Origin: Saccharopolyspora galaxeae
GTDB lineage: Bacteria > Actinomycetota > Actinomycetes > Mycobacteriales > Pseudonocardiaceae
Reading direction: 5' to 3'
Length of the DNA: 64,000 nt
NCBI RefSeq assembly: GCF_016526145.1
Contig: NZ_JADDUE010000015.1
Coordinates: 54,168-118,167, forward strand
Each line of letters starts with the position of its first letter. The stretch's first letter is position 1. A program made the translations under genes and the position numbers. Shown piece by piece: positions 1 through 64,000 of the stretch. The notes under the pieces are model-generated. The model was not told the origin of the DNA. It saw nothing but the letters and a program-made list of their open reading frames with translations, and ran no database searches.

Positions 1-1766
1 GCCATCGCGTACTCACCGCTGGTCCACCTAGCGAGGCCCAATACCCATAGCCCCCAGGAGAGCGCCCACCGCTCCCCGTGCGCTTCGCTGGTGGCCCGGC
101 ACTCCTCGCAGAGCTCGATGGCGCGATCGGTGGTCCCGAGCAAGCAGGACACGAAGGCGAGCTGGGCCACGCCGAGCACGGTCAGCGAGTCGACGACCCC
201 GGCGCTCCGGTGGAAGTCGACCGCCTCTACCAGCAACGGCTCCGCGCGTTCGAGATTGCCGGTGAACTGCTCCGAGGAGCCCCGGAACTGGCAGGTCAGC
301 GCGCGCGCACGTTCGTCCCCGAGCGTCTCGGCGAGCTCCAGGCACTCGTCGAAGCAGATCCTGGCCGCCACGTGGTCGCCTTGGGTCATCGCGGCGTAAC
401 CGGTGACCCACAGGGCCTTCGTCCGGGCGGCACCGGCACCCGGGGCGGCCGCCATCGCCCGCTCCAGCCAGTAACGGCCGTCCTGCAGGTGGCCGCAGGC
501 GTTCCAGTAGAAGCACAGGGCGCCAACCATGTGTATTCCCGCGGCTTCTTCCCCCGGGGTGGTCAGACAGAAGTCCAGTGCCGCCCACAAGTTGGCCTGC
601 TCGCTCTGCAACCTGTCCCACCAGTAGAACTGGTCGGGGCCGAACCAGTTCTCGTCGAGGCGCTCGGCGAGACGCAGGTAGTAGTCGCGATGCTGCGTCC
701 GGAAGATGCGCTCGAGTCCCGCGGCGGCCAGCTTTTCCCTGCCGTACGAACGAATCGTCTCCAGCAACCGGTAGCGGACGTTCGATCCTGCTTCCTCCCG
801 GAGCACGACCGACTTGTCCACCAGATCCGACAGCAGTTCGAGAACGTCGTCAGCGGTCGTGGTCTCGTCGGTGCACACGGCTTCGGCCGCTTCGAGATCG
901 AAGCTGCCCGCGAAGATCGCCAGCCTGGCCCACAGCGCCCGCTCCTGCTCGGTGCACAGGTCGAAGCTCCAGTCGACGGCGGCGCGCAGCGTCTGGTGCC
1001 GCCCCGGGCCGCCCCGGTTGCCGGAGCTCAGCAACCGGTACCGGTCACGGAGCCGCTCGAAGATCTGCTCCACCGACATCGACCGCAGCCGCACAGCCGC
1101 CAGCTCGATCGCCAGCGGTAACCCGTCCAATCCCTGGCACAGCTTGGAAGCCGCCTGCTTGGAGGTGGAATCGAGGCGGAAGTCGGGCAACACCGTCCGC
1201 GCGCGTTCCTCGAACAGGTCGAGCGCCTCGTGCCCGTACACGTATCCGCCACGCGTCGGTGCCAGGTTCGCCAGATCCGGGATGGACATCGGTGGTACCG
1301 GCCAGCTGCACTCACCCAGCAGTCCGAGCACCTCCCGGCTGGTGGCGAGCACGACGACTCGGTTGTCCTCGCGCACCAGCTTCGCGATCAGCGTCGCGCA
1401 GGCGCCGAGGAGATGCTCGCAGTTGTCCATGATGAGCAACAGCCGCCGCTCGCCGAGGAATTCGAGCAGTGCCGCCTCGCGAGACCGCGTCGACTGGTCC
1501 GGGACACCGAGCGCCTCCGCGACGACGTGCGGGACCAGCGCCGGCTCGCTGACCTTCGCGAGTTCGACCAGCCAGACACCATCGGGAAATTCCTGCCGCA
1601 ATCGGTCGGCCACGCGCACCGCCAAGCGGGTTTTGCCGACACCACCGACACCGGTGAGCGTGACCAGCCGAGATTCACCGAGCAACCGCGTTATCTCGGC
1701 CAGCTCCCGCTTGCGACCGACGAAACTGGTCAAACCTTCGCCGAGCTCCCTGACCTGAGCACACAC
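1..1766 (-). CDS. LuxR/AfsR-type ATP-binding transcriptional regulator (3' end outside window)
   Basis: The open frame runs off the left edge, so only the N-terminal 588 residues are seen. It starts at a GTG preceded by AAGGGG; the frame has a stop a short way further upstream. A P-loop GVGGVGKT lies at about residues 39-46. A Walker B-like MDNCEH follows and then a stretch typical of NB-ARC/STAND ATPases, with helical TPR-like repeats towards the window edge. Such proteins usually end in a LuxR-type DNA-binding domain, which would lie outside the window. It reads in the same direction as the alcohol dehydrogenase upstream (106 bp gap) and may control the catabolic genes, but this is only inferred from position. 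Confidence 0.88.
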   Translation of the reverse strand, partial: MCAQVRELGEGLTSFVGRKRELAEITRLLGESRLVTLTGVGGVGKTRLAVRVADRLRQEFPDGVWLVELAKVSEPALVPHVVAEALGVPDQSTRSREAALLEFLGERRLLLIMDNCEHLLGACATLIAKLVREDNRVVVLATSREVLGLLGECSWPVPPMSIPDLANLAPTRGGYVYGHEALDLFEERARTVLPDFRLDSTSKQAASKLCQGLDGLPLAIELAAVRLRSMSVEQIFERLRDRYRLLSSGNRGGPGRHQTLRAAVDWSFDLCTEQERALWARLAIFAGSFDLEAAEAVCTDETTTADDVLELLSDLVDKSVVLREEAGSNVRYRLLETIRSYGREKLAAAGLERIFRTQHRDYYLRLAERLDENWFGPDQFYWWDRLQSEQANLWAALDFCLTTPGEEAAGIHMVGALCFYWNACGHLQDGRYWLERAMAAAPGAGAARTKALWVTGYAAMTQGDHVAARICFDECLELAETLGDERARALTCQFRGSSEQFTGNLERAEPLLVEAVDFHRSAGVVDSLTVLGVAQLAFVSCLLGTTDRAIELCEECRATSEAHGERWALSWGLWVLGLARWTSGEYAM

Positions 1767-1871
1767 CCGTGATGTCCCCTTCCCGGCGCGCCGCTGCGCA
1801 GAGCAGCGTCAGTGTAGTAGAAGAGGCTAGGCCAGTCGGAGCTCTTTTCGTGGCCACTCACCACGCCGTTG

Positions 1872-3077
1872 TCACGCGCTTTGCGGCCATCTGTCCGAGA
1901 CCATGGCCGACGTTCGGACTCGCCCGGCGCGACTCTCCTGGTCAGCCGCGGAAATCCCGCGGGCAGGCAGCGGACACGGCTTCAGCACGGCCTTGAGGCA
2001 TTTGCCGGCTTCAAGATCCTCGACGGCCTGGTTGATGTCCATCAGGGAGTAAGTGTCGATCAGCCGATCCACCGGGAACCGGCCCTGACCGTGGAGTTCG
2101 AGCAGCTGCGGGATCAATCCATCGGGCCGGCTATCGCCCCAAGTCACTCCTGTCACGGTCCGCCCGGGCAGCAGCAGGTTGGTCATGTCGATGGACAGCT
2201 CGGCACCCGCGGGACCGAGACCGAGGATGGCGCAGGTGCCGAGTGGCGCAAGGCTGTAGACCGCTTGCCGCGCGACCTCCGGTACCGCGGTGGTCTCCAC
2301 GGTGTAGGCGACACCGCCATCGGTCATCGTCTGAATGGCGCTGATCGGGTTGACCCGGCCTGCGTCGATAAGGTGCGTCGCGCCGAGTTCCCGGGCGAGG
2401 TCGAGACGGTCCGGCTGCACGTCGACCGCGATGATCTTGGAGCAACCGACCAGCCGCGCGGCCATCACGGAGGCCATGCCGACCGCTCCCACACCGAACA
2501 CCGCGATGGCCGAGCCGGCCTCCGGACGCAACCGGTTGATCACGGCTCCGGCGCCCGTCTGGATTCCGCAGCCGATCGGCCCGGCCTTCTCCAGGTCGGT
2601 GTCGTCGGCGACCCGCACGATGCTGCGCTCGCTGGCGATGGCGTGCGTGGCGAACGACGACTGGCTGATGAAGAACCCGTGCATCTCATCGCGCTCCTCG
2701 TCGCAATGCAGGGCATTGGTCCCGTCCGGCCTGCTGCCGCTGACGTTGCGCTCCAGCAGCTCGATGCAATAGGCGGGGTGGCCGCTCTCGCAGTAACGAC
2801 AGCGACCACAGGACCCGAAGGTCATGACAACCTTGTCGCCGGGGCGCACCTTGGTGACGTCCGCGCCGACCCGCGCCACCACACCGGCGCCTTCGTGCCC
2901 GAGCACCGCCGGCAGCGGAATCCGCATCCACTGGTCCCGGAGCGAGATGTCGGTCCGGCAGAGCCCTACGACGTGCACCTCGACGAGAACCTCGTCCGGC
3001 CGCGGTTGATCCAGCTCAAGTTCTTCGAGCATGAACGGCTGCCCCTCGTCCCTGGCGACAGCAGCGGTAACGCGCAT
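1872..3077 (-). CDS. Zinc-dependent NAD alcohol dehydrogenase (aryl/benzyl-alcohol type)
   Basis: Medium-chain dehydrogenase/reductase of 401 residues that oxidises an alcohol to an aldehyde with NAD. The GHEGAGVV catalytic-zinc motif, a structural-zinc cysteine cluster (CGRCRYC plus a later Cys) and the Rossmann motif VFGVGAVG are all visible. I chose the ATG at 3077 because AAGGAGG sits just upstream; an in-frame extension to 3260 lacks family similarity. It is a clear paralogue of the dehydrogenase at 22347-23450, with the same domain order and many identical motifs, but has about 30 extra C-terminal residues of unclear value. It lies downstream of the Mce operon and may handle a related alcohol. 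Confidence 0.93.
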   Translation of the reverse strand: MRVTAAVARDEGQPFMLEELELDQPRPDEVLVEVHVVGLCRTDISLRDQWMRIPLPAVLGHEGAGVVARVGADVTKVRPGDKVVMTFGSCGRCRYCESGHPAYCIELLERNVSGSRPDGTNALHCDEERDEMHGFFISQSSFATHAIASERSIVRVADDTDLEKAGPIGCGIQTGAGAVINRLRPEAGSAIAVFGVGAVGMASVMAARLVGCSKIIAVDVQPDRLDLARELGATHLIDAGRVNPISAIQTMTDGGVAYTVETTAVPEVARQAVYSLAPLGTCAILGLGPAGAELSIDMTNLLLPGRTVTGVTWGDSRPDGLIPQLLELHGQGRFPVDRLIDTYSLMDINQAVEDLEAGKCLKAVLKPCPLPARGISAADQESRAGRVRTSAMVSDRWPQSA

Positions 3078-3599
3078 CCCGGCCTCCTTGGAGATTCTCG
3101 CCCGGGCGGTCGGGCGGCCGCCCGGGCGGATTCGAGTGCTGCTAACCGACCAGGGCGTTCGGGCCGAACACGTGCGTTGGCCGCGCAGGACGCCGAACCG
3201 TCTTCGGAGATCGGTGCCGACTCGCCCCGGACGAAGCCCCGGAACCTGTGTCGGCGGCACGGCTCATCGACGGATGATGAGCGGTGTTCCAGCCTCATGA
3301 CCGGCCCCTTTGCCTTGGTCTCGCGCTCTGGAAACACCACGTTAATCATTCCGGTATGGTGCCGGTCACGGGTAGAACTACGTGGTTTTGCCGACCGGCG
3401 GAGGCGACCGGACGATCTACGAGGCATAGGCGGGTGTTCTCGTCAATCCGCCGTCAGTGGCACGACATTCCGGGGCGCGACATTTCCGCCTCGCTTCGGC
3501 GGGACCGCGTAGCGGAAGACGGCCGCTGGACACGGCCGTCTTCCGCGAATGCTTGTGCCGCAAGGGCATCCCGGAACCAGGGACAGCTCCGGGCGGGGT
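3078..3599. other. Intergenic region with hairpin, no gene seen
   Basis: This 522-base gap separates the end of the Mce operon from the alcohol dehydrogenase. Open frames here show no recognisable protein family. It holds the inverted repeat at 3512-3546 and an AT-richer stretch near 3335-3360 that could carry the dehydrogenase promoter. Confidence 0.5.
3512..3546 (-). terminator. Hairpin terminator of the Mce operon
   Basis: GCGGAAGACGGCCG (3512-3525) and its perfect 14-base complement (3533-3546) flank a 7-base loop. It sits 53 bases beyond the stop codon of the last operon gene at 3600. No T-run follows, which is common for GC-rich actinobacterial terminators, so termination is inferred from position and stem strength. 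Confidence 0.6.
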
Positions 3600-4115
3600 T
3601 CAACGCTGTTCGGATAGCAGTGCACCCGCTCCGATCTCGACGCAGACGGAACAGGCCGTGAACTCCTCTTCCCGCGCCTCGACCAGCGTCAGCCACTGCA
3701 CCTGCTTTCCCCGCACCAGGCGGCATTCGCCGGAGTGGAACCGCTTGCGGCCGGGCACCACGCCGACCATCGCGTCGTCGTCCAGCCGCTGCCCGGTCGA
3801 TAGCGCCACGAAGATCTCGCGGGACGGCTCGGCCGCCGAATCCGGTCCGGCCGCTGCCCCGGACCGCGCTGCGGCGGCATCGCCGGACGCCTCCACATCC
3901 TCCGCGGAATCAGGGAGTTCGCCATTATCCGCGGATTCGCCATCGCCAGCGGCTTCCTGCCCCCTGAGCTGCCTGCGCCGCCATACCGAGGCCACCACCA
4001 GCACCAGACCGGCGGCCGACAACGCTAGCGCTACGTACACCAGCACGATCTGCTCCAACAGCCACCCGGCGGCGAGGCAACCACCCGATACCACGGCCAG
4101 CACGAGAGCCAGCAT
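3600..4115 (-). CDS. Small membrane-anchored protein with C-terminal Cys/His cluster
   Basis: A 171-residue protein starting at ATG 4115 behind a strong AGGAGG-type site. Two hydrophobic helices fill residues 1-45, followed by an Ala/Asp/Glu-rich linker. The C-terminal part has FHSGECRLV, then a T-x3-EA segment and CSVC. This resembles small HxxxxC...CxxC metal-binding folds in which a histidine and three cysteines bind one metal. It is the last gene of the Mce run, 129 bp after the foldase gene. No family function is recognised; a role as an Mce accessory factor is inferred only from position. Confidence 0.75.
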   Translation of the reverse strand: MLALVLAVVSGGCLAAGWLLEQIVLVYVALALSAAGLVLVVASVWRRRQLRGQEAAGDGESADNGELPDSAEDVEASGDAAAARSGAAAGPDSAAEPSREIFVALSTGQRLDDDAMVGVVPGRKRFHSGECRLVRGKQVQWLTLVEAREEEFTACSVCVEIGAGALLSEQR

Positions 4116-4244
4116 GTCGTTCCTCCTTCTACAGTGACGTGACGTCTTGCGGTCGGAAGTCCGGTCAGAACGATTTCTTGATCGCTGTCCTGTCAGCCAC
4201 GAAAGCCGCACGCAAATCATTCTGAAAGGACTGGCCAGCGGTGG

Positions 4245-5336
4245 TTACTCGCCCTGCGCCGCTCTGGCCGGGGACGCGTCCGGGTCCGCGGGCCGGTATT
4301 CGGGTGCGTACGTGACGTCGGCGTCCTTGATCCGCTGGGTGAGGAAACCGTTCCAGACCTTTAGCTTCGCGTCGTTGTCCAGCTTGCCCTTGATGGCGTC
4401 CCGGACCTGCTCGAACGAGACGGGCGTCGAGGGGTGCACTTCGCCGACCTTGCCGACGTTCCAGCCCTGCTGGGTTTGCACCGGCCCGAACACCGCTCCG
4501 GCCGGTGCCGCGAAGGCGGCCTTCGCGTAGCCGGGATCGAGTTGGTCGGCCTGCACGTCACCGAGCGAGCCGCCCTTGTCCTTGGTGCTGCCGTCGACGG
4601 AGAACTGCGCGGCGAGGGCGCCGAAGTCGCTGCCCCCGTTCGCCTGCTCCGCGATCTGCTGGGCCTGTGCCATATCCGGCACGACGATGTTGGCGACGCC
4701 GCGCTGCTCCGGAGTGACCATCTGCGCGCGGTTCTGGTCGTAGTAGCGCTGCGCGTCGGCGTCGGTGACCGGTTTGACCGGCTCGGTCACCTTGCCGAAC
4801 AGCCGGGCGCTGGCCTGCTGGCGTTTGATCTCGTCGAGGACGTTCTGTTCGGAGACGCCCCGGGCCCCGAGCTCCTGGATGAAGGCACGGCGGTCACCAC
4901 CACTGTTTTCCTTGATCATCTTGTCGAGCTGGTCGCTCGCGGCCTTGTCCGCGACGACGATGCCGTGCTCGGCGGCGGCTCGGTCCACCACGTCGCTGAC
5001 CACCAGCGCCTTCGCCACCGCCCGGTTGAACTTGTCGACTCCCGCGGGGTCCGGCGGCCGCTGCAACCCGTAGAGGAACTCCATCAAGGCGACCCGCTGC
5101 TGGAGCTGCTGCTTCGTGACCAGGACGCCGGATGAGCGGAAGGCCGCGTCCGCGGGCAGCGCCTCCGCCGCGTGCATGGCGGTCTTCGCACCGGATCCAC
5201 CGACGACCACCAACAGCATCGCGACGACGACGCCCGCTCGATAACCGGTAAGGCGGAACACCGAACGCCTGCCCAGTTGCTCGGCGAAGCGGCCGAGGAC
5301 ACCCCGGTTGAGCCAGGTGGGCATACGGGTCTTCAT
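4245..5336 (-). CDS. SurA/PpiC-type peptidyl-prolyl isomerase, membrane-anchored
   Basis: The 363-residue protein has one N-terminal membrane helix (about residues 20-45), a SurA-like helical chaperone region, and a parvulin rotamase domain at about 190-300 containing FGALAAQFSVDGSTKDKGG and a GPVQTQQGWNVGKV strand. It should act outside the membrane as a folding helper. The start ATG overlaps the stop of the MMPL gene by four bases (ATGA), showing translational coupling. A foldase directly coupled to an MMPL protein in an Mce operon suggests that it assists folding of the exported MCE or MMPL domains. The C-terminus is proline- and alanine-rich. Confidence 0.9.
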   Translation of the reverse strand: MKTRMPTWLNRGVLGRFAEQLGRRSVFRLTGYRAGVVVAMLLVVVGGSGAKTAMHAAEALPADAAFRSSGVLVTKQQLQQRVALMEFLYGLQRPPDPAGVDKFNRAVAKALVVSDVVDRAAAEHGIVVADKAASDQLDKMIKENSGGDRRAFIQELGARGVSEQNVLDEIKRQQASARLFGKVTEPVKPVTDADAQRYYDQNRAQMVTPEQRGVANIVVPDMAQAQQIAEQANGGSDFGALAAQFSVDGSTKDKGGSLGDVQADQLDPGYAKAAFAAPAGAVFGPVQTQQGWNVGKVGEVHPSTPVSFEQVRDAIKGKLDNDAKLKVWNGFLTQRIKDADVTYAPEYRPADPDASPARAAQGE

Positions 5337-7735
5337 GAACGAACCTCCGAGAGTTCCGTATCGGCAACGCGGACTTCGGGAGCCTGCACCTGCTTGCGCG
5401 CGGCCGGCGGCGTCAGCCGCACGACGGCGAGAGCGGCCAGGTACGACAGCAGTACCGTCACCGCCAACGTGAGCCCGAAGTCGCGGAGCAGGGCGATCTT
5501 CGAGGGGACGAGGGCCAGGTATCCGACCACCGAGGTGACACACGCCCACGCGACCACCCGCCGCAACACGGCCGATCGTTTCCGCTGGTCATCGGCAAGC
5601 AGCACGGTGAACTCGCACGCGGTCACCGTGGCCAGCGAGCCGAGCGCGATCGTCAGCGGGCTCAGCGGTTCACCGACCAGCCACAGCCCGGCAACGGTCC
5701 ACCCGGTCGCCATCGCGGCGGCTGCCATCGCGCGCAGCGCGTCCCGCCGGTGGCCGCGCAGCCCGACGAGCAGGACCGCACCGGCAGCGGCGATCCCGAC
5801 CAGGTTGTCCAGGTAGCGGTGCTGCGAGATCTGTTCGTAAGCGCGGGCCGCGGACACCGGCAGCCCTACGACGTCCACCTGCGTTCCGCCGGGCGGCGGC
5901 GGTAGCGCCGCGCGCATCTCGTCGAGCAGCTCGGTCTGATTGCCGAGGTCCTGGAACTTCAGCCCGAACGTCAAGACCGCCTGCTTCCCTTCGGAGCTGA
6001 ACACCGCGCTGGTCAGGTACGGCGGCAACAACTGCAGCCCGGCTGAGATCTGCTCCGGGCTCGGCTCGGGACCGAGGAAGCTCAGCAGGTCGGGAGCGGT
6101 GAGGATCGGCCGGACCTGGTCCCCGTAGCGGGACACGACCACGTCCTGCGCCCGGTACATCCACCCCAGCGCTTCCGGACTCCGCACGTCCATTCCCCGA
6201 AGCACGATGCTGACCTCACCGGAGGAACCCAGGACCTGCTCGGCGTACCGGGCGTTCTCCAGCTCGGGCAACCCGCGGGCGGCATCCTCCGGATTGGCTT
6301 GGACGTCGAGCGTCGCCAGCGAGGCCCAGCCCATCACTGCGACCGCCACCAGGCTTCCGAGCGCGGTCCAGCGCAAGCCGGGGCGCCGCAAACCGACCGC
6401 CGTCGGACGCTGTGGTGCCTCGGGCTTCGCATCGGACTGGGCATGCGGGTCAGGCTTGGCATTCGCATCGGACCGGGCCTTGCGGCCGACCAGCAGGGTG
6501 ACGCCGACCGTGAACACCACGCCGAGCGCCAGGGCCAGACCGAGTTGCCGGACGAACGGCAACGGCGATGCGGCCAGCGAGGCGAACGCGACAGCGCTCG
6601 CGGCCGAGACGACCAGCACACGACGCCGGTTCGCGGACGCGGCGAGGTACAGCGAGAACGAGCTGCCGATGCCCATCAGCAGCGGCAGCAGCGCGGCCGC
6701 CCCGAAGGAGATGGGCACACCGGACAGCCCGAACACCGCCAGGGTCAGCGCGCTTCCGATGACCGCGGCCAGCATCGGCCACAACTTGCGGAACAGGCTG
6801 GAACCGGGCGAGGCCAGCAGGAAGCGCAGCAGGATCACCAACGCGGCCAAGCCCGCCAGCAACGGAATCTCGGCTGTGACCGCGCTGGTCAGCGAGGAGG
6901 TGATGGCAGGAACGCCGGTCACGGTCGTCTTGGTCGTGTCGAGCCCAGCAGCTCCGACCGCGTCCCGCACCCCCGCGACCAGGTTCTTCGTACCGGCCTC
7001 GTCGAGATCCTGACGCGGCCGGACCAGCACGGCGACGCTGTTGTCCTTCGGCACCACGAAATGCCAGCGCGCCCGGGGCTTTCCCTCCTCGTCGAAGATG
7101 ACGTTCTTGACGAAGTCCGGGTTCTTGGTGGTGGGCAGACCACCGGGAAGCCCCCTGACCAGCAGCGTTCCGTAGCGGCGGTCGAAGTCGGCGGTGGCGG
7201 CGCCACCGGCCTCGCGGACCGACGACTCGGACTCTCCGCGGGCACGAGCCGCGGCTTCGGCGCGGGCGCGCAATCCGTCGCGGGTGCCGCTGAGGGTCGC
7301 GAGCAGGTTCTGCGAAGAGATCGCGAGCTGGTTCATCACCGTGCCTGGGCCGTAAACGGTGGCCACGTCCGGCAGTCGCGACAGATTCCCTTCGAGCTTC
7401 ATCAGCTTCTCAAGCTGCTGGTCGCCGAGGAGCAGGTGCCCGGGTTCCTTCGACTCCAGGACGACGGCCACGGGATTCCCGCCGAACGACCGGGCGTGTT
7501 CGTCCAGGCGTTGCACGCTGGGATCTCTACTGGGCAGGAACGACTCCACAGTGGTCTCGACGCGCAGTTTCAGCAGCCCGGCCACGGTGCTGCCTGCGAT
7601 GCCGAGAATGACCAGGCACACCACCAGTTTTCGCGCGGTGATCCGCCGTCCGCCGTTCCCGGACCCCGCGGCGGGCCGCCGGATCACTTCGAGGAGATTC
7701 CGGAACCGTGCCCGGGATGCCAGCAACAACCGCAT
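5333..7735 (-). CDS. MMPL/RND-family membrane transporter
   Basis: An 800-residue polytopic protein with the MMPL plan: one N-terminal helix (about 35-55), a large extracytoplasmic loop, five to six helices (about 265-420), a linker, and a second loop plus helix bundle (about 610-780). The TTVESFLPSRDPSVQRLDEH segment is typical of the first porter domain. It is transcribed with the MCE genes after a 343 bp gap and is coupled to the foldase. Partnering of MMPL proteins with Mce importers is known in mycobacteria, so a role in the same lipid-transport assembly is likely. Confidence 0.9.
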   Translation of the reverse strand: MRLLLASRARFRNLLEVIRRPAAGSGNGGRRITARKLVVCLVILGIAGSTVAGLLKLRVETTVESFLPSRDPSVQRLDEHARSFGGNPVAVVLESKEPGHLLLGDQQLEKLMKLEGNLSRLPDVATVYGPGTVMNQLAISSQNLLATLSGTRDGLRARAEAAARARGESESSVREAGGAATADFDRRYGTLLVRGLPGGLPTTKNPDFVKNVIFDEEGKPRARWHFVVPKDNSVAVLVRPRQDLDEAGTKNLVAGVRDAVGAAGLDTTKTTVTGVPAITSSLTSAVTAEIPLLAGLAALVILLRFLLASPGSSLFRKLWPMLAAVIGSALTLAVFGLSGVPISFGAAALLPLLMGIGSSFSLYLAASANRRRVLVVSAASAVAFASLAASPLPFVRQLGLALALGVVFTVGVTLLVGRKARSDANAKPDPHAQSDAKPEAPQRPTAVGLRRPGLRWTALGSLVAVAVMGWASLATLDVQANPEDAARGLPELENARYAEQVLGSSGEVSIVLRGMDVRSPEALGWMYRAQDVVVSRYGDQVRPILTAPDLLSFLGPEPSPEQISAGLQLLPPYLTSAVFSSEGKQAVLTFGLKFQDLGNQTELLDEMRAALPPPPGGTQVDVVGLPVSAARAYEQISQHRYLDNLVGIAAAGAVLLVGLRGHRRDALRAMAAAAMATGWTVAGLWLVGEPLSPLTIALGSLATVTACEFTVLLADDQRKRSAVLRRVVAWACVTSVVGYLALVPSKIALLRDFGLTLAVTVLLSYLAALAVVRLTPPAARKQVQAPEVRVADTELSEVRS

Positions 7736-8078
7736 CGCTCCCGACCCACCCCTTTCCCGTCGCGTCGATCTCTCGTGACGGGGGACACAGTACCTCGGTG
7801 AACCGCCAATGACAACATTGGAAGCAACTCAGTTTCCATACTTGTGGAGTTTCTCTCCATGCCCGAAAACCGAGAGAGCGGACGGATGGGCAAGCTTTTG
7901 AACAGGCATTATGTCTAACCTGCCGCACCAGAACTGGGACTGGGAAGATCGCGCCGATGACGCGAACGCACCCGTTGTCAAACGTTCCACTATGGACGGA
8001 AGCATGGAAACTCCGGGGTCGGCGGGTCCGACGACCCGCACCGCCCCGGAGGTTCCGGAGATCAACCCGTCCCGGCCG
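7736..8078. other. Gap inside the Mce run
   Basis: This 343-base stretch separates the last MCE gene from the MMPL gene. No convincing gene is seen; a 78-aa minus-strand frame covers most of it but has no recognisable features. An AT-richer patch at about 7805-7860 may hold an internal promoter for the MMPL-foldase pair. Confidence 0.4.
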
Positions 8079-9374
8079 TCAGTTCGGCCACTGGTGCAAC
8101 TTGGTGAAGTCGCGCCCCTCGGGCGAGACGCTCTGCCCCGGAGCGGGGTACGGGTTGCTGTTCGTCAGCACATCGGGCAGCGGTGCCGGCACACCCTTGA
8201 CGATGGCCTCGCTGCCCTCGTCGGGCAGGAGCCGGAAGAAGTGAATCCCGGCCTCGTCCGTGTACTGGAAGATCGAACCGAAGTTGGCGAAGAACGCACC
8301 GAGCTCCGGGCCGTAGGGCTTCAAGTACGACAGCATCGGGTTGAGGTTGGTCATCGCGGTACGTGCCTGGGGCACGAGGTTGCTCACGTCCTGTGCCGTC
8401 GCCGGGACCCGGTCCAATGTGCCCGGTGCCCGGTGCAGCGTGCCGGTCAGATCGGGCAGTAGCCCGCGCAGATCCTCGGTGGTCTGCGGAAGTTGCTCCA
8501 GGGCCGTGTTGAGGGACGGCGCGGCCTCCTTGAGGTCCGCAGCGACCGGTCCGACGGAGGTGGACAGCTCCTTGAGTTTGCCCGTGGCCTGTTGCGTGCT
8601 CGACAGCACCCCGGGCAGCTTGCGCACCGACGAGGCCAGGTTCTCCTGCTGACCGCTGGTGGCAGAGGTCAGCTGCTGGGCATTGCGCACCAGCGAGGCG
8701 ATCTGCCCCTTTCCAGTGTCGAGCGCGTCCAGCACGTCCGTGGTCTGCTGCGCCAGCACTTTCAGGTCCTGCGACTGCGCCGAGATGGCGTCCACTGCGG
8801 TGTAGCCCTCCCGTCCCAGCTGGCCGAGACCGGTCATGGCGCCGTCCACGTCCTCCTTCGTACCGGTGGTGCCCTCGCCCGCGGTGCGGATCACACCGCT
8901 GAGCGCCTCCCGGGTCTTCGGATCGAGGCTGTGGACGACATCGCGCAGTTGCACGCCCCGTTCAACGGACTCCGGCACGATCCTGCTGCCGCTCGGCATC
9001 TCCTTCCCATTGCCATCGACGATGTCGATGTAGGACTCACCGGCGATGGACTTCGCCCCGATCCGGGCCTTGACCTTGGCACCTTCGTGCAACGGCGCCG
9101 CGTCCTGGTCCAGGTGCACCACGACCAACGCCTTGCCACCCACTTGCTCGACGCTGTCAATACCGCCGACGGTGACGCCGGCGATCTTCACGTCGCCGAC
9201 GGGAATCGCGTTGTCCACATCGTTCACTTCGAAGGAGACCGTGTAGGATTTCGAGTTCGCCAGTGGGTTGGTCGCGCCTGCCTTGTCCAGCAGGTATCCC
9301 ATGTAGATCATCGAGAGGACGAAGAAGACGCCCAGGACGACGAGTTTGCCCGCAGTGCCTTGGAAGAACTTCAT
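8079..9374 (-). CDS. MCE-domain protein, sixth in operon (MceF position)
   Basis: The 431 residues comprise an N-terminal membrane helix (about 8-28), one MlaD/MCE domain (about 38-115, with VGDVKIAGVTVGGI) and a long helical needle region to about residue 350, then a Pro-rich tail ending in WPN. MCE proteins assemble as hexamers forming a periplasmic tunnel for lipids. Its start codon shares a base with the stop of the preceding gene. This is the last of six consecutive MCE genes, matching the usual A-F set. Confidence 0.92.
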   Translation of the reverse strand: MKFFQGTAGKLVVLGVFFVLSMIYMGYLLDKAGATNPLANSKSYTVSFEVNDVDNAIPVGDVKIAGVTVGGIDSVEQVGGKALVVVHLDQDAAPLHEGAKVKARIGAKSIAGESYIDIVDGNGKEMPSGSRIVPESVERGVQLRDVVHSLDPKTREALSGVIRTAGEGTTGTKEDVDGAMTGLGQLGREGYTAVDAISAQSQDLKVLAQQTTDVLDALDTGKGQIASLVRNAQQLTSATSGQQENLASSVRKLPGVLSSTQQATGKLKELSTSVGPVAADLKEAAPSLNTALEQLPQTTEDLRGLLPDLTGTLHRAPGTLDRVPATAQDVSNLVPQARTAMTNLNPMLSYLKPYGPELGAFFANFGSIFQYTDEAGIHFFRLLPDEGSEAIVKGVPAPLPDVLTNSNPYPAPGQSVSPEGRDFTKLHQWPN

Positions 9375-10627
9375 CAGTCGCCCCCTGTGTTTCCGCCGTG
9401 GGTACCAGGCAGCACACCCGCATCCGGTAGCGGAACCGCCACGTGACCCCGGATGAACCCGCCATTGGCGTCGGAAAGGCTGAACGCCCCGTTGGTGTTG
9501 AAGATGAACGCCTGCAGATCGTTGAGGTAGGACACGAGCAATTCGGAGTCCGGTCCCAGATCTCGGGCGACCGGCTGGAGGTCGCCCAAGGCCGTGTGCG
9601 CTTGGTCCACCATCGGCCGGAGATCCTGGACGACCGGTCGCGCGGCGGACACGACGGGCCGTGCCGCCTGCACCGTGCTTCCCAGGTTGTCGACGGTGCC
9701 GTTGACCTTGCGCAGCACCTCCGGCAGCCGGCCCGACGCGGCGTTGAGGTTGTCCAGCGCCGGGTTCAGCTGACCGGTCAACCCGTTGACGCCGTCCATC
9801 GCGCGCTTGAGCTCGCCGGTCGTGTCCGGCAGCTGCGCGATCGCGGACTGGACGTCCGCATTGTGCTCGGACAGCACCGACAGCGTCTGCTCGCTGGCGT
9901 TCATCAGCTCGGTGAGCCGCCGGTCGTTGCGGCCGACCGCCCCGCTGATCTGGGACAACGCGGTCACCAGCTCGGCGATGTTCTGACGCCGGGTCTGCAG
10001 ATTCTGCAGTACCGGCTTGAACCGTAGCAACGTGGCGTCCGCGGCGTTGAGGCCGGCTGGCAGATTCTGCGGCGCGTTCGCCAGCGCCACGTCGGAGGTG
10101 GACAGCAGGTTGGTCACCGCTTTCCTGCTGCGCTCATCGAGGTGGTTGAGCACTTCGTCGGGCTGCCTCGGGCGCTCCGTCTGGCTCGCCGGAATGACGC
10201 CCTTCGGCGGCAGTGCCGGAGCTGGCGGACCGCCCGGGTTGATCTCCACATACATCTCGTTGAGCGGGTTGGTCGGTCGCAGGACCAAACGCGCGTTGCG
10301 ATAGACCTCGTACCCGGGTTCCAGCGACAATGTCAGCCGCGCCTTGCCGTCCCGGGTGACCTCGCTGCCGGTCACCTGTCCGACCTCGACCCCGGCGATG
10401 CGCACCTTGGGCTGCTGGTCCGGGCTCACCGCGGGAACCTGCTCGAACTCGGCCGCGATCTGGTAACGCTCCGACCAGGGCGGCAGGAACCGCTGATTGG
10501 ACAAGATCACCGACGAGCTGACCACACCGAGGACGATCACCACTGTCAGCGCGAGCAGGTTGCGTCCCAGGCCCGGAACCGTTCGGATCCGCTCCCAGAT
10601 CCTGCTGAATGAGAGCTTTTTTGTCAC
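9374..10627 (-). CDS. MCE-domain protein, fifth in operon (MceE position)
   Basis: A 417-residue protein with a membrane helix at about 22-43, an MCE domain (VRIAGVEVGQVTGSEV) and helical repeats rich in paired ARPVV / DLRPM units. In mycobacteria the fifth member is usually a lipoprotein (LprK type), but no lipobox cysteine is present here, so it is anchored by a helix instead. It starts 9 bp after the preceding stop and ends with a Gly-rich tail. Confidence 0.91.
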   Translation of the reverse strand: MTKKLSFSRIWERIRTVPGLGRNLLALTVVIVLGVVSSSVILSNQRFLPPWSERYQIAAEFEQVPAVSPDQQPKVRIAGVEVGQVTGSEVTRDGKARLTLSLEPGYEVYRNARLVLRPTNPLNEMYVEINPGGPPAPALPPKGVIPASQTERPRQPDEVLNHLDERSRKAVTNLLSTSDVALANAPQNLPAGLNAADATLLRFKPVLQNLQTRRQNIAELVTALSQISGAVGRNDRRLTELMNASEQTLSVLSEHNADVQSAIAQLPDTTGELKRAMDGVNGLTGQLNPALDNLNAASGRLPEVLRKVNGTVDNLGSTVQAARPVVSAARPVVQDLRPMVDQAHTALGDLQPVARDLGPDSELLVSYLNDLQAFIFNTNGAFSLSDANGGFIRGHVAVPLPDAGVLPGTHGGNTGGD

Positions 10628-10636
10628 GGTCGGCTC

Positions 10637-12058
10637 CTAATTCCCTTGAGGCTGGGGCGCGCCGGGCTCGGGCAGGATCTGGTCCTGCCCGGGAGACGTC
10701 GCCGGTACCGGGGCGAAGTCGTCGCCGGAGTCGTCCGGCGGCGGCAGCACCTTCAGCCCCTCGGGCAACAACCCCAGCGACTGCAGAAACTGCGCCGTGC
10801 CGGGGTTCTTACCGCCCACGGAGGAAACTCCAGCACCGAGCGCGAGACCAAGCATCCGTCCGTTCTTGTTGCCGTACTTCGACAGGTTCGCGGTGTGCGC
10901 GGCGAGGTATCCGACCTCCTCGTAGAGCTTGTGGCCGGTACCTCCATTGCCCTCGTAGGCTCCGGTGCCCTTCCACGGCGACATCACGGCGTTCGCGATC
11001 GGCCCGTTGATCCGGTCCAGCACCGGCCCGCGCACGAGATCGAGCGTCGAGGTGGCTCGGTCCGCGGTGGGTACCAGCTGGTCGACCACAGGCTGCGCGT
11101 CCTGCAACAGCGGCCGGAGTTCAGCCACCAACGGCCGGGCCTCGCGCAGGACCGGATCGGCCTCGGCCAGCACCGGACCCAGCTCCTGCACGGCGGGCCT
11201 GGCGTTGCCGGCCGTGTCCGTCAACCGGTTCAGGCTGCCGTGCAGCTCGTCCAGCCCCCTCCGCGTGCTGGTCAGCGTCTCTGGAAGAGCGGTGATCGAG
11301 TCGGTCAGCGGCCGGCGCACCGTGGACAACGTCGCGCTGACGTCACCGAGCGAGTCGATGGTGTGCCCGAGCTGCCCGTCCCGGTCGGTCAGCGTGACGG
11401 CGATCGCGTCGACGTCCGGCACGATTCCGTACAGATCCTGACCCGGGCGCGTACCCCGCGCACCGGAGAGGACCTCTCCCGCCGGGCCGAGCGTCTGCGG
11501 CGCATGTTCCAAGACGTTGCCCAGGTTCTCGCCGGCACCGGCGCGCAGGGACTCGTCCGTCAGCCGCGTCGTGTTCCGGATGCTGTCCTGAGCTCGCCCA
11601 GGTATCGCGGCGAGGATCTTGTCGAGTTCGGTGGGAACGCTGGTGCGCTCGGAGGGGATGGGTTCGCCGTCGTACTGCCCGTGCCCATCGCCTTGCTTGA
11701 GTTCGATGTAGTAGTTGCCGCCGAGCAGCGTCGTCGGCCGGATGATCGCGGACGGCGCACTACCCAGCTTGTCCGTCGTGGCACCCCAGACCTTCATCGA
11801 TACCAACGCTTTTTCGCCCTCGTCCTGCTCCACATCGGTCACCGTGCCGACGACGACACCGGCCATCTTCACCTCTGACTTGGCAGGCACCAGCCGGTAC
11901 TGGCGGTCGAACTCGGCCTGGACCTCGTCTCCGGAGGACAGCGTGGTGCCGATCCGCTCCTTCTGGTACACGCCGAACAGCACCACGAGAACCGCCACCA
12001 GCAGGACCGCCCCGATGGCCAGGGGTGAGCCGAACCTGCGCCTCTTCGCGGACATCAT
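10637..12058 (-). CDS. MCE-domain protein, fourth in operon (MceD position)
   Basis: A 473-residue protein with a membrane helix near 14-33, an MCE domain (VKMAGVVVGTVTDVEQDEGE) and a long helical region, ending in a Pro/Gly-rich tail. The start overlaps the stop of the third MCE gene by four bases. Part of the six-subunit tunnel of the Mce importer. Confidence 0.91.
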   Translation of the reverse strand: MMSAKRRRFGSPLAIGAVLLVAVLVVLFGVYQKERIGTTLSSGDEVQAEFDRQYRLVPAKSEVKMAGVVVGTVTDVEQDEGEKALVSMKVWGATTDKLGSAPSAIIRPTTLLGGNYYIELKQGDGHGQYDGEPIPSERTSVPTELDKILAAIPGRAQDSIRNTTRLTDESLRAGAGENLGNVLEHAPQTLGPAGEVLSGARGTRPGQDLYGIVPDVDAIAVTLTDRDGQLGHTIDSLGDVSATLSTVRRPLTDSITALPETLTSTRRGLDELHGSLNRLTDTAGNARPAVQELGPVLAEADPVLREARPLVAELRPLLQDAQPVVDQLVPTADRATSTLDLVRGPVLDRINGPIANAVMSPWKGTGAYEGNGGTGHKLYEEVGYLAAHTANLSKYGNKNGRMLGLALGAGVSSVGGKNPGTAQFLQSLGLLPEGLKVLPPPDDSGDDFAPVPATSPGQDQILPEPGAPQPQGN

Positions 12059-13341
12059 TGGCCACCTCCGGTGAGAATGTTCGGCAGCAGTCCGGTGCGC
12101 TGCTTGTAGACCTCACCGGGCGCCGGGTAGGGGTCTTGCCCTTGCAGCGGGTCCTTGAGCAGGCCACCGTCGGCGATGGCAGGCCCTTGCGCTGCCACCC
12201 CGACGCGAGCGCCGTGCACGCCCGGCGCGACCGAGGTGGACACCATGCTCTCGATGTTCCGGAAGAAGGCGACTACCTCGGGGCTGTATTGCGCCAGCGT
12301 GTTAACCGGCGGAGCGGCGTCGGTCAACGCACGGGACAGCGGCGGTACCAGCGGACGCGCGTCTGCCACCGTCTGGGTCAGGTCCTCGACCGCGGGCTCG
12401 GCCTTGTCGGCCACGCCGGGAACCATGTCCAACGGCTTCCGGCCCTCGCGCAATACCCCGCGCACGTCGGGGGTCGCCGATCCCAGCGCCGAGGCACCGG
12501 AGCGGATGTCAGACACCGCGGAGCGGACATCGCCCAGCGGCTCGTCCAGCGAGTCGAGGCCGGTACGGGCCTCATTCAGCGTCGCGGGCAGCGCCTTGAG
12601 GCTGTCTTGCAGCGGCGCTCCGCGGTCCACGGCGGCGGCCCCGGCCGTGTCGCCGACCTCCCGCACGAGATCCGCCAGTTCCCGCTCCCGGCCGTTCAGC
12701 GAGCCCACCAGATCGTCGGCGCGGTGCAACAGCCCGGGCAGATCCGTCTGCGGATCGCTCAACGTTTCCGACGTGTTGCCGAGTCCGCGCAGGATTTCAG
12801 GAGCTTTGGCGGCCATGTCGTTGATATCCTGACCGTGCCCCGCTCCCCCGCTCCCGACCTCGCGGAGGGTGCCGGTCAGCGCCTCGCGGGTCTTCGGATC
12901 AAGCGCATCCAGCACGTTGTCGAGATCGGCCGAGCCAACGTTGCGTTCCGCCGGGATCGTCTGACCGCCGAGCCGGCCGGACTCTTGATGCCCGCGGTCG
13001 ATCTCCACGAACTTCTTGGCCAGCGCCGACTGGTCCCAGATCTGGGCCCTGGCGTCCTTGTAGACCGGCACCCGCCCGTCCAGTTCCAAGGTCACCACGG
13101 CATGTCCGTTCTCGTAGCTCAGGTCCGACACTTCCCCGATCCGGGAGCTGTTCTCCCGGACGTCGTTGCCCACCTTCAGCGAGGCACCGACGTGATCGAA
13201 CTCGGCCCGGACCGTCGTCACCGGCGTTCCGGGCAGACCCGAGCTGGCCGTGACCCCGACGAACACGAACCCGCCCAGGACGACCAAGCCGACCAGACCG
13301 GCCAGGAACGACCGAGTCGTCGGTCGTGACACCGCTGCCAT
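12055..13341 (-). CDS. MCE-domain protein, third in operon (MceC position)
   Basis: A 428-residue protein with a membrane helix at about 10-30, an MCE domain and a helical region with alternating leucines. It shares its first base with the stop of the second MCE gene and overlaps the fourth by four bases, so the genes are translationally coupled. The C-terminus has a PGEVYKQRTGLLPNIL segment; short proline-rich tails of this kind end several of these subunits. Confidence 0.91.
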   Translation of the reverse strand: MAAVSRPTTRSFLAGLVGLVVLGGFVFVGVTASSGLPGTPVTTVRAEFDHVGASLKVGNDVRENSSRIGEVSDLSYENGHAVVTLELDGRVPVYKDARAQIWDQSALAKKFVEIDRGHQESGRLGGQTIPAERNVGSADLDNVLDALDPKTREALTGTLREVGSGGAGHGQDINDMAAKAPEILRGLGNTSETLSDPQTDLPGLLHRADDLVGSLNGRERELADLVREVGDTAGAAAVDRGAPLQDSLKALPATLNEARTGLDSLDEPLGDVRSAVSDIRSGASALGSATPDVRGVLREGRKPLDMVPGVADKAEPAVEDLTQTVADARPLVPPLSRALTDAAPPVNTLAQYSPEVVAFFRNIESMVSTSVAPGVHGARVGVAAQGPAIADGGLLKDPLQGQDPYPAPGEVYKQRTGLLPNILTGGGQ

Positions 13342-14762
13342 CAGCGTCCTCCAAGAAGTTGGTCGACCAGCGCGGTCTCCTGCGAGAGTTCGAGCCCCGT
13401 CGCGCTGCCATCACCGTTGGCCGCCGGGCCGCCGGGCGCCGGAGCGTCCGGCTTCAAGCCGCCGTCCTCCGGAGAACCGGTAAGCCCGGGGATGCTCGGC
13501 AACCCCGGGAGTGGCGGGGGCACACCGGGAACTCCCGGGATCGGTAGTTCCGGCGCCGGGCGCGGACCGGGCTGCCCCGGCGGACCGACTCCCACACCGG
13601 GGTACTGCAGCAAGCTCTGCGGCGTCGTCACCACGAATGCGCGGAAGTAGTTGCCCAAGCCGTCCCGGCCGTTGGTGGACATCGCCCAGTACTTGATGAA
13701 GTCCAGCGCCGTGCCCATCGCCGGCGTCAGATCGCCGACCAGCCGGTGCGCGGAGGAACTCACCCCCGGAAGTTGCTCCACACCGGGTTTGAGTTCCCGG
13801 ACGGCAGGCGCGGCCTGGTCGAGCAGCGCCTTGCCCTTGTCCAACACCGGCGGCAGGGAAGCAAGCGCCGGATCCGCGGCGTCGGCGAACTTGTCCAGCT
13901 CGTCGGTGATCTCCGTCAGGTTGTCGGTCACCGGCCGGACGTCACGCAACGCGGGCGTGGCCTGTTCGGCGACCCCGGATACTTCGGAGAGCACGTTCCT
14001 GGCCTTTTCCAGGGTTCCGGGAAGCTGAGCCAGCGAGTCCTTTGTGGCTTGTCGCTGAGCGGCCACCGACGCCAGCAACTGCTTGCCGGACTCCACCGCC
14101 TTATCGAGGTTCCCGCCGTTCTGCTCGGCCAGCGCCTTGGCGACCGGGCTCGTGCGATCCACGAGCTGTCCGAGCACCTCGTTCTGCTGCTCCAGCACGG
14201 ACCCCAGCCGCTGGGTGTCCTGCAACGCCGGGGCCAGCGCCTTGAGAGCCTCGTCGATGTTGGCGCCCTGCCCGGCCGTACCTTCGCCCAGGGTGGTGAC
14301 CAGGGCGGCGAGCGCGGTGCTGGAAGGATCGTCGAGCGAGTTGAGCACCTCGTCAAGGTCCACCGCACGGGTGGCGCGGTCCGCACGGATCTCCATCGGC
14401 TCCGGCAGCTCAGGAGCCCCGGGCGAACCGCGGTTGAGGTCGATGAACCGCTCGCCGAGCAACGTCACCGGGCGGATCTTCGCGCTCGCGTCGCTGTGCA
14501 GGGGAAGCACTGAACGGTCGATGCGCATCTTGACCGCCGCTTGACCGTTGCGCAGCTCGATGGACTCGATTTGGCCGACTTCGACGCCGTCGAGCCGGAC
14601 GAGGTTCCCCGGGATCATCGGACTGGCGTTGGCGAACATCACCGTCAACGGGACGTCCTTGTCCTCGTCGAAGCGCGTCACGGCGACCCCGGTGGCCACC
14701 ACGGTGGCGACCGCGGCGAGCACCAGTCCGATCCGAATTCCGGCGTGCTTGAAGAATCTCAT
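13341..14762 (-). CDS. MCE-domain protein, second in operon (MceB position)
   Basis: A 473-residue protein with an N-terminal helix (about 8-26), an MCE domain with VRLDGVEVGQIESIEL and the conserved LLGERFIDL strand, a helical stalk, and a striking proline-glycine tail (about 395-450, repeats such as PGVPGVPPPLPGLP). It overlaps both neighbours (ATGA at 14759-14762). The long flexible tail is extracytoplasmic and may reach into the cell wall. Confidence 0.91.
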   Translation of the reverse strand: MRFFKHAGIRIGLVLAAVATVVATGVAVTRFDEDKDVPLTVMFANASPMIPGNLVRLDGVEVGQIESIELRNGQAAVKMRIDRSVLPLHSDASAKIRPVTLLGERFIDLNRGSPGAPELPEPMEIRADRATRAVDLDEVLNSLDDPSSTALAALVTTLGEGTAGQGANIDEALKALAPALQDTQRLGSVLEQQNEVLGQLVDRTSPVAKALAEQNGGNLDKAVESGKQLLASVAAQRQATKDSLAQLPGTLEKARNVLSEVSGVAEQATPALRDVRPVTDNLTEITDELDKFADAADPALASLPPVLDKGKALLDQAAPAVRELKPGVEQLPGVSSSAHRLVGDLTPAMGTALDFIKYWAMSTNGRDGLGNYFRAFVVTTPQSLLQYPGVGVGPPGQPGPRPAPELPIPGVPGVPPPLPGLPSIPGLTGSPEDGGLKPDAPAPGGPAANGDGSATGLELSQETALVDQLLGGR

Positions 14763-15994
14763 CGGGGTGCACTCCCATTCGCGTCGACCCAGGCTTGACC
14801 GGATGCCATACCCGGCGCGGGACGCGAGTTCGGCCCGCCCTTGAGGCCCACGTTCGCTCCGGGGTTGTCGTCGAGGACGCTCGGACTGACTTGAACCGCC
14901 CCGTGGAAGTAGTGGCCTTGCGAGTCGTAGTTCGCGAACGCCGCGCTCCAGTTGCTCAGCCAGCCCATGAGGTCCGGGGTGTAGGGCCGGAGGAACTGCA
15001 CGGCTGGGTTGAGCTGGTCCAACGCCTGGGTCACGCCGGGCACCGTGCCGTGGGCGCTGTCCAGCAGGTCGGGCGTGCGCTGCAGCAACTCATTCGCGGA
15101 GGTCAACGTCGGTCGCAGATCGCTGATCGCTGGCCGCAGATCCCGCAACAGCGGACTCAGGTTTTGCGACACCGACTTCAGCTGCTGAGTCGCTGGCCGC
15201 AGATCCCGCAACAGCGGCACCGTTTCGTCGACTGCTTCGGGAACACCGTCCATCGTCCGCTTCGCTGAGTCCAATGTGGACGGTAGCTCGCCCAATGCCT
15301 GCTTCAGTTGCTGTTGCTCGGCGGACATCGTGCCGGTGGCAGCGGTCAGATCGCGCACGATCTTTTCGAGTTCCGCCTGCCTGCCCGCCACCGGCTCCAT
15401 CATCGTCCGCAGGTCGCGGATAAGGCGCTGGATCGCCGGGCCGTCCTGCCCTACGGCCTTCAGAACCTCGCCGAGTTCCTGGACCGCGGGCCCGGCAGCG
15501 TTGAGTGTCGCCTGGATGTCCTGCGGATGATCTTTTAGCTGCTGATTCAGCTGTTGCACGGTGGATTTCACGTGTTTGCGGGTGGGGCCATCGAGTGCGG
15601 CCAGCACCTGTTCCAGCTCGACCTGCTCGGAGCCGGCTTGCACGAGGCTTCCGGACGGAATCTCGGGGTTGCCCTCCGGCCCGGGTAGCAGCCTGATCAC
15701 GCGCTCGCCGAGCAGGCCCCGCCATTCGATCTGTGCTTTGGTTCCCGAGTACAGCGGTGCGTGGTCGTCGTCAACCGATACCGTCACCAACGCCTTGCCA
15801 TCCCGGGCTTGCAGCCCGGTGACCTCGCCGACCGCCTTCCCGTCGACCTCGACCCGCGATCCTTCCAGGAGGTTCGCCGCGTTGGGCATAACCAGCTGGA
15901 GCTCGTAGTCGTCGCTGCCCGCCGCCCAGGCGAACCCGCCGAGGGCGAGAGCCGCGACGACCACGGCGGCTCCCCACTTCACCACTCGGCGCAT
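14759..15994 (-). CDS. MCE-domain protein, first in operon (MceA position)
   Basis: A 411-residue protein starting at ATG 15994, where MRRVVKWG leads into a membrane helix (about 8-26). The MCE domain follows (VDGKAVGEVTGLQ, then LLGERVIRLLPG), with a helical stalk rich in LRDLRPA units. The start lies just two bases from the stop of the MceG-like ATPase gene (TGAGATG), so the ATPase and the tunnel are coupled. A longer frame from 16099 lies inside the ATPase gene and is not needed. Confidence 0.92.
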   Translation of the reverse strand: MRRVVKWGAAVVVAALALGGFAWAAGSDDYELQLVMPNAANLLEGSRVEVDGKAVGEVTGLQARDGKALVTVSVDDDHAPLYSGTKAQIEWRGLLGERVIRLLPGPEGNPEIPSGSLVQAGSEQVELEQVLAALDGPTRKHVKSTVQQLNQQLKDHPQDIQATLNAAGPAVQELGEVLKAVGQDGPAIQRLIRDLRTMMEPVAGRQAELEKIVRDLTAATGTMSAEQQQLKQALGELPSTLDSAKRTMDGVPEAVDETVPLLRDLRPATQQLKSVSQNLSPLLRDLRPAISDLRPTLTSANELLQRTPDLLDSAHGTVPGVTQALDQLNPAVQFLRPYTPDLMGWLSNWSAAFANYDSQGHYFHGAVQVSPSVLDDNPGANVGLKGGPNSRPAPGMASGQAWVDANGSAPR

Positions 15995-15995
15995 C

Positions 15996-16808
15996 TCAAT
16001 CCATTCCCAATGGGCCGACCGAGTCCCCGGCGAGGAATTGCCGCACGAACGGATCGTCCGACGCGAATGCTTCCGCCGCGGGCCCGTAGTACACCACACG
16101 CCCCTGCCAGATCAGGCCGACGTAATCGCTCACCTTCCGTGCCGTCCTGATGTCGTGGGTGACCACGACATAGGTGCCCCGATCCTCGCTGTGAATCTTG
16201 AGAATCACATCGTTGAGCAAGCTGGTGCGGACCGGGTCGAGCCCCGAGTCCGGCTCGTCGAACAGCACGATCTCCGGATTCAGCACCAGCGCCCTGGCGA
16301 AGCCGGCACGCTTTTTCATGCCACCTGAAATCTCGCTGGGGAATTTCTTCCACGCTGCTTCCAGGCCGACCTCTTTGAGTCGGTAGGTGACAATCTCGCC
16401 AACATCCTTCTCGGGCATTTCGGTGTGCTTGCGAAGCGGGAACGCCACATTGTCGTACACGTTCATGGAGCCGAACAGGGCCCCGTCCTGGAACAGCACA
16501 CCGAACCGCTTGCGCAGCTTGGCCCGTTCCCGCTCCTCGATTCGCCAGATGTCCTTCCCGAACACGCTGACCATGCCGGCATCCGGTTCCAGCAGGCCCA
16601 CCATGTGCTTGAGCAGAACACTCTTTCCGGTGCCCGAGGGGCCGAGGATCGTGGTGATCGCACCCGGCTTGAAATCCAGGCTCAGACCATTCATCACCTG
16701 GAAAGAACCGAAGGACTTGTACACATCGCGCACCGACGCGATCTTCCCGTCACCGTTCGCTTCGGCACTCACCGCCGACGACATGACTTCGGTGTCTTGT
16801 AAATCCAT
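15996..16808 (-). CDS. MceG-like ABC transporter ATPase
   Basis: A 270-residue ABC ATPase that powers Mce lipid import. Walker A GPSGTGKS is at 56-63; the signature is ISGGMKKR rather than LSGGQ, as in MlaF/MceG; Walker B is VLFDEPDSGLDP; and a switch histidine follows in THDIR. The start is ATG 16808 behind GAGGAG. In mycobacteria the MceG gene is unlinked from mce loci; here it sits between the permeases and the first MCE gene, so this system is self-contained. The C-terminus has the short extension seen in MceG. Confidence 0.95.
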   Translation of the reverse strand: MDLQDTEVMSSAVSAEANGDGKIASVRDVYKSFGSFQVMNGLSLDFKPGAITTILGPSGTGKSVLLKHMVGLLEPDAGMVSVFGKDIWRIEERERAKLRKRFGVLFQDGALFGSMNVYDNVAFPLRKHTEMPEKDVGEIVTYRLKEVGLEAAWKKFPSEISGGMKKRAGFARALVLNPEIVLFDEPDSGLDPVRTSLLNDVILKIHSEDRGTYVVVTHDIRTARKVSDYVGLIWQGRVVYYGPAAEAFASDDPFVRQFLAGDSVGPLGMD

Positions 16809-16837
16809 CAAAGACTCCTCAACTCAGCCACGTTTCC

Positions 16838-17695
16838 CTAATTGGCAATCGGCGTCTGGATCGTGGTGCCGAAGAAGAACTGGTACAGGATGGCAGCCGC
16901 AGCGCTGACGATGATCATGTTGACCATCATCGACTTCGCCGTATTGACCCCGACTCCGACAGGACCACCGGACGAGGTGTAGCCGTAATAGCAGCCGACC
17001 AGAGTGATCAAGGTGGCCAGGATCATCGCCCAGATCAGCGCATACAATAGGTCGATCGGCGCCTGGAAGGACCAGAAGATGTTGGTGTAAGCACCAGGAG
17101 AAGTGGTGTCGAGCATCAGCTGGGTGACCGTCCAGGAACCGATGAACTGACATCCCATCCCGGTCAGGAACAAGAACGGTGCCGTGATCCACATGGCCCA
17201 GAGCCTGGTGCCGGCCAGGTAGGCGCGGGAGTGGATGCCCATCACTTCCAGCGCGTCGATCTCGTCGCTGATGCGCATCGATCCGATCTCCGCGACGTAG
17301 CCGCAGCCGACCTTCGCCGCAAGAATCCAGCCCCACATCGAGGTACCGTCGGCCTTCAGGTCACCGACGGCGTTGAAGACCCCGACGTAGTCCGACGCGC
17401 CGAACTGGTCGAGGATGTAGCTGCCCTGCAGTCCCGTCTCCCCGCCGATGGCGAACGCCATGAACCAGATGACCAGGCTGCTCGACCGGATGAGAATCGC
17501 CGACTGCCGGATGACCTCGGACAGGTAGAGGCCGATGGCGAGTGGCATCTCCACCAATACCCGGGCGCTGAACGAGGCGATGTTCCCAACGGTGGTGAAC
17601 GTAGTAAAGAACAAGATGGGCGGACGTTTCCGCTGTTCCGACCCGCGCCAGCGCAGAACGTTGCGCGGAGCCGGCTGCGCGCTTTGGATGGCCAT
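16838..17695 (-). CDS. YrbE/MlaE-family permease, second copy (YrbEB position)
   Basis: A 285-residue integral membrane protein with five to six helices and the MlaE-family conserved core around KVGCGYVAEIGSMRISDEID, ALEVMGI and a C-terminal GGPVGVGVNTAKS segment. It pairs with the first YrbE to form the membrane channel driven by the MceG-like ATPase. It starts 10 bp after the YrbEA stop, with AAGGAA upstream, and lies 29 bp before the ATPase. Confidence 0.94.
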   Translation of the reverse strand: MAIQSAQPAPRNVLRWRGSEQRKRPPILFFTTFTTVGNIASFSARVLVEMPLAIGLYLSEVIRQSAILIRSSSLVIWFMAFAIGGETGLQGSYILDQFGASDYVGVFNAVGDLKADGTSMWGWILAAKVGCGYVAEIGSMRISDEIDALEVMGIHSRAYLAGTRLWAMWITAPFLFLTGMGCQFIGSWTVTQLMLDTTSPGAYTNIFWSFQAPIDLLYALIWAMILATLITLVGCYYGYTSSGGPVGVGVNTAKSMMVNMIIVSAAAAILYQFFFGTTIQTPIAN

Positions 17696-17705
17696 CCGGG
17701 ATTCC

Positions 17706-18551
17706 TTATCTCAGCATCATCAGGTTGGGGTTCAACCCCTGAGCAATGGCGTTGAAGAAGAAGTTGAACACCCACACCAGCGCGAAGGAGATGACGACCG
17801 CCTGGTTGACGGCACGGCCGACGCCTTCCGGGCCACCGCCGGCGTTGAGCCCCTTGTAACTGCAGACGACGCCGATCATCAACCCGCTCAGCAGCGTCTT
17901 CAGTTCCGCGCCCCAAATGTCGGCGGCGTAGAGGTTGTGGAACATGCTGTCCATGTAGGCGCCCGATGTGGTGTCCCCTAGCGCACCCACCGCCAGCAGG
18001 CCGAGGAAGATACCTACGAACGACGCGAGGAAGTTCAGCAGAGCACACAAGATTGCGGTCGAGATCACCCGCGGAACCACCAGCATCCGGATCGGATCGA
18101 GCCCCAGAACTTTGAGGGCGTCGAGTTCTTCCCTGGCCTTGCGGGCTCCCAGGTCCGAGGTGATGGAGGTACCGATGACACCGGCCACAACCATCCCGAC
18201 CATCCAGGTGGCGATCTCGCGGATGTCCGCCATCACCCAGAAGGACCCCATCCGGTTCGCCGCGCCGAGTAGCACCAGCAATCCGACGCCCATGACGCAG
18301 ATAAGGAATCCGAACCCCGCCATGGAGAACGTCGCCGGCCAGAAGCAGAGCTTCAGCGCGGCGTACATCTCATCGACGGTGTCCTTCCAATACCCGCGCG
18401 GGTAGCGGACGGCGCTGTAGACGACCTTGCCGAGCAGCTGGCACATCTGCCCGATCTCCAGCACGACGTTGCGCACCGGCCCGGGGACGGACCCGACGGC
18501 CCGGTCCACCGTCCGCGACCCCGACTTCTCGCCTTTGTCCACAGTGGTCAT
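17706..18551 (-). CDS. YrbE/MlaE-family permease, first copy (YrbEA position)
   Basis: A 281-residue MlaE-type permease. The core TSDLGARKAREELDAL, with VLGLDPIRMLVVPR, is diagnostic. A basic N-terminal region of about 50 residues precedes the helices. I chose ATG 18551 behind GGGAG; a frame from 18590 adds residues with no family support. It begins the transporter part of the operon, 116 bp after the SCP2-like gene. Confidence 0.94.
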   Translation of the reverse strand: MTTVDKGEKSGSRTVDRAVGSVPGPVRNVVLEIGQMCQLLGKVVYSAVRYPRGYWKDTVDEMYAALKLCFWPATFSMAGFGFLICVMGVGLLVLLGAANRMGSFWVMADIREIATWMVGMVVAGVIGTSITSDLGARKAREELDALKVLGLDPIRMLVVPRVISTAILCALLNFLASFVGIFLGLLAVGALGDTTSGAYMDSMFHNLYAADIWGAELKTLLSGLMIGVVCSYKGLNAGGGPEGVGRAVNQAVVISFALVWVFNFFFNAIAQGLNPNLMMLR

Positions 18552-18667
18552 TCGTGCTCCCTGATAATCGCCGCGGGAAATCCTGAGCACGGCCGACCGC
18601 GCCCGGAAGGGTGTGCTGGTCCGTGGTGCAGGCGCGAGGGCTGCAGGCGGCGGATCGGCGCGCTCAT

Positions 18668-19096
18668 CTACTTCACCGCGTCGACCAGATCTTCGCGCCC
18701 GGCGTCGCGCAAGATCTTCTCGTAGGTGGCGAACAGCGGTTTGGTGTACGGCAAGATCTTCATAACGGCCGACACCTTGCCCTTGTTGCGGATCTGGCCC
18801 TTGGCCATCGCCAGCGCGACGTTGACCTTGCCGAGCCAGAAGCGATGCGCGACATCGGCTTCCATGTCGAGTTCAGCATCGATCGCGCTGGTGACCTTGG
18901 TGTCGTCGTTCTCGCCGAGCTGCACGACGCCCTCGCCGAAATCGATCACGATCATCGACGTCGGATCAGTCTGGTTCAGCTTGAGCACCGAGCCCACCTT
19001 GCGGAGCTTGGGACCGAGTTCCGGGTCCTCCATGCTCACTTTGAAGATCCGTCCGACGTACTGGTAGACCTCGGATTCGTCCTTGAAAACGCCCAT
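18668..19096 (-). CDS. SCP2 sterol-carrier-like protein
   Basis: A soluble protein of about 142 residues with the sterol carrier protein 2 fold: an amphipathic helical start, a beta segment (PTSMIVIDFGEGVVQLGE), DAELDMEADVAHRFW, then GKVSAVMKILPYTKPLFATY. Such proteins bind lipids, sterols or acyl-CoAs. Position between the P450/ferredoxin pair and the Mce permeases suggests that it hands an imported hydrophobic substrate to the oxygenase. The start could also be ATG 19105; I prefer 19096 because AGGG has better spacing to it. Confidence 0.85.
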   Translation of the reverse strand: MGVFKDESEVYQYVGRIFKVSMEDPELGPKLRKVGSVLKLNQTDPTSMIVIDFGEGVVQLGENDDTKVTSAIDAELDMEADVAHRFWLGKVNVALAMAKGQIRNKGKVSAVMKILPYTKPLFATYEKILRDAGREDLVDAVK

Positions 19097-19148
19097 GATT
19101 GGCATCCCTGCTTCGGTTGCGGCAGTCAGTTCGGGGTCCGGAGACCGA

Positions 19149-19343
19149 TCAGTCCTCGTGCAGCGAGATCGCTCGTTCCGGGCAGACGTCGACCGCCTTG
19201 CGGGCGTCCTCCGCCAAGTCAGGGCCGACTTCGTCGACGAGGACGAAGGAGGCCCCCTCGTCGTCCACGTCGAACAGGTCCGGTGCACGCGCGACACACC
19301 GCGCGTGGCCCGAGCACTTGTCCGGGTCGATCGAAAGACGCAT
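19149..19343 (-). CDS. Single-cluster ferredoxin partner of the P450
   Basis: A 64-residue ferredoxin with CSGHARC near residues 10-16 and a distal CPERAI cysteine, the three-cysteine pattern of a 3Fe-4S ferredoxin used by actinobacterial P450s. Its ATG overlaps the P450 stop codon (TGATG), so the two are co-translated. It should pass electrons from the ferredoxin reductase at 25175-26389 to the P450. Confidence 0.93.
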   Translation of the reverse strand: MRLSIDPDKCSGHARCVARAPDLFDVDDEGASFVLVDEVGPDLAEDARKAVDVCPERAISLHED

Positions 19344-20608
19344 CAGGCGGCACTCCAGGGCTCGAAGGTCACCGGCAGCTTCTTCACGCCCCAGGTGTTC
19401 CCGGTGTGCCACACCGCTTCCTGCCCCGGAGTAACGTCGTAGCGCGGCACCCGCGCCAGGAATTCCTGCAAGAAAACCTTCAGCTCCAGTCGAGCGAGGT
19501 GGGCGCCCAGGCAGCGGTGGATGCCCGAGCCGAACCCGAGGTGGCGGTTGGGCGACCGGTCGAGCACCAGCTCGTCCGGGTTCTCGAACTCCTCGGGATC
19601 GTGGTTCGCGGATGGCCACAGCAGCAGCATCCGGTCGCCCTCCTCGAGGTCCTGCCCCAGGAAGGTGCACTTCTCCGCGACGTTGCGGGCGACGCCCGGC
19701 TGCGGCGGCATGAAGCGGATCAGCTCTTCGATGGCAAGGTCCAGCTTGCCGGGATCGTCGACGATGTTCTCGAACTGGGTGCGCACCTCGGGCTGTTCGG
19801 CGAACATCAGCAGCAGCCGACTAAGCACGCTCGCCGTGGTGTCGAACCCGGCCGGTACCAGCACCAGGCAGAAGCCGAAGATCTCGTCGTCCTCCAAGCG
19901 CTCGCCTTCGATCTCGGCCTGGTCCAGATCACTGATCAGGTCGGTGCCATACCCGTTGATCCGGAGGTTCTCCAACATCTCGGCGAAGTACTTCTGGCAG
20001 TGCAGGCCCGCTTCCAGCGCGCGCTCCGTGTTCTCGTCATCGCTGCACTCGGGGTCGGGCTGCAACAAGATGAGGAACTGGTCCTTGAGCATGTCCCAGT
20101 CCTTCTTCGGAACACCCAGGTACAGCTCCAGAATCGCCCGCAGCGGCAGCGGCACGGCGACTTCCTTGGCCAGGTCCACCTCGGTGGCGCCGCGGAAACC
20201 GTCGATGATGCTGGTGATCATCTCGCGCATCTGCGGCTCGATGTTCGCCACCGACTTCGGGCTGAACTGCCGTCCGACCAGCGCCCGGTAGTTGCGGTGG
20301 CGCGGCGGGTCGGCCTCGATCGGGATCATCGGAGTCGGGTTGCCGAACGGCGGAATCGTCACCGGGAACGACGAGAAGGACTCCGGCTGGTGGGACGCTT
20401 CGTAAACGTCCTTGTAGCGCGACAGCGCGTAGAAGCCGCCGTGCTCCGAGCTGTGCGCGACAGGGCAGGACTTCCGCATCTCCGCGAAGAGTTCCTGCGA
20501 GTGCTCCTGGCTTTCCTTACTGTGCAGGCTGAATCGCCCGATCAGCTCGCGGAGCCGACTTTCGTCCAGGCGCGGCGCCTGCTTGCTGACACTGTCTGGA
20601 GAGCTCAA
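19343..20608 (-). CDS. Cytochrome P450
   Basis: A P450 of about 421 residues. The I-helix motif AGFDTT, the K-helix ExxR (EELIR) and the heme-binding loop FGSGIHRCLGAHLAR are all intact, so it should be active. The I-helix region and the SFSSFPV...ADPPRHRNYRAL segment resemble P450cam-like enzymes acting on terpenoids or other small lipophiles; this is impression, not alignment. There is no ATG; the best start is TTG at 20608 with AGAGG upstream. First gene of the run, transcribed away from the PaaX-family regulator at 21317. Confidence 0.93.
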   Translation of the reverse strand: MSSPDSVSKQAPRLDESRLRELIGRFSLHSKESQEHSQELFAEMRKSCPVAHSSEHGGFYALSRYKDVYEASHQPESFSSFPVTIPPFGNPTPMIPIEADPPRHRNYRALVGRQFSPKSVANIEPQMREMITSIIDGFRGATEVDLAKEVAVPLPLRAILELYLGVPKKDWDMLKDQFLILLQPDPECSDDENTERALEAGLHCQKYFAEMLENLRINGYGTDLISDLDQAEIEGERLEDDEIFGFCLVLVPAGFDTTASVLSRLLLMFAEQPEVRTQFENIVDDPGKLDLAIEELIRFMPPQPGVARNVAEKCTFLGQDLEEGDRMLLLWPSANHDPEEFENPDELVLDRSPNRHLGFGSGIHRCLGAHLARLELKVFLQEFLARVPRYDVTPGQEAVWHTGNTWGVKKLPVTFEPWSAA

Positions 20609-21316
20609 TATGACCGTCCTCTTCCGTGGTGGTGGTGCGATCGCGACCGCCAGCCGATGGATGCCGACGCGCAGTGAAGACGGGCGACGCGGTGGTCGCC
20701 GATCACTCCGATGACGGACAGGAGGTGCGCACGCCGGGCCGGTCCGCGGCTGGCCACTCCGGGTCAGGACCCCGAGAGACACCTCACATGTGACACACAT
20801 GGGAACGTAATACTTACTTGTGTATATAGTCAAGTTGCGTGTCGCACATTCGCGACGACGACTCCGGCCGCGGCTGAGCCGCTCCGGTCCCCGGCACCTG
20901 CGACCGCCCTCGCCGAGCTGTCATCGCAGCCCATCCGGCCCCACTGCGGTCAACGGGACCGCGCCGCCCCCACCCGGAGCGCCACATCCGCCGGCGCGAT
21001 CACTCCGGCGAGCCGCGACACGCATAGTCGACACAGTTGGCTGTTCGGACGCTTCTGGTGTAGCCCTTAAGAGTGTGCCACCAGCTCATGCCGAGAAGTC
21101 ACGGCAAAACCAGCACCGCCGCAGCCGTGCGCGCAGCGACCGCGGCGCACCCCCTCGTCCGCGCGGACTAAAGTGGTCACCGGCAGGGCCGTTCGCTCCT
21201 CGCCCGGCAGAGACAGCTCCTGCCACCTGCAAACTCGCCGACCGGCGGCCGACAGGAACGGCGTCCCGACGACCCGAACGACACTCCGGTCGGCCGCGAC
21301 CGTGGAAGGACCCGTG
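20609..21316. other. Intergenic region between P450 run and PaaX regulator
   Basis: A 708-base region between divergently transcribed genes, with no supported coding frame. It should hold the promoters of both units. The AT-rich stretch at 20805-20840 contains the palindrome listed separately. Confidence 0.5.
20816..20835. promoter_or_regulatory. Candidate operator upstream of the P450
   Basis: ACTTG (20816-20820) and CAAGT (20831-20835) form an inverted repeat around TGTATATAGT. It lies about 210 bases upstream of the P450 start in otherwise GC-rich DNA. The same TGTATATAGT core occurs at 26443-26452 just upstream of the ferredoxin reductase gene, which suggests a shared regulator, most simply the PaaX-family protein encoded next door. 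Confidence 0.45.
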
Positions 21317-22198
21317 ATGGTGCAATCGAGTCGACGCACGTCGGCGGACAACGGGCCGTCGGCCAAACCGGCCGCGCGGCCCGCGGTCACGACGGGCAGC
21401 GCCCGTTCCATGCTGATCACCGTGCTGGGCGAGCTGGTGCACCCCAACGAGCAACCGGTCTGGACGTCGTCGCTGCTGTACATGCTCGTCGGCATGGGGA
21501 TCGAACAGCGCACGGCGCGGCAGGCGATCTCCCGGGCCTCGGCGTCGGGCTGGATCATCGGTCACCGCCAGGGCCGCGAAGTGCGCTGGGAACTGACCGA
21601 GAACGGCAAGCAGCTGATGGACGAAGGCGCCAAGCGCGTTTACTCGTTGCACGCCGACTCCGGCTCGTGGGACGGGAACTGGCTGATCCTGCTGGTCACC
21701 ATCCCGGAAGCGCAGCGTTCGATGCGCAAGACGCTCTACACCGCGCTGGACTGGGAAGGGTTCGGCAACCCGACCCCGGGAGTCTGGGTCTCCCCGCACA
21801 TCGATCGCGAGACCCAGGCCCGCAGGGTTATTGACGAACTCGACTTGAAGGCGTCCACCCTCGCGTTCATCGGGAAGGCGAGCGACATTGGCCAGACCGA
21901 GCAAGAGATCGTCTCCCTCGCCTGGGATCTCGACGAGGTCACCGAGAAGTACGAGGAGCTGCTGATCCGCTACAGCGGCTTGCAGCCCGCCCAGGGCGAC
22001 CCGCTGCTGTTCACCCACGTGAAGCTGGTCAACGAATGGCAGCGATTCCCCTTCATGGACCCGCAACTGCCAGCCGAACTGCTGCCGAACTGGATCGGCA
22101 GGCGGGCCGCGGTGCTGTTCCACCAGCTCCGCTCGGCGTGGTACGAGGACGCCCAGCAGCGGTGGCGCGAGGTGGTCAAGGAGACTTCCCCGAGCTGA
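21317..22198 (+). CDS. PaaX-family transcriptional regulator
   Basis: A 293-residue regulator of the PaaX type. The N-terminal winged helix includes TARQAISRASASGWI; the effector part contains WDGNWLILLVTIPE and NPTPGVWVSPHID, both typical. PaaX proteins repress aromatic or acyl-CoA catabolic genes and are released by a CoA-thioester ligand. ATG 21317 is preferred, six bases after GGAAGGA. It is divergent from the P450-Mce run and convergent with the dehydrogenase at 22347. A paralogue lies at 32016-32876. Confidence 0.93.
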   Translation: MVQSSRRTSADNGPSAKPAARPAVTTGSARSMLITVLGELVHPNEQPVWTSSLLYMLVGMGIEQRTARQAISRASASGWIIGHRQGREVRWELTENGKQLMDEGAKRVYSLHADSGSWDGNWLILLVTIPEAQRSMRKTLYTALDWEGFGNPTPGVWVSPHIDRETQARRVIDELDLKASTLAFIGKASDIGQTEQEIVSLAWDLDEVTEKYEELLIRYSGLQPAQGDPLLFTHVKLVNEWQRFPFMDPQLPAELLPNWIGRRAAVLFHQLRSAWYEDAQQRWREVVKETSPS

Positions 22199-22346
22199 AG
22201 CCCCTTCGAGTCGTGCTGTGCCGCGGTGCGGGTCGCGGAACCTCGGACCCTGTCCCGGAACTTGTTCGACACGTTCTCACCGCGGACGCGGCCGGGCGGG
22301 GTGGCTCCGCGCCACCGCGCCCGGGCCGTCCCGCACTCGCTCCGGA

Positions 22347-23450
22347 CTACACCAACTTCAGAACGGGCTTGACGGTCTTGCCCGACTCCGCGTCCTCGCA
22401 CGCCTTGTTGATGTCCTCGAACTCGTAAGCGGTGATCAACCGGTCGTAGGGGAACCGGCCCTGCTTGTTGAGCTCGATCATCTGCGGGATGAACTCGTCC
22501 GGCCGGGCGTCGCCCTCGGTGACGCCGGTGAGGGTGCGCCCGGCCATCAGGAATTCGAGCATGTCGACCTGGATCTCGGTGCCCGCGGTTCCGAAGCCCA
22601 GAGTCGCGCAGGTCCCCTTCAGCGCCAGGCAACCGACCGCCTGGCGCACGACGGAGGTCACCGCGGTCGTGTCCACCGAGAAGTCCGCCCCGCGCCCGGT
22701 GATGCCCTGGATCTCGGCCACCACGTCCTCGCTGCTCTTCGCGTTGATCGTGTGGGTGGCGCCGAGTTCTTCGGCCAGCGCCAGCCGTTCCGGTACCAGG
22801 TCGACGGCGATGATCTTCGTGCAGCCGGCGACCCTGGCCGCCATCAGCGCGGCCAGTCCGACCGCGCCGACGCCGAAGACCACCAGGCTGCTGCCCGCCT
22901 GCGGCTTCAGCCGGTTGAGCACCGTGCCCGCGCCGGTCTGGATGCCGCAGCCCAGCGGGCCCACGATGGACAGGTCGGTCCCTTGGTCCAGCTTGACGGT
23001 GTTGCTCTCCAGCGCGATCGCGTACGTGGCGAACGAGGACTGGCTGAAGAAGAAACCGTTCACGTCCCCGCCCTTGCCGTGCAGGGGGGTCGTGCCGTCC
23101 GTCCGGGCGCCCGCGACGTTGCGCAGGACGAACTGCTCGCAGTAGCTGGAGTCGCCGCGGTTGCACATGGTGCAGGTGCCGCAGGACCCGTAGCTCAGCA
23201 CGACCTTGTCACCCGGTTCGACCTTGGTGACGTCCTTGCCGACGGCCTCGACCACACCGGCACCTTCGTGCCCCAGCACGAGCGGCAGCGGCACCGGCAA
23301 CCACTGGTTGCGCACGCCGATGTCGGTGTGACAAACGCCGGTCGAGTGCACCTTGACCAGGATCTCGTCGGCACGAGGTTCGTCGAGTTCGAGTTCCTCG
23401 AGCTGGAACGGTTTCTCCGCCTCGCGGACGACCGCAGCAGTGATCTGCAT
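22347..23450 (-). CDS. Zinc-dependent NAD alcohol dehydrogenase
   Basis: A 367-residue medium-chain dehydrogenase with GHEGAGVV, the CGTCTMC structural-zinc cluster and the VFGVGAVG nucleotide motif. It oxidises an alcohol, probably the product of the P450. The start is ATG 23450 behind AGGGAG; a GTG two codons earlier sits directly on that site and is unlikely. It is 42 bp downstream of the aldehyde dehydrogenase on the same strand, giving an alcohol to acid pair. Close paralogue of 1872-3077, but with the normal family length. Confidence 0.95.
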   Translation of the reverse strand: MQITAAVVREAEKPFQLEELELDEPRADEILVKVHSTGVCHTDIGVRNQWLPVPLPLVLGHEGAGVVEAVGKDVTKVEPGDKVVLSYGSCGTCTMCNRGDSSYCEQFVLRNVAGARTDGTTPLHGKGGDVNGFFFSQSSFATYAIALESNTVKLDQGTDLSIVGPLGCGIQTGAGTVLNRLKPQAGSSLVVFGVGAVGLAALMAARVAGCTKIIAVDLVPERLALAEELGATHTINAKSSEDVVAEIQGITGRGADFSVDTTAVTSVVRQAVGCLALKGTCATLGFGTAGTEIQVDMLEFLMAGRTLTGVTEGDARPDEFIPQMIELNKQGRFPYDRLITAYEFEDINKACEDAESGKTVKPVLKLV

Positions 23451-23492
23451 GAACACTCCCTGAAAGTAGAAGGTGGGTGGCAGCGCCGGGTG

Positions 23493-24935
23493 TCAGCCCG
23501 GGAGGTAGATGGACTTCAGCTGCTGGTAGCCCGCCAGCGCCTCCGGGCCGAACTCGCGGCCGATACCGCTGGCCTTGACACCGCCGAACGGCGCGTTGAG
23601 ATCGATGACGTAGCCGTTCACGCCGATCGTCCCGGTCTGCACCTGGCGAGCGAGATTCATCGCGCGCTCCGAATCCGTCGACCAGACGCTGCCGCCAAGC
23701 CCGTACTCGGAATCGTTCGCGATCTTCACCGCTTCGTCGTCGCCGTCGTACTTGATCACCGACAGCACCGGGCCGAAAATCTCCTCCCGGGCGACCGTCG
23801 CCGAGTTGTCGACGTCCGCGAAAATCGTGGGCTCCACGAACCAGCCCCGGTCGATACCGGCCGGCCTGCCGCCGCCGAGCGCGACCTTGGAGCCTTCGGC
23901 TCGTCCCTGGGCGATATAGCCCTCGACCCGGTCGCGATGCTCGGCCGAGGCGAGCGGACCGAGTTCGGTCGTCGGATCAAGCGGGTCGCCGATCTTCAAC
24001 CCCGACAGCGAGGTGGTCAGCGCGTCGACGACCTCGTCGTAGCGGCTGCGGGGGGCGAGAATGCGGGTGCACGCCATGCAGGTCTGGCCGTTGTTGGCCA
24101 GCGAGGCGAAGAACAGGCCGTCGGTGACCTTTTTCAGGTCGGCGTCGTCGAGGATGACTGCTGCGGACTTGCCGCCGAGCTCCAGGTTGACAGGACGCAT
24201 CAGGCGCCCGCAGTTCTCCGCGATCGTCCGGCCCGCCGCCGTGGAGCCGGTGAACGCGACCTTGTCGATGCCGGGGTGCTTGACCAGGTAGTCGCCGAGC
24301 TCACGGCCACCCGGCACCCAGTTGATCACGCCGGGCGGAACACCCGCCTCTTCGGCGGCTTCCGCGAGGATGAAGCTGTCCAGCACCGTTCCCGGCGACG
24401 GCTTGAGCACCAGCGTGCATCCGGCGGCCAGCGCAGGACCGATCTTGGTGACCGCGAGCAATACCGGGTAATTCCACGGAACGATCCCGGCTACGACACC
24501 GATCGGTGCGCGCTGCACGAGCGTGTCAAATCCCAGCGGAGACGGGCGCCGCTCCTCGAACTCCGCCGAGGCGGCCAGGCCCGCGTAGTAACGCAGCAGC
24601 GCCACCACATAACCGCCCTCGAACTGCTCGCTCAAGCTGACCGGCATCCCGTTCTGCAGGCTGACCGTCCGAGTCAGCTGCTCGGAACGCTTCTCCAACG
24701 CGTCCGCGAACCTGTCGAGCACCGCGGCGCGCTCGGCCGGGGCCGTGGTGGCCCAGCCGGAATCGTCGAAAACCCGGCGAGCGGCCTGGACCGCGCGGTC
24801 CACATCGGCGTTCGCGGCTTCCGGCACGCTCCCCAGTGATTCCTCAGTCGTCGCGTTGACCACCTGGATCCGGCGATCGGTGGCGGGCGAAACCCAACTG
24901 CCGTCGATGAAAAGACCGTCATGGACCACTGCCAT
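23493..24935 (-). CDS. NAD(P)-dependent aldehyde dehydrogenase
   Basis: A full-length aldehyde dehydrogenase of 480 residues. The general base Glu252 lies in LELGGKS and the nucleophile is Cys286 in NNGQTCMACTR; PWNYP and FTGSTAAGR of the cofactor site are intact, so it should be active. It converts the aldehyde made by the adjacent alcohol dehydrogenase to a carboxylic acid ready for CoA activation. Confidence 0.96.
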   Translation of the reverse strand: MAVVHDGLFIDGSWVSPATDRRIQVVNATTEESLGSVPEAANADVDRAVQAARRVFDDSGWATTAPAERAAVLDRFADALEKRSEQLTRTVSLQNGMPVSLSEQFEGGYVVALLRYYAGLAASAEFEERRPSPLGFDTLVQRAPIGVVAGIVPWNYPVLLAVTKIGPALAAGCTLVLKPSPGTVLDSFILAEAAEEAGVPPGVINWVPGGRELGDYLVKHPGIDKVAFTGSTAAGRTIAENCGRLMRPVNLELGGKSAAVILDDADLKKVTDGLFFASLANNGQTCMACTRILAPRSRYDEVVDALTTSLSGLKIGDPLDPTTELGPLASAEHRDRVEGYIAQGRAEGSKVALGGGRPAGIDRGWFVEPTIFADVDNSATVAREEIFGPVLSVIKYDGDDEAVKIANDSEYGLGGSVWSTDSERAMNLARQVQTGTIGVNGYVIDLNAPFGGVKASGIGREFGPEALAGYQQLKSIYLPG

Positions 24936-25174
24936 GGTCAGCTCCTTTGCTGTGACCGTTGAAACAGGCGCGGATCAGCGCCGAAACGGCGTATCGCCCG
25001 ATCTACCGGGGTGACCCTGCTCACCGAGAAGGTAGGCGAGCGCCAACCGTTTAGTCAACACCTATCGGTAGTCAGTACCTCGCCATGTAATTCTTTTCTC
25101 CTCGCGAATCTGCCCGAACGCCCGAGACCCCCGGCGGCGGTAGGCACGGGCGCGGCTCGCACCTCGGCGGACGA

Positions 25175-26389
25175 TCAACGGCCGCGACGACCGGCTCCGA
25201 TCAGCTTGAGCGCGTCCTGCCAACCGGACCGCTGCGCGATCAGGCGCTGGCACTTGGCGCTGTGCCCCGGGTTGTTCATCGTGAAGGCGCCGACAACACG
25301 GTCCTCCCGCCGGTACAACGCCGTGAACTTCGCGGATTCGAGGTCACCGGCGGCGACATGGACCTCGTCGACACCCTCCGCCACACCGGCGAACTGCATC
25401 TTCCGGTCGTAGCAGTCGGACCAGAAGTAGGGCACCTCGTCGTAGCGCTCCGCCGAGGCCGGATCGAGGGCGTTGCGCGCCGCCAGGGCACCCTGCTCCG
25501 CGGCGCTCGTCCAGTGCTCCACGCGCAGCGACCTGCCGAACAGACCGCTCCGCCACCTGGCAACATCTCCCGCGGAGTAGACACCGGGCGCCCCGGCATT
25601 CAAAGTCTCGTCGCACACCACGCCGTCGTCGACATCGAGCCCGGACGAACGCAACCACTCCGTCTCCGGTATCGCGCCGATCCCCACGACCACCAGGTCG
25701 ACGTCCAGCACGCTGCCGTCGGAGAGATCCACCTGCTCCACCCGATCCGTCCCGCTGACACCCGTGACCGTGATGCCGCATCGAAGATCGACCCCGTTCT
25801 CCTCGTGCAACTCGGCGACCGCCGAACCGACCTCGGCGCCGACCGCGCGCACCAACGGCACGGGCATCGCTTCCACCAGCGTGACCGGCAGATCCCGTCG
25901 ACGCGCTGCAGCCGCGACCTCGGAGCCGATGAAACCACCGCCCACGACCAGAGTGCGCGCTCCGCCATCGAGCGCTGCGCGGATCGCACGAGCATCGTCG
26001 AGCGTGCGCAGGGCGTGCACGCCGCGAAGCCCCTCCGCGCCGGGCAATGATCGAGCCGCGGCCCCGGTCGCGATGACCAGGCCGTCGTACTCGATCAGCT
26101 CGCCACCCACCGCGATGCGGCGCTCGCCTACGTCAAGTTCGGACGCTCGCCTGCCCAGGCACAGATCCACCTCGAGCTCCGCGAAGCGCGCTTCGTCCCA
26201 GTGCAATGCGGGCTCCGGCGCGGCTTCGGCGGCGAGGAACCCCTTGGACAGCGGTGGCCGGTCGTAGGGCAGGTGCGGCTCATCGCCGATGAGGGTGATG
26301 CGGCCTTGATGACCGGACTTGCGGGCCGATTCCACCGCCCGCAGGCCCGCGAGCGAGGCGCCGACCACGACCAGGTGCGCCGCCCTCAT
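25175..26389 (-). CDS. FAD-dependent ferredoxin reductase
   Basis: A flavoprotein of about 404 residues like rhodocoxin or putidaredoxin reductase. It has an N-terminal FAD Rossmann motif (VVVGASLAGLRA), PYDRPPLSK, a second NAD-binding motif (LVVGGGFIGSE) and the CYDRKMQFAG region of the C-terminal domain. It should supply electrons to the P450 through the small ferredoxin. Start could be ATG 26389 or GTG 26395; neither has a strong ribosome site. The gene is 239 bp downstream of the aldehyde dehydrogenase start and has its own upstream AT-rich control region. Confidence 0.94.
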   Translation of the reverse strand: MRAAHLVVVGASLAGLRAVESARKSGHQGRITLIGDEPHLPYDRPPLSKGFLAAEAAPEPALHWDEARFAELEVDLCLGRRASELDVGERRIAVGGELIEYDGLVIATGAAARSLPGAEGLRGVHALRTLDDARAIRAALDGGARTLVVGGGFIGSEVAAAARRRDLPVTLVEAMPVPLVRAVGAEVGSAVAELHEENGVDLRCGITVTGVSGTDRVEQVDLSDGSVLDVDLVVVGIGAIPETEWLRSSGLDVDDGVVCDETLNAGAPGVYSAGDVARWRSGLFGRSLRVEHWTSAAEQGALAARNALDPASAERYDEVPYFWSDCYDRKMQFAGVAEGVDEVHVAAGDLESAKFTALYRREDRVVGAFTMNNPGHSAKCQRLIAQRSGWQDALKLIGAGRRGR

Positions 26390-26442
26390 GAGCACCGACC
26401 GAGATTATATACGACATGGCACGTCCTCAAGTTGCACATGAT

Positions 26443-26452
26443 GTATATAGTA
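26443..26452. promoter_or_regulatory. TGTATATAGT element upstream of the ferredoxin reductase
   Basis: The ten-base core is identical to the centre of the palindrome upstream of the P450. CAAGTTGC lies close by in both places, although the order differs. It sits about 55 bases upstream of the reductase start. Confidence 0.4.
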
Positions 26453-26576
26453 AATGGGGTCAGGTGCGCTGACCAGCGTGAGCGACGGTTAGATGGCCCG
26501 CGCGGGACTGGAACATGAGAACCGCGGCGCCGGGCAATAGAAGGCATGCCTCGTGCGGGTCGACGATTAGCAGCGC

Positions 26577-27080
26577 TCAGCTCCGCATGCCCATGGCACC
26601 GCACAGCGGAGCAGGCCAATCCAGGTTCGCGGACCGGGCGATCTCGCGGTCCAAACTGGCGGCGATGTCCGCGGGCAGCGGGGTCGCCCGGCGGGAGTCC
26701 ATCCCGACGTGCACCATGACGATCTCCAACGTACAGGCGAGTCGTTCGTTGGTGCGGTCGAGCAGCATCGACACGGCGTGCAGGGCCTTGTCAGTGCGCT
26801 CCAGGAACCGCACGTGCACCGAGAACTTCTCGCCTTCCCGCAGTTCGCGGTGGTAACACAGGTGGTGCTCTGCAGCGAAGACGCCCATTCGCCTCCGGCT
26901 CCGGTAGGTTTCGTCCATGCCGATGCCACGACAGATCGAATCGGCGCCCACGGCCCCGTACTCCAGGTAGTGCCGGATGTTCATGTGCCCGTTCAGATCG
27001 ATGGACTCGGTCGTGACGGTGCCTTCCAGCACCGCTGGGAGCGCCACCATCTGGTCGAACTTCTGGGTATTGCCGGTCAT
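26577..27080 (-). CDS. Hot-dog fold acyl-CoA thioesterase
   Basis: A 167-residue thioesterase of the 4HBT family. The segment TTESIDLNGHMNIRHYLEY carries the conserved Asp/Asn-Gly-His-Met-Asn stretch of the active site, and the fold continues with FAAEHHLCYHRELREGEKF. It would hydrolyse an acyl-CoA, perhaps to recycle CoA in the catabolic pathway. ATG 27080 is chosen; a longer frame to 27326 is out of family. Confidence 0.9.
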   Translation of the reverse strand: MTGNTQKFDQMVALPAVLEGTVTTESIDLNGHMNIRHYLEYGAVGADSICRGIGMDETYRSRRRMGVFAAEHHLCYHRELREGEKFSVHVRFLERTDKALHAVSMLLDRTNERLACTLEIVMVHVGMDSRRATPLPADIAASLDREIARSANLDWPAPLCGAMGMRS

Positions 27081-27371
27081 TCGCCGCTCCGATCGCAGTA
27101 GGCGGAATAGGCAGGGGCCCGCGGTGGTGAATGCACCGCGTCGGACGTGACATGAGTTCTGGCCGTGCCAGCGGCCCAACCGCCGGACAACGACCGCCCA
27201 AGGCACCAGCGCTCCCGCGGGGTCGTGGCGGCTCTCTCGCCGGGACGGCCGTGCAGCCGCGTATGTGGCCAGTTCGGAAATCACAGCCGCACCGGCCGAG
27301 GGTCCGCCGCCTGACCCGTCACGCAAGTCGTGCTGAAAGCACTCGTCATTCCGGAAGCACGACGATCGCCA

Positions 27372-27626
27372 TCACCGCCCACCTCGGGGCGGTCCAGAAT
27401 CGGCGCGGGGCACACCGGGCCGATTAACATCCATCGGTTCGGGCCCCCACACCCGCGACGCGACGTCGACCCGGCTCCGCACCGCCTTGTAGCAGGTACG
27501 GCACATCGACCCGGGCGTGTACAGCTGCAGCTCCGGGCAGTCCAGCACGCATGCCGGATCCGCCTCTTCCTGGCAGATGCCGTGATGGCCGGCCTTGTTG
27601 CACAAGCAGGTGCACAGCGTATGCAT
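27372..27626 (-). CDS. Small cysteine-rich protein of unknown function
   Basis: An 84-residue protein with nine cysteines in its first 45 residues: CTCLC, then single cysteines in HHGIC and DPAC, then LDC and CRTC, with several histidines among them. This suggests binding of zinc or an iron-sulfur cluster. The start ATG 27626 lies 17 bases after the stop of the EtfA remnant, with a GGTGAGG site. The C-terminal 35 residues are low in structure. I do not recognise the family. Confidence 0.55.
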   Translation of the reverse strand: MHTLCTCLCNKAGHHGICQEEADPACVLDCPELQLYTPGSMCRTCYKAVRSRVDVASRVWGPEPMDVNRPGVPRADSGPPRGGR

Positions 27627-27642
27627 TTGCGCCTCACCCCGA

Positions 27643-27843
27643 TCAGCTCTTGCGCTTGGCGATCTCTTCGGTGAGCTGCGGCGCGACGCCGAACAGGTCG
27701 CCCACCACACCGAATTCGGCGATCTCGAAGATCGGCGCTTCGGCGTCCTTGTCCACCACGACGATCGTCTTCGCTTCCAGTTGCACGATCCCGGCATCGG
27801 TGCCGACACGAGCCTGCGCTAGGAGCACGTGTCTCCCGCGCAC
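27643..27843 (-). pseudogene. EtfA (electron transfer flavoprotein alpha) C-terminal remnant
   Basis: The last 45 codons match the end of EtfA: TIVVVDKDAEAPIFEIAEFG followed by VVGDLFGVAPQLTEEIAKRK. A complete EtfA has about 320 residues and an FAD-binding domain, and nearly all of it is missing. Upstream residues show no similarity. It is a decayed fragment, although the tail could still be translated from an ATG at 27843. Confidence 0.8.
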
Positions 27844-27860
27844 GCGAATTTTGGCTTAAT

Positions 27861-27882
27861 CTATTAAAGGACAGACCAAAAT
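27861..27882. promoter_or_regulatory. Operator-like AT-rich site, copy 1
   Basis: ATTAAAGGACAGACCAAAAT lies just upstream of the EtfA remnant. A nearly identical site occurs at 36023-36045 (ATTAAAGGTCTGACCTAAAT). Both have a GGWC-W-GACC near-palindrome, a layout common for TetR-type operators. Confidence 0.5.
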
Positions 27883-27983
27883 GCAACACTGTGCCCACCC
27901 GGACCAGCGCCCCAGCGACCACGAGCAGCCGAGTTGACGACGAGACACCAAGAAGCGCCGACCCTCCCGGAGTCGCGTCCACC

Positions 27984-28219
27984 GGGCCGCTCGACGGCGC
28001 CTCGGTCGTAGCGCTTGAACATGCCGTCGCTGCGCCGATCGCCACGAGGCAACTCCCCCGCCGGGTGCGCGCGTGATCAAGGTGGAACGGCCCGACGGCG
28101 GCGATTTCGCGCGCAGGTACGACGACGCGGTGCGCGGGGAGCTGTCGAGTGTCTTCCTGTGGACCGGCCGGGACTATGAGTCCATCAACTCGATCTCAAG
28201 GAACCTGGGTGTCACATAA
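27984..28219 (+). pseudogene. CaiB/BaiF family III CoA-transferase N-terminal remnant
   Basis: Frame one reads GPLDGASVVALEHAVAAPIA then TRQL, the start of family III CoA-transferases. A shift then occurs near 28060, and the next frame reads RVIKVERPDGGDFARRYDD and continues to a stop at 28217-28219. A functional enzyme has about 400 residues, so only the first fifth survives, with a frameshift. Confidence 0.78.
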
Positions 28220-28402
28220 GCCGGAGCCCGCCGCGGCGCTCTCGCACCCGGCGGACCGCCCACGACGCGCGCCAACGAGCGTCCGGCCGCATCGTTGAAA
28301 TCGCTCCGCAGCCGACTTGACCGACCAATGTGGCCCGTCTCCGGTTCGTATCCACAACGACCGAGCGACCCATTTCCCATCCCGGCGAAAGGTGCCGCTC
28401 CG

Positions 28403-28830
28403 GTGATTTCGTTCGCCTTCACCGCAGAACAGCGCGAAGTCCAGCAGACTCTCCTGGACTTCTCCCGCAAGCGCCTGCTCCCAGGCTACCCATCGCCGAG
28501 TACCAAGGCGTGTCGTTTCAGCTCGCCGAGCATGCAACGTACCTGGAGGCCGCCCTGTGGATGTGCCACCGCGCGCGCTGGCTACTCGAGGCGAACCAAT
28601 CGCACACCGCGCTGGCATCGATGAGCGAGTGGGGGCCGCCGGCGGTCGCGACGAGCGCCTCGAGTCGGAATGCGGATTCACGGGGAACCTCGGCTACTCC
28701 ACCGAGTTCCCCTCTGCCAGCGCTACCGGGACGTGATGGCCTACCTGGTCGCCGATGGCACCGCGGAGATCCAGAAGAAGATCATCGCGAAGGACGTGTT
28801 CGAACGCCGCAGCATCGACCGATGTCGGTC
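28403..28830 (+). pseudogene. Acyl-CoA dehydrogenase remnant with internal deletions
   Basis: Three pieces in different frames match an acyl-CoA dehydrogenase in order: ISFAFTAEQREVQQTLLDFS at the start, YQGVSFQLAEHATYLEAALW from the middle, and RYRDVMAYLVADGTAEIQKK near the end. About two thirds of the gene is missing. With the EtfA and CoA-transferase pieces next to it, this marks a lost acyl-CoA pathway module. Confidence 0.78.
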
Positions 28831-28858
28831 TCCCGAAGGAAAAAGGTGGGACGGAAAG

Positions 28859-29320
28859 TCAGTTCCCTGTCATCTTCGCCGCTTCCTTGATGGCGGTGCG
28901 GATGCGGAAGTAGGTGCCGCACCGGCAGACGTTCTCGATCTCGTCGATCTCGGCGTCAGTGGGTTCGCTGGTCTTGCGCAGCAGCGACACCGCCTTCATG
29001 ATCTGCCCCGGCTGGCAGAAACCGCACTGCGGGACGTCGATCTCCAGCCATGCCTGCTGAACGGGGTGCAGCTCGTCGCCGTCGGCGAGGCCTTCGATCG
29101 TGGTGACGTCGCGGCCTTCGACGTCGGCCATGCTGGTGACGCACGTCGTGTACGCCTCGCCGTCGATCAAACACGTGCAGGCCTTGCACACATCCAGGTT
29201 GCACCCCATTTTCGGGCCGGTGACGCCGAGCTGGTCCCGCAGCGTCCAGAGCAACGGGTGGTCCGCGGGCGCCTCGACGCTGACCTGCTTCCCGTTGAGG
29301 GTGAAGGAATAACGTGGCAC
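28859..29320 (-). CDS. [2Fe-2S] small subunit of a molybdenum hydroxylase
   Basis: A 153-residue iron-sulfur subunit with two clusters: CNLDVCKAC plus a downstream Cys for the plant-ferredoxin cluster, and CGFCQPGQ with CRCGTY for the helical cluster. It passes electrons from the molybdopterin subunit encoded directly downstream of the same promoter region. GTG 29320 is preferred, preceded by GAGGAGA. The gene follows the large subunit by 43 bp. Confidence 0.93.
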   Translation of the reverse strand: MPRYSFTLNGKQVSVEAPADHPLLWTLRDQLGVTGPKMGCNLDVCKACTCLIDGEAYTTCVTSMADVEGRDVTTIEGLADGDELHPVQQAWLEIDVPQCGFCQPGQIMKAVSLLRKTSEPTDAEIDEIENVCRCGTYFRIRTAIKEAAKMTGN

Positions 29321-29363
29321 GATTTCTCTCCTCAGTGGACGATGGTCGACGATTCCGGTTCGG

Positions 29364-31664
29364 TCAGTTCCGAGCTGGGAGGGGACGCATCGGCGGGCGC
29401 GGGGCCGGCCCCGGTGGGTACGGCTCGAAGTCCACATCGGAGTCGATCGGGAACCTGGCCGGCATGATCCCCGTGGCTCGCCGGTAGGCGTTGACAACCG
29501 CCGCGAACGAGACGGGGACCGCGAATTCGCCCATGCCGCCCGGCTGCCCCTCCCCGGGCTGCACGAAGATCCGCACGTCGGTCGGAGTGTTCTTCTGCCG
29601 CGCGAAGTGGAAGTTGTGGTAGCTGCCCTCCAGGAAGTAGCCGTCGCGCAAGTGCAGTCCGCCGCGCAAGGCCACGGAAATGCCGTCGGTCAGGCCACCG
29701 AGGGCTTGCGCTTCGATACCGCTGACGTTGATCGGCCGTCCGACGTCGACGACCATGACCGCCTTGACCACCCTCGGCTGCCCAGGGTCCCGCGCGTCGA
29801 TCTCGACGAGGCAGGCGAGCACGCCCTTCATCTCGTCGTGGAAGGCGAGTCCCTGCCCGAACCCGGCCGGCATAGTCCGTCCCCAATCGCCCTCGACAGC
29901 GACCTTGTCGAGGACAACCCGCTGCCGGTCGTTCTTGAGGGAATCGCGGCGGAACGAGACCGGATTCTTGTGCAGCCGCCGGGCGAGCTCGTCGACCACG
30001 ATCTCCTCGACGCCCCGGACGTTGAGCGAGTACACCGATCGCCAGCTCCCGGTGTTCATCGGGACGGACACCTCGTGGAGGTGCGTCGCGACCGCGCCGA
30101 AGTTGTACGGGCAGTGCACCATCGACCGGAACATGATCTGGCTGACACTCTCGTTGCCGACGGCCGGGATCTTGGCGGCGGCGGTCGTGAGCGCCTCACC
30201 GAAGCCGTGTTCCAACGAGGTGTCGACGGCCGCGTTCCAATGCTCGTAGGACAGCACCTGGTCCCGCCCGTAGTGCACCCGGACCTTGTGGTGCTTCGCG
30301 GGGTGCACCCGTCCGTGCCGGATGTCGTCCGTGCGGTGCCAGATCAGCTTCACCGGCTTGCCCATCGCGCGGGAGATCTGCGCGGCTTCGACCGCCGCGT
30401 CGTTGAACAGGCGGCGGCCGAACGACCCGCCGCTGGGCATGACGTGGACCGTGACGGCGGCCTGCGGCAGGCTCAACTCCCGGGCTATGGCCTCTTGCGC
30501 GCTGGTGGGAATCTGCGCCGCCGACCACACCTCCGCGCGGTCATCCCGCACATCGGCCACCGCCGCGTTGGTCTCCAGTGGAGCGTGGCTCAGGAAGGCG
30601 AAGTCGAACTCCATCTCCAGAGTTCCGGCCCCCAGCGGCAATGTCACCGGCGGGTCGCCCAGCGGCCCCACGGCGGCGCGCAGTTTGCCGCGGACCGTCT
30701 CGTCGCTCTCGTCGTCAACGGAGCCGGGGCCCCACGTGACGTCGAGCGCGTTCATGCCGTCCAGCGCCATCGCGAAGGTCTCGGCCAGCACCGCGACACC
30801 GGTCGGGATCACGGCGACGTCGATGACGCCGGTCATCCGCTTGACGGCGGCCGCGTTGTGCACCGCCTCGACGGTGCCGTTGATCGTCGGTGGCCTGCGG
30901 ACCAGGCATGGCTTCGCGCCCGCCACGTCCAGGTCTTGGGTGTAGGTGTTGGCTCCCGTCACGATCCGGTGACCGTCGAGTCGGCGGACGCTGCTTCCTA
31001 TGAGCTTGAACTCGGATTCCGGTTTGAGCTCCACCGGCAGATCCGGCAGCTTCGCCGAAACCGCCGCTACCGCCAGCGAGCCGAACGTCGCGCTCCGTCC
31101 GTCCGGGGCGTGCACGACGCCGTCGGAGACCGTGAGCCGATCACCGGGCAGCCCCCAGCGCAGCGCAGCCGTCGCCACCAGTCGTGTCCGGGCCGCCGCG
31201 GCGGCGAGCCGAGCCGGTCCGTACAGCGAGGTGATGCTCGACGAGCCGCCGGTGAGCTGGCCGAACAACAACTCCGGCCGCGCGTCCGCGAGGGGCATCT
31301 TGACGTTGGCGAGCGGGATGTCCATCTCTTCCGCGATCAGCATCGGCACCGACGTGGTGAGACCTTGCCCCACCTCGGCCCGCGGTAGCGGAACGGTCAC
31401 CGTGCCGTCCTCGTTCACCGTGATCTGGAACAGCAACGCGGCCGTGGGAGCGCCGATCACGTTGATGACGTCTTGGAGATCGACGGTTTCCCCGATGAGC
31501 TGCGGAGGTGACGGAACGGCGGCCTCAGCGGGTTCCGCGGTGGCTCCGGCCAACGTGACCTCGGTCGCCACTGTCAGCGTCGGAGCTGCGAGCAGGTAGC
31601 TCAGAAACCTGCGACGGCCGATGGCCGGTACGGTCGAAGACTTCCTCGTCGAATCGAAGATCAC
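29364..31664 (-). CDS. Molybdopterin-binding subunit, xanthine dehydrogenase family (IorB-like), Tat-exported
   Basis: A 766-residue large subunit. The N-terminus has a twin-arginine signal (GRRRFLSYLLAAP), so the enzyme is exported folded. PRAEVGQGLTTSVPML, SGGSFGRR and the C-terminal GGMGEFAVP match the isoquinoline 1-oxidoreductase beta / membrane aldehyde dehydrogenase subgroup. No FAD-binding middle subunit is encoded, which fits this two-subunit type that passes electrons elsewhere. It may oxidise an N-heterocycle or an aldehyde. GTG 31664 is preceded by GAGG. Confidence 0.92.
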   Translation of the reverse strand: MIFDSTRKSSTVPAIGRRRFLSYLLAAPTLTVATEVTLAGATAEPAEAAVPSPPQLIGETVDLQDVINVIGAPTAALLFQITVNEDGTVTVPLPRAEVGQGLTTSVPMLIAEEMDIPLANVKMPLADARPELLFGQLTGGSSSITSLYGPARLAAAAARTRLVATAALRWGLPGDRLTVSDGVVHAPDGRSATFGSLAVAAVSAKLPDLPVELKPESEFKLIGSSVRRLDGHRIVTGANTYTQDLDVAGAKPCLVRRPPTINGTVEAVHNAAAVKRMTGVIDVAVIPTGVAVLAETFAMALDGMNALDVTWGPGSVDDESDETVRGKLRAAVGPLGDPPVTLPLGAGTLEMEFDFAFLSHAPLETNAAVADVRDDRAEVWSAAQIPTSAQEAIARELSLPQAAVTVHVMPSGGSFGRRLFNDAAVEAAQISRAMGKPVKLIWHRTDDIRHGRVHPAKHHKVRVHYGRDQVLSYEHWNAAVDTSLEHGFGEALTTAAAKIPAVGNESVSQIMFRSMVHCPYNFGAVATHLHEVSVPMNTGSWRSVYSLNVRGVEEIVVDELARRLHKNPVSFRRDSLKNDRQRVVLDKVAVEGDWGRTMPAGFGQGLAFHDEMKGVLACLVEIDARDPGQPRVVKAVMVVDVGRPINVSGIEAQALGGLTDGISVALRGGLHLRDGYFLEGSYHNFHFARQKNTPTDVRIFVQPGEGQPGGMGEFAVPVSFAAVVNAYRRATGIMPARFPIDSDVDFEPYPPGPAPRPPMRPLPARN

Positions 31665-32015
31665 CGGTACCTCACAATTCTCGCCTCGCTCGGCCCGCCG
31701 CGCCGATCAGGCGGTCGATCCACCGGCGCGGAAACCGCCGAGCTGCACTGATGATTTCGCGACCTGCCGGCGCGACGCTCCGGAAGACCGCCGTGGTGAC
31801 GCGCCCGCCCGACTCGAACCGGCTGTTTCCGGTATGTAACCCGGATCAGGTCGGTCACGAGGTATGAAGGTAAAGCGCCAGGAGTGACAAATCAAGAAAC
31901 TTCGACAACTCTTGTGTAGTACTTTCTCGGCGGCCGCCGGACGAGGATGCCGACACCTCCCGACCGAGGGTTCCGCGGTCCCGGTTGCACACCGCCCAAC
32001 GGAAACGGGGACCAT
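31665..32015. other. Divergent control region
   Basis: A 351-base region between the molybdenum hydroxylase genes (minus) and the second PaaX-type regulator (plus). It holds no supported gene apart from a possible N-terminal extension of the regulator from ATG 31947. An AT-rich patch at 31865-31925 is the likely promoter zone. Confidence 0.45.
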
Positions 32016-32876
32016 GTGGACGTGACTCGGAGTGATACAGCAGGTGCCTCGCCACTGCCCGTGACGAGCGCCCGGTCGTTGTTGCTCACGGTGATGGGCG
32101 AGTTCTCATACCCGCGCGATGAGGCGATCTGGACCACCGCCCTGGTCAGAGTCCTCGGTGGACTCGGGGTGGAGGGGCACGCCGCACGGCAGGCGATCTC
32201 GCGGTCGGCGGACGCGGGCTGGATCGAAAGGGAGCGAATCGGCCGCACCGCGCGTTGGCGGCTGACCACATCCGGGAACAAGGTCATCGAGGACGGGTTG
32301 CACCGAGCGACGGCGTTCCTCGACCGCTCGGAGCCCTGGGACGGACGTTGGCTGATCCTCCTGGTCTCGGTACCGCAGAGCGAGCGCACCACCCGGAAAC
32401 GCCTCTACGGGGGTCTCGCCTGGCTGCGCATGGGAAATCCGACGCCCGGCGTGTGGCTCACGCCGCACGTGGACGCCGTGGACGACCTCCGCTCGCTCAT
32501 AGCGGAGTTCGGCCTCACCGGTAGCGCCCTCAGCTTCGTCGGGCACACCGAGAACGTCGGGCTCAGCGATGAGCAGATCGTCCAGCGGGCGTGGAACCTC
32601 GCCGAGTTGGCGGACAGCTACCGCGCCCTGCTGGCCCGCTACGCCGGTTTCCGGCCGGCAGGAGGGGACGAAGTGCTGTTGAGCTACCTCGAACTGCGGA
32701 ACTTCCTCCAGCAGTTCATGCGCCTGGATCCGCAACTGCCGGAGGAGCTGTTGCCGGAGTGGGTGGGGCACGAGGCATCGGACCTGTTCCTCGACCGGCG
32801 TGACCGGTGGTCCCCGGGTGCATGGGAGCGGTGGCGGCAAATCCTGGGGGAAGCCAGGCCGAACGGCGCACACTGA
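32016..32876 (+). CDS. PaaX-family transcriptional regulator, second copy
   Basis: A regulator of about 286 residues that matches the one at 21317 along its length: AARQAISRSADAGWIERERI in the winged helix, WDGRWLILLVSVPQ and NPTPGVWLTPHVD later. It probably controls the divergent molybdenum hydroxylase operon or the acyl-CoA genes convergent with it. Start is uncertain: GTG 32016 has GGGG at a good distance, while ATG 31947 has only a crowded site. Confidence 0.9.
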   Translation: MDVTRSDTAGASPLPVTSARSLLLTVMGEFSYPRDEAIWTTALVRVLGGLGVEGHAARQAISRSADAGWIERERIGRTARWRLTTSGNKVIEDGLHRATAFLDRSEPWDGRWLILLVSVPQSERTTRKRLYGGLAWLRMGNPTPGVWLTPHVDAVDDLRSLIAEFGLTGSALSFVGHTENVGLSDEQIVQRAWNLAELADSYRALLARYAGFRPAGGDEVLLSYLELRNFLQQFMRLDPQLPEELLPEWVGHEASDLFLDRRDRWSPGAWERWRQILGEARPNGAH

Positions 32877-32878
32877 AC

Positions 32879-34039
32879 TCATCCCCGATAGGGCGTGAAC
32901 TCGGCCCCGAAGAGCTCCCTGGATATGATGATCTTCTGAATCTGCGCGGTCCCGTCCGCGATCTCCAGCGCCAAGACATCGCGCAGCCGCTGCTCGAACG
33001 GGAACTCTGCGGAATAGCCGTAATTGCCGTGTAGCAGCAGGCATTCCTTGATCGCGTTTCCCGCCATCTTCGGCCCGTACCACTTGGTCATCGCGGCGTC
33101 AGCGGTGTGCCGGACACCGCTGCCTCGTTTCCAGAGCGCGGAGTAGCAGAGCAGGCGGGCCGCCTCCAGGGTCGTGCTGTGCTCGGCGAGCGGGAACGAG
33201 ACCCCTTCGAAGCGGGCCAGTGGTGAGCCGAACGCCGACCGCTCGCGCACGTACGCCGCGGTCTCGTCCAGACTCGCCTGGGCGCACCCGACCCCGGTGA
33301 GCGCGAGCAGCGGCCTGGTGAAGTCGAAACCGTTGAGCACACTGCGGAAAGCAGCCCCTTCAGCTCCGAGAAGTGCGCCCTCGTCCACCCGGACCTCGTC
33401 GAGGTGGACCATGCTCCGCCCCATCGGCTTCCAGCCGGTGTCCGCGATACCGGAGGTCGTGATTCCGGGGTCGTCCATTTCGACGAGGAACGCGGACACC
33501 CCGAGGTGGACACCTTCGCGGTAAGTCTGCGCGGTCACGATCAACGCACTCGCATGGGCCGCCATTGTGACCGATGCCTTCTCCCCGCTGATCACATAGC
33601 CGCCGTCCACGGCGACAGCCTTGGTCCGCAACGCCGCCGCGTCCGATCCCGAATCCGCCTCGGTCAGACAGAAGGACACGTACGTCCGGCCGCCCACGAG
33701 CGGACCGAGCCACTCGCCCCGGACGTGCTCCGAGCCGTGCCTGCTGAGTAGGCTCGCCACCAGCATCACCGGGATGACGGCGTTCGCCACGTTGACGTCG
33801 GCGTACGCCAGTTCCTCCACCGCCAGGCCCGCGGCCACGAAATCCTCGGCGTCAAGCGGATTGTGGTCTGCTCCGGCCAGCAGTCCGAGGACACCGAGCT
33901 CCGCTACCTGCTTGTGGACCGCCCACGGGAAATCGCTTCGCTTGGATCGTGCCAGGTAGCCGGGAGCCAGCTCGGCCCTCGCGAAGTTCCGCACGCTGTC
34001 GCGCACCGAGGCATGGTCCTCAGCCAGTCCGAAATCCAT
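32879..34039 (-). CDS. Acyl-CoA dehydrogenase
   Basis: A 386-residue flavoenzyme with the usual helical N-domain, the beta-domain FCLTEADSGSDAAALRTKA and the C-terminal domain with HGNYGYSAEFPFEQRLRDV. It introduces a 2,3-double bond into an acyl-CoA. The usual catalytic YEGT motif reads IADGT here, an Asp in place of Glu. It starts at ATG 34039 behind GGGAG, or at GTG 34057 directly abutting the ligase stop. It follows the CoA ligase in one operon. Confidence 0.93.
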   Translation of the reverse strand: MDFGLAEDHASVRDSVRNFARAELAPGYLARSKRSDFPWAVHKQVAELGVLGLLAGADHNPLDAEDFVAAGLAVEELAYADVNVANAVIPVMLVASLLSRHGSEHVRGEWLGPLVGGRTYVSFCLTEADSGSDAAALRTKAVAVDGGYVISGEKASVTMAAHASALIVTAQTYREGVHLGVSAFLVEMDDPGITTSGIADTGWKPMGRSMVHLDEVRVDEGALLGAEGAAFRSVLNGFDFTRPLLALTGVGCAQASLDETAAYVRERSAFGSPLARFEGVSFPLAEHSTTLEAARLLCYSALWKRGSGVRHTADAAMTKWYGPKMAGNAIKECLLLHGNYGYSAEFPFEQRLRDVLALEIADGTAQIQKIIISRELFGAEFTPYRG

Positions 34040-34057
34040 CCTGTGCTCCCGATTCAC

Positions 34058-35722
34058 TCACTCCGGTTCGACCCGTCCGTCCGCCTCCGGCCGATGCGTG
34101 TCGGCACCGAGTTCGCCGGTGGAGAGCTGCTTGCGCAGCATGTACTTCTTGATCTTGCCGGTCGGGGTGACCGGGAACTCTTCCACGAAACTCCAGTAGA
34201 AGGGGGTCTTGTGCGCGGACATCTGCGAACGGGAGAAGGTCCGCATCTCCTCGACGGAAGGCATGCTCGCCCCCGGACTGAGCCGGACGACGGCCGCCAG
34301 CTGCTCACCCCACTTGTCATCTGGAACGCCGACCACCGCGACATCCGAGACGGCGGGATGAGTCAGCAGGAACTCCTCGATCTCCCGTGGGTAGATGTTG
34401 ACGCCACCACGGATGATCATGTCCTTCAAGCGGCCGGTGATCTGGATGAAGCCGCGCTCGTCCATGCAGCCCCGGTCGCCCATGTGCAGCCAGTTCTCCG
34501 GGTCGATGGTCGCCCGGGTCTCTTCCGGCATGTCGTGGTATTCGATCATGTTCTGGTAACCGCGACAGCAGATCTCGCCGGACTCCCCAATGGGCTGGAC
34601 CTCGCCAGTCACCTCGTCGGCGATCTTGATTTCCAGGCTCGGCAGCGGCTGCCCGACCGTCTCCGACTGATCTTCGGGCGAGTCGGTTACCCGCGTCTGG
34701 GCGATGACCCCGTGCATTTCCGTCTGCCCGAACAGGATGCTCGTCCGGCAGCCCAAGATGTCGGCCGTGCGGCGGACGAGCGCGGCAGGCACCGTGGCGG
34801 CCCCGCTCATGATGGTCTGCAAGCTGGACAGGTCCCGCTTCTCCCGGTCCGGATGGTCGAGCAGCGCCAACAGCATCGTGGGGACGAGGAGGGTGTGGGT
34901 CCCACGGTAGGTCTCGATCGTCTCCAGCATCAGCTCTGGGAGGAACTGCGGGACGATGACGAACTTGCCGCGCTTGGCCAGCGTCCCCAATGAGGTCACC
35001 GCTCCCCCGCCGATGTGGTACATCGGCATGGAGTTCACGTTCACGCCTCCGTCCTGCATCCCGGCGCGCTCCGCGACGAGCCTCGCGGCGTTGGCGAGTC
35101 CTTTGTGGTGCAGCCGCGCCCCCTTGGGGAAACCGGTCGTGCCGGAGGTGTACTGCACCTGGATCGGGTCCGTCGGAGCGACTTCGGGCAGCTCGAGCTC
35201 GACATCCGCACCGCTCGCGAGGAAATCGGGCCACTCGGCGAAGGTGATCGCGCCTTGGAGGCCCGGAAGCTGCGGCCGGATCTCATCCACGACGGTGGTC
35301 AGGTCGAAATCCCGGTAGGAGTCGGCGTAGAAGAGCGCGACCGCTCCGGAATGCCGCAGCACGTATTCGAGCTCGCGCGCCCGGTACGCCGGGTTGGCGG
35401 CAACCAAGATCATCCCGGCGAGGCTGATCCCCTGCTGGAGGATGATCCAGTCCGCGCTGTTGGGCGCCCAGATGGCCACCCGGTCCCCCGGGGCATAGCG
35501 AGTCAGCAGCGCCTTCGCGGCTCGCGTGGCGTCGGCGAGGAACTCTTCGTAGGTCCAGCTTCGTCGAGCATCCGTGTCCTCGACGGCATCCACGAGCGCG
35601 ACCCGGTCGGGCACCGTGGCGGCGGCCTCCCGGAGGAGATCCCCGATCGTGACCTCGTTGACGGCCTCGTCCTGGTTGGCAGGCCAGTACGACTCGGCGA
35701 GGACTCTGTCTGTTGTGGTCAT
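34058..35722 (-). CDS. AMP-dependent acyl-CoA ligase
   Basis: A 554-residue ANL-superfamily enzyme. The AMP-binding loop YTSGTTGFPKGA and the A8 hinge region GRLKDMIIRGG are intact, and the C-terminal lysine lies in PTGKIKKY. It activates a carboxylic acid with ATP and CoA, most simply the acid made by the alcohol/aldehyde dehydrogenases, for the adjacent acyl-CoA dehydrogenase. ATG 35722 is preceded by GGGAG. Confidence 0.95.
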   Translation of the reverse strand: MTTTDRVLAESYWPANQDEAVNEVTIGDLLREAAATVPDRVALVDAVEDTDARRSWTYEEFLADATRAAKALLTRYAPGDRVAIWAPNSADWIILQQGISLAGMILVAANPAYRARELEYVLRHSGAVALFYADSYRDFDLTTVVDEIRPQLPGLQGAITFAEWPDFLASGADVELELPEVAPTDPIQVQYTSGTTGFPKGARLHHKGLANAARLVAERAGMQDGGVNVNSMPMYHIGGGAVTSLGTLAKRGKFVIVPQFLPELMLETIETYRGTHTLLVPTMLLALLDHPDREKRDLSSLQTIMSGAATVPAALVRRTADILGCRTSILFGQTEMHGVIAQTRVTDSPEDQSETVGQPLPSLEIKIADEVTGEVQPIGESGEICCRGYQNMIEYHDMPEETRATIDPENWLHMGDRGCMDERGFIQITGRLKDMIIRGGVNIYPREIEEFLLTHPAVSDVAVVGVPDDKWGEQLAAVVRLSPGASMPSVEEMRTFSRSQMSAHKTPFYWSFVEEFPVTPTGKIKKYMLRKQLSTGELGADTHRPEADGRVEPE

Positions 35723-36136
35723 ACCGTGACTCCCGGCGAAATCTCGTTGGCTGACTTTCCCTTGTAGAAACAGAACGAATCGCGTCGAAACACCACCTGG
35801 CCGGTTACCGGCGCAGCACCGCCCACCCGGCCCACGCCGCGGCTGGAGCGCGGGCCCCGGCCTGGCCGTCACCTGAGGTCCCGGAGCGTTGATCACTACT
35901 GGTGACCGCGCGAGTTCTCGGGAACATCCGCTACGCCATGCACCACTAGGCGTTCATATGACTTCACTTCCTATTTGAGTACTTCAGCTGTAGTGTGACT
36001 GCAGACACCTCATTTGGTCGTATATATTAAAGGTCTGACCTAAATAGAGCAACACCCCCAGTCCGCTCGGCGCCGACGAAGCGTGGGACAGCCGGGCACG
36101 ATCCGCCGCTCGAACGCAGCACAGGTCGGCACCTAG
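35723..36136. other. Gene-poor upstream region of the CoA ligase
   Basis: No gene is seen in this stretch. It contains an unusually AT-rich zone (35945-36050) with the operator-like site listed separately and should hold the ligase promoter. Confidence 0.45.
36023..36045. promoter_or_regulatory. Operator-like AT-rich site, copy 2
   Basis: ATTAAAGGTCTGACCTAAAT, about 300 bases upstream of the CoA ligase start. It matches copy 1 at 27861 in 17 of 20 positions. The substitutions are A/T swaps at the GGWC-W-GACC positions and one flank. Confidence 0.5.
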
Positions 36137-36382
36137 TCAGCCCGCCCGCACACCCGCAGCACCCCCGTGCCCGCCAACGCATATAAGTGCAGACCGCGGC
36201 GTGTTCGGGTCGTTCTCGGTTGCCAACGCCGACTGGTGGCCTGCATGGAGATCACCCGCACCCCCGCAAGCCTCAGGCGGGTAACCATGATGGGTGCCGT
36301 ACCCGTTCCACTTGCCCGCGAAGTGCAGGTAGAGACTCGTTGCCGAGCTCCGAGCTCCGAGCTCCTTAGCCACTACCCGCAT
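36137..36382 (-). pseudogene. Possible TetR-family HTH remnant
   Basis: The first 24 codons read MRVVAKELGARSSATSLYLH then FAGK, close to the turn and recognition helix of TetR proteins (typically AxxLGV...SLYxHFxxK). The remaining frame shows nothing. A 7-base unit CCGAGCT is repeated three times at 36343-36363 inside the helix. If it is a TetR gene, only the first 25 residues remain. The call is weak. Confidence 0.3.
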
Positions 36383-36499
36383 CGTTGATCAGAGGAGACC
36401 ACGCGGGTTGCGGACCTGGTCGCTCCTGCGCTCCAGGACGCGCCCGTCGAAGGGTAGAACTGGCTCCCGTTACCTTTTTCGTGTCTCTGATCTTGGATC

Positions 36500-37650
36500 C
36501 CTGGTCGCCGGGTCCGGCATGACTAGCTCCCCCAGTCGCTTGCATGATCCGGGGGTTTCACCGGGCTGGTGGCATCGAGGGACCGCTGATAGGGACACGG
36601 CCGCCTCCGAGCAGGTCTCGTCGTAACGTGGCTGCCGGCCGTCGGTGCCTGACTGGTGACCAGCAACTTCGAGGTGAAGAACTGGGCGGATAACCAGTAC
36701 ATACGGCGTGTTCCTTGGCCTAGACGTAGGCAAGGGCGAGCACCACGCCGTGGGCCTGGACCCGACCGGGAAGCGCCTGCACGACGGGCCGCTGCCCAAG
36801 AACGAACCGAAGCTGCGGGCGGTGCTCGACAAGCTCGCCGCCCCCACGGCCCGCTGCTGGTCGTAGTCGACCAACCGGCCACGATCGGCGCGTTGCCGGT
36901 CACGGTCGCGCGTGCTTGCGGGCACCAGTCACCCACACCGCGGCGCTGGAAATCCTGTTCCGCTGCGGCGGTCCGATCGGCCTGGCCAGCATCAGCCGCA
37001 GCAAGCTGATCTCGATCGCGACCAAGCACGCTCCCCGCATGGGCCAGCGGCTCGTCGACGAGCTGCTGGCCGAGCACACCGTGATCGTTCCCGGTGCCGT
37101 GCGGCCGACCTGGTGCTGCCGTGCCTGGCCGAGATTCTGGAAACCGTGCTGGAGCAACGCAAAACCCTCGCCGTCGAGGTTGAAGGGATCCTCGATGCGC
37201 ACCATCTCGCCGAGGTCCTGACCTCCATGCCCGGCATCGGGATCAGGACCGCAGCCCGCATCCTGCTGGAGATCAGCGAGGCCTTCGCATTCGCCAGCCC
37301 TGCACACCTTGCCGCCTACGCCGGCATCGCCCCAGTCACCCACCGCTCCGGCAGCAGCATCCGAGGCGAACACCCTGCCCGGACCGGCAACCGCAAGCTC
37401 GAACGCGCGTTCTTCTTTGCCGCATTCGCGGCCCTGTCCGACCCGATCAGCCGCGCCTACTACGACCGCAAACGAGCCGAGGGCAAGAAGCACAACGCCG
37501 CCCTGATCTGTCTGGCCCGACGCCGCTGCGACGTCATCTTCGCCATGCTCCGCAACAAGACCTGTTACCAGCCCGCCCGACCGACAACCCAACCCACGGC
37601 GCCCCCGGTCGCCGCCTGACAAAACCATGGGAAACCCCCTGTCTCGATAG
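36500..37650 (+). mobile_element. IS110-family insertion sequence remnant
   Basis: The broken transposase is preceded by about 190 bases of non-coding DNA (36500-36690) that probably belongs to the left end of the element. In IS110 elements this end encodes the bridge RNA that guides insertion. Exact ends cannot be set because IS110 elements lack terminal inverted repeats. Confidence 0.6.
36690..37619 (+). pseudogene. Broken IS110-family transposase
   Basis: The N-terminal RuvC-like DEDD part begins FLGLDVGKGEHHAVGLD but hits a stop near 36867. Further pieces in other frames read LEILFRCGGPIGLASIS and then LTSMPGIGIRTAARILLEI, the pfam Transposase_20 domain, continuing to RRRCDVIFAMLRNKT. 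At least two frameshifts and a deletion of roughly 80-100 codons separate the parts, so it is inactive. Confidence 0.85.
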
Positions 37651-37748
37651 CCGGTAGCTAACGGAGCTTCGACCCTCAGGGACTTTGAGCAGGCCTGGTG
37701 TGAGGACGCAGTGTGTACGGGGCTCATGGAACACTGCGTCCGGGAGAA

Positions 37749-37913
37749 TCAGCAACTGGCGTTGGTCACGCGATGAATGTGGTTCGGCTCTTTTGCTTCA
37801 CTGCTGATCACATCGAGGTTGCCCTTGAGCTTCTCGATCAGCAACGTGACGTTCAGCCCGACAGCCAGCGCACCGACCACAGCGATCAACGCAATCGTCC
37901 ACATCGGAATCAT
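37749..37913 (-). CDS. Small single-pass membrane protein next to MFS pseudogene
   Basis: A 54-residue protein with one strong helix (MWTIALIAVVGALAVGLNV) and a hydrophilic tail, behind a GAGGA site. It starts 38 bp after the end of the MFS pseudogene on the same strand. Small one-helix partners are known beside some oxalate/formate-type MFS transporters, and this may be one that has outlived its transporter. Confidence 0.6.
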   Translation of the reverse strand: MIPMWTIALIAVVGALAVGLNVTLLIEKLKGNLDVISSEAKEPNHIHRVTNASC

Positions 37914-37951
37914 TGTTTCCTCACATTCGATGGGTTGTTTTTCGTGGTGGC

Positions 37952-39053
37952 TTACCGCGGCCGGCCTTCGAGGCCAACGACTTGCGGGGCCGTCACTTTG
38001 AGCTGCGGTGTCAACAACGCCGCCACTGCGCACAGCCCTGCCGCACCGATCCACACCAGGTCATATGTGCCGACCAGGTCCCGCATAACGCCACCGAGGA
38101 AAGCCATGCCGCCAGCGCCCAATTGATGTGCCGCGTTGACCCAGCCGAACACGATCGCGCCATCCTCGCCGAAATACGTGCGTGCCAGCGCGCTGGGCGG
38201 GGGTACACCGTCGCCACATCCAGAATCCCGAATATCACGACAAATAGGACCAGCGACGGCTGAACCGTCGCGGACATCAGCAAAGGGAGGCACAAGAGAG
38301 CGGCCCCGCGCAGTGCGAAGTACCAAGTCAAGAGCCATCTCGCACTGACTCGGTCGGAGAGCCAACCTGAACTCACCGTGCCCGCGACGTTGAATATGCC
38401 GACCATCGCCAGCAACGAAGAGGCGACAGTGGGAGGCATCCCGTGGTGCTGTGCCGCTGGTACGAAATGGCTCCACATAATCCCGTTGGTGGGAGGAACC
38501 GCAGATCGCAAATGTTGCAGCCAGCAGCCAGAACGGCCGTGTTGTCGCCGCACTCAACAGCACTGTCACCGTCCGCCGAACAACACGCGGCGCCGGATCC
38601 GGCTTTGGCGTGAACTCATCGGCACCATAAGCTCGCACCCCCGGATCCGCGGGGTGATCGCGCAGTAGCAGGAACGCCAGCGGCAGGACGCACAACGCGA
38701 CCAGCGACACCGTGACCAGCGCGGCTCTCCACTGGTACTGATCGGATATCCAGGACAGTATCGGCGGCAAGAGCACCAGCCACGACCCGGCGAGTTCCGA
38801 GGCGATCCATCAAGGCGGCCGCGAAGGGTGCGGTCAACCCGTAGAGGGTCATGTTCACCGACACGGCGGCACCGATCGTTGCGTGCGACCACCCGAACTC
38901 GTGATGAAGCGGGTTGACCAACAATCCGGACATGGTCGTGAATGCCCGGGCGGCGATGATCGTCATCCCGGCCACCGTGATGACCCGCCACGCCTGATGC
39001 ATGCGTGGCGAGTTTGTCCGGCCTACCGCGCTTTTCTGCCATGTCTCAACCAT
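37952..39053 (-). pseudogene. MFS transporter, frameshifted
   Basis: Four consecutive pieces in different frames form an MFS transporter: AWRVITVAGMTIIAARAFTT near the start, WRAALVTVSLVALCVLPLAF in the middle, VGIFNVAGTVSSGWLSDRVS, then AIVFGWVNAAHQLGAGGMAF with a final stop at 37952. At least three frameshifts are needed, and most of helices 4-5 are missing. Family traits resemble oxalate/formate antiporter-like MFS proteins. Confidence 0.82.
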
Positions 39054-39679
39054 GTCGGTTCCCGACAGCACGGCACTAGTGGCTGGAGAGACAGTCTTCG
39101 CAAGAATCGAGTCATCCGTGCGCGCCAGCCGCCGATCCGACCGAAGAGGCATACCGACTCGACGCCGAACACTGGAAACTGCACCAGCGTCCAATCTCAG
39201 CCGACACCCTCCGCCGCAATCTCAGCATCGGCTCAAAACGAGCCCGCACCGTCACTCACCCCATCCGCCCAACACCGCCAGCCGACTGCAGCGCTGCCCT
39301 ACAGGGCCGACGCCACCAGCGCCAGGGGCTGGGACGGCGCCAGGCGGAGACGACGTCGCGACCCTCGTCAGCCCTGGAGGGCCGACGCCACACCGCCCCG
39401 CCAGGCCGAAACCACGGTCGTCACTCCAGTTGCGAGACATAAGTCGGGAAAGTCGGTGAAGTTACGACCCTCTCGTAGGGGCGATGAACACCCGAGATCC
39501 AGGGTTTCCGCGCGACGCCACGTGTTGCGCCACCACTCGTCGCGCACGTCGATCACGCACCATCGGCAGCACCGACCGCCAGCACGTTCCCACCTCAGCG
39601 TAGCGACCAAAGATCACCCATCAGCGTGACCAGGAAATCCTCCCATCACGCGACCCCATTTCGCCCCAGCACTGATCGA
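39054..39679. other. Non-coding stretch left of the attachment site
   Basis: No gene is supported here. A 13-base unit GGGCCGACGCCAC occurs twice (near 39304 and 39379), and a single TCCTCCCA unit lies at 39639-39646. Confidence 0.4.
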
Positions 39680-39699
39680 TCCTCCCAAATTCCTCCCAA
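39680..39699. repeat. Paired TCCTCCCA repeat, left copy
   Basis: TCCTCCCAAATTCCTCCCAA, two TCCTCCCA units spaced by about one helical turn. A matching pair lies at 39953-39972 on the other side of the tRNA fragment. The layout resembles arm-type binding sites of a tyrosine integrase. Confidence 0.5.
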
Positions 39700-39751
39700 A
39701 AATCGGAGCAGACCGACCACGAAGATCAACTACGAGATCACCACCGCAACA

Positions 39752-39796
39752 TCAAAAAGCCCGCTGACCTGCGCATTTGCGCTAGATCAGCGGGCT
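39752..39796 (-). terminator. Intrinsic terminator after the tRNA fragment
   Basis: Read on the minus strand, AGCCCGCTGA (39787-39796) pairs perfectly with TCAGCGGGCT (39758-39767), with a further GCGCAAATGCGC inner hairpin, followed by a run of T. It is the natural terminator of the tRNA gene whose 3' end lies just upstream. Confidence 0.8.
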
Positions 39797-39806
39797 TCCG
39801 CGACCG

Positions 39807-39849
39807 TCGGGACGGCGGGATTCGAACCCACGACCCCCTGACCCCCAGT
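39807..39849 (-). tRNA. tRNA-Pro(GGG) 3' fragment, probable att core
   Basis: On the minus strand the sequence runs from the anticodon loop (ACTGGGGG with GGG anticodon), through the 3' anticodon stem TCAGG, the T-arm with GTTCGAAT and the acceptor strand CGTCCCG plus discriminator A. The 5' half (CGGGACG acceptor, D-arm) is absent. Such a fragment starting at the anticodon loop is the classic mark of integration by a tyrosine integrase. Confidence 0.75.
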
Positions 39850-39952
39850 GGCGCCCGTCAACTCACGTGACCTGCGAAGACAGAGAAACTGCTGGTGCGA
39901 CGGTGTCGTTCGCTACTGTTGAGGTTTATCCAGCAACGTTCAAGACCGCACG

Positions 39953-39972
39953 TTCCTCCCAATTTCCTCCCA
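39953..39972. repeat. Paired TCCTCCCA repeat, right copy
   Basis: TTCCTCCCAATTTCCTCCCA, closely matching the left copy at 39680-39699 in the same orientation. Confidence 0.5.
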
Positions 39973-40129
39973 CGCGCCGATGTCAAAAATCGTTCGTGCT
40001 GACGAGCAACGCACTTACATACTGTTATAATCCACAACAGACTTATCCGGGGCCAGCGAGAACCGCCCCTCACGGCGCGGTTCCCACAAGATACCTGGTA
40101 TCCGTGCCGACTTTCCAGCAGCCGGGGGT

Positions 40130-40660
40130 CTAGTCGGTAAAGGTCGCCGACTTCGAGAAGTCCAGCGACGCGACGGTTATCACGTGCTTGGATCCCTGTC
40201 CAGTATATGCCACCGGCACTTTCACCGTCTGCCCCGGACCGAGCGGCGGAGCGGACAACAACCCATTGAATCCATTCTTTCCATCGAAAATCTCCTCAGC
40301 CGCCCGGCTGTCCACGGTCGCCCCAATGTTCAGCACCGCCAATGGAAACGCCCGGTCGGTGCGATTGGTGAACTCAAACTCAACTCCCCACGCCGGAACA
40401 CCACCCTGCGGAGCGGCGAACTCCGACGTGTTGAACTGGAACGGATCCAGCTTCCGCACCGTAGTATCAATCTCACCTTCGTACGTTTGACCAAACTGGA
40501 ACGTATTCGGCTGCCGGTCAGCCTGCCCAGCCGGGTTCGGTACCGCCGCCGTATCCGGCGTGACCGGCCCAGTCGGCCCCACACCGTCCTGCACCCCACA
40601 CCCAGACAACACACCGACCGATAGCGCCAGGCCTCCGGCAACCGACCACAACTGTGTCAC
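40130..40660 (-). CDS. Secreted lipoprotein of unknown function
   Basis: A 176-residue protein with a signal peptide ending in the lipobox LSGC (Cys near 21), so it is lipid-anchored outside the membrane. After a Pro/Thr-rich linker, a beta-rich domain (about 55-176) with WGVEFEFTNRTDRAFPL resembles immunoglobulin-like DUF4352-type extracellular domains. GTG start at 40660, nine bases after GGAGG. It overlaps the small frame at 40657-40911 (GTGA). Confidence 0.8.
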   Translation of the reverse strand: MTQLWSVAGGLALSVGVLSGCGVQDGVGPTGPVTPDTAAVPNPAGQADRQPNTFQFGQTYEGEIDTTVRKLDPFQFNTSEFAAPQGGVPAWGVEFEFTNRTDRAFPLAVLNIGATVDSRAAEEIFDGKNGFNGLLSAPPLGPGQTVKVPVAYTGQGSKHVITVASLDFSKSATFTD

Positions 40661-40911
40661 TGCGTGACACCTCCATTACTCAACGGATTCGACCGAAGAA
40701 CAATACACACACAGGGCCAACGTGGGGCCAATCCACTACATGTCACTCGAAACGACGCGTTCCGACCGCAGCTACCACCCCATCCGCTCAAGGACAGATT
40801 TAAGGGACCAGGCACGCTCGCACCCGACTTAGCTATCACCTGCAGCAACAAAGCCAGCGCAACACCTGCCGCGGGTGCTGCCGCCCATGCACCTAGCGCT
40901 GACACAGCCAC
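40657..40911 (-). CDS. Possible small membrane protein
   Basis: An 84-residue frame with one hydrophobic helix (AAPAAGVALALLLQVIA). Its stop overlaps the lipoprotein GTG start (GTGA) and the lipoprotein ribosome site lies inside its last codons, which hints at coupling. No family is recognised and coding use is ordinary, so this is uncertain. Confidence 0.35.
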   Translation of the reverse strand: MAVSALGAWAAAPAAGVALALLLQVIAKSGASVPGPLNLSLSGWGGSCGRNASFRVTCSGLAPRWPCVCIVLRSNPLSNGGVTQ

Positions 40912-41019
40912 CGCCCCACGACCGCCGAGTGCGGCCGGAAACTTGCGACGGCCTCGCTACTCACACGAGGTGATCCGCGGATACGCTCCCCTAGCCACAA
41001 GAGCCTGAGCGGCTGCGTA

Positions 41020-41730
41020 TCAACGCGGGTCGATCAGCGTGAGGTGTTCGAAGAACGATGTACTCAAGCTGTCCAGGATGGCTCGTCCTTTGGCCGCGGT
41101 TGCTTCGGAGGGACGGCCGATGACGCCGCTGGGGCTGTAGTGCTCGACTCCGAGGGTCAACAGATGCGGCCGGTCGTCGGCCTGGTGATCGGCGCGGTAG
41201 TAGCTCTCGCCGACGAGGTGCGGGTGCGCGTGCAGCAGCAGCGAGGTTTCGAGTTCACCGGCGTGCATGTCCTCGTGGGACGAGGTGACCGCGCCGGCGT
41301 GCTCGCGGGCGCGGTTCATGTCGCCCCCGCCAGGAAACAGAACCACGCACCGTTCGTCGGTATTGGCTTGCTGGGTGATGTTGGAGAGGACGTAGTTTCC
41401 GCCGTGCCCGTTGACCAGGACCAGTTTGGTGATGTCCGAACGGCGCAAGGAAACGCGGATGTCCTCGATCATCGCGACCAGCGTTGTGGCGCTGACGCTG
41501 ACCGTTCCGGGGAAGGAGTCGTGTTCGTGCGAGCACGACACGGTGATCGGCGGTAGCAGGAAGAGATCGTAGTCCTCGGCGATCCGTTGGGCGATCAGGC
41601 ACGCGATGACGGTGTCGGTGGTCAGCGGAAGGTGCTCGCCGTGCTGCTCGAAGCTGCCGACGGGAAGCACGGCGACACGTGCCTTTCGGGCCGCTTCATC
41701 GGCGGAAGTGGCAGTGGTGAGCACGTCCAC
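41020..41730 (-). CDS. Creatininase-family amidohydrolase
   Basis: A protein of about 236 residues of the creatininase/MftE family. Metal-site motifs VLPVGSFEQHGEHLPLTTD and LVNGHGGN are intact, as is the later HAGELETS. Members hydrolyse small cyclic or linear amides or trim peptides (MftE in mycofactocin maturation). The best start is GTG 41730 behind AGGAG; GTG 41724 or TTG 41742 is possible. Its position near a RiPP locus makes a peptide substrate conceivable, but this is unproven. Confidence 0.88.
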   Translation of the reverse strand: MDVLTTATSADEAARKARVAVLPVGSFEQHGEHLPLTTDTVIACLIAQRIAEDYDLFLLPPITVSCSHEHDSFPGTVSVSATTLVAMIEDIRVSLRRSDITKLVLVNGHGGNYVLSNITQQANTDERCVVLFPGGGDMNRAREHAGAVTSSHEDMHAGELETSLLLHAHPHLVGESYYRADHQADDRPHLLTLGVEHYSPSGVIGRPSEATAAKGRAILDSLSTSFFEHLTLIDPR

Positions 41731-41755
41731 GACTCTCCTCAACTTGCTCGCAGCG

Positions 41756-43129
41756 TCACGCCAATGTCGTCCGCAGCGTACGGCTCAACTGGGACGCCTG
41801 ATCGTGCGCGCCCGCGTCCGCCAACAGCTGCGACGTTCGACGGAGCTGCCGTGCCGTGCGGTGGGACCGCGTTTCGGTCGCGATCGTGAGCGAATGCCGC
41901 GCCACGGCGACCGCTTCTTCCGGTTGGTCGGCGACGGCATGGGCAACGGCCAATCGCGCAAGCCCGAGCCCGAGGTCCCGCCGGAAGTCCGCGTGCCAGT
42001 TCGCGATGCCCTGCTGGAGCGTGGCCAGTGCTTTGACCGGTTTGCCGAGTTCGACCCAGCAGTGCGCGGCTTCCATCTCGACATAGCTCGGCGTGCAATA
42101 CCGCGCGATGTCGCTCTCGTCGTCGGGCTCGTCGGCCGCGTATCGAAACGCTCGGTCGATGGCGCGCGAACATCCCTCGTAGTCGCCGGCCATGGCGTGC
42201 CCGTGCGCTTCCTGCCGCAGCGCAACCGCCTTGAGGCGCGGGCTCAACGTCTCCGAGGACCGCAGGGCAGCCTGAGCGAAGTCGATCGTCAAAGCAGGCT
42301 TGTGCGCGTCGCTTGCGATATTGCTCTTGCGCATGTGGATGTAGGAAGCCAGGTGTGCGTCCTCGGCCTCGTGCGCGAGATCGAGCGCCGTGTTCGACCA
42401 CGCCATCGCTTCCTGCAACTTGCCCGCGTCTTGGTCCAGCCATCCCGTGAACTCGGCGAACCGCGCGGCGACGTACAACAGCGACCGGTGGCTTTGCCCT
42501 TGGCTCTGCGCGAGCAGTCCGTTGGCGAAGCTCGCTTGCTTAGCGGCGACCGGAAGCACCGAACGCGGACCGACGAGGTTGTCGGTGGTGATGTACTGCT
42601 TGAGCGTCATCAGCAACGACTCGGCCAACGCTGGCTCGGTACGCACGTTCGCAGCGGGAACCGATGGGCCTCCCGGCAGAACTACCGCAGCGTGTTTCGG
42701 TGGCACCGGTTCGTCAGCGCTATCGCCCGCGTCGAACCACAGCAGTTCAGGCGGGATGCGCAGCTGCCGGGCGTAATGCCGGAGCTGATCCAGCTCGCGC
42801 ACCCGGTTCCGCCCGGACTCAATCCTGCTGAGCTGGCTTTGGGTGATGCTCAGCCACTTGGCCACATCGGCTTGGGGCAACGGTTTCCGGCCATGCGCGG
42901 GATGAACGCGGTAGGCCCGCACGACAGCTCCCATGTCCTTGCCGGCAAGCGCTTGGCGTAGCCGGTCTTCGGCCCAGAACTCGTCGCCGACGCGCGGGCC
43001 TGCCTCCTGATGATTCTTGGGAGCGCGCCGACACGGCGAGCAGACGGGCGCGGCGTTGTCCCGGGCAAGTTTGCTGCCGCATCTCGCACAGTGGCGCGAT
43101 GTTTCTGAGCGGCCGGCTTCTGACCTCAT
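41756..43129 (-). CDS. Zinc-ribbon / HTH / TPR transcriptional regulator
   Basis: A 457-residue regulator. The N-terminus has a CxxC...CxxC ribbon (CARCGSK and CSPCRR), then an XRE helix-turn-helix at about 85-115 (ADVAKWLSITQSQLSRIESG), then TPR-like helices to the end. Such proteins sense peptides or metabolites through the TPR part. It is 25 bp upstream of the creatininase gene on the same strand and divergent from the 106-aa gene at 43291. Start ATG 43129 is behind GGGAGCG. Confidence 0.9.
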   Translation of the reverse strand: MRSEAGRSETSRHCARCGSKLARDNAAPVCSPCRRAPKNHQEAGPRVGDEFWAEDRLRQALAGKDMGAVVRAYRVHPAHGRKPLPQADVAKWLSITQSQLSRIESGRNRVRELDQLRHYARQLRIPPELLWFDAGDSADEPVPPKHAAVVLPGGPSVPAANVRTEPALAESLLMTLKQYITTDNLVGPRSVLPVAAKQASFANGLLAQSQGQSHRSLLYVAARFAEFTGWLDQDAGKLQEAMAWSNTALDLAHEAEDAHLASYIHMRKSNIASDAHKPALTIDFAQAALRSSETLSPRLKAVALRQEAHGHAMAGDYEGCSRAIDRAFRYAADEPDDESDIARYCTPSYVEMEAAHCWVELGKPVKALATLQQGIANWHADFRRDLGLGLARLAVAHAVADQPEEAVAVARHSLTIATETRSHRTARQLRRTSQLLADAGAHDQASQLSRTLRTTLA

Positions 43130-43183
43130 CAAGATCGCTCCCAGTCGATTCGGGTAGCCATCGTATCTGCTAGGGCCAGCCAG

Positions 43184-43200
43184 TATGCGCGGTACGCATA
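43184..43200. promoter_or_regulatory. Candidate operator in divergent region
   Basis: TATGCG-CGGTA-CGCATA is a perfect 6-base inverted repeat in the 161-base gap between the TPR regulator and the divergent small gene. It is placed as an autoregulatory site of that regulator would be. Confidence 0.45.
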
Positions 43201-43290
43201 TTTTTCATGCGCGATCCGGGCAATCGTGCCGGCTGTGCGGCCATAGCTTCTACATACGCCAGCACCAACGACGTGAGGAGGTGTCTTCGA

Positions 43291-43611
43291 ATGCATGGAC
43301 GACTCACTGTGGCAGTTTCCTCAGCGCGACCGGAACAAGTTTCCCGTAGCGGTCGTACCGCCAAGCGAACGGCCCGCCTGTACTGGTTTTGCGCTCGTGG
43401 AGATCCGCAGCGACGTCACGCTACGCAGGAAAGCCTCTCGGCTCTGCCTGTCAACTCCGCGGTCAAGACCTTGTGCGGGTACGCGGCGACGGTGCCGTTG
43501 CCGACGCCGAACGACCGGGTTCCGAAGAGCCGGGTGGTCACGGCGCGATGTGGCGCATGTGTGAAGGCAGCGGAATCGCTCGGGGCCCGTGAGGTCGTCT
43601 GGGATTCGTGA
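43291..43611 (+). CDS. Small conserved actinobacterial protein with Cys pairs
   Basis: A 106-residue protein starting at ATG 43291 behind GGAGG. The C-terminal half has LCGYAATVPLPTPNDRVPKS, then RCGACVKAAESLG, a CG...CxxC pattern seen in small actinobacterial proteins that accompany XRE regulators. No enzymatic motif is seen. It may bind zinc. Confidence 0.7.
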   Translation: MHGRLTVAVSSARPEQVSRSGRTAKRTARLYWFCARGDPQRRHATQESLSALPVNSAVKTLCGYAATVPLPTPNDRVPKSRVVTARCGACVKAAESLGAREVVWDS

Positions 43612-43800
43612 TCGTCCGGTGCCCGCTTGATGTGGCGCGGGCGCTGGGTCGAGGGCCGTGCGGTGCGGATGAAGCCCCCCGCTTCCGCACCGCGCGGTCC
43701 GCAATTTCCCACCGAGAAACGAAGAAGCGCAGGACGCCCAGTTCCCGTCCAACCCACTCAACGAGCACTCACCATCCAGGCACGGACTCAAGGAGTTCTG

Positions 43801-44076
43801 ATGATCCAACAGCACACGTCGGCCCCGCCGAAGACCGGTGACGTGGTCGAGCTTGGAAAACAGATCCACGACCGGTTGGGCGAAGTCCTGTTCGCACTTC
43901 CGGGCCGCAGCACCGTCACCTACGAAGAACTCGGCGATCTTGGCGCCCGGTTGCGCGGCCTCGCCAAGATCTTCGACCGGTACGCGCCCACCCGCCCGAT
44001 GGCTGAGCGCCCCGGCTCGGCCACAGCTCCACAGGAGAACGCGCGAGTCTGGGTTTTCCCGGGCCAGCAGCGATAA
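43801..44076 (+). CDS. Small hypothetical protein
   Basis: A 91-residue hydrophilic, mostly helical protein (ELGKQIHDRLGEVLFALPGR) with AAGGAG five bases before the ATG. It has no membrane segment, cysteines or known motif. It is followed by a strong hairpin. Confidence 0.65.
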   Translation: MIQQHTSAPPKTGDVVELGKQIHDRLGEVLFALPGRSTVTYEELGDLGARLRGLAKIFDRYAPTRPMAERPGSATAPQENARVWVFPGQQR

Positions 44077-44130
44077 CCGACTCCCGGCAAGAGCGTGCCG
44101 TGCTCCCCGACACGAGCGCTCCGGCCGGGC

Positions 44131-44176
44131 GTGGTCTGTGCCGCCAGGACATCCCTCCACCGGCGGCACAGACCAC
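44131..44176 (+). terminator. 15-base perfect hairpin
   Basis: GTGGTCTGTGCCGCC (44131-44145) and its exact complement (44162-44176) enclose a 16-base loop, 54 bases after the small gene ending at 44076. Most likely its terminator. Confidence 0.6.
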
Positions 44177-44297
44177 AACCCCAAGGCGCAGAGCAGGAAT
44201 CGACATCGGCAGCGCCCCGCATCGCTGCCGGTCCGGATCCCGTGCCGCGCCCGAGCCGGTTTCCGCCCCGAAAGAGAACCGGCTGGCAATGCGGGGG

Positions 44298-44360
44298 CTC
44301 GATCACCACGCCCGCCCCGAGCGGATCTCGCCGCGGCTCGATCCGCGTGTGGTGATCGAG
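44298..44360. repeat. 12-base inverted repeat
   Basis: CTCGATCACCAC (44298-44309) and GTGGTGATCGAG (44349-44360) can pair, with flanking GGGG/CCCC adding to the stem. It lies about 180 bases upstream of the HAD-Nudix gene and may be a second terminator or an RNA control element. Confidence 0.4.
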
Positions 44361-44540
44361 TCCCCAGGCAGACGCGTGCTCGTATTCCGCACGCACCCCA
44401 GGCCACTCATTGCGGAAAGTCTCGACCTTGTCAGCATCCTGACTTGGCTCGACCGCCTACGACTGCCGCGCCGAATATGCCTACCAATCCGTGCCGAAGC
44501 TCCTACGCAACGGCACACCGTCCTATCAGGAGAGTTGTGC

Positions 44541-45671
44541 ATGAACCGTGGAATCAGTGTGGTGTCGCTGAGCGTCGGCAGGCTGCTAGGGCACACGTAC
44601 GGGCAGAGCCTCGGCGATGCATTGGCCACGGCATCACCGAAGGACCCGGCCACCGTCGCCGCGGTCGTGCGCACCCACCTGCACACCGCCACCGCGATCA
44701 GCGACGAGCTGATCCGCCAAGTCGCGGCCGACCTCGCGCTTCCTCCCGGGCAGCTCGCCGATCTGCTGCACACACCACGGCCACTGCTGTTGAATCCGAC
44801 CGCGCGGGCGCTGATCGCAGGACTCCGCGACGCATGTCCCGACATCCGAGTCGTGGTCTGCTCCAACCTCGCCTCCGCCGACCACGTCCACGCGAACGCG
44901 GTGCGCGATGAACTCGGACCGCTGCTGGACGCGGCCTACTTCTCCTGCGAGACCGGCCTGGCCAAAGGCAACGGCCCTGCCATGTTCGAGCACCTCGCTC
45001 GGAACCATAGCGTCGAAATCGGCGAGATCGTTCACGTCGGCGACACGCTCCTGGAAGATGTCCAGGCACCGCTGCTGGCCGGAGCACGTGCCTTGTGGGT
45101 TCACGCCGACCATGCGCGCACTCCCCGCGTCGCCGGACCGGATCGCTACCGTGCTGTTCCCGACCTGGCCGAGGCGATCCGCGAACTTCGTGAATGGATA
45201 CCGGAAAGCCAACCTCGTCCCGCGTTACCGGTCCGCGCCGCAGCACTGATCCGCGATGTCCAACAACGCATCTTGCTGGTACGCGGTCCCGACGACGAAG
45301 ACTTCTCGCTGCCCGGCGGCCGGTGCGAGGCCACCGGATCCGACTCGCCGCCCACCGCGATGGCCCGCGAAGTCCACGAAGAACTTCGGCTGGCGGTCAC
45401 GCCCGGCAAGCTAGTGTGGGCTGGCTGGTCCGAAGCCGAATCCGCCACCGGTGAAAACAAGATCCACTTCTTGTTCGAGGCGCACATCGTGGGGACCAGC
45501 GTCCCGGTTCCGGACGCCAGCGAGGTCGCCGAGATCCGCTGGTCTGGCCACCACGAGGCGCTGCGCCTGCTGCATCCCGCCGAAGCCGACCGGCTGCACC
45601 GCATCGGTTGCGACCGCAGCCACGGATGGCAGTACGACACCACCCGGCCACCACGGGCTCAGGGCCCCTAG
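44541..45671 (+). CDS. HAD-like / Nudix hydrolase fusion
   Basis: A 376-residue two-domain protein. Residues 1-215 resemble a HAD phosphatase (VVVCSNLASADHV, then AKGNGP with the conserved Lys, and HVGDTLLEDVQAP), but no N-terminal DxD nucleophile is seen where it is expected (VVSLSVGRLLG), so phosphatase activity is doubtful. Residues 230-360 are a Nudix domain with LPGGRCE and AREVHEELRL; the box has a slightly altered spacing. It could hydrolyse a modified nucleotide. Start ATG 44541 behind CAGGAG. Convergent with the XRE operon. Confidence 0.85.
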   Translation: MNRGISVVSLSVGRLLGHTYGQSLGDALATASPKDPATVAAVVRTHLHTATAISDELIRQVAADLALPPGQLADLLHTPRPLLLNPTARALIAGLRDACPDIRVVVCSNLASADHVHANAVRDELGPLLDAAYFSCETGLAKGNGPAMFEHLARNHSVEIGEIVHVGDTLLEDVQAPLLAGARALWVHADHARTPRVAGPDRYRAVPDLAEAIRELREWIPESQPRPALPVRAAALIRDVQQRILLVRGPDDEDFSLPGGRCEATGSDSPPTAMAREVHEELRLAVTPGKLVWAGWSEAESATGENKIHFLFEAHIVGTSVPVPDASEVAEIRWSGHHEALRLLHPAEADRLHRIGCDRSHGWQYDTTRPPRAQGP

Positions 45672-45682
45672 GTCTTGGTGCC

Positions 45683-46561
45683 TTACGAAGAAGCTGCACC
45701 GGATCGCCTGCGGAGTTCCGTGGAGCTCTGGGCCAACAGGGTTTCGAGCTGTGCGCCAGTGATGGCGGCATCGTGGAGCTGCGCGAAGAAGTCCTCGTAG
45801 GCGCGAACGTCGTCGGGCGAATCGAGACGCTGCTGTGCGGTGAGGGACTCGATGAGGACGTGGTCGTCGTAGAGCAGGAAGTTCGTCAGCGGAAACACGG
45901 GCATGGCCGCGGTGAACGGCACGACGCCGATGTCGACCTGCGAGTAGCCGAGCAGGGCGAGCAGCCGGTCCAGCTGACCCGCGAGGGTCCGAGGGTCTCC
46001 GAAATGGGTGTGCAGGGCGGCCTCACCCATGATGATCCGGATCGGTTCCTGCCGGGGCTGGTAGAGGACTTGCTGCCGTTCCATGCGTTTGCCGACGATC
46101 TGGTCGATTTCCTCGTCGGCTACTCCGGCGGAAGCTGGGCCGCAGGGGCGGGTGAGAACTTCACGCGCGTAGGCGGCAGTCTGGAGCAGTCCGGGCATCA
46201 TCGCGGGCTGGAACTCCGCGATGCGCGCGGAGGCGGCATCTTCGTTCGTGGTCGCCTGCTGCTCGGCGACAGCACCGCCGTGCTGGCGGTAGCGCTGGCC
46301 GAAGGTGGCGTACTCGATGCGGGCCGCCTCGGCGAGTTCGAAGAGCTCGTCCAGTTGCTCGGCGGTGGCATCGACAGCCTCGCCCCACCGGCGAAGGTCG
46401 TCGTCGGTGGGACGCTGACTGCCTTGCTCGAGCTTCGACACCCGCGTCTGGTGCCAGTCCAGATGACGCGCCAAGGCGCTGCCGGAGGCAAACGCGGTCG
46501 CGCGCAGCTCGCGAAGACGTCGAGCGAGCAGTGCTCGCTGCGGCGTGTTCGGGCCCGGCAC
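45683..46561 (-). CDS. XRE-family regulator with DUF5753 domain
   Basis: A 292-residue protein with an N-terminal helix-turn-helix (LARHLDWHQTRVSKLEQGSQ) and the C-terminal DUF5753 ligand domain (FQPAMMPGLLQTAAYAREVL; IGVVPF). Such regulators are abundant in actinomycetes and often pair with small DUF397-type partners. GTG 46561 is behind AAGGGAA, 15 bp after the DUF6879 gene, so all three genes form an operon. Confidence 0.92.
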   Translation of the reverse strand: MPGPNTPQRALLARRLRELRATAFASGSALARHLDWHQTRVSKLEQGSQRPTDDDLRRWGEAVDATAEQLDELFELAEAARIEYATFGQRYRQHGGAVAEQQATTNEDAASARIAEFQPAMMPGLLQTAAYAREVLTRPCGPASAGVADEEIDQIVGKRMERQQVLYQPRQEPIRIIMGEAALHTHFGDPRTLAGQLDRLLALLGYSQVDIGVVPFTAAMPVFPLTNFLLYDDHVLIESLTAQQRLDSPDDVRAYEDFFAQLHDAAITGAQLETLLAQSSTELRRRSGAASS

Positions 46562-46576
46562 GCTGGTTCCCTTCTT

Positions 46577-47116
46577 CTAACGCGAGTCGTACTCGCTCCA
46601 CGATATTGACTGCGCAATCGCGGCCTCGCGCTGGGCGCACGCATCGGCGATGCACTGCGGATCGGTGGTCGGCTCGGCGCCGAGCCACGCGCCGTCCGGG
46701 GAGTAGCGCATGGTCCACAGCCTGCGTGCGTCGATGAGCCAGTAGTCGGCGGCGTGCACGTCGGTCGGCCATTGATCTCCGCGGACGGGAATGATCCGGA
46801 CGTCCTCCCCCGCTTGAACGTTGGGGGCGTACGAGGCCAGTTCGAACCGTACGTAGTCGGTCAGCGGTTCGGTCACTACGTGCACGCGCTGGAGCCGGCA
46901 GCCCTGGCCGACGCGGTGACGGGTGCGTTCGCACCACTGCTGGAGTTCCGCGGTGACCGGGATGCGGCCGGTGCGTCGCCACTCGGCAAAGGCGTCGTCC
47001 TCGCTGCTACCGGAGTAGTTCTGCAACGTCTCCAGACGAAACAGCGAATAGCGGAAGGCGGCAAGCTCGTGACGAAGCTGGTCGATGCCCTCGCGCAGGT
47101 CTTGCGCGGGCGTCAC
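46577..47116 (-). CDS. DUF6879-family protein
   Basis: A 179-residue protein with the DUF6879 features: FRLETLQNYSGSSEDDAFAE near residue 25, RVHVVTEPLTDYVRFEL in the middle and DYWLIDARRLWTMRYSPDG later. The GTG start at 47116 overlaps the preceding stop (GTGA). Function unknown; the family commonly occurs beside XRE regulators. Confidence 0.88.
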   Translation of the reverse strand: MTPAQDLREGIDQLRHELAAFRYSLFRLETLQNYSGSSEDDAFAEWRRTGRIPVTAELQQWCERTRHRVGQGCRLQRVHVVTEPLTDYVRFELASYAPNVQAGEDVRIIPVRGDQWPTDVHAADYWLIDARRLWTMRYSPDGAWLGAEPTTDPQCIADACAQREAAIAQSISWSEYDSR

Positions 47117-47331
47117 AGGGCCTTCTCCTGGTAAAGGCGGGCGACCTCGACGAGGATCTCGGGCTTGATCAGGACACCCGACTCGCCCGGGAGCAGATTT
47201 TCCATGTTGGCGAAGGTCTCCGGGTCCATCTCGAGGCCCTGGACGGCCATCATGCCGTTCTCGGCGAGGTAGACGCTCTGGCAGCCGGTGGGGTTCGACT
47301 CCGGGTCCTTGCAGATCTTGTGCAGGTGCAC
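47113..47331 (-). CDS. Small DUF6879-linked protein
   Basis: A 72-residue protein: a Cys-containing N-terminus (KICKDPESNPTGCQSVYLAE) followed by an acidic middle. GTG 47331 is preferred, five bases after GGGAGG; a longer frame from 47418 would run through the promoter repeats. Co-translated with the DUF6879 gene. Confidence 0.7.
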   Translation of the reverse strand: MHLHKICKDPESNPTGCQSVYLAENGMMAVQGLEMDPETFANMENLLPGESGVLIKPEILVEVARLYQEKAL

Positions 47332-47417
47332 GACGGCCTCCCGTCTCGTCGGGGCGCGAACGCCACGATCTTCGCTTAGAACGACCTTGACTGTCCATAA
47401 CCTTGCTGACAACCTCA

Positions 47418-47436
47418 TTCTAACCGCGTTCTAACC
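47418..47436. promoter_or_regulatory. Direct repeat TTCTAACC, candidate XRE operator
   Basis: TTCTAACC-GCG-TTCTAACC, two perfect 8-base direct repeats 11 bases apart, about one helical turn. They lie between the XRE operon and the divergent methyltransferase gene and could control both. Confidence 0.5.
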
Positions 47437-47581
47437 TTGATCGTCGTTAGGCGGTGTTCCCGATAGCCGTCGGCGGCTTCCCCTCCCTGCCCACCAGGGC
47501 GCAACGACAGCTGGCGTTCAGGGAGCACACGCGCGTGCGGCGAACAGCGGGAAGATCATCGAGAGAAAGGCAGGAAGCCCG

Positions 47582-48892
47582 GTGAGCACATCTTCCGAAC
47601 AGGACCCGGACGACTCGCTGGAACCGGCGGCGAGCCCTGCCACCGGGGCGACCCCGATTCAGCCGCCGCGGGCGGCGATGGTGCAGCGGTTGTGGAAGCT
47701 CAACGCGCTGCGTTCGGAACGTGTCGCGGAGGTCTTCGCCACGGTCGACAGGCACGTGTTCGCACCGAGTGTGCCGGCGGAAGAGGTCTACGACGCTACG
47801 ACCGCAGTTCGGACGAAGTGGGACGAGCACGGCAGCGCGATCAGCTCGATCTCCGCTCCGCAGATCCAGGCGTTCATGTTGGAACAAGCGGATGTCCGGC
47901 CGGGGATGCGCGTGTTGGAGGTCGGCTCGGGCGGCGTCAACGCCGCCATGCTGGCCGAACTCGTCGGCGACACGGGCACCGTGACCACAATGGACATTGA
48001 TCCGGAGATCACCGGCCGAGCCCGGAAACTGTTGGATGCGGCGGGATACCCGCAGGTGCACGTGGAGTGCGCGGACGCCGAGCATGGCGTGCCCGCACGA
48101 GCACCTTTTGATGTGGCGCTGGTGACGGTCGGCTGCTGGGACCTTCCTGCCGCGTTGATGGACCAGCTTGCCGAGAGCGGACGCGTCGTCGTTCCGCTGC
48201 GGATGCGGGGGATTACGCGGTCCCTGTCGTTGCGTCGCGCCGGTGACCACTTGCTGGCGGATTCGGCCGAGGTGTGCGGGTTCGTCAAGGCACAAGGTCT
48301 TGGCGCGCACCAGGAAAGAATGTTGCTGCTGCACGGCGACCGGATCGCTCTGCGCTTCGATGACGGCACCGCACCGGCCGATTCGGCCCGGCTGGACGGC
48401 GCGTTGGGTACCGACCGCGTTGACGTGTGGTCCGGCATCACCGTGGAAGCGATGGAGCCGTTCGACAGCTTGGGGCTGTGGCTGGCTTCGGTGTTGCCGG
48501 GCTCGTGCCGGATCGCGGTCGATCCCGACTACGACCCGGACACCGACAGCGGTCCGGCGATGGTCGTCCCCGAAGGCCGCTGGTTCCCAGACGCCTACGT
48601 CAACTCGCACGAGGACTCGTTCGCCTACCTCGCTACCCGGCGCCTCGACGACGGGCTCTTCGAGTTCGGCGCCCACGCCTTCGGCCCGCACGCCGGAGAG
48701 GCCGCCGAGGCGATGGTGGAGCAGATCCGCGCGTGGGACCGCGACTATCGCCACGGCCCTGACCCGAGCGTCGCCGTCTGGCCGTACGACGCCCCGGACG
48801 AGGCGCTGGAGTCCCCGGATGCCGCTGCGACGACGGTGATCCCGAAGCGGCACACCACCATCACGATCTCCTGGCCGCACCCTTCGGCGTAG
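47582..48892 (+). CDS. PCMT-like methyltransferase, FxLD lanthipeptide system
   Basis: A 436-residue protein. The N-terminal half is a protein-L-isoaspartate methyltransferase-like SAM domain (MRVLEVGSGGVNAAMLAELV, then TMDIDPEI), and the C-terminal half is the extension found in the FxLD-system methyltransferases of class I lanthipeptide loci. Related enzymes methylate an Asp side chain of the modified peptide, which then forms a succinimide or isoaspartate. GTG 47582 follows AGGAAG. It directly precedes the precursor gene. Confidence 0.93.
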   Translation: MSTSSEQDPDDSLEPAASPATGATPIQPPRAAMVQRLWKLNALRSERVAEVFATVDRHVFAPSVPAEEVYDATTAVRTKWDEHGSAISSISAPQIQAFMLEQADVRPGMRVLEVGSGGVNAAMLAELVGDTGTVTTMDIDPEITGRARKLLDAAGYPQVHVECADAEHGVPARAPFDVALVTVGCWDLPAALMDQLAESGRVVVPLRMRGITRSLSLRRAGDHLLADSAEVCGFVKAQGLGAHQERMLLLHGDRIALRFDDGTAPADSARLDGALGTDRVDVWSGITVEAMEPFDSLGLWLASVLPGSCRIAVDPDYDPDTDSGPAMVVPEGRWFPDAYVNSHEDSFAYLATRRLDDGLFEFGAHAFGPHAGEAAEAMVEQIRAWDRDYRHGPDPSVAVWPYDAPDEALESPDAAATTVIPKRHTTITISWPHPSA

Positions 48893-48942
48893 CAACCGAG
48901 TCGGCCAGGTTCGTTGGAACGGAACGATAAGGAAGGAAACGC

Positions 48943-49128
48943 ATGGCGGCCAACACGACCACGCTGTCCCGCACCGAGGACGTCGACATCAGCGACGATT
49001 TCACGCTCGACTTCCAGGTGATCGAGTCCGCGTACCCGCTCGCGAAGTTGAGTTGCGACACCGATGACGGGTGCGGGCAGACCTGCTCCACCAGCGCCTG
49101 CAACAGCCAGGCCAACAACCCGTCGTGA
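48943..49128 (+). CDS. FxLD-family lanthipeptide precursor
   Basis: A 61-residue precursor. The leader carries the FxLD motif (F20-T-L-D23) in an acidic stretch. The core follows, with Cys at 38, 44, 48 and 53 and Ser/Thr at 37, 40, 47, 49, 50, 51, 55 and 61 for dehydration, so up to four thioether rings are possible. Asp42-Gly43 lies inside the core and is a favoured site for succinimide formation by the PCMT-like enzyme. ATG 48943 is behind AAGGAAGG. It stands 50 bp after the methyltransferase and 74 bp before LanB. Confidence 0.93.
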   Translation: MAANTTTLSRTEDVDISDDFTLDFQVIESAYPLAKLSCDTDDGCGQTCSTSACNSQANNPS

Positions 49129-49202
49129 ACCCTGCCCTCGCCGGGACGCCGAATCCCCGTGGCGCCCCGGCGGGGACGCTCTGTCCGATCCAGGAGGTTT
49201 GC

Positions 49203-52200
49203 GTGGCCACGCCGTGCCTTTTTCGTCACGCCGAGTTCGTACTGGTTCGAGCGAGCACCGACCCGGGAGGACTGAGCCTGCCGCGGCTGGATCTGCACAC
49301 TGCCGAGGACGCCGAGACGACCGGCCGGGAATGGCTCACCGAGTTATGGGGCCGCGATGTCGTACGCACCGCCTTCGGTGTCGCCAGCCCAGCACTGTGC
49401 GAGCAGATCGCCGCCGCAGTCGACGGCGCGAAACTCAACCGCCGATCCTGGCGCCGCTTGCTGGTCTCGACGTGCTCCTACGTCCTGCGCTGGCAGCAGC
49501 GCCCCACTCCCTTCGGCCTGTTCGCCGGAGTGACCACCGCAGCTATTGGCGGGTCCACGCACGTCGTCTTCGGCGAGCAGCATCAGCCGCACCGGCAGAT
49601 CGACCCGAACTGGCTCCACAAGTTGATCAGCGAGCTCGAATCCGATCCCGAGGCGCTGGCGAAAGCATCGCTCGTGGTCAACAACGCGGGCACCGTCCGC
49701 GGCGACCGATTCGTCGTCCCCAACCATTTGTCCGGTACCGCTGATGAAAAATCCTCGGCGCAGGTGGCCGCTGGGCTCGATGAGGTCGAACTGGCGCTGC
49801 GTCGCACACGCCCGGTCGATGCCGCACTTGCTGCAGCGCGGGTTCCGATCCCGGGACGAATGCTGATCGACCGACTGCACCGTGAATTCCCGTCGGTTCC
49901 GCGTGAGCAGGTCACGACTCTGATTAGCGGACTTGTCGCGCACCGCGTGCTCGTGACCAGCCTCCGGGCTCCCGCGTCCTACCCGAAGCCCGCCGAACAT
50001 GTTCTCGCGCAGCTGGACGATTCCCACCGCGACAGCGACGAGAACGACCGTGTCGGCGATGCTCGCGAGGCTCTGCGCTCCTTCTTCAGCTCGGGCTCGC
50101 AGGCGAAATCCACCGTGTCCGAAGCCACGAGCTCGGCTCGCTCGACACCTCCGACCAGTGTGGACGTCTCGCTGGACGGACGGATCACGCTTCCGGAGCC
50201 CGTGCTGTGCGAAGCCGAGTCGGCGGCCTCCGTCCTGCTCGAGGTGAGTCCGAGCCCGTTCGGCACTGCACCGCGGCGCGACTACCACCTGCGGTTCCGA
50301 GAACGGTACGGCTCCGGTGCGCTGGTCCCGGTACGCGAGTTGGTGTCCGACTCCGGGCTCGGTTTCCCAACCGGTTTCCTCGGCGCGGCCCGCGAACAAG
50401 GGGCTCGCTTCCTGACCGATCGCGACGCCGCCCTGCAAGCGATGCTGCAGGAGACCGTCCTCGATGGACGGACCGAACTCGCCTTGTCCGAGGAACTGAT
50501 CGAGCAACTCTCCGTCGGAGACCACCGCGATCTGACGCCTCCTGAACGCGTCGAGCTGGCGTTCACGATCCACACAACCTCGACCGAGGCCCTGGACCAG
50601 GGACGGTTTCAGCTGTGGGTCACCGGGGCTCCGGTGCCGACCTCCAGCATGGCCGGGCGCTTCGCCAGCGTGCTCGACGAGCACGCGCGGCAACGGCTGT
50701 CCCGCACCTATCCCCAAGGGGACGAGGTGATGGTCGCCCAACTGTCTTTTGCCCCGCGGCGCATCGCCAATGAAGCCGTCACCCGCACTCCGGACCTGTT
50801 GCCGTGGCTGTTGCCCATCGGCGAGCACCCGCCGGAGCTCGGCGCCGACTCAGCTCGGTTACTTCATCTCGACGACCTCGCGGTGACCGCCAGCTCCACC
50901 CAGTTCTTCCTCATCCACCGCCCCAGCGGAAAGCCTGTGCACCCCTACGTGCCACACGCCTTGGAAACCACCGTCTACACGCCACCACTGGTGCGTTTCC
51001 TCGCCGAACTGCCCACCGCGCGGCGGGCGGTGTTCGGCCCCATCGACTTCGGCGCGAGCCGCACCCTGCGATTCCTGCCCCGCATCCGACACGGCCGCAG
51101 CGTGTTGTCCCCGGCGCGGTGGTTGCTACACGTCACCGATCTCCCCGGCGCACGCGCCGCGAGCAGTGAATGGGAGCAAGCCTTGAAAAGGTGGCGCGAG
51201 CGCTGGCGAGTTCCCGCCCACGTGCTCCTCGTCGAAGGAGAACAACGCCTCCCGCTCGACCTCGACGAACCGACCCAGCGCAGCCTGCTGCGCGTGCGCC
51301 TGAACCGAGCAGGCAAGGCGGAGCTTCGCGAAGCAGGCGATCCCGCACGACGCGGCTGGACGGGACGCGCGTGCGAATTCCTGGTCCCCCTCACCGCTAG
51401 CCCGATCCCGCCCGCGCCGCCGGTCAGCCGGAAAGTCGTCGTCCGCGATGACAGCGTCGGCTCGCCCGCCCGAAACGACGGCGCCTTCCCGGGCACTTCA
51501 TCGCTCGTCTTGTCCACATTGGAAGGACATCCGCAGCGGTTCGACACCATCCTGGCCGACCATCTCCCGAACCTGCACCAGCACCTCGACAACGAGATCC
51601 AACGCCTGTGGTTCCGCCGCCACCACGACACCACCCGACCTGACTCGGACCACTCGCTACAGCTATGGCTGAGGCTGACCAGCGCCGACCGCTACGGATC
51701 CGCTACGACATGCCTGGCCGAATGGGCCGAAGACCTGCGCGCGTCCGGACTGCTGGCCCAAGTCAGCTTCGAGACCGCCTGGGCACAACCCGGCAAGTAC
51801 GGCGACCTGTCCGCCGCCGAGTGGGTGTTCGCGACCGATTCCGCAGCCGCACTTGCCGAGATCTCCTGTGCCGAACAGCTTCAGCTTGCTCGAGCTGCGG
51901 TGGCTGCGGTGTCGATGGTTGATCTCGCCACAGCCCTCGCATCGGACGCGAAGAAGGGCTGGGAGATGGTGATCGCCAGCCTCCCGCAGCAGACCGGCCC
52001 GCTCGACGCTGTTCTGCGCGAGAACGCCCTCCGCTTTGCACGCGACCTACGACAGGATCAGCCAGCCGCCCGCGACGATGTACTGCGCGCGGCATGGGCC
52101 GAGCGTCGCGAAGCGCTCGAAACGTACCGAGCGCAGCTCGACCGTCCGCCGGAATCAGTCCTCCGAGCGCTGTTGCACGAACATTTCCGGAGGACCATCG

Positions 52201-52292
52201 CGGTTTCCCGCGAACAGGAGGAGATCACCAACCGGCTCGCCCGCGCCGTCGCGTTGCAGGCGCTCGCGCTGACCCAACGAGGTGTTGAATGA
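49203..52292 (+). CDS. Lantibiotic dehydratase LanB, full length
   Basis: A 1029-residue class I dehydratase. The glutamylation domain has the conserved RWQQRPTPFGLFAG (about 95-108), where the arginines and Thr bind glutamyl-tRNA in NisB. The C-terminal elimination domain (about 770-1029, from PHQRFD-like and LWLRLTSADRYG segments) is present. It uses Glu-tRNA to glutamylate Ser/Thr and eliminates Glu to give dehydro residues. GTG 49203 follows CAGGAGG. Its stop overlaps the LanC ATG. Confidence 0.95.
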   Translation: MATPCLFRHAEFVLVRASTDPGGLSLPRLDLHTAEDAETTGREWLTELWGRDVVRTAFGVASPALCEQIAAAVDGAKLNRRSWRRLLVSTCSYVLRWQQRPTPFGLFAGVTTAAIGGSTHVVFGEQHQPHRQIDPNWLHKLISELESDPEALAKASLVVNNAGTVRGDRFVVPNHLSGTADEKSSAQVAAGLDEVELALRRTRPVDAALAAARVPIPGRMLIDRLHREFPSVPREQVTTLISGLVAHRVLVTSLRAPASYPKPAEHVLAQLDDSHRDSDENDRVGDAREALRSFFSSGSQAKSTVSEATSSARSTPPTSVDVSLDGRITLPEPVLCEAESAASVLLEVSPSPFGTAPRRDYHLRFRERYGSGALVPVRELVSDSGLGFPTGFLGAAREQGARFLTDRDAALQAMLQETVLDGRTELALSEELIEQLSVGDHRDLTPPERVELAFTIHTTSTEALDQGRFQLWVTGAPVPTSSMAGRFASVLDEHARQRLSRTYPQGDEVMVAQLSFAPRRIANEAVTRTPDLLPWLLPIGEHPPELGADSARLLHLDDLAVTASSTQFFLIHRPSGKPVHPYVPHALETTVYTPPLVRFLAELPTARRAVFGPIDFGASRTLRFLPRIRHGRSVLSPARWLLHVTDLPGARAASSEWEQALKRWRERWRVPAHVLLVEGEQRLPLDLDEPTQRSLLRVRLNRAGKAELREAGDPARRGWTGRACEFLVPLTASPIPPAPPVSRKVVVRDDSVGSPARNDGAFPGTSSLVLSTLEGHPQRFDTILADHLPNLHQHLDNEIQRLWFRRHHDTTRPDSDHSLQLWLRLTSADRYGSATTCLAEWAEDLRASGLLAQVSFETAWAQPGKYGDLSAAEWVFATDSAAALAEISCAEQLQLARAAVAAVSMVDLATALASDAKKGWEMVIASLPQQTGPLDAVLRENALRFARDLRQDQPAARDDVLRAAWAERREALETYRAQLDRPPESVLRALLHEHFRRTIAVSREQEEITNRLARAVALQALALTQRGVE

Positions 52293-53521
52293 ACCGGCAC
52301 CACTTCGCCGCGCCCGGCACCACGAAGCACGCCGAACTCCTCAGCGTTCTGGCAACGCCCCTGACCGAACCCGACGCCGGGCAGCCCGAGCTGGCCCAAT
52401 CGTTGTCCCGCGGAGCCGCCGGCATCGCCCTCTGGCACCTCGAACGCGCCCACCACGATGTCCCCGAAACACGGCCTCTGCTGCACCAGTGGGTGCGCGC
52501 CGCGCTAGCTTCGCCGATCAGTTCAGCCGAAACTGCGGGCCTGCACGCAGGTCTGCCCGCGATCACGTTCCTACTGCACCTTGCCGAGCCCGTACTGCCC
52601 GAATATCGCCCGGCCATCACCGAGTTCGACCAGCACCTGAGACGGCTCGCCCACCGCCGGGTCGACGCCGCGCTGGAACGCATCCGGCACGGCCTTCCGA
52701 CTCGTTTCGCCGAGTACGACCTGATGCGCGGGCTGACCGGGATCGGGCACCTGCTGCTGCACCATCAACCAGGCTCCGATGCCCTGGCCCGGGTACTGGA
52801 CTACCTCGTGCGGCTGACCAAACCGATCACCGCCGACGGGACGACACTGCCGGGATGGTGGGTCGACCACGCACCCGACCAGCTGCTGCCGACACCGGGC
52901 GGGCACAGCAACCTCGGCATTGCCCACGGCATCACCGGCCCCCTCGCCGTGCTCGCCCACGCGGCACGGCGCGCGATCACCGTCGATGGCCAATACGACG
53001 CGATCGAGCGGATCTGCGCGCACCTCGACCACTGGCAGCAGGACAGCAACGCCGGACCCTGGTGGCCGTATTGGATCGACCACCACGACTACGTCCTCGG
53101 GCGCCTCACCAACCACCAGCCGGGACGGCCATCGTGGTGCTACGGCACCCCAGGGATCGCCCGAGCACAACAAGTCGCAGGACTCGCCACCGGCGATACC
53201 ACTCGGCAACACGTCGCGGAGGAAGCACTGCTGGCCTGCCTCAACGACGCCAGCCAAACTGACCTGATCAGCGACATCGGCCTATGTCACGGATGGGCCG
53301 GGCTGTACCTCACGGCAGCTCGAACTGCCCACGAAGCAGCCACCCCGGACCTCGCCGCAATGCTGCCTTCCCTCGCACAGCAACTCGTCCGACACAACGA
53401 AGCCACTCCGCCTCCCGAACTCGGCTTGCTCAACGGCGCTACCGGCGTCGCCCTCACCCTTCACGCCGCCAGAACGGGCATCCCGACATCCGGATGGGAA
53501 CAATGCCTCCTGATCAGCTGA
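52289..53521 (+). CDS. Lanthionine cyclase LanC
   Basis: A 410-residue cyclase. The zinc ligands Cys284 (SWCYGTPG), Cys333 and His334 (GLCHGWAG) are all present, as is His213 in GIAHGITG. It adds the cysteine thiols of the precursor to dehydroalanine or dehydrobutyrine. The ATG overlaps the LanB stop (ATGA), so the two are co-translated. Slightly shorter at the C-terminus than many LanCs, which suggests its end is trimmed by the next gene. Confidence 0.95.
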   Translation: MNRHHFAAPGTTKHAELLSVLATPLTEPDAGQPELAQSLSRGAAGIALWHLERAHHDVPETRPLLHQWVRAALASPISSAETAGLHAGLPAITFLLHLAEPVLPEYRPAITEFDQHLRRLAHRRVDAALERIRHGLPTRFAEYDLMRGLTGIGHLLLHHQPGSDALARVLDYLVRLTKPITADGTTLPGWWVDHAPDQLLPTPGGHSNLGIAHGITGPLAVLAHAARRAITVDGQYDAIERICAHLDHWQQDSNAGPWWPYWIDHHDYVLGRLTNHQPGRPSWCYGTPGIARAQQVAGLATGDTTRQHVAEEALLACLNDASQTDLISDIGLCHGWAGLYLTAARTAHEAATPDLAAMLPSLAQQLVRHNEATPPPELGLLNGATGVALTLHAARTGIPTSGWEQCLLIS

Positions 53522-54507
53522 ACACCGCGGCAGCGCCGGCCGAGCTCATCGCCACGGCCATCCGCAGCGTGACGGCAGGCGAAATCCTCACCGAAGCCGC
53601 CGCAGCCCACGACCTCGATGTCGGCGAGCTCGCTGACGCACTCGACACCTACGACCGGGCCGGACGCGCCGCCGTGTACGACCGCGCGGCAGATGCGACT
53701 TGGTGGCAAGCACATCTCGAATTCAGCGCATGGGACCAAGCCGAACTCGTCGCAGCCTCAGCCCTCGCACCACTCCTGAACGCTTGGAGCCGGACCGGCC
53801 TCCTCCGGCAATGGTGGTTCATCCGGAAAGCACCGAGCTGGCGCCTCCGCCTGCAACCCGACACCGACCACGATGCGCTGCACACCCACGCCACCACCGA
53901 GCTCGACCGCCTTGTCCAACACGGCCACCTCGCCAGCTGGCGCCCGAGCCACTACGAACCCGAAGCCCTCGCATTCGGAGGCCCCACCGGAATCCGCATC
54001 GCACACACCCTGTTCAGCGCCGACAGCGCCAACCTCCTCGCCCACCTCCACACCCGACACGTGCCGCTCGGCCGCATTGAACTCTCGATGCTGCTGTGCA
54101 CCCAGCTCTTCCGCGCCGCGGGACAAGAACAGTTCGAGGCCGCCGACATCTGGCACCGCGTCACCTACCTGCGGCCGCACCCGCAGCACACCAGCACCGA
54201 CACCGGACACCACACCGACTTGACCCAGCAGCTACGCACGATGCTGACCTACGCTCGACCCACCGGACCGCTCTTCGCCCCCGAAGGCCCCCTCCACGCA
54301 GCCCACGACTGGGCACACGCCTTCCACCAAGCCGGACGTGACCTCGCCCGCGCAGCACAAGAATCCAAGCTGCACAGGGGAATCCGACACATCCTCGCCC
54401 ACCACGTGATCTTCCACTGGAACCGGCTCGGCCTCGACACCAACACCCAGCACGCACTCGCCCACGCCGCGACCTGTGCACTGCTCCCGCTTGAGACCAC
54501 GCTTTGA
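53494..54507 (+). CDS. Stand-alone thiopeptide-type bacteriocin biosynthesis protein
   Basis: A protein of about 337 residues containing the thiopep_ocin/SpaB_C domain (TWWQAHLEFSAWDQAELVAA; LLRQWWFIRKAPSWRLRLQP), the same fold as the LanB elimination domain. An N-terminal helical region of about 55 residues precedes it. Because LanB already has this domain, this second copy may perform an extra elimination, bind the leader or add another modification. It starts inside the end of LanC at ATG 53494 or 53503. Confidence 0.92.
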   Translation: MGTMPPDQLNTAAAPAELIATAIRSVTAGEILTEAAAAHDLDVGELADALDTYDRAGRAAVYDRAADATWWQAHLEFSAWDQAELVAASALAPLLNAWSRTGLLRQWWFIRKAPSWRLRLQPDTDHDALHTHATTELDRLVQHGHLASWRPSHYEPEALAFGGPTGIRIAHTLFSADSANLLAHLHTRHVPLGRIELSMLLCTQLFRAAGQEQFEAADIWHRVTYLRPHPQHTSTDTGHHTDLTQQLRTMLTYARPTGPLFAPEGPLHAAHDWAHAFHQAGRDLARAAQESKLHRGIRHILAHHVIFHWNRLGLDTNTQHALAHAATCALLPLETTL

Positions 54508-54641
54508 ACTGGACCTGCAGTGGCAACTCCGCAAAACGGCTCGTCCCGCTACCGCGATTTGTCTGAGACGAGCGACGACGCAGCAGCACCAAGAACGCCC
54601 ACTCCGAGAGTGCCCTCCAGAACGACGTCGGGCCGGAGAAG

Positions 54642-55172
54642 CTATGCGTCGTGCAGTGCTTCGCGTACCTTCTGGTGAATACTCTCTAGGAGGATTGTAA
54701 GGTCGTTCGCGATCACGTCGACGCCACCGGATTCGACCTCGTATGTGGAACCGACGAGAGCGCCGCCTTGGAGGAGGTAGATCCTTCCATCTGATCGACT
54801 CAGGGCGAACAGCCCTCCACCACCGTCGGATCCGATGACGATGATCGAGTCCTCGACAGCGCCCGTGACGCGGGTGGGTTGACCGTCTTTCGCACCGTCG
54901 ACAACAGCCGTGGCCGATTCGATGAACAGGCCGTTCTGCACGTCGGGAAGTGACACTTCGTGAACTTCCGAGTAGAATTCGAGCAGGCCCGAGGGAGCAC
55001 CCATCGACGAAAGTTCGGCGATGGCTTCGCTTTCACCGCCTTCTTCCGACCTGGTCACCACATTGTCGTCGGGAGGGTATCCGAATGTGTCCTCGAATCC
55101 GCGCATGAGTTCGTCGAGGTCTTGCGACATCGACTGGATCCAGCTATTTAGGCTCTGCCCAGAAATATTCAC
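54642..55172 (-). CDS. SUKH (SMI1/KNR4)-like immunity protein
   Basis: A 176-residue acidic protein matching the SMI1/KNR4 immunity fold: an N-terminal helix-rich part with LMRGFEDTFGYPPDD and a core with GAPSGLLEFYSEVHEVSLPD, followed by IIVIGSDGGGGLFALS. SUKH proteins neutralise polymorphic nuclease toxins. It begins (GTG 55172, AGGGG upstream) inside the last codons of the RHS toxin, so toxin and immunity are co-translated. ATG 55130 is an alternative start. Confidence 0.87.
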   Translation of the reverse strand: MNISGQSLNSWIQSMSQDLDELMRGFEDTFGYPPDDNVVTRSEEGGESEAIAELSSMGAPSGLLEFYSEVHEVSLPDVQNGLFIESATAVVDGAKDGQPTRVTGAVEDSIIVIGSDGGGGLFALSRSDGRIYLLQGGALVGSTYEVESGGVDVIANDLTILLESIHQKVREALHDA

Positions 55173-58100
55173 CGTAGCCCCTATCGATCTGGCTCGTTAC
55201 GTCTTCGATCTCAGCTCGCGTGGGGTTCGGGTTGAGATCGTGGAACCACTTCCACTGGTTCGTGATTTCCTGGTGGACGTTGGCCCCGCGAGATCCCATC
55301 CTACTACCGGGGATCCCGCGCATGTTGGACGGCGCGTCGAAGTCGAAGTCGTGGAACTCCGGGTGGTTCCGGTACTCCTGCGGCACCGCGTGGTGGGCGT
55401 CCCAGTCCTTCGGGAGTCGCTGGAATCCGTTCTTGTTCAGCCAGGCGTTGAATCTGCCACGGTAGTTGTCCTTGCTGATGGAGGGGAATTCGGGGTCGCG
55501 TCCTGCCGCCTGGCCGCTCTGGTAGGGCGAGAGCCCTACCGGGTCCGATAACCGGAAGGGGTTGTCGACGTACGAGGTCGGGTTCGGCGCCGGTCCCAGT
55601 CCAAGCGGGTCCGCGGATGCGTAGTGTCCTGTTTCGGGCGAGTAATGCCGGTGATAGTTGTAGTAGAGTCCACTTTCCTCATCGTGGTACTGGCCGGGGA
55701 AGCGCAGCGGCGTAGCGGCGTCGTGTTCCCGTCGACCGGGCACCGTGCCCCACGTTGTCATTCGGCTATGCCAAGCGACCGTGCCGTCATCATCGACCAG
55801 CTCCGCGGGGGCGCCCACGAGATCGGCGACAATCAGGTGGAAGCGCTCGTCGATGATTTCTTGGGATGCCTCGCGGAGAGATCCGCGTTCTCGTTGGGTG
55901 ACCGGGCGGAACGTTCCTGGTTCGTAGTCCCACACCGTCACCGAAGCATTGGCGGCATTCGGGTCTTCCGCGCCTTCATGAGTGTGGGATTGCTCTGCGA
56001 GTTGGGCGCCGTCCCAGGCGAACGTGACCTGCTCGGCGATCGAGCCGTCCGCGGCGAGGCGTTGCTTGGCGGTGCGTCGCCCCAAGGCGTCGTAGCGATA
56101 GCGCCAGTGGGATCCCTCCGGTGTGGCCACACGCGTAAGCCGGTCATCGGCGTCCCAGGTGTAGCGCCATGTGGCGGGCTTCTGCGACAGGCGCTTCTGC
56201 TGCCGCAACACCAGCCGACCTTGCGCGTCGTGTTCGTAGCGGACTTTGCCGGCTCGCCGGATCAGGCTGCCGCTGTATTCGCGCTCGCCCAACGCCTCGG
56301 ACTCGCTCTCCGGCGCAGGCCACGACGCACTGGTGATGTTGCCCGCTGTGTCGTAGGCGTAGCGTTCACTCCACCCGGAACCGTGCACAGCGGTGACTCG
56401 TCCGACGTGGTCGAGGTCGAAGCGACGAGGCCCCGCGATCTGGTCCTCGATGCCGACCAAGTAGCCGTCGGGGCGGTAGGCGTAGGCACGGTGCTGGTTG
56501 TGCCTTCCGGTCGTTCCGATCACGGCCTGTGCCGTGAGCTGATGGTTGGCGTCCCATTCCTGGGTCAGCGCCACATTCGCTCCGAGGGACCTGCGAATTT
56601 CCCGCCCCGCCGCATCGTGGCTGAACCGCACCGTGCGTCCCCCGGTGTGCAGCGCGAGCGGATTGCTTCCCTCGTCGAAATCCCACACGCTTTCCGCGCC
56701 GGACGGAGTGAGTCGTCGGGTGCGCCGTCCCAGCGCGTCGTAGGTCGAGCTGAGCCTGCGGCCGTTCACGGATTCAGCGAGCACACGGCCCAGCGAGTCA
56801 CGTTCAAAGCGCACCTGTGCGTCGTCGTTGGTTGCTTCCAGCAGCCTTCCGAGGGCGTCATAGCGGAACGACGCCACAGATCCTCCACTGCGGCGTTCGA
56901 GGACCTGGCCCAGCGGATCACGGAGGAACGAGGTCGTCTCGCCCGCTCCGTTGGTGCGTGCAACGAGCTCACCGGCGGCGTCGTGCTGGTAGGTGAGGGT
57001 CCGTCCGTCGAAGTCGTGCTCGGCGGTGAGGTTGCCCGCGGCGTCGTATTCGTAGCTCCACACCAGGCCGCGCTGGTTCGTGACGCTGACGAGTCGGAGT
57101 TCGGTGTCGTAACCGAATTCCAGTCGCGTGCCGTCGGGACGGACTTCGGCCGAGGGCAGTTCGAAGTGCGTGGCTTCGGTGCGGGTGGTCTGACCGAGCG
57201 GGTCGATGTGGGTGCGGAGATTGCCCTCGCCGTCGTAGAGCCACCGTTCGGTTGCACCGTCAGGCAGGACGCGCCACGCGGGTTTTCCGTCGACGGTATA
57301 GCCGAGCCGGGTCACGCCGCCGACCGGATCGATGCTGGCCACGACGCGGCCGAAACCGTCCCGCTCATACCGGGTCGTCCCGCCGGTCGGCCCAGTAATC
57401 GCCGTCGGTAGTCCCGCCGCGTTGGTTTCGACCGTACTGGTATGCCCCAACGTGTCGGTGACAGCAGTGAGATGACCGCGCTCGTTGTAGCCGTAGGTTG
57501 TTACCGCGTCCACCGGGTCGATGACCCGGGTGAGGTTGCCAGCGTCGTCGTACTCGTGGCGTTTGAGCGTGCCGTCGGGTGCGGTCATCGTGACTGGCTG
57601 CCGCAGTTCGTTGTACTCCACGGAGATCCGGTTGCCGTCCGGTCTGAGGACGGTCGTGACGTTCCCGTTGTCGTCGTACCAGTACCTCGTGGTGCGCCCG
57701 AGGGGGTCGGTGCGCGAGGAAAGCCGCCGGTGCTCGTCCCATTCGGACAGCGTCTCGCTGCCCAACGGGGCGACCTCGCGGATGATTTTGCCGTCATCGT
57801 TGAGGTGGTATTCGGTCTGATTGCCGAGGGAGTCGATGAGGTAGGTGATCGAGTTGTCGCTGTCGTACGCCAGCGTGCAGCTGAGGAACCCGTCTGCGCC
57901 TTCCCCGCGGACGCAGCGGCCTTCGCCGTCGTAGGTGAAGCGGTACGAGCTGCCGACGCGGTCTTTCCAACCGATGATGCGACCGGCGTCGTCGTAGTCG
58001 AACCGCATCGGTTGTCCGGATGCGTTGATCACCTCGGTGAGCCGGTCTCCCCGGTAGCGGTAACGCATCAGCGGCACGTCCGCGCCGTTGTCGGCGCCGC

Positions 58101-59634
58101 ACAGATACAGCGCGGTCACGAGACGGTCGGTGCTCTCGATCCGGATCCGGTAGCCACCGCTGTGGCGGACCTCGGTGGGCAGACCGGTGTCGTCGTGGAC
58201 GAAGTCGATGCGGTGGCCGTTGCGGTCGGTGATCGCCGTGAGCGGCCAGTGCGCGTCGTGCTGCGTGAAGTGCAGGAACCGTCCCTGCTCCACGTCGGTG
58301 ATCACGTACTCGCCGTCCTCGGTACGGATCAGCGGCCATTGCGGCCCGACACGCGGGAGAACCGTGACCCCGGGCATCGGGTCCGGGTAGGCCAGCGCGA
58401 GGGCGTCGTCCGAGGCGAAATACACGCCATCGCCGTCGACTTCCAAGCGCTGGTCCAATGTGGAGGCCCAGCTCGGCCCGAATGCCTGCCCGATGCGGTA
58501 CGACGACAGGTGGGTCCGGCGCAGCACCAACGGAAGAACGCCGTCGAGCTCGACGTCAGTCTGCGTCTGCAGCATTCGCCCGCTGTTGACGTCGATCGGG
58601 TCTCCGCCCGTGGTCAGGGATTTCGTCTCGTCCGTGTGGCTGGCGAGGTCGCCGCCGTGCTTGGTGCCTCGCGCGTTCTTGGCGACCTTGGACAGGCCCC
58701 CGACCACTTTGCTGCCGAGTTTGGCTACCTTGCCGAACGGTATGACCGTTAAGGCGGTGTCGACGAGTATCGAGGTGAGACTGCCTTCGCCGGTGGCGGC
58801 GTAGATCCCGGCGTCGATGGCCAGCGCGGCGCCGCCGGTGATGCCGGCGGCGATGAGGAAGGCGCCGCCGACGGCGTTGCCGACCACCGGGATCGCCTGC
58901 AACACCACACCGATCACCGCGAGCGCGCCCGAGACGACCTTCAGCGCCGAGGAGATCTCCTTGAGCACGTCCTTGTTCTCGCGGATGAAGTCCTGACCCT
59001 GCCCGATGAGGTCGTAGCCGGCCGGGGGCTCTTTGAACCGCATCCCCTTGGCGTCGTTAATGCGATTCGTGCATTCGCGGGCCGCGGCGGTCATCTCCGT
59101 GCGCAGACCATTCGCCTTGTCCACGCAGTCCTGCCACGCCGCCCGCGCCGACGACAACGCCGCCGACGCATCCCCCGCATCCGACTCATACGCAGCACCC
59201 GGCGGCGGCGCGTGTCCGGCCGGAGCATGGGCCTGTGCGTCACGGACCTTGTCCGCATGAGCACGGTCCGCACTCTCCGCCCGCTCGACACGCCCCTCGC
59301 TGGCCTTGAGCTGCTCCCACAAGCCGGGCGCCTGATGCGCCAGCGGTCGCATCTTGCCCTGCAGCTCCGACAACCGCGACGAGAAGGTGTTCAGCGCCGT
59401 GCCGACCTGGCTGAAGGCCGTGCCGGTCACCCGCAGGTCCGGCGGCAGCTCCGAATCGATCTTGTCCCGGAACTGCTCCGCCTCCGGACCCTGGAACTCG
59501 CCGGTATCCATGCCGGTGATCCGCTCCGCCGCGTGCGACGCGGACCCGCCGAAACGGTCATACCGGCGGGCCGAACCCGCGATCGCTTCCGGTGATCCAC
59601 CCAGCGAGAACAAGTGCTCCGGAAAATCCGCCAT
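55144..59634 (-). CDS. RHS-repeat polymorphic toxin with AHH/HNH-like nuclease tail
   Basis: A 1496-residue toxin. The first 200 residues are helical and WXG100-like; a hydrophobic region follows (about 215-295), then DUF6531 (PIDVNSGRMLQTQTDVELDG), more than 15 YD/RHS repeats (RYDALGR type) and the RHS core end (PLRFPGQYHDEESGLYYNY, ending in DPVGL). The last 125 residues are the toxin: DAHHAVPQ, then NMRGIPGSR and VHQEITNQW, an HNH/AHH-type nuclease. ATG 59634 behind GGGGG is preferred. Secretion route is not evident; no PAAR or VgrG is encoded. Confidence 0.93.
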   Translation of the reverse strand: MADFPEHLFSLGGSPEAIAGSARRYDRFGGSASHAAERITGMDTGEFQGPEAEQFRDKIDSELPPDLRVTGTAFSQVGTALNTFSSRLSELQGKMRPLAHQAPGLWEQLKASEGRVERAESADRAHADKVRDAQAHAPAGHAPPPGAAYESDAGDASAALSSARAAWQDCVDKANGLRTEMTAAARECTNRINDAKGMRFKEPPAGYDLIGQGQDFIRENKDVLKEISSALKVVSGALAVIGVVLQAIPVVGNAVGGAFLIAAGITGGAALAIDAGIYAATGEGSLTSILVDTALTVIPFGKVAKLGSKVVGGLSKVAKNARGTKHGGDLASHTDETKSLTTGGDPIDVNSGRMLQTQTDVELDGVLPLVLRRTHLSSYRIGQAFGPSWASTLDQRLEVDGDGVYFASDDALALAYPDPMPGVTVLPRVGPQWPLIRTEDGEYVITDVEQGRFLHFTQHDAHWPLTAITDRNGHRIDFVHDDTGLPTEVRHSGGYRIRIESTDRLVTALYLCGADNGADVPLMRYRYRGDRLTEVINASGQPMRFDYDDAGRIIGWKDRVGSSYRFTYDGEGRCVRGEGADGFLSCTLAYDSDNSITYLIDSLGNQTEYHLNDDGKIIREVAPLGSETLSEWDEHRRLSSRTDPLGRTTRYWYDDNGNVTTVLRPDGNRISVEYNELRQPVTMTAPDGTLKRHEYDDAGNLTRVIDPVDAVTTYGYNERGHLTAVTDTLGHTSTVETNAAGLPTAITGPTGGTTRYERDGFGRVVASIDPVGGVTRLGYTVDGKPAWRVLPDGATERWLYDGEGNLRTHIDPLGQTTRTEATHFELPSAEVRPDGTRLEFGYDTELRLVSVTNQRGLVWSYEYDAAGNLTAEHDFDGRTLTYQHDAAGELVARTNGAGETTSFLRDPLGQVLERRSGGSVASFRYDALGRLLEATNDDAQVRFERDSLGRVLAESVNGRRLSSTYDALGRRTRRLTPSGAESVWDFDEGSNPLALHTGGRTVRFSHDAAGREIRRSLGANVALTQEWDANHQLTAQAVIGTTGRHNQHRAYAYRPDGYLVGIEDQIAGPRRFDLDHVGRVTAVHGSGWSERYAYDTAGNITSASWPAPESESEALGEREYSGSLIRRAGKVRYEHDAQGRLVLRQQKRLSQKPATWRYTWDADDRLTRVATPEGSHWRYRYDALGRRTAKQRLAADGSIAEQVTFAWDGAQLAEQSHTHEGAEDPNAANASVTVWDYEPGTFRPVTQRERGSLREASQEIIDERFHLIVADLVGAPAELVDDDGTVAWHSRMTTWGTVPGRREHDAATPLRFPGQYHDEESGLYYNYHRHYSPETGHYASADPLGLGPAPNPTSYVDNPFRLSDPVGLSPYQSGQAAGRDPEFPSISKDNYRGRFNAWLNKNGFQRLPKDWDAHHAVPQEYRNHPEFHDFDFDAPSNMRGIPGSRMGSRGANVHQEITNQWKWFHDLNPNPTRAEIEDVTSQIDRGYGEYFWAEPK

Positions 59635-59897
59635 CGCGACCCCCACATCACCAGGGCTCATGTCCGCGGTGGTGTGCGCCAACACCTCTGCACGGCCGAC
59701 ACCGCGACGAGCAGCACTCAAGCGCGACCACTACCCATGATCACGACAGACCGCTGAAAGTTTACGACACCGGCTCGCCCCGTAGAGACCGAACGAAGAA
59801 TCCCGCCCTCCGGAAGCTGACACCGACTGCGCCGACGAGTTCGCGTTGGTGCAGTCCGGGGAATACCGCCGCGGAGCTGGCCAGAGGCTCGTTAGTC
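59635..59897. other. Gap upstream of the RHS toxin
   Basis: 263 bases with no supported gene; the toxin promoter and the end of the NB-ARC gene's transcript should lie here. Confidence 0.4.
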
Positions 59898-62078
59898 CTA
59901 CTTGTCGATGTGTTCGCTCAGTTCGACCGCTCGGGGATCGTGCAAGTGGTCGGCCAGCGCGGCGGCCTGCTGCCATGAGTCGCCCGCGAGATCGTGCTCG
60001 CCGCGAGCGTGAGCGAGGTGCGCAGCAGCGTCCAAGATCCCGATCAGTGACCACTCGTCGCTGGCGTTCTCGGCGATCTGGTGGCCAGCGGTAAGTGCGG
60101 CTTCGGCCTCCTCATAACGGCGCTGTTGGGTACGCAACCGCCCACGGGTTTCGTGGAAGGCGGCAAGCAACGTCGGATCGACCTCGTGGTCCGGCAGGGC
60201 GTTCTCGGCGTGCTCGAGCGCCTGGTCGCAGCCCTCCAGATCACCTGCGGCAAGCCGACCACCGGCACGGAACACCCATGCCAGTGTCGGCCCGTTGGGC
60301 ACCTCGGCACGCTGGTGTGCCGCGATGGCCTCGGACAGAACCGCGTCGGCGTGGGCGGCATCAGCACCGGAGACGACCAGCCAGCGGGCCAGGGTCAGCA
60401 AGCTCCAGCCCAGGCCAGCATCGTCGGCGACCTGCCGGCGATGCTCGACCGCGACCTCGGCGAAGGTGATGGCCTGCTCGACCGCTCCGAGTTCACCGCA
60501 GATGGTGGCGCGGACGTGGGCGGCCCAGCCTTGCCCGTGGTGATCGGTCTCCGGCAGTTCCCGCGCGACTTCCGCGGCGAGTTGGTCCCACAGCGACCAC
60601 TGTTTGCGCAGCAGCGCGTAGTCCAACACCGCGCCGAGAAGGCGCCAAGCCCAGGTGTGTTCGCCGCGGCGCAGTGCGGTGCGCACGTGGATCGACCACA
60701 CGGTCCATAGGTGATCGCACCAAGCCAGCAGGGCCGTGCGGTCCGTGGTGGGCAGAGAGACCTCGAACTCGGGAGCCGGGATCTGCGGAGCGATCTGCCG
60801 GCCTGGGGCCAGCACGTCGCCGGCCGCGGCGAAGCTGGCCGCCAGCCACGCCAGGGCGCGTCCCACGCCCGCGGTCAGCCCGTCGGGCTCGTCCTCGGCA
60901 GGCTCGGTACGCGCCCACGCCAGGTGCAGGTCGAGGAAGTGGTAACCGGCGCCGGAGGGATTCAGCAGCGAAGCGTCTACGGCCGCGTCCAGCAGCCGCC
61001 GTGCCTCGGCTTGGCGCAGTCCCAGCAAGGCGGCCGCGGTCGGCAGCGGCACAGTTGGACCGAGCTGCGCAGCCCAGCGCCAGGCGCGTTGCACGTCGGG
61101 CGGCAGGGACGTGTAGGAAGCGTGGATCGTTGCCCAGAGCGGATCAGCAGGGTGGAGCAGATCGTCAGCCATGCTGGTGATTGTCGCGCGCAACGCCGGT
61201 TCGTTGAGGCCGTTATGGCGAGCTAGGGCTGCACCAACACCCGCAAGAACCAACGGCACCCCACCGGATGCGCCCGCGAGTGGGGCGACGTGGTCAGGGG
61301 ATAGACCGCTGCGACGCACCAGCACCCGCACGCACGCCTCGGACTCGAGCGGGCCGAGATGCACTCGCAGCACCGAATCGTCATCGGCTCGATGCCCACC
61401 CACACCGCGATCTCTGCTGGTCACGATGGTGATCCCCTCTGGGTGCGGCAAGCCGATCTCAGCGGCTTCCTCGCGATGCCCGGCGTCCAGGTTGTCGGCG
61501 ACCACCAGCAGCTGCCGTTGGAGCGTCGCCTCGCGGTAAACCGCGCGCACCTGTCCCGGATCACCGCCGGGGTCCGCACCCAACGCGCGGCACCACGACG
61601 CCACCACCGCCGTAATCTCCGCACCCGGCACATTCGGCGTCCAGCCGCGAAAGTCACCGAACAACTGGCCATGCGGCACCAGCTCGTCCTCGATCAAGCG
61701 GTGCCCGAGTTCGATGGCCAGCGCGGTTTTCCCGATGCCGCCCGGCCCGGTGATGATCAGCGCCGGGCGCGGTCGGGATCGGCACCACGCCAACGCCTCC
61801 TCAACCACCTCGCAGCGCCCGGTGATCCAGGAGCGCCGTGGGAGCTGCGAGGGCACCAACGACGGGCCGTGCCCGGCCAACCGCCGATGCACATCAACGA
61901 GACCCGGATCGCCCAACACCCGGGCGAAGATCTCAGCGGTCTTCGCGCTCGTGCGGCGCGTGCCGCGCACGGCGTGCGAGACGGTGCCGATGTTGATGTC
62001 GGCCTTGCGCGCGAGCGTGCGCGTTGACCATCCCCGCTCGGCCATGCGCTGAGTCAGGCGCTGCCGGAACTCCTCCAC
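59898..62078 (-). CDS. XRE-NB-ARC-TPR transcriptional regulator
   Basis: A 726-residue signal-transducing regulator. An XRE helix-turn-helix lies at about 17-45 (STRTLARKADINIGTVSHAV), then a NB-ARC ATPase with P-loop GPGGIGKT at 111-118 and GVPLVLAGVG typical of the winged-helix region, then TPR helices from about 430 to the end. GTG 62078. It resembles STAND regulators of secondary metabolism or defence; target unknown. Confidence 0.92.
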   Translation of the reverse strand: MEEFRQRLTQRMAERGWSTRTLARKADINIGTVSHAVRGTRRTSAKTAEIFARVLGDPGLVDVHRRLAGHGPSLVPSQLPRRSWITGRCEVVEEALAWCRSRPRPALIITGPGGIGKTALAIELGHRLIEDELVPHGQLFGDFRGWTPNVPGAEITAVVASWCRALGADPGGDPGQVRAVYREATLQRQLLVVADNLDAGHREEAAEIGLPHPEGITIVTSRDRGVGGHRADDDSVLRVHLGPLESEACVRVLVRRSGLSPDHVAPLAGASGGVPLVLAGVGAALARHNGLNEPALRATITSMADDLLHPADPLWATIHASYTSLPPDVQRAWRWAAQLGPTVPLPTAAALLGLRQAEARRLLDAAVDASLLNPSGAGYHFLDLHLAWARTEPAEDEPDGLTAGVGRALAWLAASFAAAGDVLAPGRQIAPQIPAPEFEVSLPTTDRTALLAWCDHLWTVWSIHVRTALRRGEHTWAWRLLGAVLDYALLRKQWSLWDQLAAEVARELPETDHHGQGWAAHVRATICGELGAVEQAITFAEVAVEHRRQVADDAGLGWSLLTLARWLVVSGADAAHADAVLSEAIAAHQRAEVPNGPTLAWVFRAGGRLAAGDLEGCDQALEHAENALPDHEVDPTLLAAFHETRGRLRTQQRRYEEAEAALTAGHQIAENASDEWSLIGILDAAAHLAHARGEHDLAGDSWQQAAALADHLHDPRAVELSEHIDK

Positions 62079-62214
62079 GGCCCGAGCGTGAACCAGTTGT
62101 CATCGGCGAGCACACGTCGCTGCTAGCCCAAATAGGTGAACCTCGGGGGATTGCCGCAACCGCAATCCCCGGCAAAGCTGCCGATCAGCATCGGCAGCTC
62201 AGCACGGTGCCGAC

Positions 62215-62478
62215 ATGGACACAGCAATCGATACCCCAGCGGGACACCGGCCCGCGAAAACCCCGCCGCTCGGATTCCTGCTCGCCTGGGAGGCAGGCTC
62301 GGACACCGCCGCCGTTTCGCCGGTCCAACGCGACGGCGCACTCGGCTACCCGCGATTCGTGGTCCTCGGGAAGGCGACCCTGCACCGCTTGTCCGACCAC
62401 GCGACCAGCACCCCCGTAGGCGTACTGCGGCTGCACCTCCGGTCCGCACCGACCGCGCTGGAGGTGGTGACGCCGTGA
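62215..62478 (+). CDS. Small hypothetical protein
   Basis: An 87-residue soluble protein divergent from the NB-ARC regulator. LLAWEAGSDTAAVSPVQRDG and VVLGKATLHRLSDH show no known motif. The stop overlaps the GTG of the next gene, so they form an operon. Confidence 0.6.
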   Translation: MDTAIDTPAGHRPAKTPPLGFLLAWEAGSDTAAVSPVQRDGALGYPRFVVLGKATLHRLSDHATSTPVGVLRLHLRSAPTALEVVTP

Positions 62479-62840
62479 GCACGACCACCCGCCGCGTCCG
62501 GACGACGTTCCTCGGCGGCGCCGCCTTCGTCGCGGCACTGCTAATGGCCGCTGCGGGCCCGCCCGCCAGCGGCGACACATTCGGCTGCGTGGCCACCCTG
62601 GACCTCCCAGATGAGGCGGTCCGGGCAGACAACCAGTGCCCTAGCACGGAAATCTGGGTCGGCATCGACCGGTTCGGCGTCGACGGGCCCTGCGTGCCGA
62701 TCCGCGGAGTGTTCACCGGCGACTCGCGCTACGGCACTCACGTGATCTGGAATCGGCAGCAGGCGAACGGCGGCCACGCGCGCGACGTGTACGAGTGCCC
62801 TCCGCCGGGTGCGGAGCGCGCGATAGCGCGCCACCCCTGA
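62475..62840 (+). CDS. Small secreted protein
   Basis: A 121-residue protein with a signal peptide (FLGGAAFVAALLMAAAG; cleavage near ASG-D). The mature part has four cysteines (GCVATL, NQCPST, GPCVPI and ECPPPG), suggesting two disulfides outside the cell. GTG 62475 overlaps the preceding stop. Family not recognised. Confidence 0.7.
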   Translation: MSTTTRRVRTTFLGGAAFVAALLMAAAGPPASGDTFGCVATLDLPDEAVRADNQCPSTEIWVGIDRFGVDGPCVPIRGVFTGDSRYGTHVIWNRQQANGGHARDVYECPPPGAERAIARHP

Positions 62841-63007
62841 CGCCTGAGTGCTGACGATTCGTCTGACACCGCGGCATCGGCTTGGCTTTCCCGGAGTGAC
62901 CCTGCCGAGGCGCCCATCACGGGTGGGTTCACATGCCGCACCCACCGCACAGGCGTTGACCGCCTCCGAAGTTGATCAGAAGGCAACACCTATGCCTAGG
63001 AGTACTC

Positions 63008-63670
63008 ATGAGCCAAGACGTGGCATGGCCGACGTTCCCACTGGGGCTGTTGGGATTCGAGAACTACGAACTTCGTCGCCAGATCGAGTTCTGGCGGGAT
63101 TACACCGCCGAGTTGGAGCGGGAGTTGGCGCGGGTGAGTTCCCAGGCATGGGACACCGTGGCCGAGGTTCCTCTCCGGGCCGTATGGGAATCCATTGTGG
63201 ATGCCCGTCTGGCCGAAGAACCCGACCGTACTGCGGTGGTTTGGGCCGATCTCGACCAGTTCAAGCAGCTGAACGACCGGTACGGACACCTGGCCGGGGA
63301 CGCAGTTCTGCGTGAAGTGGCGCGGCGCTTGGAAGAAGCCTTCGCCGCCCATGCTCCGGTGGTGACCCGTCTCGGAGGAGATGAGTTCGGCGTTGTGGTC
63401 CGCGATCTCGATCCGGAAGCCGATCTCGCGCGGTTCGCCGCGTTGATGGACGAGCCGGTCTTGCTGCCGCATGGCCGCTCGGTGCGCGTTGCTGCCTCGG
63501 TGGGCTTCGCCCGCGCCAGCGAACTTGTACCCGGCGCCAGCAGAGACGAGCTGTTGCGGCGTGCGGACGCGGGTGCGTATGCCCACAAATCCCACCACCT
63601 ACCGGGCGCACCGAGTCCGCGTTCCCGCAAGCGCGTCGCGGCGACTGACGTGTTGGGAGCGGTGCAATGA
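63008..63670 (+). CDS. GGDEF-domain diguanylate cyclase
   Basis: A 220-residue protein: a short helical coil (about 20-48) that could dimerise, then a GGDEF domain with WADLDQFKQLNDRYGH and intact GGDEF at 123-127. It should make cyclic di-GMP. The RxxD inhibitory site normally found upstream of GGDEF is absent, so no product feedback is expected. No membrane or sensor domain. ATG 63008 follows TAGGAG. Confidence 0.93.
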   Translation: MSQDVAWPTFPLGLLGFENYELRRQIEFWRDYTAELERELARVSSQAWDTVAEVPLRAVWESIVDARLAEEPDRTAVVWADLDQFKQLNDRYGHLAGDAVLREVARRLEEAFAAHAPVVTRLGGDEFGVVVRDLDPEADLARFAALMDEPVLLPHGRSVRVAASVGFARASELVPGASRDELLRRADAGAYAHKSHHLPGAPSPRSRKRVAATDVLGAVQ

Positions 63671-63697
63671 ACCGCAGAGAGAGAACGGGCTTCGGGC

Positions 63698-63886
63698 ATG
63701 GGCACGATGCTGTGCGGCCTGGTCGCCGCTCCGTTGGTGACGATCGGGCTGATGCCGTGGCTGCCGCGATGGACCTGGTGGATGCCCGGGCTGGTGGGCG
63801 GTGGGTTGGCGGTGCTGTCCGCGGCGGTGCAGGCGCGGTTCGGTTCGGACCCAGTGTGGGCGGCGTGGTGGTGGCTAGCTGTATGA
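63698..63886 (+). CDS. Small membrane protein
   Basis: A 62-residue hydrophobic peptide with two helices (LCGLVAAPLVTIGLMPWLP; GLVGGGLAVLSAAV) joined by a Trp-rich turn. It follows the GGDEF gene by 27 bp and may be co-transcribed. No strong ribosome site is visible. Confidence 0.5.
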   Translation: MGTMLCGLVAAPLVTIGLMPWLPRWTWWMPGLVGGGLAVLSAAVQARFGSDPVWAAWWWLAV

Positions 63887-64000
63887 GGCCATGACGTTGG
63901 TGACGCCGGTGGAGAGCCGGGATGCTGGTGGCTGATCTCCGGCGGCAGTGTGTGGCCGATGGTAGTTGTAGTGCACGTTCCAGACCGCCAGAGCCGCGGT
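63875..64000 (-). CDS. IS481-family transposase, C-terminal end only in window
   Basis: The minus strand reads VWNVHYNYHRPHTAAGDQPP then SRLSTGVTNVMASYS and a stop at 63875-63877. This is the conserved C-terminus of IS481/IS3-like DDE transposases. The rest of the gene is beyond the right edge. A mobile element therefore starts or ends here. Confidence 0.8.
   Translation of the reverse strand, partial: TAALAVWNVHYNYHRPHTAAGDQPPASRLSTGVTNVMASYS

What the first reader, a model, noticed from the sequence alone, without database searches (positions are those of the whole stretch)
47582..54507. Complete FxLD class I lanthipeptide locus with an extra elimination-domain protein
Methyltransferase, precursor, full-length LanB, LanC and a separate thiopeptide-type protein are contiguous on one strand, with the LanB, LanC and thiopeptide-type genes overlapping. 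LanB already has its own elimination domain, so the added SpaB_C-like protein has no obvious job. No transporter or leader protease is encoded nearby. The product of such systems is not one I can name, so the final peptide may be new.
Basis: partly seen in the sequence, partly recalled or inferred. Interest (0 to 1): 0.82.

Follow-up and report, generated by a model that had tools for sequence, protein, structure and literature searches.

The report
Lanthipeptide cluster with relocated lyase step
An actinobacterium that is probably a Saccharopolyspora carries five adjoining genes for a predicted ring-bearing peptide in which the large dehydrating enzyme has lost key residues of its built-in lyase site, so the small separate lyase-type protein next to it likely does that step instead and is predicted to give the peptide's rings an unusual three-dimensional shape.

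Summary
In detail: methyltransferase, FxLD precursor, full-length LanB, LanC and a free-standing SpaB_C-type protein lie on one strand at 47582-54507. The extra protein belongs to a known kind: it carries the published signature of syn-glutamyl lyases (Lys109, Arg114, Arg116; no Arg826 or His961 equivalent), the group that makes (E)-dehydrobutyrine and d-allo-l-methyllanthionine (PMC9486935, PMC9890492). What I did not find in print is that LanB's own lyase site has lost NisB Arg784, Arg786, Glu823 and Arg826. Of 146 related LanBs, 79 lost one or both of Arg784/Arg786. All 78 evaluable losers sit beside a free-standing lyase with the syn signature, though 62 of them were sampled through that lyase; 14 of 14 LanBs without a syn-lyase and 12 of 12 with a fused one are intact. 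A separate lineage has dropped the lyase domain outright. So LanB likely only glutamylates and the free-standing protein likely eliminates, sending Thr40 and Thr47 through (E)-dehydrobutyrine; Asp42 likely becomes isoaspartate. A new variant of a known kind; nothing was tested at the bench. Against it: the LanB lyase domain is not decaying as a whole and keeps its His base here.

The parts
47582..48892 (+). FxLD-system O-methyltransferase (PIMT/LanSA type); likely acts on Asp42 of the core, giving aspartimide/isoaspartate
   Evidence: TIGR04364 489.7 bits, PF01135 126 bits; OlvSA precedent from passages of PMC13001092
48943..49128 (+). Precursor peptide, 61 aa: leader motif F20-T-L-D23; core Cys38, Thr40-Asp41-Asp42-Gly43-Cys44, Thr47, Cys48, Ser49, Thr50, Ser51, Cys53, Ser55
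   Evidence: TIGR04363 53.5 bits; translation; the only match over the cut-off in the genome
49066..49068 (+). Codon of Asp42, the Asp of the TxDGC motif that the methyltransferase likely modifies
   Evidence: Sequence; TxDGC motif described in PMC10787088 (passages)
49203..52292 (+). LanB, 1029 aa: glutamyl-transferase motif R-x3-R-x-TPFG intact; C-terminal glutamyl-lyase domain remodelled
   Evidence: PF04738 638 bits, PF14028 67 bits; start from AGGAGG-GTG; motif residues invariant in the 25 LanBs of A2
51525..52244 (+). LanB glutamyl-lyase domain (Pfam match) with, in NisB numbering, Tyr776->His807, Arg784->Gln820, Arg786->Trp822, Glu823->Gln862, Arg826->Lys865; His961 and Arg966 equivalents kept (His992, Arg997)
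   Evidence: NisB letters and numbers
52289..53521 (+). LanC cyclase, 410 aa, with the WCYG and CHG motifs (zinc ligands, recalled)
   Evidence: PF05147 136.9 bits; motifs read and counted
53503..54507 (+). Free-standing glutamyl lyase of the syn type by signature, 334 aa, with about 60 extra helical residues at its N-terminus
   Evidence: TIGR03891 179.9 bits; Lys109/Arg114/Arg116; model pLDDT 87; nearest solved folds are LanB chains
53827..53829 (+). Codon of Lys109, the syn-lyase lysine (CoiSA Lys46 / SptBb Lys92 equivalent)
   Evidence: Invariant in 136 of 136 aligned free or fused lyases; the CoiSA K46A result is from PMC9486935 and PMC9011353

Best explanation
The locus encodes a class I (FxLD) lanthipeptide system whose LanB carries a glutamyl-lyase domain without the conserved glutamate-binding arginines and whose free-standing SpaB_C-type protein carries the full residue signature of a syn-glutamyl lyase, so LanB would likely only glutamylate Ser/Thr and the free-standing protein would likely carry out the eliminations. 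Shown by sequence: the genes, the lost LanB residues, the syn-lyase signature, and that in the loci sampled here this LanB loss was seen only beside such a lyase. Inferred: the free-standing enzyme removes glutamate with syn geometry, so Thr40 and Thr47 become (E)-dehydrobutyrine and Ser residues become dehydroalanine; LanC adds the four cysteines to give up to four thioether rings, with d-allo-l-methyllanthionine where coi has ll and dl; after cyclisation the methyltransferase methylates Asp42 in the Thr40-Cys44 ring, giving aspartimide and then mostly isoaspartate. Leader removal and export are likely done by proteins encoded elsewhere.
For: (1) The free-standing protein has Lys109, Arg114 and Arg116 with the +5/+7 spacing of CoiSA Lys46/Arg51/Arg53, Ala at the NisB Arg826 position and no His at the His961 position; in 136 aligned free or fused lyases Lys is 136/136, the first Arg 134/136, the second 135/136. 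(2) The window LanB reads H-Q-W-Q-K-H-R at NisB 776, 784, 786, 823, 826, 961, 966. The 67 LanBs that keep Arg784 and Arg786 (the defining pair) also keep Glu823, Arg826, His961 and Arg966 in 67 of 67, and the second LanB of the same genome is intact. (3) Of 146 unique LanBs, 79 have lost Arg784 and/or Arg786. All 78 evaluable ones have a free lyase, with Lys/Arg/Arg in 78 of 78; 14 of 14 without a syn-lyase and 12 of 12 with a fused one are intact. In the methyltransferase-drawn sample alone it is 16 of 16 evaluable. (4) On a tree of the glutamyl-transferase part alone, 77 losers form one clade at support 100 with no keeper inside; L177 and L223 fall outside, and L177 is separate from the main clade by AU test, p = 0.0002. 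(5) In a lineage with lyase-methyltransferase fusions some LanBs have no lyase domain at all (clean in L113, L241, L249), so a syn-type lyase can be the only lyase found in an FxLD locus. (6) Precedent: SptBb is the lyase of SapT's split LanB, and CoiSA(ED) eliminated at all three Thr when CoiB's lyase was inactivated.
Against: The LanB lyase domain is not decaying freely: at near-equal mean N-domain identity (0.469 and 0.466) its mean pairwise identity is 0.427 in remodelled and 0.445 in canonical LanBs, and lower by 0.03-0.07 in four of five identity bins. Arg826 is kept in 60 of 75 remodelled LanBs, His961 in 63 of 75 and Arg966 in 74 of 75, so some activity may remain. In coi both lyases are needed, and CoiC could not close all rings when only the syn-lyase worked. 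The CoiA1 Thr57 position is, by my alignment, Ser55 here, and CoiA1-T57S was poorly processed. 62 of the 78 evaluable losers were drawn through the lyase itself, so its presence there is by construction. The two arginines define the classes, so their top rank in the scan is partly by construction. L223 as a separate loss is not firmly supported (p = 0.087). A canonical LanB elsewhere in the genome could in principle help in trans.
Confidence: 0.62

Rival explanations
1. Division of labour as in coi: the remodelled LanB lyase is still active and makes (Z)-dehydro residues at some sites, while the free-standing syn-lyase serves one or a few positions.
For: His961 and Arg966 equivalents are kept in the window and in most relatives; the domain keeps most of its overall conservation; in the related syn-lyase, R51A and R53A of CoiSA still eliminated, so the Arg pair is not absolutely needed in this fold; coi needs both lyases.
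Against: Glu823, Arg826 and His961 are invariant in the 67 LanBs that keep the Arg pair, while the window has lost the pair, Glu823 and Arg826; in the loci sampled, losses occur only with a free syn-type lyase; whole-domain loss is seen in another lineage.
Confidence: 0.26
2. The remodelled LanB domain has gained a different function (another adduct, a substrate-positioning or partner-docking role), selected beside the syn-lyase.
For: Switches rather than noise: Tyr776 is His in 52 of 68 and Glu823 is Gln or His in 56 of 68; the domain keeps most of its constraint; eight columns are more conserved than in canonical LanBs.
Against: Positions 784 and 786 are highly variable, which suggests freed rather than re-used positions; none of the eight columns is one of the seven NisB site positions that I tracked.
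Confidence: 0.07
3. The free-standing protein is not a lyase but a cyclase-like enzyme of the TbtD/PbtD [4+2] kind, as was floated in 2020.
Confidence: 0.04

Closest known systems
coi cluster of Streptomyces coelicolor A3(2) (CoiA1/CoiB/CoiC/CoiSA), PMC9486935
   Same: Class I precursor of the same kind, LanB, LanC, PIMT-type methyltransferase and an additional syn-type glutamyl lyase
   Different: In coi the syn-lyase is fused to the methyltransferase and CoiB keeps a working anti-lyase (His994); here the lyase is free-standing and LanB has lost Arg784/786, Glu823 and Arg826; by my alignment the core has an extra Cys at -2 and Ser at the Thr57 position
spt cluster of SapT (split LanB: SptBa + SptBb), PMC9011353 and PMC9890492
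   Same: Glutamylation and syn-elimination likely sit on two polypeptides
   Different: Here LanB still carries the lyase fold, and a PIMT-type methyltransferase and an FxLD core are present
olv cluster (OlvA/B/C/SA), via PMC13001092 and PMC9486935; the primary paper is not held
   Same: PIMT-type methyltransferase acting on a core Asp; class I LanB and LanC; Cys at -2 as in 6 of 9 unique no-syn-lyase cores
   Different: olv has no additional lyase
Class I clusters with full-length LanB plus an additional elimination-domain protein, PMC7268733
   Same: The same architecture was already noted there
   Different: The passages that I read do not examine whether LanB's own lyase residues are kept

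Membership tests
FxLD class I lanthipeptide system (TIGR04363/TIGR04364) | Precursor and methyltransferase over the curated cut-offs, with LanB and LanC | tested here: met
   53.5 bits (cut-off 30) and 489.7 bits (cut-off 320); LanB and LanC Pfam matches
Lanthimiditide (PIMT-modified lanthipeptide) | PIMT-type enzyme beside a core with TxDGC | tested here: met
   PF01135 match; Thr40-Asp-Asp-Gly-Cys44
Lanthimiditide (PIMT-modified lanthipeptide) | Asp actually converted to aspartimide or isoaspartate | not testable with these tools
   Needs the expressed peptide
syn-glutamyl lyase (SptBb/CoiSA group), free-standing protein | Lys in place of Tyr, two conserved Arg, hydrophobic residue in place of Arg826, no His base | tested here: met
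   Lys109, Arg114, Arg116, Ala157, Val302 or Ile303
syn-glutamyl lyase (SptBb/CoiSA group), free-standing protein | Makes (E)-Dhb / d-allo-l-MeLan | not testable with these tools
   Needs NMR or chiral GC-MS of product
Canonical LanB with an anti-glutamyl lyase | Arg784, Arg786, Glu823, Arg826 and His961 (NisB numbering) all present | tested here: not met
   Gln, Trp, Gln, Lys, His
coi-type cluster | syn-lyase fused to the methyltransferase and LanB anti-lyase intact | tested here: not met
   Free-standing gene at 53503-54507; LanB site changed
Split LanB (SapT type) | Glutamyl transferase and lyase encoded as separate proteins with no lyase domain on the transferase | tested here: not met
   LanB still matches Lant_dehydr_C at 67 bits; it may work like a split LanB
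[4+2] pyridine synthase (TbtD/PbtD) | Closest structural relatives are pyridine synthases | tested here: inconclusive

The most novel reading that the evidence does not exclude
A widespread third kind of class I dehydratase: full-length LanBs that are glutamyl transferases only, with a vestigial lyase domain, whose every elimination is done in trans by a syn-lyase. All threonine-derived rings, including the isoaspartate ring, would then come from (E)-dehydrobutyrine, giving all d-allo-l-MeLan or even the never-seen l-allo-l-MeLan. At least two, probably four, lineages of FxLD clusters have abandoned the built-in anti-lyase.
Probability: 0.45. Interest if true: 0.72.

Novelty: new variant of a known kind. 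Interest (0 to 1): 0.56.

Why it matters
Syn-lyase clusters are put at nearly one-fifth of class I lanthipeptide clusters (PMC9890492), and the published survey predicts that full-length LanBs all eliminate in the anti sense (PMC9486935). If LanBs like this one have no working lyase, a check of two arginines would sort such clusters into mixed-stereochemistry and likely all-syn ones, changing the structures predicted for many unexplored peptides. It would also show loss of a built-in catalyst after a second one was acquired, and would offer systems for studying syn-elimination without background anti-elimination.

Tried and rejected
Rejected: a pyridine-synthase role for the extra protein (weaker fold match; lyase signature). 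Rejected: sequencing error as the cause of the lost LanB residues (the same letters occur in the same-species genome, L046; the second LanB of this genome is intact). Not supported: free decay of the whole LanB lyase domain.

Led nowhere or left open: phmmer of the extra protein against solved structures gave 0 matches and a profile gave only weak ones. A model of LanB itself could not be made. The promoter and terminator scan gave 1 site of each kind, against shuffle means of 0.4 and 3.1. My regular expression for the lyase motif missed 15 of 131 loci with a lyase; the alignment is what I rely on. No locus titled Streptomyces coelicolor was among the 80 loci, so CoiA1, CoiB and CoiSA themselves were not aligned; I used their residue numbers from the papers.

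Rows dropped: LanBs with under 150 aligned residues in the lyase part or under 400 in the transferase part (which removed the LanBs without a lyase domain, looked at separately), and LanBs with identical lyase domains (156 to 146). L057 is scored 'edge'. Broken or partial LanBs (L166, L224, L260 and others) are listed and not counted; L192, with no recognised lyase domain in a 1094-aa frame and no LanC, was left unexplained. Precursors: 106 of 122 loci gave one; L167 was dropped as odd.

Not in print: the loss of LanB's lyase residues was looked for in paper searches and in the papers named in the report; subscription papers, preprints and supplementary files were not searched.
Full report
WHAT IS THERE. 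The window lies in a 6.4-Mb genome (G000:C6). That gives the genus by inference; the window's record itself is unnamed. The five genes stand at the stated coordinates in the order methyltransferase, precursor, LanB, LanC, free-standing SpaB_C-type protein. The locus is patchy in its genus: at E <= 1e-40, 2 of 6 genomes have the last gene, both of one species.

THE METHYLTRANSFERASE AND CORE. The methyltransferase is over the curated cut-off of the FxLD-system family. In olv, the related OlvSA acts after dehydration and cyclisation, methylates a core Asp and gives aspartimide, then 70-80% isoAsp (passages of PMC13001092). The core motif reported for most such precursors is TxDGC (passages of PMC10787088). 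The window core has Thr40-Asp41-Asp42-Gly43-Cys44, so Asp42 is the likely site.

THE LANB SURPRISE. LanB keeps a Lant_dehydr_C match, but anchored on NisB letters its site reads His, Gln, Trp, Gln, Lys, His, Arg at 776, 784, 786, 823, 826, 961, 966. [quoted passage not shown] The same letters occur in the same-species genome (L046), and the other LanB of this genome is canonical at all seven positions.

HOW GENERAL. Two samples were drawn by methyltransferase: 72 of 397 genomes of the order had a match over the cut-off (100 stretches fetched) and 33 of 158 of the class, own genome included (58 stretches). A third sample of 80 named loci was drawn by the lyase itself (80 kept of 576), so it is biased to loci that have it. 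After length filters and removal of duplicates, 146 LanBs remained of 156. Methyltransferase-drawn, window included (77): 34 intact with a free lyase, 12 intact with a fused lyase, 14 intact with none, 15 remodelled and 1 half-remodelled with a free lyase, 1 remodelled at a contig edge. Lyase-drawn (69): 59 remodelled, 3 half, 7 intact, each with a free lyase. 'Intact' means that Arg784 and Arg786 are kept; all 67 of these also keep Glu823, Arg826, His961 and Arg966. In 68 remodelled ones of the earlier set of 122, Glu823 remains in 2, Arg826 in 53 and His961 in 58. All 78 evaluable losers have a lyase with Lys, Arg and Arg.

A scan of all lyase-domain columns ranks 786, 784 and 823 first among those conserved in intact and free in remodelled LanBs. 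The first two are partly by construction, since they define the classes. The N-domain tree is independent of them: 77 of 79 losers form one clade at support 100 with no keeper inside. L177 and L223 lie outside; both have also lost His961 but keep Glu823 and Arg826. On 40 rows, grouping L177 with the main clade is rejected (p = 0.0002), as is L177 with L223 (p = 0.00005); L223 with the main clade is not (p = 0.087).

A FURTHER LINEAGE. Five LanB frames of 599-767 aa have no lyase domain and sit beside methyltransferase-fused lyases with the Lys: L113, L241, L245, L248, L249. L113, L241 and L249 end cleanly at the domain linker. L245 ends there too, but the start of its transferase part is in another frame. 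L248 ends earlier and may be a frameshift. They group with intact fused-lyase LanBs (support 94), not with the window's clade; the five together have support 25, four of them 100. Four of the five have cores with Cys two before the threonine of TxDxC.

CORE PEPTIDES. Precursors were found for 106 of 122 loci. In remodelled loci with a free lyase, 42 of 46 unique cores have Cys at -2, against 1 of 23 in intact free-lyase loci, 0 of 6 in fused and 6 of 9 in no-lyase loci. The Asp is present in 46 of 46. The residue two after the SAC-type cysteine, by my alignment the nearest match to CoiA1 Thr57, is Ser in 36 and Thr in 10. So the window's family joins an olv-like Cys to a coi-like lyase, and the coi target threonine is usually Ser. 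That leaves Thr40 and Thr47 as the likely threonines on which syn geometry would show.

MECHANISM. The likely order is glutamylation by LanB, elimination by the free-standing lyase, cyclisation by LanC, then methylation and imide formation at Asp42. Gene order methyltransferase-LanB-LanC-lyase holds in 69 of 74 remodelled loci with a free lyase. LanC motifs are kept in 72 of 75 remodelled loci. No step beyond sequence was tested.

LIMITS. The lyase domain of LanB keeps most of its overall conservation, and most relatives keep His961 and Arg966, so a changed rather than dead site is not excluded. In coi, the cyclase failed when only the syn-lyase acted; the window's LanC would have to be adapted. 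PMC12710340, PMC11855644 and PMC10880069 were seen as passages only, and the olv primary paper was not held.

Noticed in passing
L170:8981-10183 and relatives: A same-strand gene of about 390 aa with no Pfam or NCBIfam match lies at about the position just after the syn-lyase in 26 of 72 remodelled loci (not in the window); eight homologues of about 680-690 aa also carry PF14028, suggesting a partner that is sometimes fused to a lyase domain.
   Followed up: partly
L113:8012-13224: The same-species genome has a second FxLD locus in which LanB lacks the lyase domain and the lyase is fused to the methyltransferase.
   Followed up: yes
L032-L131 set: 45 of 101 order-level loci (window included) with an FxLD methyltransferase show no LanB in the fetched stretch, some of them near contig ends, so the methyltransferase family may have other contexts.
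   Followed up: no
window 54642-59721 (-): An RHS-repeat protein with a putative T7SS signal domain (1525 aa), with a small SUKH-like neighbour at 54642-55172 (below the Pfam cut-off), lies next to the cluster.
   Followed up: no
window 41756-47398 (-): NsdA-family TPR regulator, XRE-DUF5753 regulator and DUF6879 protein on the opposite strand; clusters that hold them recur near 23, 15 and 7 of 72 remodelled loci.
   Followed up: partly
G000:C12:26347-30725 (-), loci L272, L280, L281: A second LanB/LanC pair in the genome, with a canonical lyase site.
   Followed up: partly
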